A stretch of 42,347 nt of DNA. Origin: Ignavibacteriota bacterium (lineage in GTDB: Bacteria; Bacteroidota; Ignavibacteria; SZUA-365). The notes beneath the pieces were generated by a model. The model made no database searches. It was given only the letters and a program-made list of their open reading frames with translations, and was not told where the DNA came from. Below are positions 1 to 42,347 of the stretch, in pieces (positions within the stretch are counted from its first letter, which is position 1; each line of letters starts with the position of its first letter). Location: the NCBI GenBank assembly GCA_016218045.1, contig JACRFB010000044.1:1-42347 (forward strand), read 5' to 3'. The position numbers and the translations under genes are program-made.

Positions 1-167
1 CCGGCAGTCTGGTACACGAGCCAGGAGGCGAACTCGGCACAGTCCCACGGACCGGTCCACGACGCGTTGTCTTTCGGTGCACTGGCACCCAGGATGTATT
101 TTTCCTTGAGATGTTTGCTACCCAGAGATACGAGTTTACTTCCTTTGGCGTTTGGTGTGTCGGGCAT
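1..167 (-). CDS. N-terminal part of a cysteine-peptidase-like (NlpC/P60- or CHAP-type) protein, cut by the window edge
   Basis: The frame opens with ATG at 167-165, nine bases after a GGAG ribosome site, and runs off the left edge after about 55 codons. The visible part ends with a Trp-Asp-Cys-Ala-Glu-Phe-Ala-Ser-Trp stretch preceded by a Gly-Ala-rich turn. That resembles the catalytic-cysteine region of NlpC/P60 and CHAP amidases, where a D-C-(S/A)-(G/E)-F motif starts the active-site helix. Such enzymes cut peptidoglycan peptides. The catalytic His lies outside the window, so the assignment is tentative. It is the last visible gene of a minus-strand run that starts at 2305, 185 bases after the preceding stop codon. 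No signal peptide is seen, so it may be cytoplasmic or exported by another route. Confidence 0.5.
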   Translation of the reverse strand, partial: MPDTPNAKGSKLVSLGSKHLKEKYILGASAPKDNASWTGPWDCAEFASWLVYQTA

Positions 168-352
168 GGGGCGCTCCGGTGGAATGTGGGTAGCTCAGGA
201 CTTGTAGCGGCGTTGAATTACTGTGCGCTGAAAATGTGGAGGGCGTGCGACGGAAACAAGAGTACTGCAATGCAGCGAGGTGCTACGAGGTATGGCCGCG
301 TGGCGTGATGCAAGGTTGTGGCAGCGGCTGCACGCCATGTGCTACCGCCATG

Positions 353-964
353 TTACGGGGACCCGATAGACATCACAGGATGTAATTCCCTGCCGTTCCA
401 TGCCATGCCGTGTTGGCCGTGGAGGCGGTCGTAGAAGCCGACTCCATGTACGACGACTTGCACGGGGGCCGGGAGTTCCTTGTATTTGGTGGTAGGTTTT
501 CGGATGTGGTCACTGATCCAGTTCCGTGCCTCCCGGTATTGGGCAGCCCAGGGAGTGGCGGCAACTTCGGCACAATCGGGATCGGGGATCTCGATCACCA
601 TGGTGCTGTCGGTGGTCAGGTCTTTTAACACGAGGTGATAGTCCCTGTCCTTCTCAAGTACCATACCGATGAGCCAGGCCTTGACACGGTAGAACTTCAT
701 CTCCACACGATTCATGCGTCGATTGTGGCGACTCGGTTTGATGGCTTGGAGTTGGGTTTGTTTACGCACGGAGCTGCGGATCGTATCGTGAAAGTTAATT
801 TTGGGCATGAGCGAGTCGGTGAGGGTCTTTACATCCCAACGCTCGATACCGCAAGATTGAGCTTCCGCACGAATGCCCGTAACTGAGAAACAGAGTACAG
901 CGAAGGCCGCAATGAGAAGCAGTTTGATAAGGATCCGCCGCGGTAGGCGTGTTGCTGTTTGCAT
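353..964 (-). CDS. Secreted protein of an unnamed family with a C-terminal GVGFYD...HGQ...ELHPV motif
   Basis: About 203 residues. The chosen ATG (964-962) has a GAGGA site six bases upstream that overlaps the end of the preceding lipoprotein gene; an ATG two codons earlier overlaps the TGA of that gene. A basic N-terminus and a hydrophobic segment ending near Ala-Glu-Ala-Gln indicate a Sec signal peptide. The mature part has a Lys-Asp-(R)-Asp-Tyr-His-Leu-Val-Leu block, an Ile-Glu-Ile-Pro-Asp-Pro-Asp-Cys block, and near the end Gly-Val-Gly-Phe-Tyr-Asp, His-Gly-Gln and Glu-Leu-His-Pro-Val. I recognise this pattern from many uncharacterised secreted bacterial proteins. No biochemical role is known to me. 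It is translationally coupled to the lipoprotein upstream. Confidence 0.8.
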   Translation of the reverse strand: MQTATRLPRRILIKLLLIAAFAVLCFSVTGIRAEAQSCGIERWDVKTLTDSLMPKINFHDTIRSSVRKQTQLQAIKPSRHNRRMNRVEMKFYRVKAWLIGMVLEKDRDYHLVLKDLTTDSTMVIEIPDPDCAEVAATPWAAQYREARNWISDHIRKPTTKYKELPAPVQVVVHGVGFYDRLHGQHGMAWNGRELHPVMSIGSP

Positions 965-966
965 GA

Positions 967-1368
967 TCATTCCTCGCATGGTACTGCCTTGAGAAAGAAC
1001 TTTGTGTTCTTTCGGTACACGGGACCGTCCACAACATCCGGTGAACAGCCGTAATCGAAGAGGACAAAGTCCGGACCATCGTAGACGAAGAGTACGTAAC
1101 TGCCTTTGAGTGGAGTCAACTCCAGCGTGTAGCCACGAAGCACCTCGAGTTCATGAAACCGCTCCTGCTTGCTCAGCAGCGCATAGAGGGAGTCCCGCGT
1201 GAAGGTAGCAGGGAGAGAATCACCGTAGGCGCCAAAGACCGCATCCCGCACATCGCGCACGACGGTTTCCACGGGATTGTATTTCGCGATGGCATCTTTT
1301 GTCGGGCAGCAGCCACTCAGCCCGGCCAGAAAACCAATACCGATAAGGAGAGATGTGAGAGTTTTCAT
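967..1368 (-). CDS. Small lipoprotein, function unknown
   Basis: 133 residues. The ATG at 1368-1366 lies four bases after the stop of the phospholipase-like gene, so translation is probably coupled. Residues 1-20 form a lipoprotein signal with a Leu-Ser-Gly-Cys lipobox (Cys20), so the protein is probably anchored in a membrane facing the periplasm. The mature part is short and polar, with a Cys near residue 115 and another near the C-terminal Val-Pro-Cys-Glu-Glu. No family is recognised. A longer open frame extends upstream into the phospholipase gene, but the signal peptide fixes the start. The stop overlaps the ribosome site of the next gene. Confidence 0.75.
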   Translation of the reverse strand: MKTLTSLLIGIGFLAGLSGCCPTKDAIAKYNPVETVVRDVRDAVFGAYGDSLPATFTRDSLYALLSKQERFHELEVLRGYTLELTPLKGSYVLFVYDGPDFVLFDYGCSPDVVDGPVYRKNTKFFLKAVPCEE

Positions 1369-1372
1369 GGTG

Positions 1373-2305
1373 TCAGGCCCAGAGAGTTGGTGTGGTGGAA
1401 TCCGCGGTGCAGCCCGTGTCAAGGTCCCATTCCTTCAGCACCGCGGCAATATTCCCGTTGTCAAGCATTGCGGTGTACAGGGCGAGCCACCCGTCACACA
1501 CATTACGCACAGTCCGATCGAACACCTCTTCAAAGCTGCTCACACCACCACCGGGCAGTTTCACTTCATCGTAATATTTTTTGCACTGGTCCTGTTGGGT
1601 TGCCCGTAATTCCGAACTCTTGGTGTACACGACGGTACCCGGCTTGCCGAGCCCTGCGTGACGGAAGATGGCGGTGACCCCTTTCTCATTATCCGCAACG
1701 TCCATCAACGTGCGGAAATACTTGAACCAGGTCTTTGGTTCGGGCCGGGGTGTTTCCGTCGGATATGCGTCCACCAGGAGCTGCTTCCAGAATTCCATTA
1801 CGTAGTCAAAATGCGCCGACTGAGCACAGTTCCTGAAGCGGTCCGTGTACTCCGCATGTGTGATCTCCTGCCCATCCATGATGGTGTTGAAGAGCAGGGA
1901 GTCCTGAACCTTCTCACATTCCCTGTGAGGTGGCCGGTTTGCTTCTACCGTATATGGGCCGACAATGGCCTGAACAACCGGGTGAACGGTTACATCCGTG
2001 ATGATGTGCGAGGCATACCCCAGAAGCCAGACGAGAGTATACCGGTCCTCGATACGATTTGCCGGCCACAGGGCACGGAGCCCCAAAACACCATTTTCAA
2101 CCGGCCTGTCTGTCGTCGTGTAGTGCATCGTGTCCGCCCACTTCGATTGTGACCCAAACGGCACGGCATACGGCAGATCAGGCGAGGCCGCACCGAGGTA
2201 CATCCAGTGCGAGTGTGCGTTGAGGAGCTGCCGGAGTTCGATCGGCAGTTTCTTACAGTTGCGCGCCTTGTAACAGGCCATAAAATGTGTGATGAGACCA
2301 GCCAT
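1373..2305 (-). CDS. Zinc-dependent phospholipase C family protein
   Basis: 310 residues from the ATG at 2305, which has a strong AAAGGAG site. The arrangement of possible metal ligands fits the zinc-dependent phospholipase C / S1-P1 nuclease fold: Asp43 in a Ser-Pro-Asp-Leu-Pro-Tyr turn, His61, a His100-x3-Asp104 pair in a Gly-Tyr-Ala-Ser-His helix, His108, and a His127-x3-Glu131 pair. In Bacillus PLC the same H-x3-D and H-x3-E pairs bind three zinc ions. No signal peptide is visible, so the protein may act inside the cell, where related 'PLC-like' proteins of unknown substrate are common. It is first of four minus-strand genes. The substrate cannot be told from sequence. An open frame continues 28 codons upstream, but the ribosome site supports this start. 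Confidence 0.75.
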   Translation of the reverse strand: MAGLITHFMACYKARNCKKLPIELRQLLNAHSHWMYLGAASPDLPYAVPFGSQSKWADTMHYTTTDRPVENGVLGLRALWPANRIEDRYTLVWLLGYASHIITDVTVHPVVQAIVGPYTVEANRPPHRECEKVQDSLLFNTIMDGQEITHAEYTDRFRNCAQSAHFDYVMEFWKQLLVDAYPTETPRPEPKTWFKYFRTLMDVADNEKGVTAIFRHAGLGKPGTVVYTKSSELRATQQDQCKKYYDEVKLPGGGVSSFEEVFDRTVRNVCDGWLALYTAMLDNGNIAAVLKEWDLDTGCTADSTTPTLWA

Positions 2306-3266
2306 ACACTTCTCCTTTCTCTGCAACCGGCAGTTCACATCCACAACCACCGGTGGATGAATGGCGATGTGAAACCCCAAACTCGCCAAAATGTCCTTGT
2401 AATTGTTACCCTGCGGGTACTAAGCATGTGAGGCGGTATGCTGTCACTCTCCTGCCCTTGATTGGGAGTGTGCGGCATACTCTTCGAGCTGGAGTTGTGT
2501 GGGCTGTCCGCGGTGGAGCTGGCCAATGCCCGTTCGTATTGAAGTCCAACCTAGCTGCGAATAAAATCTACCTCGATTTCGAGGAGAAAGCAACTTCGAT
2601 ACTTGCAAGTCAGTGATAACTGCAGTGAGAAAGCGGGCAACAGTCACCCCCACGAATGTGCGTAGCGAATAACTTGGATGGAATCGTCCGCAACCTATTG
2701 CCTCGCGCATCACCAATTGTTAGATTTCTACGCGGGACATTCTATCACTAACCTGGTGCAGCATGAGATTGACCGTGTGGGCTCTTGAAACACTGTTAGA
2801 AGATGAAAAGGTTGTTAAACTGCCCAAGGTGTCTTGTGGTCGACTGGGGTAGTACAATCTTGCACAGGAACCTGCTTAACCTGTGAGCCATGTCACAAGA
2901 AAGTGTGCTACCAAACGAGATAAGTCCGCAGTAAGACGGTGAAATACTCACACTCAGGTTTCAAAGTTGCACGGCTGCCTTTCTACCCGTTGTATATATA
3001 TGGCTGGGTATCATTATTCTGCTCAAGGCAATTGCTGGGGAAGAGATCGCAAACATGCGTGCTCTCGGAAATAAATGTGTCGTCAATACACTCTCAGCAT
3101 TGGCGCCTGCTGAATGGATATCGCTAAGCCCACAGTTTTCACGTAGGCAAAATCACAATAGTAAGTGCCATTGCTCGCGCCTACGCATAATCGACACTCT
3201 TTAAGTAATAGGGTCATTACGTTATTTATTCATCCATATATTGTATAAATATTAAGGATTACAATC
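2306..3266. other. 961-base stretch with no convincing gene
   Basis: Short open frames exist on both strands, but none has a good ribosome site together with protein-like composition. Near 2408-2420 there is a small inverted repeat (TACCC-TGC-GGGTA), about 100 bases upstream of the phospholipase start, which could be part of its control region. Base composition becomes AT-rich towards 3266. No tRNA or other RNA gene was seen. Confidence 0.5.
3221..3262 (+). promoter_or_regulatory. Candidate promoter and ribosome site of the AT-rich orphan gene
   Basis: An AT-rich run holds a TATAAA at 3244-3249, with a weak GTTATT at the expected upstream distance (3221-3226). An AAGGA ribosome site precedes the ATG at 3267 by about eight bases. 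The -35 match is poor. Confidence 0.35.
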
Positions 3267-4142
3267 ATGAGAACCGTTGTAAAAATTTCCCCACCTTATC
3301 TAACAATTTATGTCAACGGGAATGAGATCCTCCACGAATTGACAAACGACGAGCGCGACGTCATCTTGCCAGAGCTCGTTAGAATCAGTGATCCTAAAAA
3401 AACCAAAATTGTGGTTGACATTGCCGAAAATAAACTCAAGAATATTATTGAGAAGGCACGCAGGCGTATTAATCACGGGAAACAAACAACTATGCACACC
3501 TCACTTTGCACCCACGACGCAGCCATTAACGACTTAAGCAGCCGTATGTACGGTACAATGCGTATTTCATTAGAATTTGATGGTAACCGAAAATCAGCGT
3601 TTGTCGTTACTATTTGCAAAAGAGCCATCTCACTTCTCCAAGGCTATAAAGCATTAATGCATGAGAAGAACTTTGGCTCCTCATTGTCATTGATAAAGGA
3701 GCAATACGAGTGTTTAATGCTTTTCTATGCTTCAGATTTGGCAGTGGATCAAACCGTTTTTTTTGATCAGTACTTTGCTGGCAATTCAATAGCAGAAATA
3801 ACAGATGTAAATAATCGCGCCTTGGATAACAACTATCTTGCAAGCATTGTCAATACGCGATTCAATCTTTCTGACGGATTCGAGGTCTGGCGTCGTGTTA
3901 GCAATTATTTTGATGACATTATTATCGCGGCATTCATGCAGCTCACCATCGAAGAAAGAAAAAATACTTTGACTGCGAAAATTGTTGACTACAGGGATAC
4001 GCGCATCACAACTGCAGAATGGGATAAACAAACGAAAAGCATGATCGCCATCTCTACGATAGTTGCAGAATTAGGCGAATCTTGGACTCATTTACTTAAT
4101 AACACTCCCACAATAAAGATTGATCCGGGTGTTGGGATATGA
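3267..4142 (+). CDS. AT-rich orphan gene, hypothetical protein
   Basis: 291 residues, with an AAGGA site eight bases before the ATG. Codon use is clearly richer in A and T than in neighbouring genes (many AAT, ATT, AAA), which suggests recent horizontal arrival. Residues about 130-175 contain a helical Ile-Lys-Glu-Gln-Tyr-Glu-Cys-Leu-Met-Leu-Phe-Tyr pattern, followed by an Asn-Asn-Tyr-Leu-Ala block and a Val-Ser-Asn-Tyr-Phe-Asp block. This faintly recalls DUF5677-like helical proteins often found in accessory regions, but the likeness is weak. No membrane segment or signal peptide is seen. It lies beside a transposase fragment and a decayed DNA methyltransferase, which fits cargo of a former mobile or defence island. 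Function unknown. Confidence 0.75.
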   Translation: MRTVVKISPPYLTIYVNGNEILHELTNDERDVILPELVRISDPKKTKIVVDIAENKLKNIIEKARRRINHGKQTTMHTSLCTHDAAINDLSSRMYGTMRISLEFDGNRKSAFVVTICKRAISLLQGYKALMHEKNFGSSLSLIKEQYECLMLFYASDLAVDQTVFFDQYFAGNSIAEITDVNNRALDNNYLASIVNTRFNLSDGFEVWRRVSNYFDDIIIAAFMQLTIEERKNTLTAKIVDYRDTRITTAEWDKQTKSMIAISTIVAELGESWTHLLNNTPTIKIDPGVGI

Positions 4143-4190
4143 ACTACCAAAGGCTATGGCGAACTTCTTCCAGTCGAGGTCGTACCTTAA

Positions 4191-4391
4191 GTTTCCAGAG
4201 CCTGCAATTACCACGACGTGGTGAATACACGACCGCATGAAACGCTGGGAGGGCAGACTCCAATTGAGGTGGTTGACGAATACTATCACGAGAACGAAGC
4301 CCAAGTGAAGATCCGAACGGCAGCGCGCCTAGAACAACGAAAACAGAATAATATTGAAGGATGTGAGATGTATCAGGTGCCGCCGTGCTGA
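4191..4391 (+). pseudogene. C-terminal remnant of an integrase-core (DDE) transposase
   Basis: One frame reads Asn-Thr-Arg-Pro-His-Glu-Thr-Leu-Gly-Gly-Gln-Thr-Pro-Ile-Glu-Val from 4224 and continues to a TGA at 4389-4391. An N-x-R-P-H-(E/Q)-(S/T)-L-G-x-x-T-P-x-E-V block is typical of the end of the rve integrase core in IS3-like and related transposases. No start codon, catalytic Asp residues or terminal inverted repeats were found, and a stop lies upstream near 4188. Only the tail survives, so this is debris of an insertion element. It lies 48 bases after the AT-rich orphan gene. Confidence 0.55.
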
Positions 4392-4594
4392 AGTGAAACT
4401 GTTGATCTTCGAACGGCTCGAACAGTTCATTCTATCCCGCAGTCGTTTGGAGATAAACAGCCATACAGTGCTCTAAATCAATTCCACCGTTCTGTTGCGC
4501 TAGATTCATAAGACCGCCCGGTCATAACCTATGACGGTCATTCATTACTCGCTTAGGGACTGATGTCATGGCGAGATGAGTGCGACATCTTACT

Positions 4595-4894
4595 TCAGCG
4601 GGCTAGACGAATTTGAATAATAGCATTTTTTACTGCCTCTATTGCCGTTTCGGTTGTCGAATATGTTTCTGAAGCATCGTACTCGCCTGCTTGTAGCAAG
4701 GATTTTCGTCGGCACCCAACAGAGGCCACACTCCCGTCGGCACAGATTCGCACTTCTTCTTCTTCTCCCATATTATTTATCCACCGCAACATTAAGTGAT
4801 GTTCACCTGTTTTATCGAGGATCAACCCGTTACCTCCACCGCTCGATAATGCACTAGTTACGATAGTTCTAAGATCATCGGCAAAGGTGCTCAC
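4595..4894 (-). CDS. Small hypothetical protein
   Basis: 99 residues. A GTG start at 4894 lies one base after the TGA of the decayed methyltransferase, with a GGGGGTG stretch upstream that could act as ribosome site. The protein is acidic in the middle (Gly-Glu-Glu-Glu-Glu-Val), has Ala/Ser/Gly-rich segments and no membrane segment. No family is recognised. The tight coupling to the upstream frame suggests both were once one operon. The reading frame looks protein-like but could be decaying along with its neighbour. Confidence 0.5.
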   Translation of the reverse strand: MSTFADDLRTIVTSALSSGGGNGLILDKTGEHHLMLRWINNMGEEEEVRICADGSVASVGCRRKSLLQAGEYDASETYSTTETAIEAVKNAIIQIRLAR

Positions 4895-4895
4895 T

Positions 4896-5639
4896 TCACA
4901 CCCCCATCACTCGCACCACCTCATCGCCATAGTGGTTTATCACTTTCACTGCGATTTTGCCGGAGAGGGGTTTGGTGAAGGGGGTGCTGATGGTGCTGTA
5001 AAGAGATGCCCAGGCGGCTTCGTCGATGTCGGCGCGGAGGGCACGTTTGAGTTTGTCGTAGGGTTCGTCGGCGCCGGTGAAGTAGGCGTGACGGACAAAG
5101 AAGCTTTCGCCATTGTAGTCGGTGTCGATGAACCAGCAGGCGATGTCGTCGGTGGAGGAGTTGCGGATCTGGCCGGTGCTGGGGTCGTAGACATCCATAC
5201 CCTTGATTTCCACGATAATGCGGCCCTCGTAATCTTCACGTACTTCAACATCGGGTTCGCCGAACACCATAAACAGGTTGCCGGCACCGGTTTTCTTGAG
5301 CAGTTCGTCGCCCATGGCAAGATCGGGATTCATCTTTGCGGGCAGCACTGAGTGTCTCCAGGCACCCGACCATGGATCGAGACGCGAGAAAACGAGGCGT
5401 TCTTGTTGGCGTGTGTCCTGAACACTTGCCTTCTTGAGATTCTCGAGTATCATGGTGGTGAAGTTCTGCTGCCTGGGCTCCTCCTGCTCGGTGACGGTGC
5501 CGTCGATGTTCTCGTCGGCCGTTGCAAGCACACGATGCGGTGAGAGGCATTCACCGTAGCGTCCATTCGAATGGTCCCACGGCCACCAGGTTATCTTGAG
5601 CTGTTTTCCCACCTTTTTCTTCTGCTGCACGACCGGCAT
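4896..5639 (-). pseudogene. Decayed site-specific DNA-methyltransferase (type III Mod-like), C-terminal remnant
   Basis: The last 150 codons carry the C-terminal signature of large site-specific DNA methyltransferases: Met-Asn-Pro-Asp-Leu-Ala-Met-Gly-Asp-Glu, Gly-Asn-Leu-Phe-Met-Val-Phe-Gly-Glu-Pro-Asp, Ile-Ala-Cys-Trp-Phe-Ile-Asp-Thr-Asp-Tyr-Asn, and Val-Lys-Val-Ile-Asn-His-Tyr-Gly-Asp-Glu. Upstream, Arg-Leu-Asp-Pro-Trp-Ser-Gly also fits the family, but about 60 residues that I remember between that block and the Met-Asn-Pro-Asp block are missing; the junction lies near 5348. The catalytic NPPY/FxGxG half of the enzyme is absent. The open frame continues to about 5948, but the first 90 codons do not look like this family. 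The gene is therefore truncated at the 5' side and internally deleted in frame. Confidence 0.65.
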
Positions 5640-5960
5640 TAAATACGAACTGACACGTCGGTCCTCAATGAAAGCGTTCGTAGGCCTCACACCATCGATA
5701 CGGGAATGCCGATTCGGTTTCTCGCAGGGTGCCCTGAGGATATTGCTCCAGTGAGGTGCCAATGGCTTACTTTTTGAGGAATTTGTTGGAAAAGGGGGTG
5801 AAAGGCAAGCGTGTGCAATGTTCGCTGGCATTATGCATTCGTATGTACGTCGCTGTCGGCAATACTGTTGGGCTACTTGGTGCAATCGTTTCTGTGATTC
5901 GTATTTCGTGCTAACCACCGACAATGCAAATCGTAGGTCAGCTTGCACCGGCTACTGGAA

Positions 5961-6749
5961 TCAGGACTTGGTTGATGAGTGCCTTTTCATCCATGTGCCA
6001 TGCACTGTCTTCCATCCCGAGCTGTGAATCCCGAGCCCCGCTATCTGGCGCGGGTGGACGAGTGGTAAAAGGTCCATCTTTCGGCCTGCGACCGTGATGC
6101 CGTGGTATGTGCCATAGGTCTTGCCGGTCCCGTACTCGGCCAGGCGAGGGCGTGCATCAGATACCCGCGAGAGGAACCACTTCAACGGAAGATCACCGAG
6201 TGTTATCAGAGTTTCAGCGCCAGATTCCAACAATTCGGCCAGCAGCTCCTCGCGGCGATTACTTGAAAGACTACGAGGGACGTTCGGGGCAGTGACTGCG
6301 GGGAGTCCGAATTTCTTGATCATGGGATCGTAGTTTCGCGCGAGGGCAGCACGCTGAGATGGATTCATGGCCGCATGCGGGTGCATGTCGGCGAGCCAAA
6401 CAGTGTCGCGGGTCAGCCCGAGTGGCGCGAGGATTCCGTGGTCGAGGGCATCCCCCGAGGGTCCATTAAACCGTGCTTCAGCGGGTTCCAATGTCCCAGC
6501 GCCAATTGGGAGTTTGATACGACTGATGATCTTCCTCGCCTCCTTCTGATCACCAGTCCAGAATATCTCCGGTTCACTCGCAACGGCAAGTGCACGGACA
6601 AGGATTTTTTCATTGCCGTCCTTCCAGCAGGCATGTACAGCACTGGCATACACGCCGAGGATGAAGACCTTTTTTGGTGAACGGTCTTTCTGTTCGACCT
6701 GTTTCACCGGCTGGCCGAAGGGGAAAACTCCGTAGAGAGATGTACTCAT
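5961..6749 (-). CDS. Uracil-DNA glycosylase superfamily-like protein
   Basis: 262 residues from the ATG at 6749; no strong ribosome site is visible. The N-terminal half has a Leu-Gly-Val-Tyr-Ala-Ser-Ala-Val-His loop that resembles the water-activating motif 1 of uracil-DNA glycosylases. The middle holds Leu-Ile-Thr-Leu-Gly-Asp-Leu-Pro-Leu-Lys, like the 'vLlG' strand of the fold. The C-terminal part has Leu-Val-His-Pro-Arg, matching the H-P-(S/A/R) motif 2. Members of this superfamily remove uracil from DNA, though many branches have no tested activity. It is not close to classical Ung. It stands alone, 12 bases beyond the open frame of the decayed methyltransferase on the same strand. Confidence 0.55.
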   Translation of the reverse strand: MSTSLYGVFPFGQPVKQVEQKDRSPKKVFILGVYASAVHACWKDGNEKILVRALAVASEPEIFWTGDQKEARKIISRIKLPIGAGTLEPAEARFNGPSGDALDHGILAPLGLTRDTVWLADMHPHAAMNPSQRAALARNYDPMIKKFGLPAVTAPNVPRSLSSNRREELLAELLESGAETLITLGDLPLKWFLSRVSDARPRLAEYGTGKTYGTYHGITVAGRKMDLLPLVHPRQIAGLGIHSSGWKTVHGTWMKRHSSTKS

Positions 6750-6948
6750 TGTCAGTATCCTATTTCAAGTTCGCAATAACCGTAAAGTGCGATGGTGCAG
6801 CCAGTGTTGCAGTATCACATGATGATACTTTTCATGTAATCGTTGCCACTGCTTTCACCCTTCTCACTTGAATTTATTCCTCGGCACATTCGGAATTGTA
6901 CGTCGTGTGAGTGGATGTACGCAGAATCGACTCATCCACAACCACCCA

Positions 6949-7263
6949 TCAGCCTTCGAAATCCGTATGCTCGACAATCCAACGCTGAAGGTTGGGGCCG
7001 ACCCAGAACGAGTAAATTCCGAGGGTGATGAATATGAGCAACATCCACTTTATCCAGAGCAGGATGAGACCGCCGCCGTGTGCGGTGAAGATGAGACGCC
7101 GTCCGTCGATCAGTGTGTGTTTTGTGATCCAGCGCTGTTTCATACACAACGCCCATGGGAAACCCAACCCGGCAGTAAACACCGTGAGTAGGGCGGCCAG
7201 TATGGCGGTTCCGAAGTAGGTGCTCACTCCACCGTCAAACGTGAAGTGTGTGGATTTCGACAT
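6949..7263 (-). CDS. DUF898-like small membrane protein
   Basis: 104 residues, with a GGAGG site six bases before the ATG at 7263. A Phe-Asp-Gly-Gly start, a hydrophobic segment at about 15-40 ending in Gly-Phe-Pro-Trp-Ala, a Thr-Leu-Ile-Asp-Gly block, and a second segment at about 65-87 with Thr-Leu-Gly-Ile-Tyr-Ser-Phe-Trp match the DUF898 (YjgN-like) pattern. Family members are inner-membrane proteins of unknown role. This copy has one repeat unit; longer members have two or three. It is followed on the same strand by the membrane-protein gene at 7741 only in the sense of proximity, since that gene lies upstream. Confidence 0.7.
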   Translation of the reverse strand: MSKSTHFTFDGGVSTYFGTAILAALLTVFTAGLGFPWALCMKQRWITKHTLIDGRRLIFTAHGGGLILLWIKWMLLIFITLGIYSFWVGPNLQRWIVEHTDFEG

Positions 7264-7441
7264 GAGATGCCTCCGATTTTGGTGTAATGTGCTGTGAATG
7301 ATTCCGGAACACTATTGTATACAAGATGCGGCGACGTCATGAAATACTGAATATCGCTCCAACGACCGTCTCCCTGTTGTCCGTCTCTGACCCGCGTCAG
7401 GCACCGTTGAACGGTGCATGACTTTCTTTCCCTAGGCCGGC

Positions 7442-7741
7442 TTAGCCACTCATCCGACCCGGCTCGAGATACTTCCTTACTGCGCTGGCGAGATCGTTGA
7501 GTAGCATCAGGCGGCCCATCGCGAGTAGTAATACGGGAAAAACATACCCGGGCATTGCACGGAGGAAAGGAGAGACGAAGGGGATACCGACGAATACGTG
7601 GTACAGAGCAACTAACAGCAGCACCCAGGTGTACGGACGGCGCCAGCCGATCTTTCTTGCCTCCTGTCGCAGAAACCAACGATCATGTTCAGGAATTTCC
7701 GTCCAGCCGGGAATATGTTTTTCACGAAAATAGAGATTCAT
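7442..7741 (-). CDS. Small two-helix membrane protein, copy A of a duplicated pair
   Basis: 99 residues, with a GGAGGAG site before the ATG at 7741. It starts Met-Asn-Leu-Tyr-Phe-Arg-Glu-Lys-His-Ile-Pro-Gly-Trp, has an Arg-Trp-(F/Y)-Leu-Arg-Gln-Glu-Ala amphipathic block, two membrane segments (about 38-55 and 62-78) and a basic tail Ala-Val-Arg-Lys-Tyr-Leu-Glu-Pro-Gly. The gene at 9421-9723 is a clear paralogue along its whole length. Upstream sequence is also related between the two copies, so the duplication included the control region. No family is recognised; two Trp-rich turns before the first helix may sit at the membrane surface. Confidence 0.75.
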   Translation of the reverse strand: MNLYFREKHIPGWTEIPEHDRWFLRQEARKIGWRRPYTWVLLLVALYHVFVGIPFVSPFLRAMPGYVFPVLLLAMGRLMLLNDLASAVRKYLEPGRMSG

Positions 7742-7964
7742 GCGCCGCTCCTCCGCAGGTACGAGAGCACTGAATGTATAATGGAAATAATACCGATAAT
7801 TCCGGAATAAAGCGAATCCCGCGTGCCCTGGGAGTTGTTGTCATCTCCGAATGCACATCGTGCCTGCCCCAGTTGAGAGAATGGCCTGAGTATTGAGGGC
7901 TTCACGCAGTGCTTGTTACGTATGGCGTGCAGACGCGGTCTGCAACGTCGTGCGTCTGGATGTG

Positions 7965-8268
7965 TAGGAGTTAGGAGCTAGGAACCGGGAACTCGGAAGT
8001 TGACCTGGGTACTTGGTATGATGCCGCGAAAGCGGTCATCTGCCATGTCGCGCGCAACCGGGAGGGTATTCCGCCGTATATACCCGCGTAGCGATACTAC
8101 TCCATCGCTCTCCACCCTCAGAGAATCCCGGGATTCCGAGATATTTTCCCGATCCCGCGAAGCACACATTCCATCCCTGCCCTACTTCCCAGTTCCTATT
8201 TCCATCTGCCCAGTTCCCAGCTCCTAGCTCCTAGCTCCCAGTTCCCAATTCCTAGCTCCTACTTCCTC
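7965..8268. repeat. Opposed heptamer repeat arrays (TAGGAGC family)
   Basis: At 7965-7999 units such as TAGGAGT, TAGGAGC and TAGGAAC follow one another every seven bases. At 8183-8268 the complementary array runs in the other orientation (CTAGCTC, CAGTTCC and similar). The two arms could pair around about 180 bases of single-copy DNA. The second arm ends about 40 bases before the DUF2807 lipoprotein gene. The 564 bases between 7742 and 8305 hold no gene. Confidence 0.75.
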
Positions 8269-8305
8269 GTTCCCTCCGCAGCACAACAAACACATCCGTC
8301 CAGCA

Positions 8306-9016
8306 ATGAAACTCCGCCTCCTTCCCCTGCTCCTGCTCCTGTCACTCGCGTCCTGCGGTTTCGAGGAGATGGTCACGCCATCCGGCATGTACGTGTCGAC
8401 GAATCGAAGTGTGCAGCCCTTCACGAAGGTGAGTGTGGAGAACGGCTTCACGCTGCTGCTGACGCCGGGGGATTCGCTGGCGCTGCGCATCGAGACGTAC
8501 GAAAACATGCAGCACTACGTCACGACGCGCGTCGTGAACGGCACGCTCATCGTGGACGAGGCCGAGGGCTACGACATCGTGGGTGATGCGCGCGTGGTGG
8601 TGCACGTCACCTGCCGCACGCTGGAGGCGATCACGTCGAGCGGCGGGAGCGCGGTGCGCACACTCGGCACCTTCGCGGGCCGCACCATGCAGGTGAACGT
8701 CAGCGGCGGCGGAACGCTGAACGCCGACCTCGACTACGACCGTGTGTACACGCTGCTCGCAGGCGGCAGCGTGGCGCAACTGCACGGACGCACGCGTCTC
8801 TTCGACGCCTACTGCTCCGGCGGCAGCGTGATCGACGCGCCCGACTTCGTCACCGCCGCGTGCACACTCGACATGTCGGGCGGCAGCACCGCCGACGTGC
8901 GCGTCGACTCACTCCTCTCCGTCAATGCCTCCGGCGGCAGCCGCGTCACCTATCGCGGCTCGGCGCAGCTCGATAAAATTGTCACGACAGGCGGATCGAT
9001 GGTGGTGCATCGATAG
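8306..9016 (+). CDS. DUF2807 (GIN domain) lipoprotein
   Basis: 236 residues. Residues 1-17 form a lipoprotein signal ending in Leu-Ala-Ser-Cys (Cys17), so the protein is anchored to a membrane outside the cytoplasm. The rest shows Val-Gln-Pro-Phe-Thr-Lys-Val-Ser-Val near the start and then repeated Ser-Gly-Gly-Ser / Gly-Gly-Ser turns about every 20 residues (seven are visible), the mark of the beta-helical 'head GIN' DUF2807 domain found widely in Bacteroidota and relatives. Its job is unknown; an adhesin-like or scaffold role is often guessed. No clear Shine-Dalgarno site precedes the ATG. It stands alone on the plus strand between repeat arrays. Confidence 0.85.
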   Translation: MKLRLLPLLLLLSLASCGFEEMVTPSGMYVSTNRSVQPFTKVSVENGFTLLLTPGDSLALRIETYENMQHYVTTRVVNGTLIVDEAEGYDIVGDARVVVHVTCRTLEAITSSGGSAVRTLGTFAGRTMQVNVSGGGTLNADLDYDRVYTLLAGGSVAQLHGRTRLFDAYCSGGSVIDAPDFVTAACTLDMSGGSTADVRVDSLLSVNASGGSRVTYRGSAQLDKIVTTGGSMVVHR

Positions 9017-9400
9017 ATCGGGGGCGGGAGAGCGGGACAGCGGGAGAGCGGAACAGCGGGAGAGCGGAACAGCGGGAGAGCGGAACAACGAAATAGTGTC
9101 TCGCTGAGCGGAGTCGAAGCGCGACGGGAGAGCGGGACAGCGGGAGAGCGGGACAGCGGGAGAGCGGGACAGCGGGAGAGCGGGACAGCGAAATAGTGTC
9201 TCGCTGAGCGGAGTCGAAGCGCGACGGAACAGCGGGAGAGCGGGACAGCGGGAGAGCGGGAGAGCGGGACAGCGGGAGCGCGGGACAGCGGGAGAGCGGG
9301 ACAGCGGGAGCGCGGAACAACGAAATAGTGTCTCGCTGAGCGGAGTCGAAGCGCGACGGGAGAGCGGGACAGCGGGACAGCGGGACAGCGGTGTATCGCC
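9017..9400. repeat. Octamer repeat array with three 38-bp inserts
   Basis: Units GGGAGAGC, GGGACAGC and GGAACAGC alternate with an eight-base period from just after the DUF2807 stop codon to about 9395. Three near-identical 38-bp blocks, starting GAAATAGTGTCTCGC and ending GAAGCGCGACGG, interrupt the array at 9090-9127, 9190-9227 and 9322-9359. Open frames in this stretch are low-complexity artefacts rich in Ser/Arg/Pro/Leu. Confidence 0.85.
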
Positions 9401-9420
9401 TAGATATGCGGGGCGAAGAA

Positions 9421-9723
9421 CTACACTCCCGTCCCGCCCGGCTCGAGGTACTTCCTCACAGCACGAGCGAGATTGTCGAGATGCATCAGGCGGCCTGCCA
9501 CGACAATTAATACGGGAAGCAAAATGCGCCCGGGCGATGCGTCGAGGATGGGAGATACGTAGGGAATCCCGACAATGATATGGTATAGAACAAGCAGCCA
9601 CAGTACCCATGTGTGTGGGCGGCGCCAACCGATATTCTGTGCCTCCTGCCGCAGGTACCATCGATCTTGCTGCGGGATGTCTGTCCAGCCGGGAATGTGC
9701 TTTTCACGCAGATAAAGATTCAT
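9421..9723 (-). CDS. Small two-helix membrane protein, copy B of a duplicated pair
   Basis: 100 residues from the ATG at 9723, with a GGAGG-like site in the same position as in copy A. It keeps the same opening block, the Arg-Trp-Tyr-Leu-Arg-Gln-Glu-Ala block, both membrane segments and the Arg-Lys-Tyr-Leu-Glu-Pro-Gly tail of the gene at 7442-7741. Identity by eye is roughly two thirds, and changes are mostly conservative, so both copies seem to be under selection. A longer open frame extends upstream into the hairpin array and is not real. The stop codon lies about 20 bases from the end of the octamer array. Confidence 0.75.
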   Translation of the reverse strand: MNLYLREKHIPGWTDIPQQDRWYLRQEAQNIGWRRPHTWVLWLLVLYHIIVGIPYVSPILDASPGRILLPVLIVVAGRLMHLDNLARAVRKYLEPGGTGV

Positions 9724-9948
9724 GCGCCGGTCCTCCGCAGGGTCGAGTGCATCGAGTGTATAGGGAAAATAATACTGATTATTCAGGATTAAAGCGAGGG
9801 GGATCACGCGAGCGGGGGCCACTGCGGAACTCCCCCTGCCCCCTCTTGGAAAGAGGGGGTATCGGCCTTTATTGGTCGCGGGAATAGACGGGATGTGCAC
9901 GAATGACGCGGTGCGGAAATGATATGGAACGGACGTGCGGAAGGCGCC

Positions 9949-10120
9949 CGGTCGGCCGGGACGGCCGACCGTGGAGGCGTCGATGCGCCATGCACTCGGG
10001 TCGGCCGGGGACGGCCGACCGTAGAGGCATGGATGCGTCGTGGGCTTGGGTCGGCCGGGGACGGCCGACCGTGGATGCATCGTTGTGCCGCGGACATCGG
10101 CGCGGCCGGGACGGCCGCGC
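9949..10120. repeat. Four-unit ~50-bp tandem array of GC-rich hairpins
   Basis: Perfect nine-base stems with GGA or GGGA loops lie at 9950-9970, 9999-10020, 10049-10070 and 10100-10120, a spacing of 49-51 bases. Units 1-3 have the arms GGTCGGCCG and CGGCCGACC. Unit 4 has GCGCGGCCG and CGGCCGCGC, so both arms changed together. The 28-29-base spacers are also related. The array starts seven bases after the M16 peptidase stop codon on the minus strand and may act in transcript ending or 3'-end protection. Upstream of it, at 9839-9860, CCCCCTCTT and AAGAGGGGG form another hairpin. There is no gene between 9724 and 10126. Confidence 0.8.
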
Positions 10121-10126
10121 TGGATA

Positions 10127-11407
10127 TTATTCGGGCAGTATCATCGTGCTGTGATAGTTGCCGTGATCACAGGCGTAGCGCGCGACGGCGAGGATGTCGT
10201 CGGGGGTCACGGCCGAAAGACGGCGCGTCACGTCGGCGATGTCGATGGCGCGACGGTACACGAGCAGATCTTTCCCAAGACGGCTCATGCGTGTGCTCAT
10301 GCTCTCGAGACCGATGAGCATACCGCCGATGGCCTGCTCGCGTGTGCGCGTGAGTTCACGCGGCGAGATCGGGCGCGTGGCGATGAGATCGAGTTCGCGA
10401 CGCAATATGTCGCGGCAGCGGTCGATGGCAGAGGCCTCGGCGCTGGTGTACACGCCGAACACACCCGCGTCTTCGTACAATGTCAGAAAGCTGTACACCG
10501 CGTAGGCCACACCGTGACGCTCGCGCACTCGCTGGAACAGACGCGATCCCATGCCCTCGCCGAGCAGTGTGTTGAGCATCGTGAGTGCGTGGCTGTCGCT
10601 GTGGCGCAAGCCCGGCACGCGCAAGCCCGCGATGTAATGGGCCTGCTGTACGGACTTCACACTGCTGTGATGACTCGGCGCGCGCCGGGAAGGCGGCCGC
10701 CTCCTGCGTGGCGTGCCCGCGGGCAGATCGGCCAGGGCCTCCTCACACAACGCCACCAGCAGCTCGTGATCCACATTGCCCGCCGCCGCGATCACGAGAT
10801 TCGCCGCGGTGTATTCGCGGTGTATAAAGGCCCGCAGAGTCTCGCGTTCGAGTCCGTTCACACTCTCGGCCGTGCCTATCACGGGACGCCCGAGCGGATG
10901 TCGGCCGAAGAGCTGCTCCTCGAAAAAATCGTTGATGATGTCCTCGGGATCGTCCTCGATGCTGCGCATCTCCTCGGCGATCACCTGCTTCTCCTTCACA
11001 ATCTCGCGTTCGGGGAAGGTGGGATGAATGACGAGATCGGCCAGCAGATCCACCGCGCGCGGCAAATGGCGGTCGAGCACGCGCGCATAATAGCAGGTGG
11101 CGTCCTTGCCGGTAAACGCGTTTACGTAGCCACCCACGGATTCAAGGTAATGCGCGATGTGATGGGTGCGCCGGCGCTCGGTGCCCTTGAACACGGCGTG
11201 TTCGATGAAGTGTGATATGCCTCCCTCGTCCGGCGCCTCGTCGCGGCTGCCGACGTTGATCCAGAAGCCGAGGGCCACCGAACGGACGGATGCGACGGAC
11301 TCGCTCACCACAGGCACGCCGTTTGGCAGCACGGTGGTGTTGATACGCTCGGACGCGGTGCCGCCGCGTGTGGTATCGAAGGGATTCGCGTGAAGGCGCG
11401 CGGTCAT
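10127..11407 (-). CDS. M16 family zinc metallopeptidase (insulinase/pitrilysin type)
   Basis: 426 residues. The inverted zinc motif His66-Phe-Ile-Glu69-His70 is present, with the third ligand most likely Glu146 in Ile-Ala-Glu-Glu-Met, about 76 residues later as the family requires. Other M16 marks are Gly-Phe-Trp-Ile-Asn-Val-Gly-Ser-Arg before the motif, Asn-Ala-Phe-Thr-Gly-Lys after it, and a Gly-Glu-Gly-Met-Gly-Ser-Arg-Leu-Phe block in the second domain. The length fits the short, dimeric bacterial form (about 420 residues), like B. subtilis MlpA/YmxG. No signal peptide is seen, so it is probably cytoplasmic and degrades peptides. It follows the PAS gene by 57 bases on the same strand. Confidence 0.92.
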   Translation of the reverse strand: MTARLHANPFDTTRGGTASERINTTVLPNGVPVVSESVASVRSVALGFWINVGSRDEAPDEGGISHFIEHAVFKGTERRRTHHIAHYLESVGGYVNAFTGKDATCYYARVLDRHLPRAVDLLADLVIHPTFPEREIVKEKQVIAEEMRSIEDDPEDIINDFFEEQLFGRHPLGRPVIGTAESVNGLERETLRAFIHREYTAANLVIAAAGNVDHELLVALCEEALADLPAGTPRRRRPPSRRAPSHHSSVKSVQQAHYIAGLRVPGLRHSDSHALTMLNTLLGEGMGSRLFQRVRERHGVAYAVYSFLTLYEDAGVFGVYTSAEASAIDRCRDILRRELDLIATRPISPRELTRTREQAIGGMLIGLESMSTRMSRLGKDLLVYRRAIDIADVTRRLSAVTPDDILAVARYACDHGNYHSTMILPE

Positions 11408-11464
11408 GACACGGTTCGGGAAGTGATGCGGGTCCGCGATGTATGCCGCCGCGGCGCCGCGCGC

Positions 11465-12313
11465 TCAGGAGTCCCCGCGCTCCGTCGCCGTGAGAAAAAG
11501 ACAGTATCCACCCTGCTTGTCGATTCCGTCAAGACAGGGAAACACGGCAAGCAGTGCCGCGCCTTCGGTGCCGTCGCCGCGTACAAAGGTGACGGGCACG
11601 CGTTTCTTTTCCGCGGCGACAGCCGCAAAATCGAGAGATGCGGCGTCCACAATCAGATCCGCACACACGATACCGTTGTGTTTCGGCATATCGCGCTGGA
11701 ACAAGGCCTGCGCGGAGGCGGACCATCCTGTCACGGCGCCCCGTGCATCGATGTACAACACGGCGGCCTTGCCGCAGTCACATGCGAAGGAATCGAGCGC
11801 GGCGCGCGCGCAGTCGCGGGCGTTCTCGGCCTCTTTCAGTCGCGTGGCATCCTGTATGCTGATGCGCACGCCGATCTGTCGTCCGCGGCGCGTAATCACG
11901 GGCTGCCACGAGGCGATGGCCCAGCGTTCGACGGCGTCCTTGCGGATGAACTTGTATTCCACGTCGCTGCCGGTCTTGCCGGTCATAGCGCGTTTTCGAT
12001 CCATGCGGAAGCGGCGGCGCGAATCGGGATGTATCACCTCTTCCATCGTGACACGTCCTTCGAGGAATTCCGCCGGCGCATAGCCGGTGATCTTTTCGCA
12101 GGCCGGACTGATATGCTCGAAACGCCCGTCGACATTGAGCCAGAACTCGAGACTCGTCGTCAGATCGGTGATGATGTGCATACGCTCGTGTGCCTCGTGC
12201 AGAAGCTTCCTGTACTTGTTCTTCTGCGCGGCCATAAGTTGAAGGACGTTCTCCCGTTGGGGCTTCGTCAGATTCAACTTTTCCAGGATAACCTGGCGGC
12301 GTTTCTTTTGCAT
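11465..12313 (-). CDS. PAS-domain protein without an output domain
   Basis: About 282 residues from the ATG at 12313; an alternative TTG start lies 15 codons upstream and neither has a clear ribosome site. After a basic, helical N-terminus (about 1-50), a PAS/PAC unit spans about 52-165: Phe-Glu-His-Ile-Ser-Pro-Ala-Cys-Glu-Lys-Ile-Thr-Gly-Tyr, then Ile-His-Pro-Asp, then Arg-Ile-Ser-Ile-Gln-Asp-Ala-Thr. A second, more divergent PAS-like unit follows to about 275. No histidine kinase, GGDEF, sigma-54 or DNA-binding domain is attached, so it probably passes its signal to a partner. It sits between recD2 and the M16 peptidase gene, with no obvious functional link. Confidence 0.8.
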   Translation of the reverse strand: MQKKRRQVILEKLNLTKPQRENVLQLMAAQKNKYRKLLHEAHERMHIITDLTTSLEFWLNVDGRFEHISPACEKITGYAPAEFLEGRVTMEEVIHPDSRRRFRMDRKRAMTGKTGSDVEYKFIRKDAVERWAIASWQPVITRRGRQIGVRISIQDATRLKEAENARDCARAALDSFACDCGKAAVLYIDARGAVTGWSASAQALFQRDMPKHNGIVCADLIVDAASLDFAAVAAEKKRVPVTFVRGDGTEGAALLAVFPCLDGIDKQGGYCLFLTATERGDS

Positions 12314-12487
12314 AGAGCGGGTGTGTCCGTCGCGGCTGGAATTGGAGAATGTTCCCAACCGTCTGGAGATTGTCGGGTGCAGGGTTGCACTGCAATGTAC
12401 AGCGATTTTCCTTCACCAAACAACAGGATGTGATAGTCTGGTGTTATGGAATTGCGGTCCTGCGCAGACCGCGCGCGGCACGTCTGT

Positions 12488-14683
12488 TTACGCGAGGGCG
12501 CGTCGCAGCGTGTCGCGCAGGCCCGAGAAGCGGCGCGCGATGCGTTCGTTGCGCACGGCGGTCGCGAGGGCCTGGCGCTGACCGACAAGCACCAGCAGCG
12601 AGCGCGCGCGGGTCATGGCGGTGTAGAGCAGGTTGCGCTGCAACATGATGCGGTGCTGCAGTACGAGGGGCAGCACCACCACGTCGTATTCGCTGCCCTG
12701 GCTCTTGTGTATGGTGATGGCGTAGGCGTGTACGAGGTCGGCGAGTTCCTCGAACGAATACGCGACCACGCGTCCGTCGTCGAAGGACACGATCGCGCGC
12801 GACTCCTCGGGATCGACGGCGCTGATGATGCCGATGTCGCCGTTGAACACGTCCTTCTCGTAATCGTTGCGCACCTGCATCACCTTGTCGCCGATGTGCC
12901 AGGTCTGCTCGCCCTTGCGGTACACCACGCGGCCGTGCGGATTCAATTCTGCGCGCAGCGCGGCGTTCAGCGCGGCGACTCCCGCGGCAGTGCCGTGCAT
13001 CGGCGTCAGCACCTGTATGTGCGACACGGGTTCAAAGCCCATCTCGCGCGGGATCCTATGCGCCACGATGTCGCGCACGAGCGCGGCGGTTTCCTCGGGT
13101 GTTTCGGCGTCCACAAAAAACGTGTCGCGTTCGAACACGGGCATAAATCCCTCGCGCACGCGGTGCGCGTTCGACACGATACGGCTGTCCACGCCCTGCC
13201 GGTAGTTGAGATGCAACGCCGTGGTCTCGGCGCAGCCCGCGTCGATGATATCGCGCAGCACATTGCCCGGACCGACGGAGGGAAGCTGATCCACATCACC
13301 CACAAGCACAACACGCGCCGGATCGGGCACGGCGTCGAGCAGCGCGGCCATGAGTTGTATATCGACCATCGACATCTCGTCGACGATGAGCACATCGACC
13401 TCGAGGCGGTTGTCGGCATTGCGCTGAAAGCCGCGTGTGGCGGGATCCACTTCGAGCAGACGATGGATGGTTTTGGCCTCGAAGCCGGCGAGTTCACTGA
13501 GGCGTTTCGCGGCGCGTCCCGTGGGCGCGCAGAGCGCGGGCCGCAGCTCGAGCGCGCGCGCGGCGGCGATGATACCCGCAATGCTGCTGGTCTTGCCCGT
13601 GCCCGGTCCGCCGGTGACGACGGTCATCGGACCCGCCAGCGCCTTGTGTACGGCTTCGCTCTGCACGGGCGCAAACTCCCACGAGCGCCGTTTTTCGAGA
13701 TCGCGGAGCACGCCCTCGACGGCGAGATGATCCACCGCACGCGGACCTTTCGCGGTGAGACGTCGCACGTCGGCAACCACCGCATGTTCCGCCGCGAGCA
13801 ATTCGGGCAGATACACGGCGTCGTCCTCGTGCGCAAGCAGGCCCTCGCGCAGCGTCTCACCCAGTGCGCCGCGCACGGCCTCGGTGTCGCCCTCGAGCAG
13901 CGCGGTGGCGGCATGTATCAACTGTTCGGACGGAAGAAACGTGTGCCCGTTGCTTCGGGCGGCTTCGCCGAGAGTGTACACGAGTCCGGCGCGCAGGCGT
14001 TTCGGGTGATTTGCATCGATGCCCAAACCGCGCGCAATGCGGTCGGCGGTGACAAAGCCGATGCCGTCCACCTCCTCGATCATACGGTAGGGATCCGCGC
14101 GCAGCAATGGCACGGCTTCTGCGCCGTAGGCGCGGAAGATGGCGACCGCGTGTCCGCCCGCCGCACCGTGGCTTTTGAGGAACACCATCACCGCGGCCAC
14201 GCCGCGCTGTTCCTCCCAGGCCCGGCGTATTCCCGCGAGCTTTTTCGGACCTATGCCTCCGATTTCCGCAAGGCGTCCGGGTTCGGCGTCGAGCACATGC
14301 AGCGTGTCGGTTCCGAAGCGTCGCACGATGGCGTGTGCGAGAGCGGGTCCGATACCCGGCAGCACGCCCGACGAGATATAGCGTTCGATGCCCTCGGAGG
14401 TGACGGGATACGCGACCTGGTAGGAGGTCCACTTGAACTGTTTCCCGTAGCGCGGATGCTGCACCCAGCCGCCGGTGAATTCGAAGCTGTCGCCCACGGC
14501 GGGACCGAGCATTTCGCCCGTTGCGACGATGGGAAAGAGTTCGTTTTCCACGTCGAAGCGTCCGACCGTGAAGCCGGTATCGGCATTGTGGAACACGATG
14601 CTGCGCAGCGTGCCGCGCAGCGTTTCCGCGCCTTGCCTTTCGTCGCCGTTTCGAGTATCATCAAACGGTCGTTCGTCCATCAT
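12488..14683 (-). CDS. recD2: RecD2-type ATP-dependent DNA helicase (SF1B)
   Basis: About 731 residues. Order: N-terminal OB-like region (to ~90), helix-hairpin-helix segments with Gly-Ile-Gly-Pro repeats (~115-150 and ~205), then the motor. Walker A Gly-Gly-Pro-Gly-Thr-Gly-Lys-Thr lies at about 358-365, Ala-Pro-Thr-Gly-Arg-Ala-Ala-Lys-Arg follows (motif Ia), Walker B is Asp-Glu-Met-Ser-Met-Val-Asp, and motif VI lies near the end (Tyr-Thr-Ala-Met-Thr-Arg-Ala). This is the RecD2 layout found in bacteria without RecBC partners; it unwinds DNA 5' to 3' in repair. Two ATG codons (14683 and 14680) are possible starts, with GGCGGA just upstream. The divergent yjbQ gene begins only 16 bases away. 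Confidence 0.93.
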
Positions 14684-14699
14684 TCCGCCGGGGTCAGAC

Positions 14700-15113
14700 A
14701 TGAAATTCCATACCGAATATCTCACCTTTCAGACGAAAAAACACCGCGAGTACATCAACATCACAGGCGAGGTCGAAAACATACTCCGCCGCAGCGGCAT
14801 ACAGGAGGGCATGGCGCTGGTAAGTGCGATGCACATCACCGCGGCCGTGTACGTCAACGACGCCGAAAGCGGGCTCATACAGGACATCGACGAGTGGCTG
14901 GAGCAGCTCGCGCCCTTTAATCCCGATTACCGGCATCACCGTACGGGCGAAAGTAACGGCGACGCACACTTGAAATCACTGCTCATGCATCACGAGGTGA
15001 TTGTGCCGATCACGAAGGGCGAACTCGACTTCGGTCCCTGGCAGCAGATCTATTACGCCGAATTCGACGGGCAGAGGAAGAAGCGACTCATTGTGAAGAT
15101 CATGGGAGAGTGA
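14700..15113 (+). CDS. yjbQ: YjbQ family protein (UPF0047)
   Basis: 137 residues, typical family length. Marks of the family are visible: [15 protein letters not shown], Asn-(D)-Ala-Glu-Ser-Gly-Leu near the middle, [13 protein letters not shown], and [13 protein letters not shown] at the end. The family is sometimes annotated as secondary thiamine-phosphate synthase because of activity reported for E. coli YjbQ; the true role is unsettled. The conserved His and Glu/Asp residues form a probable metal site. It is transcribed away from recD2 and stops just before a repeat region. Confidence 0.93.
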
Positions 15114-15130
15114 CTCAACGCCGGATCATC

Positions 15131-15442
15131 ACAGGAGGAACGGAGGTAACGGAGGCATTTCCTTTCTCTCAGCTTGATCTCACTCGCGTGGGATGCGACA
15201 TCCTCACAGGAGGAACGGAGGTAACGGAGGCATTTTCTTTCTTTTCAGCTTTTACACAATCGCGTGGGATTCGACGTCATCACAGGAGCATAGTTCAGCT
15301 ATTTGAAAAAGTCTCCGTTACCTCCGTTACTCCTGTGAATATCCACTCACTTTCGCATGGGAGTCGACATCATCACAGGAGCATAGTTCAGCTATTTGAA
15401 AAAGTCTCTGTTACCTCCGTTCCTCCTGTGAGCATCCACCTA
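15131..15442. repeat. Hairpin repeat elements with nonamer arms, copies A-D
   Basis: Copies A (15131-15157) and B (15206-15231) read CAGGAGGAA, CGGAGGTAA, CGGAGGCAT with a nine-base period. Copies C (about 15260-15345) and D (about 15353-15442) are fuller units about 93 bases apart. Each begins TCGC(G/A)TGGGA, continues TCACAGGAG, and ends with the complementary CTCCGTTACCTCCGTT and a CCTGTGA arm, so each can fold on itself. Copy D runs into the stop codon of the first VWA gene. A related unit is at 18519-18606. There is no gene between 15114 and 15439. Confidence 0.8.
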
Positions 15443-18430
15443 CCGCTTCACCACACTCCGCGACAGCACACGCCCCTGCACTGCTGCGGTGACGAAGTAC
15501 AGTCCCGCGGGGTGTGATGAGAGATCGTAGGTCACGGTCTGTTCGCCGTGTGCCTTGCGCGAGGTGGTGCCGGTGATTGTCTGGCCGAGAACAGAAACGA
15601 GGCGGATGTCGGCCGGTTTGTCTGAGGTGCCGCGCAGTGTGACGGTGAGCTCATTCGTGACGGGATTCGGATACACGTCGAGCCAGACGGATCCGGGAAC
15701 GGGGACACCGTTGAGGCCCGTGAGTATAAGGTCGATGATGTCGGACGCCGATAGGCATCCGTATTCATTTGTGACATGCACCTGATAGCCGCCCTTTGAC
15801 GTCGCCACATAACTCTGTTGCACCGCGCCCGATATTCGTGTGCCGTCCTTGTACCATTGATATGTCCGGTATTGCTGTGTCATCAGTGTGTCGCCCGACC
15901 GTGTGATGGTGGGTTTCACCGGAGCAGGTACAACGGTGGTTCGCACCGTGTCGGAGTACCCGTAACAACCCTCCGCACTTTTCACCCGCACCCACCAGGT
16001 TCCGGCGGTGCGGACATTTATCGAGTGCGTGAGCTCACCGGAATTCCAGAGGTATTCGGCATATGATCCAACGTCGAGCGTGGTGTAACTCCCTTCACAA
16101 AGTCTCAGTCCATTGAGTGGCATGATACGCGGCGCGGGGGCAGGCGTCGGAAGCATCGCGATTACGATGGGTGGCGCAGTTCCTCGGCGTCCGTACTGAT
16201 CCGTGACCGTGACAACATACATGCCCGCGCTGTGCACGACAATGGTGCGTGTGCGTTCGCCCGTACTCCAGATATAACTACTGTATCCGTCGCCCGCGTC
16301 GAGTTCCACACTTCCGCCCGGACAGAGACGCAGCGATCCGAGCGGTGTGATGACAGGTGCGGGCGGCCGTGTGAGTGCCGGGACCGCCAGCTCTATCGCT
16401 GTCCGACAAATCTCCACGGTGTCGCGCCGTGTCACACATTCAAGCACGAGTCGCGTGTCAACCGGCTGTTTGTCGCTGCGGACATACCACAACGCAGTCG
16501 CGCTCTGCCCTGGATCAACAGGCAACGGTGAAAGCTCCTTGCGTGCCGTGCCTGAATTGTCTGGCGAGACGAGGCGTATGCCTGGGGGCAGGAGCAACTC
16601 CACACTCAGCCGGTCTTGCACGGTTGTTGTCGTGTTGCGCACGATGGCTTTCACCGGTACGGGATCGGGTGCATACGTCCGGTTCCGAAAGTCCGCGACC
16701 AGGCGCGGCGCCTGCAGCGTACATAGGACCTCGTACTCCGATTTCGGGATCACGATGTCGTGTGTACACTGTCGCGCAATGCCATCCTCGTACAGTGTGG
16801 TGAAGGTGATGCTGCTGATGGCGGAGTCGGAGCGTGGACGGGCACACAGACTCCATGTTGCTGATACCGTGTCATTCGGCTGCAACGTGGACGGTGTCAC
16901 GGCGATGGTGTCGGATGCGGGTGACATCCGCAGGAAATCTGCCTTGATATAGTCGATCACAACACGCGTGTTGCGGGCAGCTTTCCGCCCCAGGTTCCGA
17001 ACATGTGCGGAAACGGCGACGTTCTCAGGCACGTACGTGGCGCGTGGCACCGACCAGCCGAGTGAATCAGGTCCGGATGTTGTGCACGCAACATCGGGGT
17101 AGGATGTGGTAAAACACAGGCGTCCCGATGACAGCACGGGTTGGAAACACCCTGTCTCGAAAACCAATGATTCCACGTCGATGGGTGTACACAGCGTATC
17201 AACGGGCTGTTGAACCGCCTCGAAGAGCAGCTCGGCAAGCAACGACGGGGCAGGAGCCGTCCGCAACAAGGTCGGTGTCATTGTCTGCACTGTCACCCCA
17301 CCGGGAACTGGTGTCACTTGCAGAGGTACGTTCTCGAGCAACGATCCGGGGGGAGCCTGCACGCCGATGCACCGTACAATCTTCTCGTCGAAACGCACGT
17401 GGAATGTGGCACGATGAAATGGGGTATTATCGGGGAGCGGAGTGAACAGCTCGATCGGCATTGCCATGGCTGGTTGCACGTGTACGGTATGTGCGGAACA
17501 TCCCACAACGACAGACAAGGTGGTGGATGTATCCTTCGTAACTGTGTATGTCCTCCTTTTTGAATCGCTCCCCTGGCAGATGTTCAGAACAGAAAAATCT
17601 ACGGTGCGCGTGCCGCCATCCAGGCATCTGCCCTGATACGTGATGAGACATTCGCCGCCTCCACCATAAATGATCGTGGAGATCTCCTCAAATATCTTGA
17701 TCAGTTGCGTAGGGTTCATCGTTGCATAGAATCGACCACCTGTCTGATCCGCTATGTTTTGCAAGATGTCTGACTGAATGCTTGTTCCGAGTCCTATCGT
17801 ATACACCCGGATGCGGTGCTTGTTTGCGAGAGCGATTATCTCAGCCGGACTGTGCGTACTCGAATTATCGCCGCCGTCGGTCATGGCTACAACGCCGCGG
17901 CATGGGTTCACGCCGTTCTCGATCAGGTGTTGCACCCCGGTAAAGATGCCATCCCACACAGCGGTTGCGCCGCTGGTAGGGAGCGCATTGATCGCATTGT
18001 GCAGCAGGTCCTTGTATACAGTCATCGGCTGGGCGATGGTCGCCGATGTAGAGTACCAGATGATCGCGGACTCGTCGTTGCGGCCGTCCATGAGATCAAT
18101 AAACCTGTTGCCCGCTGCCTTTACTCCGATGTTTCCAGATCCCGCCATTGAGCCGGACGCATCAAGCACCAGCACCGTCGAATTAGCGCAATCAAGCCCT
18201 TCTGGAGTCCAGAAATTAAAGGTGCTGACGTCGACGCCATCCTCCTGCACGCGGACATCGCCACTATTCTCGATCCACACGCGCTGTCCACCACACTCAA
18301 CCGTGAACCACAGTTCGATGGTCGGCCAGTTGTTCACAATTCGCTTGAAATTGAGCTGCGGCTGCGCCACAACCGTGATCGGGAACAATACAACAACCAC
18401 AATCAGGAAATCCCGATACACAGTACGCAT
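15440..18430 (-). CDS. Secreted VWA-domain protein with T9SS type A sorting tail (copy 1)
   Basis: 996 residues from the ATG at 18430, preceded by GGAGG. A signal peptide (about 1-22, ending Val-Ala-Gln) is followed by a short beta domain and a von Willebrand A domain (about 84-265) with an intact MIDAS Asp90-Ala-Ser-Gly-Ser94 and a Met-Thr-Asp-Gly-Gly-Asp strand. Next comes a cohesin-like beta sandwich (about 325-450), CARDB/DUF11-like domains, two Ig-like repeats that each hold Leu-Cys-(P/E)-Gly and Tyr-x-Trp-(S/N)-(T/S)-Gly-Glu, a third Gln-Trp-Tyr-Lys-Asp-Gly repeat, and a Por sorting tail with Val-Tyr-Pro-Asn-Pro-Val and a final Gly-Leu-Tyr-Phe-Val. Expected to be exported by T9SS and displayed on the surface, perhaps as a metal-dependent adhesin. 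First in gene order by position; the copies at 18606 and 21787 are paralogues. Confidence 0.9.
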   Translation of the reverse strand: MRTVYRDFLIVVVVLFPITVVAQPQLNFKRIVNNWPTIELWFTVECGGQRVWIENSGDVRVQEDGVDVSTFNFWTPEGLDCANSTVLVLDASGSMAGSGNIGVKAAGNRFIDLMDGRNDESAIIWYSTSATIAQPMTVYKDLLHNAINALPTSGATAVWDGIFTGVQHLIENGVNPCRGVVAMTDGGDNSSTHSPAEIIALANKHRIRVYTIGLGTSIQSDILQNIADQTGGRFYATMNPTQLIKIFEEISTIIYGGGGECLITYQGRCLDGGTRTVDFSVLNICQGSDSKRRTYTVTKDTSTTLSVVVGCSAHTVHVQPAMAMPIELFTPLPDNTPFHRATFHVRFDEKIVRCIGVQAPPGSLLENVPLQVTPVPGGVTVQTMTPTLLRTAPAPSLLAELLFEAVQQPVDTLCTPIDVESLVFETGCFQPVLSSGRLCFTTSYPDVACTTSGPDSLGWSVPRATYVPENVAVSAHVRNLGRKAARNTRVVIDYIKADFLRMSPASDTIAVTPSTLQPNDTVSATWSLCARPRSDSAISSITFTTLYEDGIARQCTHDIVIPKSEYEVLCTLQAPRLVADFRNRTYAPDPVPVKAIVRNTTTTVQDRLSVELLLPPGIRLVSPDNSGTARKELSPLPVDPGQSATALWYVRSDKQPVDTRLVLECVTRRDTVEICRTAIELAVPALTRPPAPVITPLGSLRLCPGGSVELDAGDGYSSYIWSTGERTRTIVVHSAGMYVVTVTDQYGRRGTAPPIVIAMLPTPAPAPRIMPLNGLRLCEGSYTTLDVGSYAEYLWNSGELTHSINVRTAGTWWVRVKSAEGCYGYSDTVRTTVVPAPVKPTITRSGDTLMTQQYRTYQWYKDGTRISGAVQQSYVATSKGGYQVHVTNEYGCLSASDIIDLILTGLNGVPVPGSVWLDVYPNPVTNELTVTLRGTSDKPADIRLVSVLGQTITGTTSRKAHGEQTVTYDLSSHPAGLYFVTAAVQGRVLSRSVVKR

Positions 18431-18518
18431 CACACCTCCGATACAATTCGTCCTGTTGAGATTACCCGATGGATGTTGAAAGTAACAACGTGGAAAGTGG
18501 AAAGTAAAAACGGCTACT

Positions 18519-18606
18519 TCGCGTGGGACTCGACGTCATCACAGGAGCATAGCAAGGGTATTTGAAAAAGTCTCCGTTACCTCCGTTCCACCTGTGAGTA
18601 TCCACC
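18519..18606. repeat. Hairpin repeat element with nonamer arms, copy E
   Basis: The same ~90-base unit as copies C and D at 15260-15442: TCGCGTGGGA, TCACAGGAG, then CTCCGTTACCTCCGTT and CACCTGTGAG. It ends at the stop codon of the second VWA gene, exactly as copy D does for the first, so gene and repeat were probably duplicated together. Confidence 0.8.
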
Positions 18607-21596
18607 TACCGCTTCACTACACTCCGCGACAGCACACGCCCCTGCACTGCGGCAGTGACGAAGTACAGACCCGCGGGGTGTGATGAGAGATCGTAGGTCA
18701 CGATCTGTTCGCCGTGTGCCTTGCGCGAGGTGGTGCCGGTGATTGTCTGGCCGAGAACAGAAACGAGGCGGATGTCGGCCGGGTTGTCCGCGGTGCCGCG
18801 CAGTGTTACGGTGAGCTCATTTGTGACGGGATTCGGGTACACCTCGAGCGAAATGGTGTTCGGTGCGGGAACACCTTCGAAGCCGGTGAGTACGAGGTCG
18901 ATGATGTCGGACGCCGATGTGCATCCGTATTCATTTGTGACACGCACCTGATAGGCGCCCTTTGACGTCGCCACAAAACTCTGCTGCACCGCGCCCGTCA
19001 TTCGGCCACCATCTTTGTACCACTGATACGTCTGATACCGCTGTGTTGTGAGTGTGTCGCCCGATCGTGTGATGGTGGGTTTTACGGGCAGCGGTACAAC
19101 GGTTGACATTGCGGTGTCGGAGTACCCGTAACATCCTTCCGCACTTTTTACTCGCACCCACCACGAACCGGAAGTGCGGACGGTTATCGTTCGTGTGACT
19201 TCGCCGGTGTTCCAGAGGTACTCTGCGTATGATCCGGCATCAAGTGCGGCGTATTCGCCCTCGCATATGATATGCGGCCGACGCTGAGGAGAGATGTATG
19301 GCCTGGGCGCCGGCACCATCGCAACCACAACGGGTGTCGCTGTGCCACGGCGTCCGTACTGATCCGTGACGGTGACGAGGTAGCTGCCCGCGCTGCGCAC
19401 GACGATGGTGCGTGTACGCTCGCCGGTACTCCAGAGGTAGCTGCTGTATCCGTCGCCCGCGTCGAGTTCCACACTCCCGCCCGGACAGAGACGCAGCGAC
19501 CCGAGCGGCGTGATGACGGGTGCGGGCGGACCCGTAACTCCCGGAATCAGCATCTCGACCGTGCTGCGGCATATCTCCACAGTGTCGCGCCGCGTCACAC
19601 ACTCGAGCGTGCGGCGTGTGTCGATCGGCTGCTCTGCGCTGCGCACAAACCACAAGGCGCTGCCGGTCTGTCCGGGATCGAGCACCGCCGGAGTGAGCTG
19701 CTTGCGCGCGGTGCCGGGATTGTCGGGTGCGACAAAACTGATGTCGGCCGGCAACAGGAGTTCCACCGTAAGACGGTCCTGCAGCGTCGCCATGGTGTTG
19801 CGCACCACGGCCTGCACGGGTGCGGGATCAGGTGTGTACTTCTTCGTCTGAAGATTGGCGGTGAGAGCCGGCGCGATAAGTTGACATCCGACATCGTACT
19901 CCGATTTTGGGATCGAGATGTCGTGTGTACACTGCCGCGGCAGTCCGTCGTCGTACAGCGTCGTGAAGGTGATACGGGTGCTGCCGGTATCGGAACGCGG
20001 ACGCGCCTGCATGATCCAGGTGGCGGTGGCCTGACCGTTTGGTGGCAGCGTGGAAGGTGTCACGACGATGGTGTCGGTTGCGGGGGATAGCCGCAGCAGA
20101 TCGGCGCTGTTGTACCCGATCACAACACGTGTGTTGACCGCATTCTTGAGTCCCGCGTTCTGCAGATGCGCGGAAACCTGAATACTGTCGGGCAGGTGCT
20201 TGCCGAGAGGCAACGACCAATCGAGCGCGGCGGGACCGGACGTTGTACATGTCACATCCGGATACCCGCTCGTGAAACACAGGCGCCCGCTCATAAGCGC
20301 GGGACGGAAACAGCCGGCCTCGAATATCCATGAGGTCAGTTGTACGGGAGTGCAGGTGGTGTCGGAGGGCGACCCGACGGGCGTGAAGAGCAGTTCCGCC
20401 AGCAGGGATGGCGCGGGCGCCGACGGCAGATATTTCCGATCTAAGGTTTGTACCGTGACACCGCCTGGAATGGAGGTGATGGTGATGGGAACATTTTCCA
20501 GCAGCGATCCGGGAGGTGTTCGTGCGCCGGTGCAGCGCACCACGTTTTCATCGAAGCGCACCGTGAACGTCGAGCCGTAGAAGATGGATCCGTCGGGAAT
20601 CGGCGTGAACAGTTCCAGCGGCATCGCCATGGTGGAATGCGACCGCAGCGTGTGACTCTGGAAACCGAGTGCCACCGACATGTATGTGGTTGTATCCTTT
20701 AACGCCCTGTAGGTCTTGGTCTTTTTGTCGCTGCCTGCACAAATGTTCTTGACGGAGAGATCGACATTCCGCGTTCCGCCATCCAAACAAGAGGCCTGAT
20801 ACTTGATGCTGCACTCCTGGAAGCCCTCCGCGAGAATGACGAAGATCTCCCGGTAAATCGCGGGCAGATCAGCAGGGTTTGCCGTCTGGTAGTAACGTCC
20901 GCCGGTCAATTCCGCAATATTTTGGAGCGTCCCCGATGACACGCCACTACCAAGACCAATGGTGAAGACCCGTACGCCGTTGCGGTTTGCGAGCGATATT
21001 ATTTCCTGTGGCGACCGGCTGCTGGAGGCGTCGCCGCCATCAGTGAGTGCCACCACTGCGCGACACTCGTTTACGCCGTTGTTGATAATCTCCAGAACGC
21101 CGCTGTAAATGCCGTCCCACGCAGCGGTGGTCCCGCTGGCCGGAAGCGCATTGATGGCATTGTGCAGCAGGTCCTTGTATATAGTCATCGGCTGCGCCAA
21201 GGTTGGCCACGAATTGAACCATAGCACTGCGGCTTCATCTGCGATTCCGTCCATAAGATCCACGAAGGCATTTCCTCCTGCCTTTGCGCCAGCATTGCCG
21301 GCTCCCTGCATCGAACCTGAGGCATCGAATACCAGTGCTGTCGAAAGCCTGCAGTCGAAAGTCTGATCCGGACAGAAGAGTGTAAAATCATGTATCGGCG
21401 CACCGTTCTCGGTCACTGTGACCGCCGATTTGTCGGTGAGCCACACGGGCTGGCCCTGACACCCAACCGTGAAATACAGCTCGATCGTCGGCCAGTTGTT
21501 GGTGACTCGCTTGAAATTGAGCTGCGGCTGCGCCGCAACCGTGAACGGGAACGATACAACAACGGCAATCAGGAAATACCGATACACGGTACGCAT
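18606..21596 (-). CDS. Secreted VWA-domain protein with T9SS type A sorting tail (copy 2)
   Basis: 996 residues from the ATG at 21596, with GGAGGGG upstream. It has the same domain order as copy 1: signal peptide ending Ala-Ala-Gln, VWA domain with MIDAS Asp91-Ala-Ser-Gly-Ser95, cohesin-like sandwich, CARDB-like region, three Ig-like repeats and Por tail. The last 90 residues differ from copy 1 at only a few positions, whereas the VWA domains differ much more, so the tails are either under strong constraint or kept alike by gene conversion. The region just upstream of the start is also almost identical to that of copy 1. An open frame continues 35 codons further upstream but lacks a ribosome site and signal peptide. 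Confidence 0.9.
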   Translation of the reverse strand: MRTVYRYFLIAVVVSFPFTVAAQPQLNFKRVTNNWPTIELYFTVGCQGQPVWLTDKSAVTVTENGAPIHDFTLFCPDQTFDCRLSTALVFDASGSMQGAGNAGAKAGGNAFVDLMDGIADEAAVLWFNSWPTLAQPMTIYKDLLHNAINALPASGTTAAWDGIYSGVLEIINNGVNECRAVVALTDGGDASSSRSPQEIISLANRNGVRVFTIGLGSGVSSGTLQNIAELTGGRYYQTANPADLPAIYREIFVILAEGFQECSIKYQASCLDGGTRNVDLSVKNICAGSDKKTKTYRALKDTTTYMSVALGFQSHTLRSHSTMAMPLELFTPIPDGSIFYGSTFTVRFDENVVRCTGARTPPGSLLENVPITITSIPGGVTVQTLDRKYLPSAPAPSLLAELLFTPVGSPSDTTCTPVQLTSWIFEAGCFRPALMSGRLCFTSGYPDVTCTTSGPAALDWSLPLGKHLPDSIQVSAHLQNAGLKNAVNTRVVIGYNSADLLRLSPATDTIVVTPSTLPPNGQATATWIMQARPRSDTGSTRITFTTLYDDGLPRQCTHDISIPKSEYDVGCQLIAPALTANLQTKKYTPDPAPVQAVVRNTMATLQDRLTVELLLPADISFVAPDNPGTARKQLTPAVLDPGQTGSALWFVRSAEQPIDTRRTLECVTRRDTVEICRSTVEMLIPGVTGPPAPVITPLGSLRLCPGGSVELDAGDGYSSYLWSTGERTRTIVVRSAGSYLVTVTDQYGRRGTATPVVVAMVPAPRPYISPQRRPHIICEGEYAALDAGSYAEYLWNTGEVTRTITVRTSGSWWVRVKSAEGCYGYSDTAMSTVVPLPVKPTITRSGDTLTTQRYQTYQWYKDGGRMTGAVQQSFVATSKGAYQVRVTNEYGCTSASDIIDLVLTGFEGVPAPNTISLEVYPNPVTNELTVTLRGTADNPADIRLVSVLGQTITGTTSRKAHGEQIVTYDLSSHPAGLYFVTAAVQGRVLSRSVVKR

Positions 21597-21639
21597 CACC
21601 CCTCCGATACAATTCGTTCTTTTGAGATTACCCGATGGA

Positions 21640-21725
21640 TGTTGAAAGTAATAACGTGGAAGGTGGAAAGTACAAACATGGAGAAAGTTGAAAGTGGCCA
21701 ATTGGAGAGTAAAAAATTGATTTTT
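21640..21725. repeat. GTGGAAA-type heptamer repeats
   Basis: Loose units of about seven bases (GTGGAAG, GTGGAAA, GTTGAAA) lie upstream of VWA copy 2. A shorter relative lies at 18472-18508 upstream of copy 1. Degeneracy is high. Confidence 0.45.
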
Positions 21726-21786
21726 CTACTTTGGTGCTTTTTCACCTTGCTACTTTGCTACTTTCGACGTGGATACGTGTCACGTG

Positions 21787-24780
21787 TTACTGCTTCACGA
21801 CCTTCGCAGCCACACGCCGCCCATGCACCGCGGCGGTGACGAAGTACAGACCCGCGGGGTGAGTCGAGAGGTCGTAGATAATACTCTGCTCGCCGTGTGA
21901 GCTGCGCAATGCTCTGCCCGCGATCTTTTGCCCGAGTATGGAGATGAGCGTGATGTCGGCCACCTTATCTGCGTTGCCGCGCAGTGTGACGGTGAGCTCA
22001 TTTGTGACGGGATTCGGGTACACCTCGAGCGCAATGGTGCTCGGTGCGGGCATGTCACCGATGGCGGTGCTTGAGAAATCGTACACATCCGATTCTGCAG
22101 TACAGCCGAAGGCGTTCGTCACCCGGACAATGTACCGTCCGCTGTTGCCTGGAACGAAGGTGCGTTTGTCGCCCAGTGCTAACGGCAACCTGTTGAGATA
22201 CCATCGATATGTGGTGGCGGGCTGTGTTGAAAGCGTGTCACCCTGCTGAGAGATGATGGGTTTATCCGGCAGTGGATGCACGACAGTGCGCACCGTGTCG
22301 GAATACCCGACACATCCACGTGCCGTCGTAACACGCACGAACCAGACACCCGCGGTGCGCACCTCCAACGTACGCGTGGTGTCGCCGGTGTTCCAGAGAT
22401 ATCTGGGGTAGGACCCCGGATCGAGGACCACCGAATCACCGAGGCAGATTCCGACCGGCAAGGACAGGCCGAACTGCGGTGCTGGTGCGGGGAGCGTGTT
22501 CACCACAACTGGTGGTGCGGTCGCGTTGCGGCCGTATATATCCGTCACCGTGACATAGTACACGCCTGTGCTGCGCACCGCGAGCATACGTGTACGCGCG
22601 CCCGTATTCCAACTGTAGCGCGAATACCCGGCGCCCGCATCGAGCACGATGCTGTCGCCTTCGCACAACTCATGCGGCCCCTGCGGCGTGATGGCGGGAG
22701 TCAACGGCGGCAGCACGGCGGGAAAATACAGATCGTACACACAGCGGCTGACCACATTGTCGAAGCGGCGCGTGATACATTCCACGGGGATGGTTTTTGC
22801 AACGGTGCTCGGCGCCCGCCGCACAAGCCACTGCCCCACCCCGGTCTGCTGCGGTGACAAAGTGGAAGGAAGCAGAGGACGTCGCGCATTCGACGCGGAG
22901 TCGGGCGTGACGAACTGCAGATCCGAGGGCAGCACCAGCTCGACGCTGAGGGTGGTCTGGTCGCTGGTGGTGTTGTTGAGCACACTGACTGTGACGGGAA
23001 CGGGATCGGGGGAATAGGTCATTCGTACGCTGTCGACAAAGATCGGCGGCGCGGAGATGGTGCACTCCAAGCTGGACTCGGCCCGCGGAATGGTAATCGT
23101 GCGTGTACACACGACGGGTGCATGATTGTCGAACAGCGCCGTGAATGTGATACGACTCGTATCTGGAAGGGCGTGCGGGCTCGCGCGCAACAGCCATGCG
23201 GCCTGCGAACTACCGTTCGCGATGATCGTGGTGGGACTCGCATCCAGCGTATCCTTCAACGGCACGAGCAGATCGAAATCGGTTTTATCGTATTGCAATA
23301 CCACCCGCGTCCCGAACGCCGTCATCGTTCCGACATTGTTCAGTTGCATCATCACGGTGAAGCTGTCGGGCTGATAGACGTTTTTCTGCGGCGACCATGT
23401 CAGTGCGGCGGGTGCCAACACATCACAGATCACTTCGGGGCTGCCGGGGCGGATACACAGGCGCCCGCCCGAAAGGACAGGACGGAAACATCCCGCATCA
23501 AAGATCCACGATTCGATGCTTATGTCGGAACACACTGTGTCCGTGAGTCGCGGGTTCTGCGCTTCGAAGAGCAATTCGGCGAGCAATGCGGGGGTGGAGG
23601 CGACCTCGAGCACCTTCCGGTCCATAATCTGCAGCACAGCGCCGTTCTGCGACGGTGATATCGTGATCGGCAGGTTTTCGTAGATGGATCCGGGGGGAGT
23701 TCGGATCCCTGAGAATTTCAGGACCGTCGGATCGAATCGGACAGTACACGTCGCGCCATACAATATGTCCTGCGGCACGATGGGGCTGCGCAATTCCAGT
23801 GGCAGGGCGATTGATCCCGTCCCCTGCATGGCGGTCTTGCTTGCGATGCCGATGGCGAGCGGCGAATAGGTCGTTGTATCCTTCGGCGCCTTGTATGATT
23901 TCACCTCGGTGTCGTTGCCACCGCACACGTTCAAGACCGACAGTTCCACTGCGCGCTGGCTTCCATCCGTGCAGCGGCTCTGATAGGTGATGAGACACTC
24001 CTGAAATGACGAAAAAATGATCGTGGATATTTCCTGGTATATCGCCGTCAATTGTGACGGGCTCGGAGTTTCGTAATAACGGCCACCGGTCGTTGTCGCG
24101 ATATTCTGCAGAATGGAGGATTGTATGCCTGATCCCAGACCGATGGTAAATATGCGGATGCGGTTCCTCATGGCCAGGGAGATCGTCTCCGCCGGCGACC
24201 TGGAACTCGAATTGTCACCGCCGTCGGTTAAGACGATCACCACGCGGCAGGGATTCACGCCATTGCTGATCAGCTCCTGTACACCGTAGTACATCCCATC
24301 CCACACTGCCGTCGCGCCACTGGCCGGCAGAGCGTTCACAGCGTTGTGCAGAAGGTTCGTATACACGGTCATCGGCTGGGCGAGTGTCACGGTGGATGTG
24401 AACCAGAGTATGGCCGCCTGATCGTTGACCCCATCCAACAGATCGATAAACGCGTTTCCGGCCGCTTTTGCACCCGCGTTGCCCGCCCCTGACATGGAAC
24501 CGGATGCGTCGAAGACAAGCGCGACCGAGATGGCGCAGCGAATAGAGGGATCGGGACACCAGATCATAAAATCGTGTATCGGCACACCGTTTTCAGTGAC
24601 GGCCATATGAGATTTGTCGGTGAGGTACAGCGGGGAGCCGTTACACGCGACAGTGTAATACAACTCGATCGTCGGCCAGATGGTGACAACCCTTTTGAGG
24701 TTGAGCTGCGGCTGCGCTTCTCCGACGGCGGGGAGAAGGAACAGAATCGTGAGCAGGGAAATTCGAGACAAAAGCCGCAT
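21787..24780 (-). CDS. Secreted VWA-domain protein with T9SS type A sorting tail (copy 3)
   Basis: 997 residues from the ATG at 24780, with GGAGGTGAC directly upstream. Signal peptide to about residue 22 (Glu-Ala-Gln), the shared Pro-Gln-Leu-Asn-Leu-Lys-Arg start of the mature protein, VWA domain with MIDAS Asp91-Ala-Ser-Gly-Ser95, cohesin-like sandwich, CARDB-like region, three Ig-like repeats and a Por sorting tail. It is the most divergent of the three: its C-terminal repeat region and tail differ from copies 1 and 2 at many positions. The mature N-terminus Trp-Pro-Thr-Ile-Glu-Leu is kept in all three. It is the first of the three in transcription order. Confidence 0.9.
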   Translation of the reverse strand: MRLLSRISLLTILFLLPAVGEAQPQLNLKRVVTIWPTIELYYTVACNGSPLYLTDKSHMAVTENGVPIHDFMIWCPDPSIRCAISVALVFDASGSMSGAGNAGAKAAGNAFIDLLDGVNDQAAILWFTSTVTLAQPMTVYTNLLHNAVNALPASGATAVWDGMYYGVQELISNGVNPCRVVIVLTDGGDNSSSRSPAETISLAMRNRIRIFTIGLGSGIQSSILQNIATTTGGRYYETPSPSQLTAIYQEISTIIFSSFQECLITYQSRCTDGSQRAVELSVLNVCGGNDTEVKSYKAPKDTTTYSPLAIGIASKTAMQGTGSIALPLELRSPIVPQDILYGATCTVRFDPTVLKFSGIRTPPGSIYENLPITISPSQNGAVLQIMDRKVLEVASTPALLAELLFEAQNPRLTDTVCSDISIESWIFDAGCFRPVLSGGRLCIRPGSPEVICDVLAPAALTWSPQKNVYQPDSFTVMMQLNNVGTMTAFGTRVVLQYDKTDFDLLVPLKDTLDASPTTIIANGSSQAAWLLRASPHALPDTSRITFTALFDNHAPVVCTRTITIPRAESSLECTISAPPIFVDSVRMTYSPDPVPVTVSVLNNTTSDQTTLSVELVLPSDLQFVTPDSASNARRPLLPSTLSPQQTGVGQWLVRRAPSTVAKTIPVECITRRFDNVVSRCVYDLYFPAVLPPLTPAITPQGPHELCEGDSIVLDAGAGYSRYSWNTGARTRMLAVRSTGVYYVTVTDIYGRNATAPPVVVNTLPAPAPQFGLSLPVGICLGDSVVLDPGSYPRYLWNTGDTTRTLEVRTAGVWFVRVTTARGCVGYSDTVRTVVHPLPDKPIISQQGDTLSTQPATTYRWYLNRLPLALGDKRTFVPGNSGRYIVRVTNAFGCTAESDVYDFSSTAIGDMPAPSTIALEVYPNPVTNELTVTLRGNADKVADITLISILGQKIAGRALRSSHGEQSIIYDLSTHPAGLYFVTAAVHGRRVAAKVVKQ

Positions 24781-24873
24781 GTCACCTCCGGATATGTGCA
24801 TCGTCACGCAACAGCAAGGGAGTCTCCCGTTTCCCGTTCAAAGACAAAATACTCGAAAAATCGATGACTCATT

Positions 24874-24896
24874 ATACAACGCCGCAGTCGTTGTAT
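24874..24896. promoter_or_regulatory. Inverted repeat in the divergent region (possible operator)
   Basis: ATACAACG at 24874-24881 and CGTTGTAT at 24889-24896 form a perfect 8-base inverted repeat with a 7-base centre. It lies 94 bases upstream of VWA copy 3 (minus strand), in the 470-base gap shared with the HATPase gene (plus strand). No gene was seen in the gap 24781-25250. Confidence 0.4.
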
Positions 24897-25120
24897 GACA
24901 ATCGAGCGGACGAATCCTGACCGAAGGGTCACAATATTCGAAGCGCCACATACAGGCACCGCCGGTGCGCGTGTGATCGAGGGCTCGGAAGTGATCTTGG
25001 AAAAAGTCGATCCTGCTCAGGGCGGGGCTCCCGATACGCGACGACGTCCGGACTCCGCCACCGTCCGGAAATATTTTCACGCGGGTCGGGGATGGTCGAA
25101 GCGCCCACGGAAAAGCGGCT

Positions 25121-25138
25121 CCGGAAACACGTTTCCGG
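25121..25138. promoter_or_regulatory. Palindrome upstream of the HATPase gene (possible operator)
   Basis: CCGGAAAC and GTTTCCGG flank a two-base centre, a perfect 18-base palindrome 113 bases before the HATPase start. A second, ten-base palindrome, ACACATGTGT, lies at 25178-25187. Dimeric repressors bind sites of this kind. Confidence 0.4.
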
Positions 25139-25250
25139 TTATTGTGTTTTCTCGAGGATACGGATGTGGATAATTCGACACATGTGTATCTTTCCCCGTG
25201 TGTTTCGACGCACACCGTGGCATCCAACATGTGAGGATATCATCACCTTC

Positions 25251-25694
25251 ATGATACAAGCAGCAGCATATCCCGAATTACGCGCATCCATCGTCATCCC
25301 CTGCCGCCGCGGCGAGTACGCCGCGTTGCGCGACGCCACCGCGTGGCTGAACGCGCGCTGCGATGCCCTCCGCGCGTCCAGGGACGCCCGCGAACGCCTC
25401 GATTTCTGTCTCAACGAAGTGTTGGCAAACATCATCGACCACGGCCTGGACGACGAACACGAACACCGCGTGACCGTCAGTCTCGATGTTGCCGCGCAGG
25501 GTTACACACTCACCCTTCGCGACGACGGCCGGCCCTTCGATGTGGCGCGGTCCGACACCTACACTACGCCGCAATCCCTGCAGGAAGCCGGCTCACGCGG
25601 CTACGGGCTGCATCTCGTTCACTCCCTCGCCACCCGCGTAGAATACCAGCGCGACGGATCGTGGAATGTTGTAGCGGTGTTTGTCGGCCCCTGA
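25251..25694 (+). CDS. RsbW/SpoIIAB-like HATPase (anti-sigma factor type) protein
   Basis: 147 residues from the ATG at 25251; a longer open frame upstream is not protein-like. It has the GHKL ATPase boxes: N box Leu-Asn-Glu-Val-Leu-Ala-Asn-Ile-Ile-Asp-His-Gly, G1 box Arg-Asp-Asp-Gly-Arg-Pro-Phe-Asp, and G2 box Gly-Tyr-Gly-Leu-His-Leu-Val. Length and order match the serine-kinase anti-sigma family (RsbW, SpoIIAB), which phosphorylate an antagonist and hold a sigma factor or another partner. No antagonist (STAS) gene or PP2C gene is next to it. A GAGG lies 14 bases before the ATG, further than usual. Its partner is unknown. Confidence 0.85.
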   Translation: MIQAAAYPELRASIVIPCRRGEYAALRDATAWLNARCDALRASRDARERLDFCLNEVLANIIDHGLDDEHEHRVTVSLDVAAQGYTLTLRDDGRPFDVARSDTYTTPQSLQEAGSRGYGLHLVHSLATRVEYQRDGSWNVVAVFVGP

Positions 25695-25707
25695 CACCGG
25701 ACCGAGA

Positions 25708-25748
25708 AGGGCGAAGAGGGAAGAGGGAAGGAGGAAGAGGGAAGGGTA
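25708..25748. repeat. GAAGAGG heptamer array
   Basis: GAAGAGG, GAAGAGG, GAAGGAG, GAAGAGG and GAAGGGT follow with a seven-base period, starting about 15 bases after the HATPase stop codon. Confidence 0.75.
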
Positions 25749-25802
25749 CGACGATTTGAAGACGGTTGCCGTTTTCCGTTCACCGTTGTCCGTTCCCCTT
25801 TG

Positions 25803-25876
25803 CACGCCCGGCTGGACTCGAACCAGCGACCCTCTGCTTAGAAGGCAGATGCTCTATCCAACTGAGCTACGGGCGC
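25803..25876 (-). tRNA. tRNA-Arg (anticodon TCT)
   Basis: The minus strand folds as a full cloverleaf of 74 bases. The acceptor stem GCGCCCG pairs with CGGGCGT (one G-U pair), the D arm holds AGCTCAGTTGGATAGAGC, the anticodon stem TCTGC/GCAGA encloses the loop CTTCTAA with anticodon TCT, and the T arm has GGTTCGAGTCC. The CCA end is not encoded. It reads AGA codons. Confidence 0.95.
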
Positions 25877-25950
25877 GTGTGCTATCTCGCAATGTACGTG
25901 TCGCGGGGTGGAAAACATAGCGCGGGAGCTGACACCGTGTCACTCAGTGT

Positions 25951-26158
25951 CTCCTGACTCCTGACTCCTGGGTCCGCACGCGGGTGTGAGGAGACACGAG
26001 ACAGAATACAGGAGACACGCACTGTGCAAGTCCGTTCCTCCTGTCTCCTTACTCCTGTCTCCTCACACACCCCCAGTAGATCGCGCTACCATCTACCAAC
26101 TACCATCTACCATCTACCATCATCTACCATCTACCATCTACCAACTACCTATCTCCCC
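25951..26158. repeat. Composite heptamer repeat element: AGGAGAC hairpin followed by TACCATC array
   Basis: At about 25951-25970 GACTCCT units repeat. At 25987-26019 AGGAGAC-type units run forward and at 26033-26069 their complement runs back, so this part could fold as a hairpin. Then a short AGTAGATCGCGCTAC linker leads into TACCATC/TACCAAC units with a seven-base period to about 26150. The element ends at the stop codon of the VWA-OmpA gene. A mirrored version lies at 42009-42347. Together with the tRNA this fills the 468 bases between 25695 and 26162. Confidence 0.8.
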
Positions 26159-26162
26159 TGCA

Positions 26163-27497
26163 TCACTTCTTCGTGATAATCACCTCGGTGCGGCGATTGA
26201 GCCGACGGCCGATTTCGGTGTCGTTGGGCGCGATGGGAAGCGACTTCCCCATGCCGCGCGTGGTGATGCGCGACGCATTGATGCCGCGGTCCACCAGGTA
26301 CTTTTTCACGGCGCGCGCGCGCGCGTCCGACAGCGCGATGTTGTATTCGTCGCTGCCGAGGAAATCGGTGTGGCCGCGGATCTCGACATGCATCGTCTGA
26401 TACGATTTGAGCATGTTGAGGATGTTGCGTAATTCCGATACAAAAGTCTGATCGAACGTCGCCTGGTTGAACTCGAAGAGAATGTTCTCGAGCACAAACT
26501 TCTTGTCGACTTCGAGGATAGGCACGCGCTGGTTCACGACCACCTCGTCCTGCATGTTGCGGATCTCGAGTGTGATCGCCTCGGGCGGCACTTCGGCCTT
26601 GATGGTGTACTTCACCGCGTACAGGTTGGTGATCGACGCGCTGAACTCGTCCAGTATGGAACTGAAGTCCTGCACGATATCGAACTGCTTGCCGTAGGTG
26701 GCGTCGGTCATCTGGCGGTAATCGGTGAGCCGCGGCGGCGAAATCGAGAAGAGCCGTATGTTCTTCTTCTTGAGGAAATCGACCATCGACTTCGTCGTGT
26801 ATTCGGTCTTCCCGTCGCCCGCGTCTCCCTTCTGGTGGAACGGCGCGTCGGTGATCAGGATGAAGATGCGCTGGGCCGACTGGCGGAAACGCAACGTGGT
26901 GCCTTCGGACAGGCCCTCGAGCGCGTTCTCGGGATTGTCCCCTCCCCCGCCGATCGCGATGTTGTCGATGTAGGTGATGAAGACGTTGACGTCCTCGGTC
27001 AACTCCTTGCGCCGCTCGATGCGGTCGCTGAAGGTGATCAGGCCGAGACGGTAATCGACGCCGCGCTGCGACAGGCGCTGCGTGAATTCGAAGATGTTGT
27101 TCTTGACCTCGTTCACCTCCTGCCGCATGCTGCCTGTCTGGTCCACCACAAACACGATGTCGACGGGCACGCTGTTGCTCGCCGAAATGGTGCTGATGTC
27201 CTGGATGGACACGGGCATCCCGTCCTGATACAGGATGAGGTCGGTCTTTTTTAATCCCGAAAAATAATTGCCGACCGAATCGCGCGCGTCGATGATCACG
27301 TCGGCCACGGGGAAGCGGCTGATGTCGACGGAACGGATTTCCACGGTGACCCTCTCGGGCCGCGTGCTGCGGGCCGAGATGATGGTCGCCTTTTTCAGAC
27401 TGTCGGCACCACCCGCTGCAAGAAGTTGCGGCAGGAGCAGCGCCAGAAGCACTGTCAGGCGCGCGGCGGGAAACTGTGGTGAAGCGATGGTCGCCAT
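26163..27497 (-). CDS. VWA-domain protein with C-terminal OmpA domain
   Basis: 444 residues from the ATG at 27497, which begins a signal peptide (to about residue 30). A beta domain comes first, then a VWA domain (about 113-290) with MIDAS Asp119-Gln-Thr-Gly-Ser123 and Ile-Thr-Asp-Ala-Pro-Phe. The C-terminal 105 residues are an OmpA-like peptidoglycan-binding domain: Val-Glu-Ile-Arg-Gly-His-Thr-Asp, Asn-Ile-Ala-Leu-Ser-Asp-Ala-Arg-Ala, and a final Asn-Arg-Arg-Thr-Glu-Val. It would sit in the periplasm or outer membrane and hold the cell wall. It closes the T9SS-like cluster, separated from the barrel gene by 138 bases and a hairpin. A PorE-like anchoring role is possible but not shown. Confidence 0.88.
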   Translation of the reverse strand: MATIASPQFPAARLTVLLALLLPQLLAAGGADSLKKATIISARSTRPERVTVEIRSVDISRFPVADVIIDARDSVGNYFSGLKKTDLILYQDGMPVSIQDISTISASNSVPVDIVFVVDQTGSMRQEVNEVKNNIFEFTQRLSQRGVDYRLGLITFSDRIERRKELTEDVNVFITYIDNIAIGGGGDNPENALEGLSEGTTLRFRQSAQRIFILITDAPFHQKGDAGDGKTEYTTKSMVDFLKKKNIRLFSISPPRLTDYRQMTDATYGKQFDIVQDFSSILDEFSASITNLYAVKYTIKAEVPPEAITLEIRNMQDEVVVNQRVPILEVDKKFVLENILFEFNQATFDQTFVSELRNILNMLKSYQTMHVEIRGHTDFLGSDEYNIALSDARARAVKKYLVDRGINASRITTRGMGKSLPIAPNDTEIGRRLNRRTEVIITKK

Positions 27498-27557
27498 GTA
27501 TGCAGTCCGCGGAGCGCGGCGGATGAACTGTCGAATCGCATGAAGGAGAGATGGAAA

Positions 27558-27583
27558 GGGCGATCCGCCGAGACGGACCGCCC
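27558..27583 (-). terminator. Possible terminator or attenuator hairpin
   Basis: On the minus strand GGGCGGTCCG, a six-base loop and CGGATCGCCC form a 10-bp stem with one G-U pair, followed by TTTCC. It lies 52 bases after the barrel gene stop codon and 60 bases before the VWA-OmpA start. The T run is short, so it may only reduce read-through. Confidence 0.4.
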
Positions 27584-27635
27584 GTTCACAACGTTCACGT
27601 GCGGCCCGTGACGCGGGCACACGCGCGGGTCCGCA

Positions 27636-29399
27636 TCAGAACACGAAGTTCATGCGGAGGCCGGGGACGATCATCTCGCCGTGTTCCCACGGCTCGGGAT
27701 CGCGGAACACCACGCGCGAGTATTTCACTTCCGCGCGCAGCCACTGGAAGATGTGGAAGTACACTTCGGCCATGAGTCCGCCGTTGAAGTACTGCAGCGC
27801 CGTGCCGTAGCGGGTCTTGCCACGATGGTCGTAGCTGAGGCGCACGAAGGCGTCGAGCGTGCCGTGACCGGCAAGCACCTTCACGCTGTCAAAAACGGTG
27901 GAATCGGAGAACAAAGTATTGTCTTCCTTCCAGCGCCATGTGCGGCGGGCTTCGTTGAACTTCTGATAGCCGAGACCGACATGCAGGCGCAGTCCGTCGA
28001 GCATGAAACCGAGATCGCGCCAGTAGTACGCGGTGGCCGACGCGGTCATGTAGTAGAAGGTCAGACGGCGGAGCATCGCCTTGTCGGGATTGCCGGCCGC
28101 GTTGACGGGAGGATTAAATTCATGGTCGCGGAAGAAGGGCTTCATGCCCGTGCCGTTCAGGATTTCTCCGTCGGCATTGGTCACCTTCTTTGTGCCGAAC
28201 TTGTTGAGTCCGAACGACACAAACGCCGCGGCGCCGAGGCCGTAAGCGTCGGTGCCGAGCGGCGCGGAGGTGTTGCTCAACTGGCGGAAGTACTCGCCCG
28301 AGACGCCCCAGGTGCCGTTAGTGCGGCGATTCTTGAGAAGCGGCAGATCGGTGTTGATGCTCTCGTCGCCCCAGGTGAAGGGAATCGAGGGACCGAGTTT
28401 GAAGTACTCGGTGGACGAGGGCTCGTACACGAACATGGTGTTCCACTGCGGTCCGTACAGGAACGGCAGATTCACCCAGTCGTTTCCGATCTTGAGTTCG
28501 AAGCCGGCGCGGATGCGCGAGGGCGCGAGGCCGACGTTGTTGTTCATCGGATTGTCGGTCTCGAGCGTCCACATGAAACCGCCGCCGAAAGGAATGCTGA
28601 CGGTGGCTTCCGCGTTGTCGGGACGCGGCTGAAGCACGCCCGTCTCCACGCGATGCGGGTATTCGGACGGATTCGCGACGCGGTCGTACAGTTCCGAGGT
28701 CAGCACGTCGCGCAGGTTCTTCTTGCCGACGATGCGGTAATCCTCGAAGTCGGGATTCTCGGCGTTCGCGCTGAAGCTGGCCGAGGATTCCTCCTCGCCG
28801 CCGCGGGCGCGGGCCTTCTCGATGATGACGGCGATGAGCGTCTCCGGATCACGCGGGCTGCGGATGATGCGGATGCGCGCGCGGCCCGTGAGAATGCGGT
28901 CGGCAATCTCCACCGCCTCGTCGTCACGCAGATCGTCGCGGTTGTCGCGGACCTTGCGCATGATTTCGAGCACGGTGGGTTCGTCCATCACAATCCACTG
29001 CGGGAAGTATTTCTGGATGAGCGGATCGAGCGTGGTGATGGCGCGGACGAGCACGCGGAGACGGCTGTTCTCGTCCTGGAACTGCTTGAGACCGATGTCG
29101 AGCAGACGCACGTAGTTCTGGCGGTTCTCATCCGTCGGGGCGTAGGCCACAACTTCGTTCACGAGTTTTTCCGACCAGACGATGCGGCGCTTGAGATCCT
29201 CTTCGTCGAAGTTTTCGCTCGCCATGAAACGCATGATGGCGTCGATCGAGGTCAGCGCGTCGCCCGATGGCTGGGCCTGGACGGGCGCGGGCCGGAACAA
29301 CGTCAGCGTGCAGGCGACAACCAGCAGCGCGAGGGCTGTTTTAATGGCGTTCATGCGGGTACCCTGGAATTCCGAAAGTGTGAAAGTGCGAGTCGTCAT
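27636..29399 (-). CDS. Outer-membrane beta-barrel protein of the T9SS-like cluster (barrel 2)
   Basis: 587 residues from the ATG at 29399, which has a strong GAGGAGG site; a second ATG at 29354 starts directly at the signal peptide (Met-Asn-Ala-Ile-Lys ... Val-Gln-Ala-Gln). The mature N-terminal ~200 residues are charged and helical, with Arg-Arg-Ile-Val-Trp-Ser-Glu and Asp-Arg-Ile-Leu-Thr-Gly-Arg blocks. The rest looks like amphipathic strands of a barrel, ending Leu-Arg-Ala-Glu-Val-Lys-Tyr-Ser and a terminal Phe. The C-terminal strands resemble those of the protein at 29411-31435, so the two are paralogues in the barrel part. The position is where porK/porN-type genes lie in known T9SS loci, but I see no GldN or GldK motif. 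Family not recognised. Confidence 0.7.
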   Translation of the reverse strand: MTTRTFTLSEFQGTRMNAIKTALALLVVACTLTLFRPAPVQAQPSGDALTSIDAIMRFMASENFDEEDLKRRIVWSEKLVNEVVAYAPTDENRQNYVRLLDIGLKQFQDENSRLRVLVRAITTLDPLIQKYFPQWIVMDEPTVLEIMRKVRDNRDDLRDDEAVEIADRILTGRARIRIIRSPRDPETLIAVIIEKARARGGEEESSASFSANAENPDFEDYRIVGKKNLRDVLTSELYDRVANPSEYPHRVETGVLQPRPDNAEATVSIPFGGGFMWTLETDNPMNNNVGLAPSRIRAGFELKIGNDWVNLPFLYGPQWNTMFVYEPSSTEYFKLGPSIPFTWGDESINTDLPLLKNRRTNGTWGVSGEYFRQLSNTSAPLGTDAYGLGAAAFVSFGLNKFGTKKVTNADGEILNGTGMKPFFRDHEFNPPVNAAGNPDKAMLRRLTFYYMTASATAYYWRDLGFMLDGLRLHVGLGYQKFNEARRTWRWKEDNTLFSDSTVFDSVKVLAGHGTLDAFVRLSYDHRGKTRYGTALQYFNGGLMAEVYFHIFQWLRAEVKYSRVVFRDPEPWEHGEMIVPGLRMNFVF

Positions 29400-29410
29400 G
29401 GCTTCCCTCC

Positions 29411-31435
29411 TCAGTTGAACAGTGAAGGAAGTCCGAGGCGGAACCTCGGCGTGATCATGAAGACGCTGTTCTCGGATTCCCACACTTCCTTGCTGCGGAG
29501 CAGGAACGAGTACTTCGCTTCCACACGCAGCCATTCGGTGAGTTCGAGCCACGCATCGGTCATAAGGCGTCCGGTGAAGTACTGGATGCCGAGACCGTAA
29601 TTGTTTTTCGCACCGGTATTGATGAAGTCGAAACGGATGAACACGTCGAAGAGATCCTTCTCGCGTTCGAACCAGTACAGCTTGTTCTTCTCGACCTGCT
29701 TCATGGTGTTGTCGGCCCACTTCACGACTTCGGTGTTCGCCGCGAAGTAGTTGCGCTCGACGCGCTGGAAGCCGCCGCCGACGCTGAGGCGCACGAGCAT
29801 GTTCGGATCGTGGATGCGGTCCTTGAACATGATCGGGTAGTACACGAGCGCGGCGGTGGAGATGTTGAAGAAGTTGTTCTTGTACACGCGATCGTCGATC
29901 ATCGTGTTGACGAGCTTCATGCTGTGATACTTGTCGGCCCCGTCGAAACGGTCGGTGATCGTGATGCTGCCGCCGAGCGAGAAGGGGAAACCGAAGGTGA
30001 AGTCGAACGCGATGTTGTAGCCCATCGGCGAGTAGAGCAGCGAGTTGTCATACGACAGCGGCGTCGGGAAACCGTCGGCCGTCATGTTCATCGGCATGAC
30101 AAGGCCCACGCTCATCTGGTGTTTGTAGCCGATGCTCAGCGTCGACATGCCGGAACTCCAGCGCGGCATCCCGATTTCGGGATTGCCCATGGCGTAGGCG
30201 ATGCGCCAGTCGGGTGCAAAGCCCGAACGGGCCGGCGAACGGAGTTCGATCTTGTCGAGGGACAGGTCGAGCACCACGAAGTCGGCCGGCTGGCGGCCCG
30301 GATTCATGACCACGTCGATGGTCTGCGAGAAGGTGCCCGCCTGCGACTGGATGAGCAACTGGCCCGGTGTCTCGTACGGCGAATTGCCGACGTACTCGAA
30401 ACGGATGTTCTGCTTGCCGCTTGTGTCGGCTTTCGGTCCGAGCATGAGCGGCGTCCGCGTGTCGACGCGGAAGGACTCGCTGTTCGATCCGATGAATTCG
30501 ATCTTGTTGATCTGGATCTGGCTGTTGTCGGGATTGGTGATGCGCACGCGGCCGCCCTTGGGATCGTCGAGCAGTATGGGCACTTCGGCTTTAAAGAAGG
30601 GTCCCGCTGCCTCGGCCTGCACCGGAAGCTGATTCGTGCGGAGTGTGTCCTTGATGTTCCAGAAATCCGAGAAGCGGCTGGTGGCCGTCTCGAGATCGGC
30701 GTTGTTCATGACAATGAAGGGACCGCGTTTCTCGGCCGCGAATGCGGGCTGGGGAAGCGGTTCTTCATTGACGCGGCGTGCGAGCACGTCGTCGTACAGC
30801 GTCTCGTCCTCGGTCTTGATCGCGCTCCACAGGTCCATCCCCGAAAGGATGTACTGTTTCAGCGTCGAGCTCTGACCGCGGGCGCGGGGGCGGCGTGCGC
30901 CTTCCTCGTCCTCTTCCTCGTCCTGACGCGGTTCGGGACAGGTCTCCGTCTTCACCACGCGCACTTCGATGAGGTCGTAGGGATTGATTCCCTGCTGTTC
31001 GATTTCCTCGGGTGTCGCTTCAACCACGTACACTTCGACGCCGCTGATCGACGCGCCGCCCTGGCCGGTGGGACAGGGGACGGTCGATGCGCCGTTGAGG
31101 TGATACTCTTCGTCGAGCAGTCCGAGTTCGTTCGCGCGTTTGAACACCTTGTCGAGGCGTTCCTGCAGCGCGGCCGGACGCAACCGGTACCCCTTCACCT
31201 GCGTGAAATCGTAGCCGGTGGCGAGGTTGCCGCGGCGGCGGCCGGTTGTCGGCAGCGGCTTGTCTTTAGCGGCCGAACGGATGAGCTGGTTCTTTTCCTG
31301 AAGATCGTTGTATTCCTTCTTCAGATCGTTCTGCTTGGTTCGCACCTGGTCGGGTTGCGCCTTCGCGGGAATCACGCTCACGGCTCCGACAAAGACGAAG
31401 CAGAGAAGTAACGTGCGAGCGATTGTGCTCTTCAT
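29411..31435 (-). CDS. Outer-membrane beta-barrel protein with ASH-like domain (barrel 1)
   Basis: 674 residues from the ATG at 31435 with a GAGG site; an in-frame ATG at 31483, four bases after the preceding stop codon, is the alternative. Signal peptide ends Ala-Lys-Ala-Gln. Then come a coiled-coil-like Lys/Glu segment (to ~70), an acidic run (Asp-Glu-Glu-Glu-Asp-Glu-Glu, about 175), and a beta domain at about 290-385 with Ile-Thr-Asn-Pro-Asp-Asn ... Phe-Arg-Val-Asp ... Gly-Gln-Leu-Leu-Ile-Gln-Ser, which resembles ASPM/SPD-2/Hydin (ASH) folds. The C-terminal ~270 residues look like a barrel ending Val-Glu-Ala-Lys-Tyr and Leu-Phe-Asn. It could span periplasm and outer membrane and meet the GldM-like shaft. 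Its stop overlaps the ribosome site of barrel 2. Confidence 0.7.
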   Translation of the reverse strand: MKSTIARTLLLCFVFVGAVSVIPAKAQPDQVRTKQNDLKKEYNDLQEKNQLIRSAAKDKPLPTTGRRRGNLATGYDFTQVKGYRLRPAALQERLDKVFKRANELGLLDEEYHLNGASTVPCPTGQGGASISGVEVYVVEATPEEIEQQGINPYDLIEVRVVKTETCPEPRQDEEEDEEGARRPRARGQSSTLKQYILSGMDLWSAIKTEDETLYDDVLARRVNEEPLPQPAFAAEKRGPFIVMNNADLETATSRFSDFWNIKDTLRTNQLPVQAEAAGPFFKAEVPILLDDPKGGRVRITNPDNSQIQINKIEFIGSNSESFRVDTRTPLMLGPKADTSGKQNIRFEYVGNSPYETPGQLLIQSQAGTFSQTIDVVMNPGRQPADFVVLDLSLDKIELRSPARSGFAPDWRIAYAMGNPEIGMPRWSSGMSTLSIGYKHQMSVGLVMPMNMTADGFPTPLSYDNSLLYSPMGYNIAFDFTFGFPFSLGGSITITDRFDGADKYHSMKLVNTMIDDRVYKNNFFNISTAALVYYPIMFKDRIHDPNMLVRLSVGGGFQRVERNYFAANTEVVKWADNTMKQVEKNKLYWFEREKDLFDVFIRFDFINTGAKNNYGLGIQYFTGRLMTDAWLELTEWLRVEAKYSFLLRSKEVWESENSVFMITPRFRLGLPSLFN

Positions 31436-31486
31436 ACGGGTGCCTCGTGGGTCGTGTGATGCTTTTTCGATAGTCGCTTTCATGGA

Positions 31487-33082
31487 TCACTCGGCGGGGA
31501 TGAGGGTGATGTCGTACGTTTCCGACGTGCCCCCTGCCGTGATCTTGATCACCGCGGCGGTGCCATCTTTCTTGACCTTGCCCTTCAGATAGAACTTCAC
31601 CTGGGTGCCGTTCTCGAAAGGCGGTGTTGCCGCGATGGGACGGATGTCGGGCGTATCCGCGAGCAGATCGTTGCCGTTCTCGTCCTCGACGGTGACGCGA
31701 ATGTCGCTCGCCGACACGTTGCGGATGTTGTCCTTGGTGCAGCGGCCGCAGCGGTCCGTGATGAATTCGAACGGTGTGTTGATCGGATACTCGCCGCCCT
31801 TGTTGAACAACGGCTGGATGTTGACCGGCGGTGTGGAGACGGTGTACTGGAAGTCCGACGGCATAAGCTGCTTCTTCGTCGAATCGAAGTACACGAAGTA
31901 CTGACGTCCGCGGTACATCGCGTTGATCGCGAGTGTCTTCGCCGTGGGCGGCACCTTGTAACGCACGATGCTGCCGTTTCCGCTCTGCACTTCCTTCTCG
32001 TCGACCAGCAGTTTCCACGAGTACGAACCGACGTCCTCGAGGCCCTGCACGTTGATGTTCATTTCGAACGATTCACCCGCGAAGGCCTTGCCCGGACGGC
32101 GTTTCGCCAGCACGGGATCCTTCACGATGACGTTGAACTGGATGGGACGCGAACGGCTCAGAGCGCCGGCGCCGCGTTTGTCGTACGCTTCGGCCGTCAC
32201 GGTCTTTTCGCCCGCTTCATTGAAGGTGCCCGACCACGCCCACTTGCCGCGCGCGGGATCGTCGCTGCGCCACGGATTCTCGTTGGCCTGCGGGCTCAGG
32301 GCTCCGCCGCCGCCGCCCACGTTGATCGACGAGATCTTGTCGACCGTGGTGCCGCGCACCTTGATTTCGTTGTAGGTCGGGAAGCCCACCGCGGTCACGA
32401 TCGGGTCGGCCTGGATCTGCAACTGGTCATAGGCCTCGGAGATCACCTCGACCGTGAAACGCGCCGGATCGAGCTGTTCGGACCGCTGGATGAACGACTC
32501 GAGCGGCGTGCCCTTCAGGGCCTGATCGAAGTCGATCGCGCGCTGGATTTCCTCGCGCCGGAACTCGAGAGAACCCACCTTGATCACGGCCTCGCGGCCG
32601 ACCTCGGGTTTGAGTTCCACGCGGTTCGTGCCGGCCTTGACCCAGAAGTCGAAGCGCCCCGCGCCCTGATCCGCCTTCCAGTTGAAACGATAGATGCGCT
32701 CGCCTGTGGTGGACTCGAGCGAACTGTCGCGGATGTCGGCCGGGTACTTCAGGATCTGCGTCACCTGGCCGTTCTTCGACACTTCCACAACCGGAGGTGT
32801 GGTGACTTCGTCACGGTCGCCCAGACCCTTCACGCGGATCGTGAAGTAGCGCGACTCGTTGACCTTGAGCTGGTTGTCGCCCGCCGCTGCAACGGTGGGC
32901 ATGTTCTTCAGCAGCTCGAGAATGATGCGCCGGTTCTTCTCTTCAAGGGCGCGCTGCTGTGCGAGCAGATGCTCCTCCGCATCGTCGCGTTCGACGATGA
33001 TGATAAGGAGCTCGCAGATGACGGCCAGGTACAGAAAGAAATAGACCTGGTATTTTTTGTAGTGATCGCCTGATTTGGCCAT
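31487..33082 (-). CDS. GldM/PorM-like protein (M2)
   Basis: 531 residues with an AGGAGG site before the ATG at 33082. Residues 1-13 are cytoplasmic and basic, one membrane helix spans about 14-30 (it contains Glu24), and a coiled-coil stretch follows to about 60. The rest is a series of beta domains, as in the four-domain periplasmic shaft of GldM/PorM. Length (GldM about 513) and topology fit. A Cys445-Gly-Arg-Cys448 pair in the last third could form a disulfide. In T9SS, GldM joins the inner-membrane GldL ring and transmits motion to the outer-membrane complex. It follows its GldL-like partner by 37 bases. Sequence likeness to GldM is weak and the call rests on topology, length and neighbours. 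Confidence 0.65.
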   Translation of the reverse strand: MAKSGDHYKKYQVYFFLYLAVICELLIIIVERDDAEEHLLAQQRALEEKNRRIILELLKNMPTVAAAGDNQLKVNESRYFTIRVKGLGDRDEVTTPPVVEVSKNGQVTQILKYPADIRDSSLESTTGERIYRFNWKADQGAGRFDFWVKAGTNRVELKPEVGREAVIKVGSLEFRREEIQRAIDFDQALKGTPLESFIQRSEQLDPARFTVEVISEAYDQLQIQADPIVTAVGFPTYNEIKVRGTTVDKISSINVGGGGGALSPQANENPWRSDDPARGKWAWSGTFNEAGEKTVTAEAYDKRGAGALSRSRPIQFNVIVKDPVLAKRRPGKAFAGESFEMNINVQGLEDVGSYSWKLLVDEKEVQSGNGSIVRYKVPPTAKTLAINAMYRGRQYFVYFDSTKKQLMPSDFQYTVSTPPVNIQPLFNKGGEYPINTPFEFITDRCGRCTKDNIRNVSASDIRVTVEDENGNDLLADTPDIRPIAATPPFENGTQVKFYLKGKVKKDGTAAVIKITAGGTSETYDITLIPAE

Positions 33083-33119
33083 GGTTCATTCCTCCTGATC
33101 GTTCGCGTGAGCGCGACGC

Positions 33120-33974
33120 TCAGCGACCGACCATGCCGCGCGATTTGTGAGCGGACTCTTCGAGGTCGTGTTCCAGCGCATCCAGTTTGGCTTTCACTTC
33201 GGACCAGGTAAGCTCGGTGCCGGGCACGCGCGAGCCGTCACCCTCGGTTTCATCCTCTTCCTTCTCGTACCAGGTGGTGAGACCGAGGAGGCAGAGCACC
33301 GTGATTTCGACGATGATCGCGATGATGATCAGGTCGGGCTGATGGGCGACCATGAACTTCACACCGCGGAGACCGATGTTGAGGATCAGGAACGCGGTGC
33401 CGATGAAGGCCACGGCCGTGATGTTGTTCTTGTACTGCGGGATGAAGTGGTTGTGCATGTACATCGCGAAGGCCTTGCGGACGCGGCCGTGGCTGTCCTG
33501 CAGGCATTTCTTCGGCCACGTCATCAGATGGTCGCCGAAGCCGAGGTTGTTCGGATTGTCGCTGATGTTCTTCGAGAGACCCGTGGCCTTCAGTATCGAA
33601 CCCACGAGCGCGTGCAGATTCCCGCGGAACAGGAAGAGTCCGAACGGCGTGAAGAAGAGCACGATGATGGACATCGACACGATGGCCACCGTGTAAATCA
33701 TCGCGAGATTCAGGATGAACGTCGAGATACCGATTTTCACGACGCGTTCGGTGAGGGCGCCACCGGGGAGCAGTTTTTCGAGTTCCTCGGCCTTTGCCTC
33801 ACTCAGACCGCGCTGCTTGCCTTCGTCCTTGAGAAATGCTTTGTACTGTTCGAGCGTCATCATTTCCTCTTTCGACGACTGGGCGAAGCCGGCGCCGGCG
33901 GGAATGAGGAACGCGCAGATGAGCAGCAGAACGAAGAAAGGCAACGTTCCGTGTGATCCGATGATTCGTGACAT
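33120..33974 (-). CDS. GldL/PorL-like inner-membrane motor protein (L2)
   Basis: 284 residues from the ATG at 33974 with GAGGAGG upstream. A signal-peptide-like helix (about 10-31, ending Ala-Gln), a soluble linker, and long hydrophobic segments at 80-116 precede a cytoplasmic loop (117-183). Two closely spaced helices follow at about 184-203 and 214-232. Between them Gly-Val-Lys206-Phe-Met-Val-Ala-His210, and in the second helix Ile-Val-Glu223-Ile, match by eye the Lys and Glu that sit in the GldL transmembrane core and are needed for proton-driven rotation. The tail is charged and probably coiled-coil. GldL normally has only the two helices, so the N-terminal half is an addition. An ExbB/TolQ-like relation is an alternative. 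A long open frame upstream is not used. Confidence 0.6.
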   Translation of the reverse strand: MSRIIGSHGTLPFFVLLLICAFLIPAGAGFAQSSKEEMMTLEQYKAFLKDEGKQRGLSEAKAEELEKLLPGGALTERVVKIGISTFILNLAMIYTVAIVSMSIIVLFFTPFGLFLFRGNLHALVGSILKATGLSKNISDNPNNLGFGDHLMTWPKKCLQDSHGRVRKAFAMYMHNHFIPQYKNNITAVAFIGTAFLILNIGLRGVKFMVAHQPDLIIIAIIVEITVLCLLGLTTWYEKEEDETEGDGSRVPGTELTWSEVKAKLDALEHDLEESAHKSRGMVGR

Positions 33975-34059
33975 GGGATAACCTCCTCGGAAAACAATGA
34001 ATATTGAGCTCCCCGGCCTGGCCGGGAAACGCGTTTTAGAGTGATATGTAGTCGACAGT

Positions 34060-35595
34060 TTATTCATACAACGTAAATTCCTTCTCGACCTGCGTCTTGC
34101 GCGCGCGGATTTCGAGGCGCACGCGGGCGGGCACCGCAACGGTGTCCTGCTCGTTGCCGCGACGCACGGAGATCTGGAAACGTCCCATGCTCAGCATGGT
34201 GAGATCGGTGCGGATCAGGTCTTTTTTCCTGTATCCGACTCCCCCGCTCACGCGCCATAATTTTACGTCGACATCCTTGAGACTGGCCACGGGACGGTCC
34301 TGCTCATAGCGCGGATCGCTGAACATACGCGCCGTGAACGAGATGGGCTGCAGCAGGCGAGGACGCGCGGGCAGCTCGACGTTGATGTGTGTGGGAGGAT
34401 CGACCACGCGGAACGTGAACGTGGACGTGCCGCCTTCGTAGGACAGCGGCGAGATGTACTCGTACGGTTTGCCGCGGTAAGTGGCGCGCACACGCAGCAC
34501 CTTGCCCGCGAAGTTGTTCGGCAGATGGTAGCGGATCTGCGTCCCCACACCCGTGTCCTTCACCGATGCCTTGCTGCCTCCGGCCACTTCGAGCAGCTCC
34601 CAGCGATATGCCCTGGTGTCGGTAAGGCCCGCGACGGAGATGGAACACGCGAGATCCTCGCCCGCGTACACATACTCGGGCACCGCGCTATCGAGGAAAG
34701 GTTCGACGCTATTGACCACGAACGACACCTGCAGCACGTCGACAACCTGTCCCGTCTTGTCGATGCGGAACTCCACCGTCACGGTGTCGCTGCCGCCGCG
34801 CGCGGTGCCGGACCAGTGGTATTCACTCAGCGAGGTCGAATGGCTGTGCAGCTCGATTGCGCCGTAACCGCGCACGATGCGCGCCGACGACACCGGCAGG
34901 GGGTGCGTCACGGTGATGGTGTTGTTCACCTGATAGCCGCGCGCTGTCGCGATGCTCTGCGTCTCGACGGCTGCGCGCATGCGCGCCCACGCGAAGGTGC
35001 GGGTCGCGGAAGTGTCGCGCACGTGCACGCGCAGCGAGGTACGCGCATGTTCGAGCCGACGCACGAGTTCCGCGTCGACGGCGCCGGATGAGAACGACAC
35101 GTCGCCGTAATGATACAGACCGTCGTCGCCCAGGCGTATGCGGCGCGCGTGAGCATCGAAGGTCAGCACGTAGTCGCCGGTCTGGTCGAAGCGGCACTCG
35201 AAGGGGAAGGCCACGGTGCGGTCGCGCAACTCTCCGACACCGCGCCGTCCGTGCACCGCGACGGCCGCGGGCGAGATGAGCGTGTTGTCGAGAGAGAGGG
35301 ACATCAGTTCAACCCCCACGGAATCACGAGGCCCGATGTCCGCAACCACGATGCGGTCGCGATACGTGCGGGCGCCGGGCGCGACGCGTCCGCGGCTGTC
35401 GGCATCGACGTACACGGTGACGACGCTGTCGGGGAGTTCGAGCGTGAGCGGGCGGAGGAAGGAGCGCACCACGACTTCGGAGCGCGCGCGCAGAACCGCT
35501 TCCCGCGTGTCGCGTTCGCGCGAGACAATGACGAACACGCCGACTGCGCAGAGATACAGCACAAAGAAGACATCGAAACGTTTTCGCCTGACCAC
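34060..35595 (-). CDS. Second GldM/PorM-like protein (M1)
   Basis: 511 residues from a GTG at 35595 with a GAGGA site five bases upstream; the longer open frame overlaps the preceding gene and lacks a ribosome site. The start Met-Val-Arg-Arg-Lys-Arg-Phe-Asp-Val-Phe-Phe-Val-Leu-Tyr-Leu mirrors the start of M2 (basic residues, then Phe-Phe-Leu-Tyr-Leu). One membrane helix spans about 7-23, then come a short charged helix and beta domains to the end. It shares the Tyr-Arg-Gly-(R/K)-x-Tyr block and nearby strands with M2, so the two are paralogues. It follows L1 by 31 bases. Expected to form a periplasmic shaft together with L1. Confidence 0.6.
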   Translation of the reverse strand: MVRRKRFDVFFVLYLCAVGVFVIVSRERDTREAVLRARSEVVVRSFLRPLTLELPDSVVTVYVDADSRGRVAPGARTYRDRIVVADIGPRDSVGVELMSLSLDNTLISPAAVAVHGRRGVGELRDRTVAFPFECRFDQTGDYVLTFDAHARRIRLGDDGLYHYGDVSFSSGAVDAELVRRLEHARTSLRVHVRDTSATRTFAWARMRAAVETQSIATARGYQVNNTITVTHPLPVSSARIVRGYGAIELHSHSTSLSEYHWSGTARGGSDTVTVEFRIDKTGQVVDVLQVSFVVNSVEPFLDSAVPEYVYAGEDLACSISVAGLTDTRAYRWELLEVAGGSKASVKDTGVGTQIRYHLPNNFAGKVLRVRATYRGKPYEYISPLSYEGGTSTFTFRVVDPPTHINVELPARPRLLQPISFTARMFSDPRYEQDRPVASLKDVDVKLWRVSGGVGYRKKDLIRTDLTMLSMGRFQISVRRGNEQDTVAVPARVRLEIRARKTQVEKEFTLYE

Positions 35596-35626
35596 ACGTG
35601 CGTCCTCATTCTCGCTCTTGACCCGC

Positions 35627-36406
35627 CTACGCCCTGCCCGCTTCCAGCGCGGAAAGACGCCGCGCGATGGACTCGAGGGATTCCCGCGCTTCGCGCAGGG
35701 CTTCAATGTTCTGTTGCATGAGCGCGTCAGAGCGGCCGCTCGTCGTTTCGAGGAAACCGCGCAGAAGGAGGTTCGTCTCCTGCATCGTGTCGCTGTACTG
35801 GCGGATGTTCTCGGAGTTCACCTTCGAGAGGTGGTCGGTGAGCCGCGTCAGCAGCACGTCCTGACGGATGTCGGACTGTGAAATAAGACGAAATAGATCC
35901 GATACGGCGTTTGTCATCTCGCGCACCGTGCTGTTCATGGAACTGAGCAGGGTCTCGGAGGCGCCGAAGGCGTTCGATCCCGCCGCGTCTTCGTTGGGAC
36001 TGTAGGCGGTCACGAAGGCGAGGAGCAACAGCAGCAGGGCCTGTATCGAAAAGGCGACCAGCGCGAAGGTCTCGTCCACATATCCCGCGAGGTATACGAC
36101 CAGCGAGATGAGAACCAGCACCGCGCCGCCGTACACGAGGCCCGACACGTAGTTGTAGTAGTAGCGCCCGACGATTTCCTCGAAGAATACACGCGTGCCC
36201 AGCTTCACGCCGAGGCTCGTCTCGAAACGCACACGACGGCCGTCGCTGAATTGGATCTCGGTGCCACGGCGGCACAGGCGCCAGCAGTCGAGCACGGTGC
36301 CGAACTCCAAAGTATTCTTCACGCGCCTGTCATGATAAAAATCATGCAGAAGGCGGCGGCCTTCGGGGATTTCAAGATCCTTGAGTGTTTCTGACGTGTT
36401 GAACAA
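35627..36406 (-). CDS. GldL-like membrane/coiled-coil protein (L1) lacking motor residues
   Basis: 259 residues. The only possible start downstream of an in-frame stop is a TTG at 36406, without a clear ribosome site. A soluble 80-residue N-terminus precedes two helices (about 88-108 and 113-135) joined by a four-residue loop, and then a coiled coil from about 155 to the end. Helix-loop-helix plus coiled coil is the GldL layout, and Tyr-Gly-Gly-Ala-Val-Leu ... Ile-Gln122-Ala-Leu-Leu resembles GldL by eye. At the position of the motor Glu there is Gln122, and at that of the Lys a Tyr. It may therefore be a non-motor relative that joins L2 in a mixed ring. It is the first gene of the cluster. 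Confidence 0.6.
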   Translation of the reverse strand: MFNTSETLKDLEIPEGRRLLHDFYHDRRVKNTLEFGTVLDCWRLCRRGTEIQFSDGRRVRFETSLGVKLGTRVFFEEIVGRYYYNYVSGLVYGGAVLVLISLVVYLAGYVDETFALVAFSIQALLLLLLAFVTAYSPNEDAAGSNAFGASETLLSSMNSTVREMTNAVSDLFRLISQSDIRQDVLLTRLTDHLSKVNSENIRQYSDTMQETNLLLRGFLETTSGRSDALMQQNIEALREARESLESIARRLSALEAGRA

Positions 36407-36429
36407 CGGTGGGTCGTCTCAAATGGTCG

Positions 36430-36458
36430 TTGATCAGGGAACTACAAACCCCGATCAA
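36430..36458. promoter_or_regulatory. Hairpin in the leader of the T9SS-like cluster
   Basis: TTGATCAGGG and CCCCGATCAA form a ten-base inverted repeat with one mismatch and a nine-base centre. It lies 24 bases upstream of the first gene of the cluster (TTG at 36406). It could be an operator or a leader hairpin. The rest of 36407-36690 shows nothing recognisable. Confidence 0.4.
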
Positions 36459-36690
36459 AGTTCATGAATCATGCCATGAGCAGTGTGTCGGAAAGACGGG
36501 CGGAAGGGCGTTCAGCCCAATGCGTAGCAACAACTTATCACTAATTCGTACCATGCGGCAAGTGAATAATATTCACAGCTTGTGCCCATCGTTCACACGA
36601 AATTCAGGCGGATTCACGCACGGCCGTCATAAGTGCCCTGTTTTCATACGGCTGACGGGCGGGCCATCCGCGTCGACGGGTTCCCGGATA

Positions 36691-37620
36691 TTATCCTCGG
36701 GAAACCTTTTCGCGAAAAAATTCGAGAGTTTCGAGCAGTCCTTCGCGCAAGGCGACTGTCGGCTGCCAACCGAGCTGTGTACGAATTTTTTCTGAGGTGC
36801 ACACGCTGCGGCGCTGCTCGCCGGGTTTTGCGGGTCCGTGCACGCGGCGCAGCGGCGTCGCGAAGCCGCTGTTCAGCGTCTCGAAAATATCCACCACGGT
36901 GCTCTCGACGCCCGTGCACACGTTGAAGGTATTGGTGCCTTCCATCGTCAACGCGAGCGCGTTGGCGCGCATCACGTCGCCCACAAACACGTAGTCGCGG
37001 GTCTGCAATCCGTCGCCGTTGATCACGGGCTCGTTGCCGCGCAGCATCTTGTCGGAGAAGATCGCGACCACGCCCGCCTCGCCGTGCGGACTCTGCCGCG
37101 GACCGTACACATTGGTGTAGCGCAGGACGGTGTAGGTGAGCTGTTTCTCGACGGCGTAGTAATGCAGGAATTTTTCCACGGTCAACTTGGAGATGCCGTA
37201 GGGCGAGACGGGATTTGTCGCGTGTTTTTCGTCCGCCGGAAAATAGTCCTGCTCGCCGTAAATGGCTCCGCCGGTGGATGCGAAGATGAACCGTTTCACA
37301 CCGTGGCGCACGGCGGCCTCGATCATCGAGATCGAGCCGATCACGTTCACCGACACGTCGTGGCGCGGATCGAGAACGGATTTGCGCACGTCGATCTGCG
37401 CGGCGTGGTGATTCACCACCTCCACCGCGTGCCGCTGCATCACATCGTACACGCCCTCGTCACGGATGTCCATCTGATAGAACGTCGCACCCTCGGGCAC
37501 ATTCTCCCGGAATCCCGAGGACAGATCGTCGATGATGGTCACCTGATGTCCGAGACGCAGATACTCGCGCGCGATTGTCGATCCGATAAATCCGGCCCCG
37601 CCGGTGATGAGTACGTTCAT
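36691..37620 (-). CDS. NAD-dependent nucleotide-sugar epimerase (UDP-glucose 4-epimerase type)
   Basis: 309 residues from the ATG at 37620, which opens directly with the NAD-binding Gly7-Gly-Ala-Gly-Phe-Ile-Gly13. An Asp-Asp-Leu-Ser-Ser-Gly turn follows strand 2, Ala-Ser-Thr-Gly-Gly carries the catalytic Ser/Thr, and Pro-Tyr-Gly-Ile-Ser-Lys gives the Tyr-x3-Lys pair. Asn-Val-Tyr-Gly-Pro-Arg-Gln and Thr-Arg-Asp-Tyr-Val-Phe-Val are typical of extended short-chain dehydrogenases that act on UDP- or GDP-sugars. It probably makes a sugar precursor for surface polysaccharide or lipopolysaccharide together with the flippase gene upstream. The exact sugar cannot be told. T9SS cargo in Bacteroidota is often attached to a special lipopolysaccharide, which may be a link to the cluster at 26163-36406. 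Confidence 0.9.
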   Translation of the reverse strand: MNVLITGGAGFIGSTIAREYLRLGHQVTIIDDLSSGFRENVPEGATFYQMDIRDEGVYDVMQRHAVEVVNHHAAQIDVRKSVLDPRHDVSVNVIGSISMIEAAVRHGVKRFIFASTGGAIYGEQDYFPADEKHATNPVSPYGISKLTVEKFLHYYAVEKQLTYTVLRYTNVYGPRQSPHGEAGVVAIFSDKMLRGNEPVINGDGLQTRDYVFVGDVMRANALALTMEGTNTFNVCTGVESTVVDIFETLNSGFATPLRRVHGPAKPGEQRRSVCTSEKIRTQLGWQPTVALREGLLETLEFFREKVSRG

Positions 37621-37818
37621 GGTGTGTTCGTGCCTGTGAGGTTCATGGAAGAATGGCAAGGTACGGATTTTCGTGTAGAGAACCCGAAGGTCCGTCCCCG
37701 GCCGTTGTGCACATGAGCGGTCGCTTCTCCCGGATCCGCGCCTGAGTCTGTGCATTCTCACACACCCCGTTCTCCCGATGTTGCGCGCGCTTCCCCTCGT
37801 CGTGTCCCCGGTTCCGCT

Positions 37819-39321
37819 CTACTGCTGTTCCTTCGTGAAAGATTTGCCGGGAGCGCGCGGCGCGCGCAGCAGGCCGCGCAGTTCGCGCAGTTCCGACGGC
37901 AGGAAAAAACGGAAGGCGAAGAGCAGCACGATGTAGAGGACGAGCAGAACCGCCTCCCACGCGAGTTGCGGCAGCACCGCGGGTTTTATTGGCAGATACC
38001 ACAGAGCGGCGACAGCGGCCATCGCCAGGAGTATACGCGCGAGCCGTGTATACTCCCACGGCACGGGATAGATGCGCTGCGAGAGTATCCAATACAGCAG
38101 CGCCATCACGAGGTAGGCCGCGAGCATGGCGTAGGAGGCTCCCATCAGTCCGTACGGCGGAATGAGAAGCAGGTTCGCCGCCACGTTCACCGCGGCGCCG
38201 ATGCCCGTCACCAGCGCGAGATGGCCGGTGCGTTTCTCGATGAGCAGACCCGCGTTGAGGATGGTGCTGACGCCGGTCCACAAATAGCCGAAAAGCACCA
38301 CGGGTACGATGGGCAGTCCGCTCCAGTATCCGCGGCCGATAAGGGAACGTCCATGGAGCAGCGGCACGGTGGCGGCATCGTCGATAAAAAACGAGACGCC
38401 GAGCACGATGGCGCTGCCGAGCAGCATGAAGTATGTCATGACTCGTGCAAAGAGTCGTTTCGCGTCGTCCCTGCCGGCCATCTGCAGGAAGAACGGCTGC
38501 CAGGCATACTGGAACATGGTGACGACCAGCATCATGATGATGCCGAGCCGGTAATTCGCGCCGAAGATGCCTGTGGCCTCGTCGCCCATGATGGCCTGCA
38601 TGATGGGGCGGTTGATGACCTGCGTCACCATGGCGGCCAGACCCGCCGGAATCGTGGGCACGCCGAAGACAAGCATGTCGCGCAGCAGCCGCCGCGGGAA
38701 ACTGAAGCGCAGACGCGCAAACACGCCCGGCGCGAGCAGCAGCGTGCTGGATGCCGAGGCAACAAGATTCGCTGTAAAAATCGACACGATGGACATGTGC
38801 AGCACGAGGACAAACACGAGGTTCAGCGCGATATTGATCAGGATGTTCGTGACGCGGATGAACGCAAAGCGCCGGGCCTTGCGCTCCATGCGCAGCGCCG
38901 CGAAGGGCACCACGTTGATGGCGTCGAGCGCCAGCGTGATGCTCGCCAGCGGTATGATCGCGCCCCACTGCCCGCGGATATTGGAACTCGCGGCGATCGG
39001 TTCGGAGAACAGCAGCAGCAGCGACGTGAAGACGGCGGAGGCCAGCGCGATGAGAATGACGGGCGCGGAGAACACGGCGTTGCGCGCCTCCTCGTCGCTC
39101 GCGTTGCTCACAAAACGCATAAACGCCGCCTCGAGTCCCAGCGGGTATACAAAGTTCAGAAAGGCCACGTATGAATACACCACGGTCACGACGCCGTACT
39201 CGCCCGCCGGGAACACGTTTGTGTACAGCGGGACAAGCAGGAAGTTCAGGAAGCGGCCGAGGATCGTGCTGATCCCGTAGACGGCGCTGTCGGATGTCAG
39301 GCGCTTTAGCTGTTCTCGCAT
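37819..39321 (-). CDS. Polysaccharide flippase (Wzx/MATE-like)
   Basis: 500 residues from the ATG at 39321; the upstream extension of the open frame is not hydrophobic or conserved. It starts Ser-Asp-Ser-Ala-Val-Tyr-Gly-Ile-Ser-Thr-Ile-Leu-Gly-Arg-Phe, the usual opening of polysaccharide transporters, and has 12-14 membrane helices. Such proteins move lipid-linked sugars across the inner membrane. It precedes the epimerase gene by 198 bases on the same strand, so both may serve surface polysaccharide export. No glycosyltransferase is in the window. The ribosome site (GGCGGCG) is weak. Confidence 0.88.
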   Translation of the reverse strand: MREQLKRLTSDSAVYGISTILGRFLNFLLVPLYTNVFPAGEYGVVTVVYSYVAFLNFVYPLGLEAAFMRFVSNASDEEARNAVFSAPVILIALASAVFTSLLLLFSEPIAASSNIRGQWGAIIPLASITLALDAINVVPFAALRMERKARRFAFIRVTNILINIALNLVFVLVLHMSIVSIFTANLVASASSTLLLAPGVFARLRFSFPRRLLRDMLVFGVPTIPAGLAAMVTQVINRPIMQAIMGDEATGIFGANYRLGIIMMLVVTMFQYAWQPFFLQMAGRDDAKRLFARVMTYFMLLGSAIVLGVSFFIDDAATVPLLHGRSLIGRGYWSGLPIVPVVLFGYLWTGVSTILNAGLLIEKRTGHLALVTGIGAAVNVAANLLLIPPYGLMGASYAMLAAYLVMALLYWILSQRIYPVPWEYTRLARILLAMAAVAALWYLPIKPAVLPQLAWEAVLLVLYIVLLFAFRFFLPSELRELRGLLRAPRAPGKSFTKEQQ

Positions 39322-39415
39322 CGCGCCGCCAAGATAGCACGGATGCCGCCAAGGTGAAACTTGGTCCCGATACTGCCGGCGCCGCCATACGCACGGGCGC
39401 GTGCGGCTGACGAAT

Positions 39416-39475
39416 ATTACAGAACTGTAATTATGTATTAAGGTTGCATTCATGCAACACGAAATCTGTTATAGT
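39416..39475 (+). promoter_or_regulatory. Twin inverted repeats and candidate -10 box upstream of the pilin-like genes
   Basis: ATTACAG-AA-CTGTAAT (39416-39431) and TTGCAT-TC-ATGCAA (39444-39457) are two perfect inverted repeats in an AT-rich patch. A TATAGT at 39470-39475 may be a -10 box. The patch lies about 100 bases before the first pilin-like gene and about 95 bases before the flippase gene on the other strand, so it could control either or both. The spacing to a standard -35 is not ideal. Confidence 0.4.
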
Positions 39476-39572
39476 ATCATTGTGCAGCAGAAAACACTAG
39501 AACGCACCTCTTAGGAACACACCACCGTCGCTCTTTGACGATTGCGATAAAGTAAGACAATACGGAGCTGAG

Positions 39573-40052
39573 ATGGGTGGAATGCAGATGATTCTTGTTA
39601 TCGGGGCGTTGACGCTTCTGTCGATACTCTCGCTCAACAGCAACAGGGCGCAGTTGCTGAGCGAGGCGCAGGTGTCCGACGCCGAATTCACCGTGGCCGC
39701 AACGTCGGTGGGACAGTCGGCGCTCAACGACATATGTTCCCGCGCCTTTGACGCGGCCACGGTCGCGTCCGACACAGCCACACTGCCGCGCTTTACCGAA
39801 CCCGCGCGCTTCGGCGCGAATCTGAACGAGGCGGGGACCACCGATGATGTGGACGACTATCACGGATTTGTCACAAACATCACCACACCCCGGGCGGGCG
39901 CGTTCCGTGTGTCTGCAATAGTATGGTATGTCAATCCGTCCACCCCTGATATTCAATCGCTTTCCAAAACACATATGAAACGAATACAGATTACCGTGGT
40001 ATCGGATTTTATGGAAGAACCTGTCACTCTTGTCTATCACAAAAGTTATTGA
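39573..40052 (+). CDS. Small pilin/pseudopilin-like protein
   Basis: 159 residues, with GGAG five bases before the ATG. It begins Met-Gly-Gly-Met-Gln-Met-Ile-Leu-Val-Ile-Gly-Ala-Leu-Thr, a single N-terminal membrane helix (about 5-22), followed by a polar, helical and then beta-rich part. The layout is that of minor pilins and pilus-assembly proteins, but no Gly-Phe-x4-Glu prepilin cleavage site is present. It is first in a three-gene plus-strand set whose proteins all start Met-Gly and have one N-terminal helix. Probable role: envelope-anchored part of a pilus or similar fibre; unproven. Confidence 0.6.
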   Translation: MGGMQMILVIGALTLLSILSLNSNRAQLLSEAQVSDAEFTVAATSVGQSALNDICSRAFDAATVASDTATLPRFTEPARFGANLNEAGTTDDVDDYHGFVTNITTPRAGAFRVSAIVWYVNPSTPDIQSLSKTHMKRIQITVVSDFMEEPVTLVYHKSY

Positions 40053-40061
40053 GGTCGGAGA

Positions 40062-40715
40062 ATGGGTAGCGCGCTCGATACATTCGGATCATTCATCATC
40101 GGCGGGGTTGTGCTGGTCATGCTCACCGCGCTCGTCATTCGTATGCAGCAGTCGGCGAGCGACACTGTGTTGAACGAAATTTCCCAGGTGTCGCTCACGG
40201 ACATGTCGCAGACGCTGGAACGGGAACTCGGCATCATCGGCTACAGGGTCCCCTCGTCGCAAAAAATTCTCGCGATGAGCAACACGTCCATCACCTTCCT
40301 GTCCGATCTTGGCAACGACGGCGTGATCGATACCATTTCGTACGCCACAAACACCACGAATCTGGGCCAGGAGGTGACACGCACCGTGGCACGCAGCGGC
40401 GCGCGTGCGCGGAGCTGGACCAGCAAGGGCTGCCTGCTGCTTTTCACCGGCTACGATTCCGCGCGCGCGGCCACGCTCACCGCGGCGAACGTCCGTTCCA
40501 TCGAGGCCTCGATGCTGTCGAGCAACCTTCTGGTGCGAAGCGGGGATGTGACACAATCGCGAGCCGTGAGCGGAACACCCCTGACACGGACGATGGGCAG
40601 CCAGCAGGTGGTGGATCATAACGTCATCATGCGGTCCGCCGTCAACTGCAACACCGGCGCCTACTGGCACAAGCAGGTGTTCCCGCGGAATCTCTCCGTC
40701 GCGGCTGTGCAGTAG
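40062..40715 (+). CDS. Pilin-like protein with N-terminal membrane helix
   Basis: 217 residues. A GGAG site precedes the ATG, nine bases after the preceding stop codon. It begins Met-Gly-Ser-Ala-Leu-Asp-Thr-Phe-Gly-Ser-Phe-Ile-Ile-Gly-Gly and has one membrane helix (about 8-26), then Gln-Gln-Ser-Ala and an Ile-Ser-Gln-Val-Ser-Leu-Thr-Asp-Met-Ser-Gln amphipathic helix, as in PilW-like minor pilins, then a beta-rich part with Phe-Leu-Ser-Asp-Leu-Gly-Asn-Asp-Gly. No prepilin cleavage motif is seen. The next gene lies 148 bases downstream. Confidence 0.6.
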   Translation: MGSALDTFGSFIIGGVVLVMLTALVIRMQQSASDTVLNEISQVSLTDMSQTLERELGIIGYRVPSSQKILAMSNTSITFLSDLGNDGVIDTISYATNTTNLGQEVTRTVARSGARARSWTSKGCLLLFTGYDSARAATLTAANVRSIEASMLSSNLLVRSGDVTQSRAVSGTPLTRTMGSQQVVDHNVIMRSAVNCNTGAYWHKQVFPRNLSVAAVQ

Positions 40716-40863
40716 TTCCGGACGCAATCCGCTTCAAAAGAAGAACCTACCAGAAAATGCTGAAACGGACGGTGTGTTTCCGGAGTATGCACACCGGCGT
40801 GTACATCGCCGCGAAATCAGTATGTACGAATGTTGTCCGTTGTAGCAGCAAGTGGAGGTCGTC

Positions 40864-42000
40864 GTGGGAAAAATGTTGATATTTCTTGTACTCGGGATGG
40901 GCATCGTCGTGTCGGTCTCGCGCATGCAGATAAACAGGAGTACGTTGAACGTCACCGACAACGCCTCCGCAAATTATTCGACGAACCAGGCGCATAATCT
41001 CGCGATGAGCGGAGTCGAGCAGGCCGTCATGCGCCTTGCCCTGGACACGAACTGGCTCACCGGCTATACGAACAGCAATGTCGGCGGCGGCACGCTGGAT
41101 GTCGCCATCGAACGATCGACCGCGGCGTTTCCGGGCGGACCACCCGCGAATCTTCGCAGCGGACGCCTGGTGACCTCGACCGGCACCGTGGCCGGTGAAT
41201 CCCGCACAGTGCAGGCGATCATACAAATTCCGATGGTGGAAAGTGTTCCGCGCGCCATGCAGTACGCGATGTTCTCCAACGGTGATCTGGAATTGACGGG
41301 CAACTTGAATGTGGTGGACGACAACAATCTTGCGTGGAACGCCGACATTCACACCAATGCCGCCTTGAAACTGAAAGGGAATAACACCGTGCGCGGGTAC
41401 GGCACGTATTTCAGCGCAATCGAAAGCACACCCGCGAAAAATGCGGATATGACCTTTGTTCCCAATGTGGTGATGGGAGGCCCGGTCCATCATAAGGCAC
41501 CCAAAGTGGATCTGCCCGAAATCAACCCAGCGAAATGGGCGACCATTGCGACAAAAACATCCAACGGTGATCCGAAACTAGCGGGCAACACTGTGCTGGG
41601 CACGCGCGAGAATCCGGTGATATGGTACGTGAACGGCAACCTCACCCTCTCGGGCAATGTCAGCGGATACGGCGTGTTTTTGGTGACGGGAAACCTGTTC
41701 TTAAACGGCAACGTGACCATCAACACACTCGACCCCTCGGGCAACAACCTCGGCATCATCGTGGGAGGCGACGCCCAGGTGAACGGCAATGTCAAAGTCG
41801 CGGCCAACATCCTCACGAAGGGCGACTATCTGAACAACGGCAATGTCACGATCACGGGCTCCATCGTCGCGGGCGGCCGCATCGATCTCAAGGGCAGTGT
41901 GCTGGTGCGATATCGTCCGCCTCTCGCCAAACTCACTGGAAAAATTTGGGCCACCACTCCCGGCCGTCCGCAGATTGTGTCGTATTACGATGAGTTGTAG
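40864..42000 (+). CDS. PilX/DUF7305-like protein with beta-solenoid repeats
   Basis: 378 residues from a GTG at 40864 with GGAGG four bases upstream; this start gives Met-Gly-Lys-Met like its two neighbours. One N-terminal helix (about 4-21) is followed by Ala-His-Asn-Leu-Ala-Met-Ser-Gly-Val-Glu-Gln-Ala, the pattern of PilX-type pilus-assembly N-termini. From about residue 130 short repeats of the type Leu-(T/S)-Gly-Asn-Val (Gly-Asn-Leu-Thr-Leu-Ser-Gly-Asn-Val, Gly-Asn-Leu-Phe-Leu-Asn-Gly-Asn-Val and others) occur every ~10 residues, like bactofilin or right-handed beta solenoids. It could polymerise or bind a fibre. No signal for T9SS is seen. Repeats start nine bases after its stop codon. 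Confidence 0.7.
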   Translation: MGKMLIFLVLGMGIVVSVSRMQINRSTLNVTDNASANYSTNQAHNLAMSGVEQAVMRLALDTNWLTGYTNSNVGGGTLDVAIERSTAAFPGGPPANLRSGRLVTSTGTVAGESRTVQAIIQIPMVESVPRAMQYAMFSNGDLELTGNLNVVDDNNLAWNADIHTNAALKLKGNNTVRGYGTYFSAIESTPAKNADMTFVPNVVMGGPVHHKAPKVDLPEINPAKWATIATKTSNGDPKLAGNTVLGTRENPVIWYVNGNLTLSGNVSGYGVFLVTGNLFLNGNVTINTLDPSGNNLGIIVGGDAQVNGNVKVAANILTKGDYLNNGNVTITGSIVAGGRIDLKGSVLVRYRPPLAKLTGKIWATTPGRPQIVSYYDEL

Positions 42001-42008
42001 CGGGGCGG

Positions 42009-42347
42009 GGGTAGGTAAGTAGGTGGTAGTTGGTAGATGGTAGGTAATGAATCGGTATCGGGCGGTGTAAGGAGACAGGATACAGGAGAAAGGAGACACG
42101 AATTGTTTCGATGCTTGTCTTCTGTCTCCTTCCTCCTGTCTCCTCACGCGACCTTAGTAGATTGATCTACTCCGTCCGTGTAAGGAGACAGGATACAGGA
42201 GATAGGAGACACGAATTGTTTCGATGCCTGCCTCCTGTCTCCTTCCTCCTGTCTCCTCACGCGACCTTAGTAGATTGATTTACTCCGTCCGTGTAAGGAG
42301 ACAGGATACAGGAGAAAGGAGACACGAATTGTTTCGATGCCTGTCTC
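42009..42347. repeat. Composite heptamer element: GGTAGAT array then 113-bp tandem hairpin units
   Basis: GGTAGTT, GGTAGAT and GGTAGGT units run at 42021-42047. From 42069 a 113-bp unit repeats at 42069, 42182 and 42295 and continues past the window. Each unit has AGGAGAC-type heptamers, a CGAATTGTTTCGATG centre, the complementary GTCTCCT heptamers, and a CTTAGTAGATTGAT linker. It is a mirror image of the element at 25951-26158. There is no gene here. Confidence 0.85.

Follow-up and report, generated by a model that had tools for sequence, protein, structure and literature searches.

A gene cluster of Ignavibacteria-like bacteria probably encodes a divergent relative of the GldLM motor with outer-membrane barrel partners

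A seven-gene operon on a contig of an Ignavibacteriota bacterium (GCA_016218045.1, JACRFB010000044.1) probably encodes a trans-envelope motor related to GldLM (PorLM), the proton-driven motor behind type 9 secretion (T9SS) and gliding, as a divergent branch of that family specific to its class. The whole stretch of DNA analysed, 42,347 nucleotides, is called the window below. Our best reading of the function is that this probably GldLM-related motor works on outer-membrane barrels. Few rotary motors powered by ion flow are known. In the open-licence papers searched, GldLM was described only with the T9SS of Bacteroidota, and no description of the present cluster was found. If the reading is correct, the GldLM family would gain a diverged branch that has two L–M pairs and novel partners in the outer membrane. 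The cluster would also be relevant to the question of how Ignavibacteria-like bacteria with SprA, for which searches detected no canonical GldL, GldM or GldN, supply energy to envelope machines.

The cluster itself is real. An initial annotation had listed seven minus-strand genes in the order L1-M1-L2-M2-B1-B2-VO, and the open reading frames (ORFs) bear out their place, strand and order:

L1, 35627..36406, minus strand: 259 aa; GldL-like, with a two-TM hairpin and a cytoplasmic coiled-coil; Gln122 where the orthologs have Glu.
M1, 34060..35706, minus strand: one N-terminal TM segment and a beta-rich periplasmic region whose domains 2 and 3 align with D2-D3 of GldM; the start codon is uncertain.
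L2, 33120..33974, minus strand: 284 aa; signal or TM segment, TM segment, cytoplasmic loop and GldL-like hairpin; conserved Glu223.
M2, 31487..33082, minus strand: TM and coiled-coil helix (residues 8-59), followed by a predicted series of Ig-like beta domains, with a CxxC at 445-448.
B1, 29411..31435 (start 31435 or 31483), minus strand: signal peptide, N-terminal coiled-coil and beta domain; C-terminal outer-membrane barrel predicted from sequence only; paralog of B2.
B2, 27636..29399, minus strand: signal peptide and helical periplasmic N-terminal domain; predicted outer-membrane barrel (low-confidence model); paralog of B1.
VO, 26163..27497, minus strand: signal peptide, VWA domain (1.9e-13) and C-terminal OmpA (peptidoglycan-binding) domain (2.7e-21).

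Likely starts were placed at 33974 (L2), 33082 (M2), 31435 or 31483 (B1), 29399 (B2) and 27497 (VO), and sequences resembling ribosome-binding sites lay upstream of L2, M2 and B2 (AGGAGG for B2). Hydropathy analysis gave L1 two TM segments, i.e. the hairpin only, and L2 an N-terminal signal or TM segment followed by three further TM segments (TM1 and the C-terminal hairpin). M1 and M2 each had one N-terminal TM segment, and the starts of B1, B2 and VO were signal-peptide-like. The proposed duplication of L and M was supported by sequence comparison: M1 and M2 are paralogous (phmmer E 1e-17 to 1e-18; hhalign 100%), and L1 and L2 are linked at the profile level (hhalign 96%). B1 and B2 are paralogs as well (phmmer E about 1e-10; hhalign 98.7%), a relationship absent from the initial annotation. 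VO matched VWA and OmpA models, as its earlier naming implied, and was alone in passing curated Pfam/NCBIfam cut-offs; L1, M1, L2, M2, B1 and B2 stayed below them. The cluster had also been said to lack K, N and P, and neither curated models nor hhalign found a homolog of these in it.

A whole-genome search with L2 gave matches in 33 of 61 relatives. The seven-gene order was kept in two families of an Ignavibacteria/Chlorobiota-like class, f1 (G001-G011) and f3 (G013-G015), as far as the contigs reach and at a protein identity of roughly 50-60%, so the arrangement is not due to chance. Among named genomes, a scan with the L1 alignment recovered relatives in MAGs labelled Ignavibacteria, Bacteroidetes or Chlorobiota, one of them SZUA-365; a scan with the single M2 sequence recovered none. 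Across 395 genomes of the phylum, L profiles were essentially confined to the class, two marginal matches aside. L and M occurred in nearly the same genomes, with as many as four copies of L in a single genome. The genome of the window has an additional L-M pair (C53) and a lone L gene with four TM segments (C1).

In distant families the cluster is split into module A (L1-M1) and module B (M2-B1-B2, in some cases with VO). Module A stands alone (loci L133, L137, L134, L140 and L141) or is followed by two small barrel-like genes (L110/L135 and L132), and families f5, f16 and f17 have it in one of these two forms. The order of module B was found in families f5, f12, f14 and f17, as M2-B1-B2-VO (L144 and L145, whose genomes have L genes elsewhere), as M2-B1-B2 (L143) or as L-M-B1-B2 (L138 and L139). 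Both modules are present at separate places in G039 and G017. Because A and B are encoded apart elsewhere, the operon in the window is a joining of two co-occurring modules. An MltG-like gene adjoins L1-M1 in several genomes.

The resemblance to GldL and GldM claimed initially held for the L1-type and M1-type proteins, in remote profile comparisons with controls; L2 showed it weakly, and with M2 taken by itself it could not be detected. Profiles of GldL, GldM and GldN were built from Bacteroidota loci located with TIGR03517. Against the GldL profile, hhalign gave 76% for L1 and 44% for L2, and in the L1 alignment the conserved TM glutamate falls on the position of GldL E49, an essential residue (PMC8986121). 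When 136 ORFs with at least two TM segments were each compared alone with GldL, the top 21 were all L proteins. The L1 profile retrieved seven weak matches from the whole PDB, including GldL (7sax) at the correct hairpin with an E of 3.6. Its score against GldL was 43, compared with 17 for the reversed profile, at most 17 for column shuffles and a mean of 22 for local shuffles. One of the 30 local shuffles scored 42, near the true value, so the match is probable and not proven, and composition can be the source of the similarity in the TM hairpin. The curated GldL models TIGR03513 and PF22827 matched no window protein up to E 1; TIGR03513 matched nothing in the genome of the window, and PF22827 was over its cut-off in 0 of 61 class genomes, a model that does match true GldL. 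A PDB search with the single L2 sequence returned zero matches, and a PDB profile search with A4 gave mostly coiled-coil chance matches. With this moderate, statistical support, L is probably a remote homolog of GldL.

The L proteins have a predicted TM hairpin with a glutamate in TM2, and in an alignment of 23 of them the residue corresponding to L2 Glu223 was near-invariant. In the L1 of the window, Gln122 (CAG) replaces the TM glutamate. The other 11 of 12 L1 sequences have Glu at this position, which rules out L1 as a dead motor partner in general.

An M1-type profile from other families matched GldM colinearly over residues 217-412, i.e. D2-D3; in GldM these two domains comprise residues 233-405 (PMC5790014). 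This match scored 46; the reversed profile reached 22, and no local shuffle exceeded 27. When 145 ORFs with an N-terminal TM segment were ranked against GldM, the best two were M proteins, with the M1 of the window first. M2 alone gave no signal against the GldM profile (2%, hhalign), and PDB searches with the single M2 sequence and with a profile of the M alignment returned zero matches. In the predicted model of M2, of modest confidence (pLDDT 76, pTM 0.46), Ig-like domains follow a TM/coiled-coil helix, and a helical D1 is missing. A fold search with it retrieved generic, unspecific Ig strings, and the absence of GldM from these matches is uninformative. No cut-off of the curated GldM models (TIGR03517, PF12080/12081/21601/21602) was passed; a true GldM is recognised by the Pfam models among them.

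The cluster thus shares with GldL/GldM (PorL/PorM) the adjacent L-M order, the TM hairpin with a glutamate in the second helix, an M protein with one N-terminal TM segment and a multi-domain beta-rich periplasmic rod, and the remote profile matches to the GldL hairpin and GldM D2-D3. It differs in that L and M are below every curated cut-off, in the Ig-like domains predicted for M2 where GldM has helical D1, in the extra TM segments of L2/L3, in the two L-M pairs per operon, and in having barrels and a VWA-OmpA protein as partners and not GldK/GldN.

The likeness to GldL could also stem from convergence on a charged TM hairpin, in which case the operon would encode an envelope-maintenance motor like Tol-Pal or MotAB, unrelated to GldLM. 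MotAB, ExbBD and TolQR have the same logic of a membrane ring with a single-TM partner, and the same kind of operon with an OmpA-type peptidoglycan-binding protein. The OmpA/Pal-type domain of VO fits such a motor, as do the extra N-terminal TM segments of L2 and L3, which recall ExbB/MotA topology, the MltG-like neighbour of L1-M1 and the lack of a GldM match for M2. However, models of MotA/TolQ/ExbB and MotB/ExbD were unmatched up to E 1; PF01618-type models likewise matched neither L1 and L2 nor five relatives up to E 1, and in M neither an OmpA nor a TonB/ExbD domain exceeded its cut-off. None of these proteins was present in the PDB profile search results, in which GldL did appear, and the M1-type match to D2-D3 points to GldM. 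We therefore consider a Tol-Pal- or MotAB-like origin unlikely and retain the relationship to GldLM.

A check of the genome for SprA, which had been recommended, located the gene at C1:308165. Of the 61 class genomes, 60 carry SprA, among them all those with L or M. The models for GldM (TIGR03517), GldN (PF19841) and GldL_N (PF22827) were not over cut-off in any of the 61; PF19841 matched no control genome in the GldN survey, and the model itself matches true GldN. Canonical porKLMN elsewhere in the genome would have spoken against a T9SS-like cluster, and the GldL, GldM and GldN models matched nothing there. Canonical GldM was found only outside the class, and L/M essentially only inside. Directly downstream of the cluster (15440-24807) lie three tandem VWA proteins whose T9SS tails, noted before, matched TIGR04183. 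Together with the GldL/GldM similarity of L and M, these observations would fit a cluster that is the motor of the T9SS in the SprA-bearing class. We regard this as possible but rather doubtful. L was detected in 33 and M in 34 of the 61 genomes, i.e. in about half of the SprA carriers, so L/M does not obligatorily accompany SprA, unless the lineages that seem to lack it have versions too diverged to be detected. The presence of as many as four L genes in one genome also speaks against such a role, the cluster showed no linkage to SprA or to further T9SS genes, and no T9SS counterpart was detected for B1, B2 or VO. B1 and B2 were ruled out as GldN: the B2 comparison reached no more than 31%, and most of that alignment covered the signal peptide. 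The adjacent T9SS-tail genes were ruled out as part of the system, as their presence is not conserved across the other f1 genomes. Given the distribution and the lack of linkage, a variant T9SS, as proposed initially, is not established.

The other proposal, a second rotary machine related to the first, fits the data equally well. Such a machine would be separate from the T9SS and serve gliding, surface transport or the movement of adhesins, its motor driving lateral movement or gating of B1/B2. M2-type genes are accompanied most consistently by the barrels, the patchy distribution and copy number are unlike those of a core secretion component, and the T9SS and gliding already have such a motor in common (PMC12635249). 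No cluster-conserved adhesin was found, however, and the T9SS-tail neighbours are not kept in other f1 genomes, so we hold this reading as a tentative, if substantial, possibility. The confidence placed in it and in the T9SS motor overlaps with that in a GldLM-related motor, since both are narrower versions of the latter.

A PDB profile search with B1 gave a single chance match, and the predicted model of B2 had a pLDDT of 39. Like PorP/SprF, B1 and B2 are encoded in a motor operon and predicted to form outer-membrane barrels, but neither matched PF11751; the single weak PF11751 match of the genome is elsewhere, on C1. In the T9SS and gliding, outer-membrane proteins are attached to GldK by disulfides (PMC12635249). 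Coupling of this type, as in SprF/PorG-GldK, was ruled out for B1 and B2, which have no conserved cysteine. VO has a C-terminal OmpA domain in common with PorE, and the PorE model matches that domain only; VO differs by its VWA domain, by the absence of PorE-specific domains and by a score of 75 bits against a cut-off of 600.

For the preferred GldLM-related motor we infer the following working parts. The L subunits would form a proton-conducting ring around single TM helices of M, possibly with five L around two M, and M would be a rod of Ig-like domains that spans the periplasm. M would contact B1/B2 and hand its movement to them as moved or gated outer-membrane partners, thereby powering a process at the outer membrane, and VO may tie the machine to peptidoglycan. 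Two units are joined in the operon, A (L1-M1) and B (L2-M2-B1-B2-VO). As they are encoded apart elsewhere, often in the same genome, they probably cooperate or are two motors on related tracks. In a more specific version, which we consider somewhat doubtful, the motor is a sister of GldLM separate from the T9SS, and two L-M motors drive the paralogous barrel pair, possibly coupled via the CxxC of M2. This motif is conserved in the distal part of M2 and missing from M1.

Among the 61 genomes of the class (G000-G060), SprA, the translocon of the type 9 secretion system (T9SS), was near-universal. No model match was found in these 61 genomes for canonical GldL, GldM or GldN, and the L and M proteins were also undetected in approximately half of them.

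In the GldL-like protein L1, the CAG codon at window positions 36041-36043 encodes Gln122, which lies at a transmembrane position occupied by Glu in all other L1 sequences (11/11). The distal domain of M2 carries a CxxC motif, kept in many M2-type proteins but not in M1:

Window M2 residues 445-448: CxxC motif, distal domain

The M2 distal region was also encoded alone in relatives, as secreted or lipoprotein-like genes (L147:9374-10501, L142:7422-8255).

In the relative's locus L132, the L1-M1 pair was adjoined by a gene for an MltG-like transglycosylase, as confirmed with NCBIfam. Judging from sequence, an MltG-like gene also lay beside L1-M1 in L134, L135, L140 and L141. Two of these loci contained a further gene pair, divergent from L1-M1:

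L134:9578-15379 and L140:9617-15489: protein of ~1650 aa, then barrel-like protein of ~280 aa

The ~1650 aa protein had a weak T9SS tail, with choice-of-anchor D repeats in L134.

Two further features were noted in the window, the second by eye, beside the seven-gene cluster:

15440-24807, minus strand: three tandem VWA paralogs of ~1000 aa, all bearing a type A sorting tail of the T9SS
25092-25694, plus strand: small ORF, candidate RsbW/anti-sigma-type ATP-binding kinase

A homolog of these VWA proteins was observed in family f2 (L142:8359-10806), immediately after a gene encoding an M2 C-terminal fragment.
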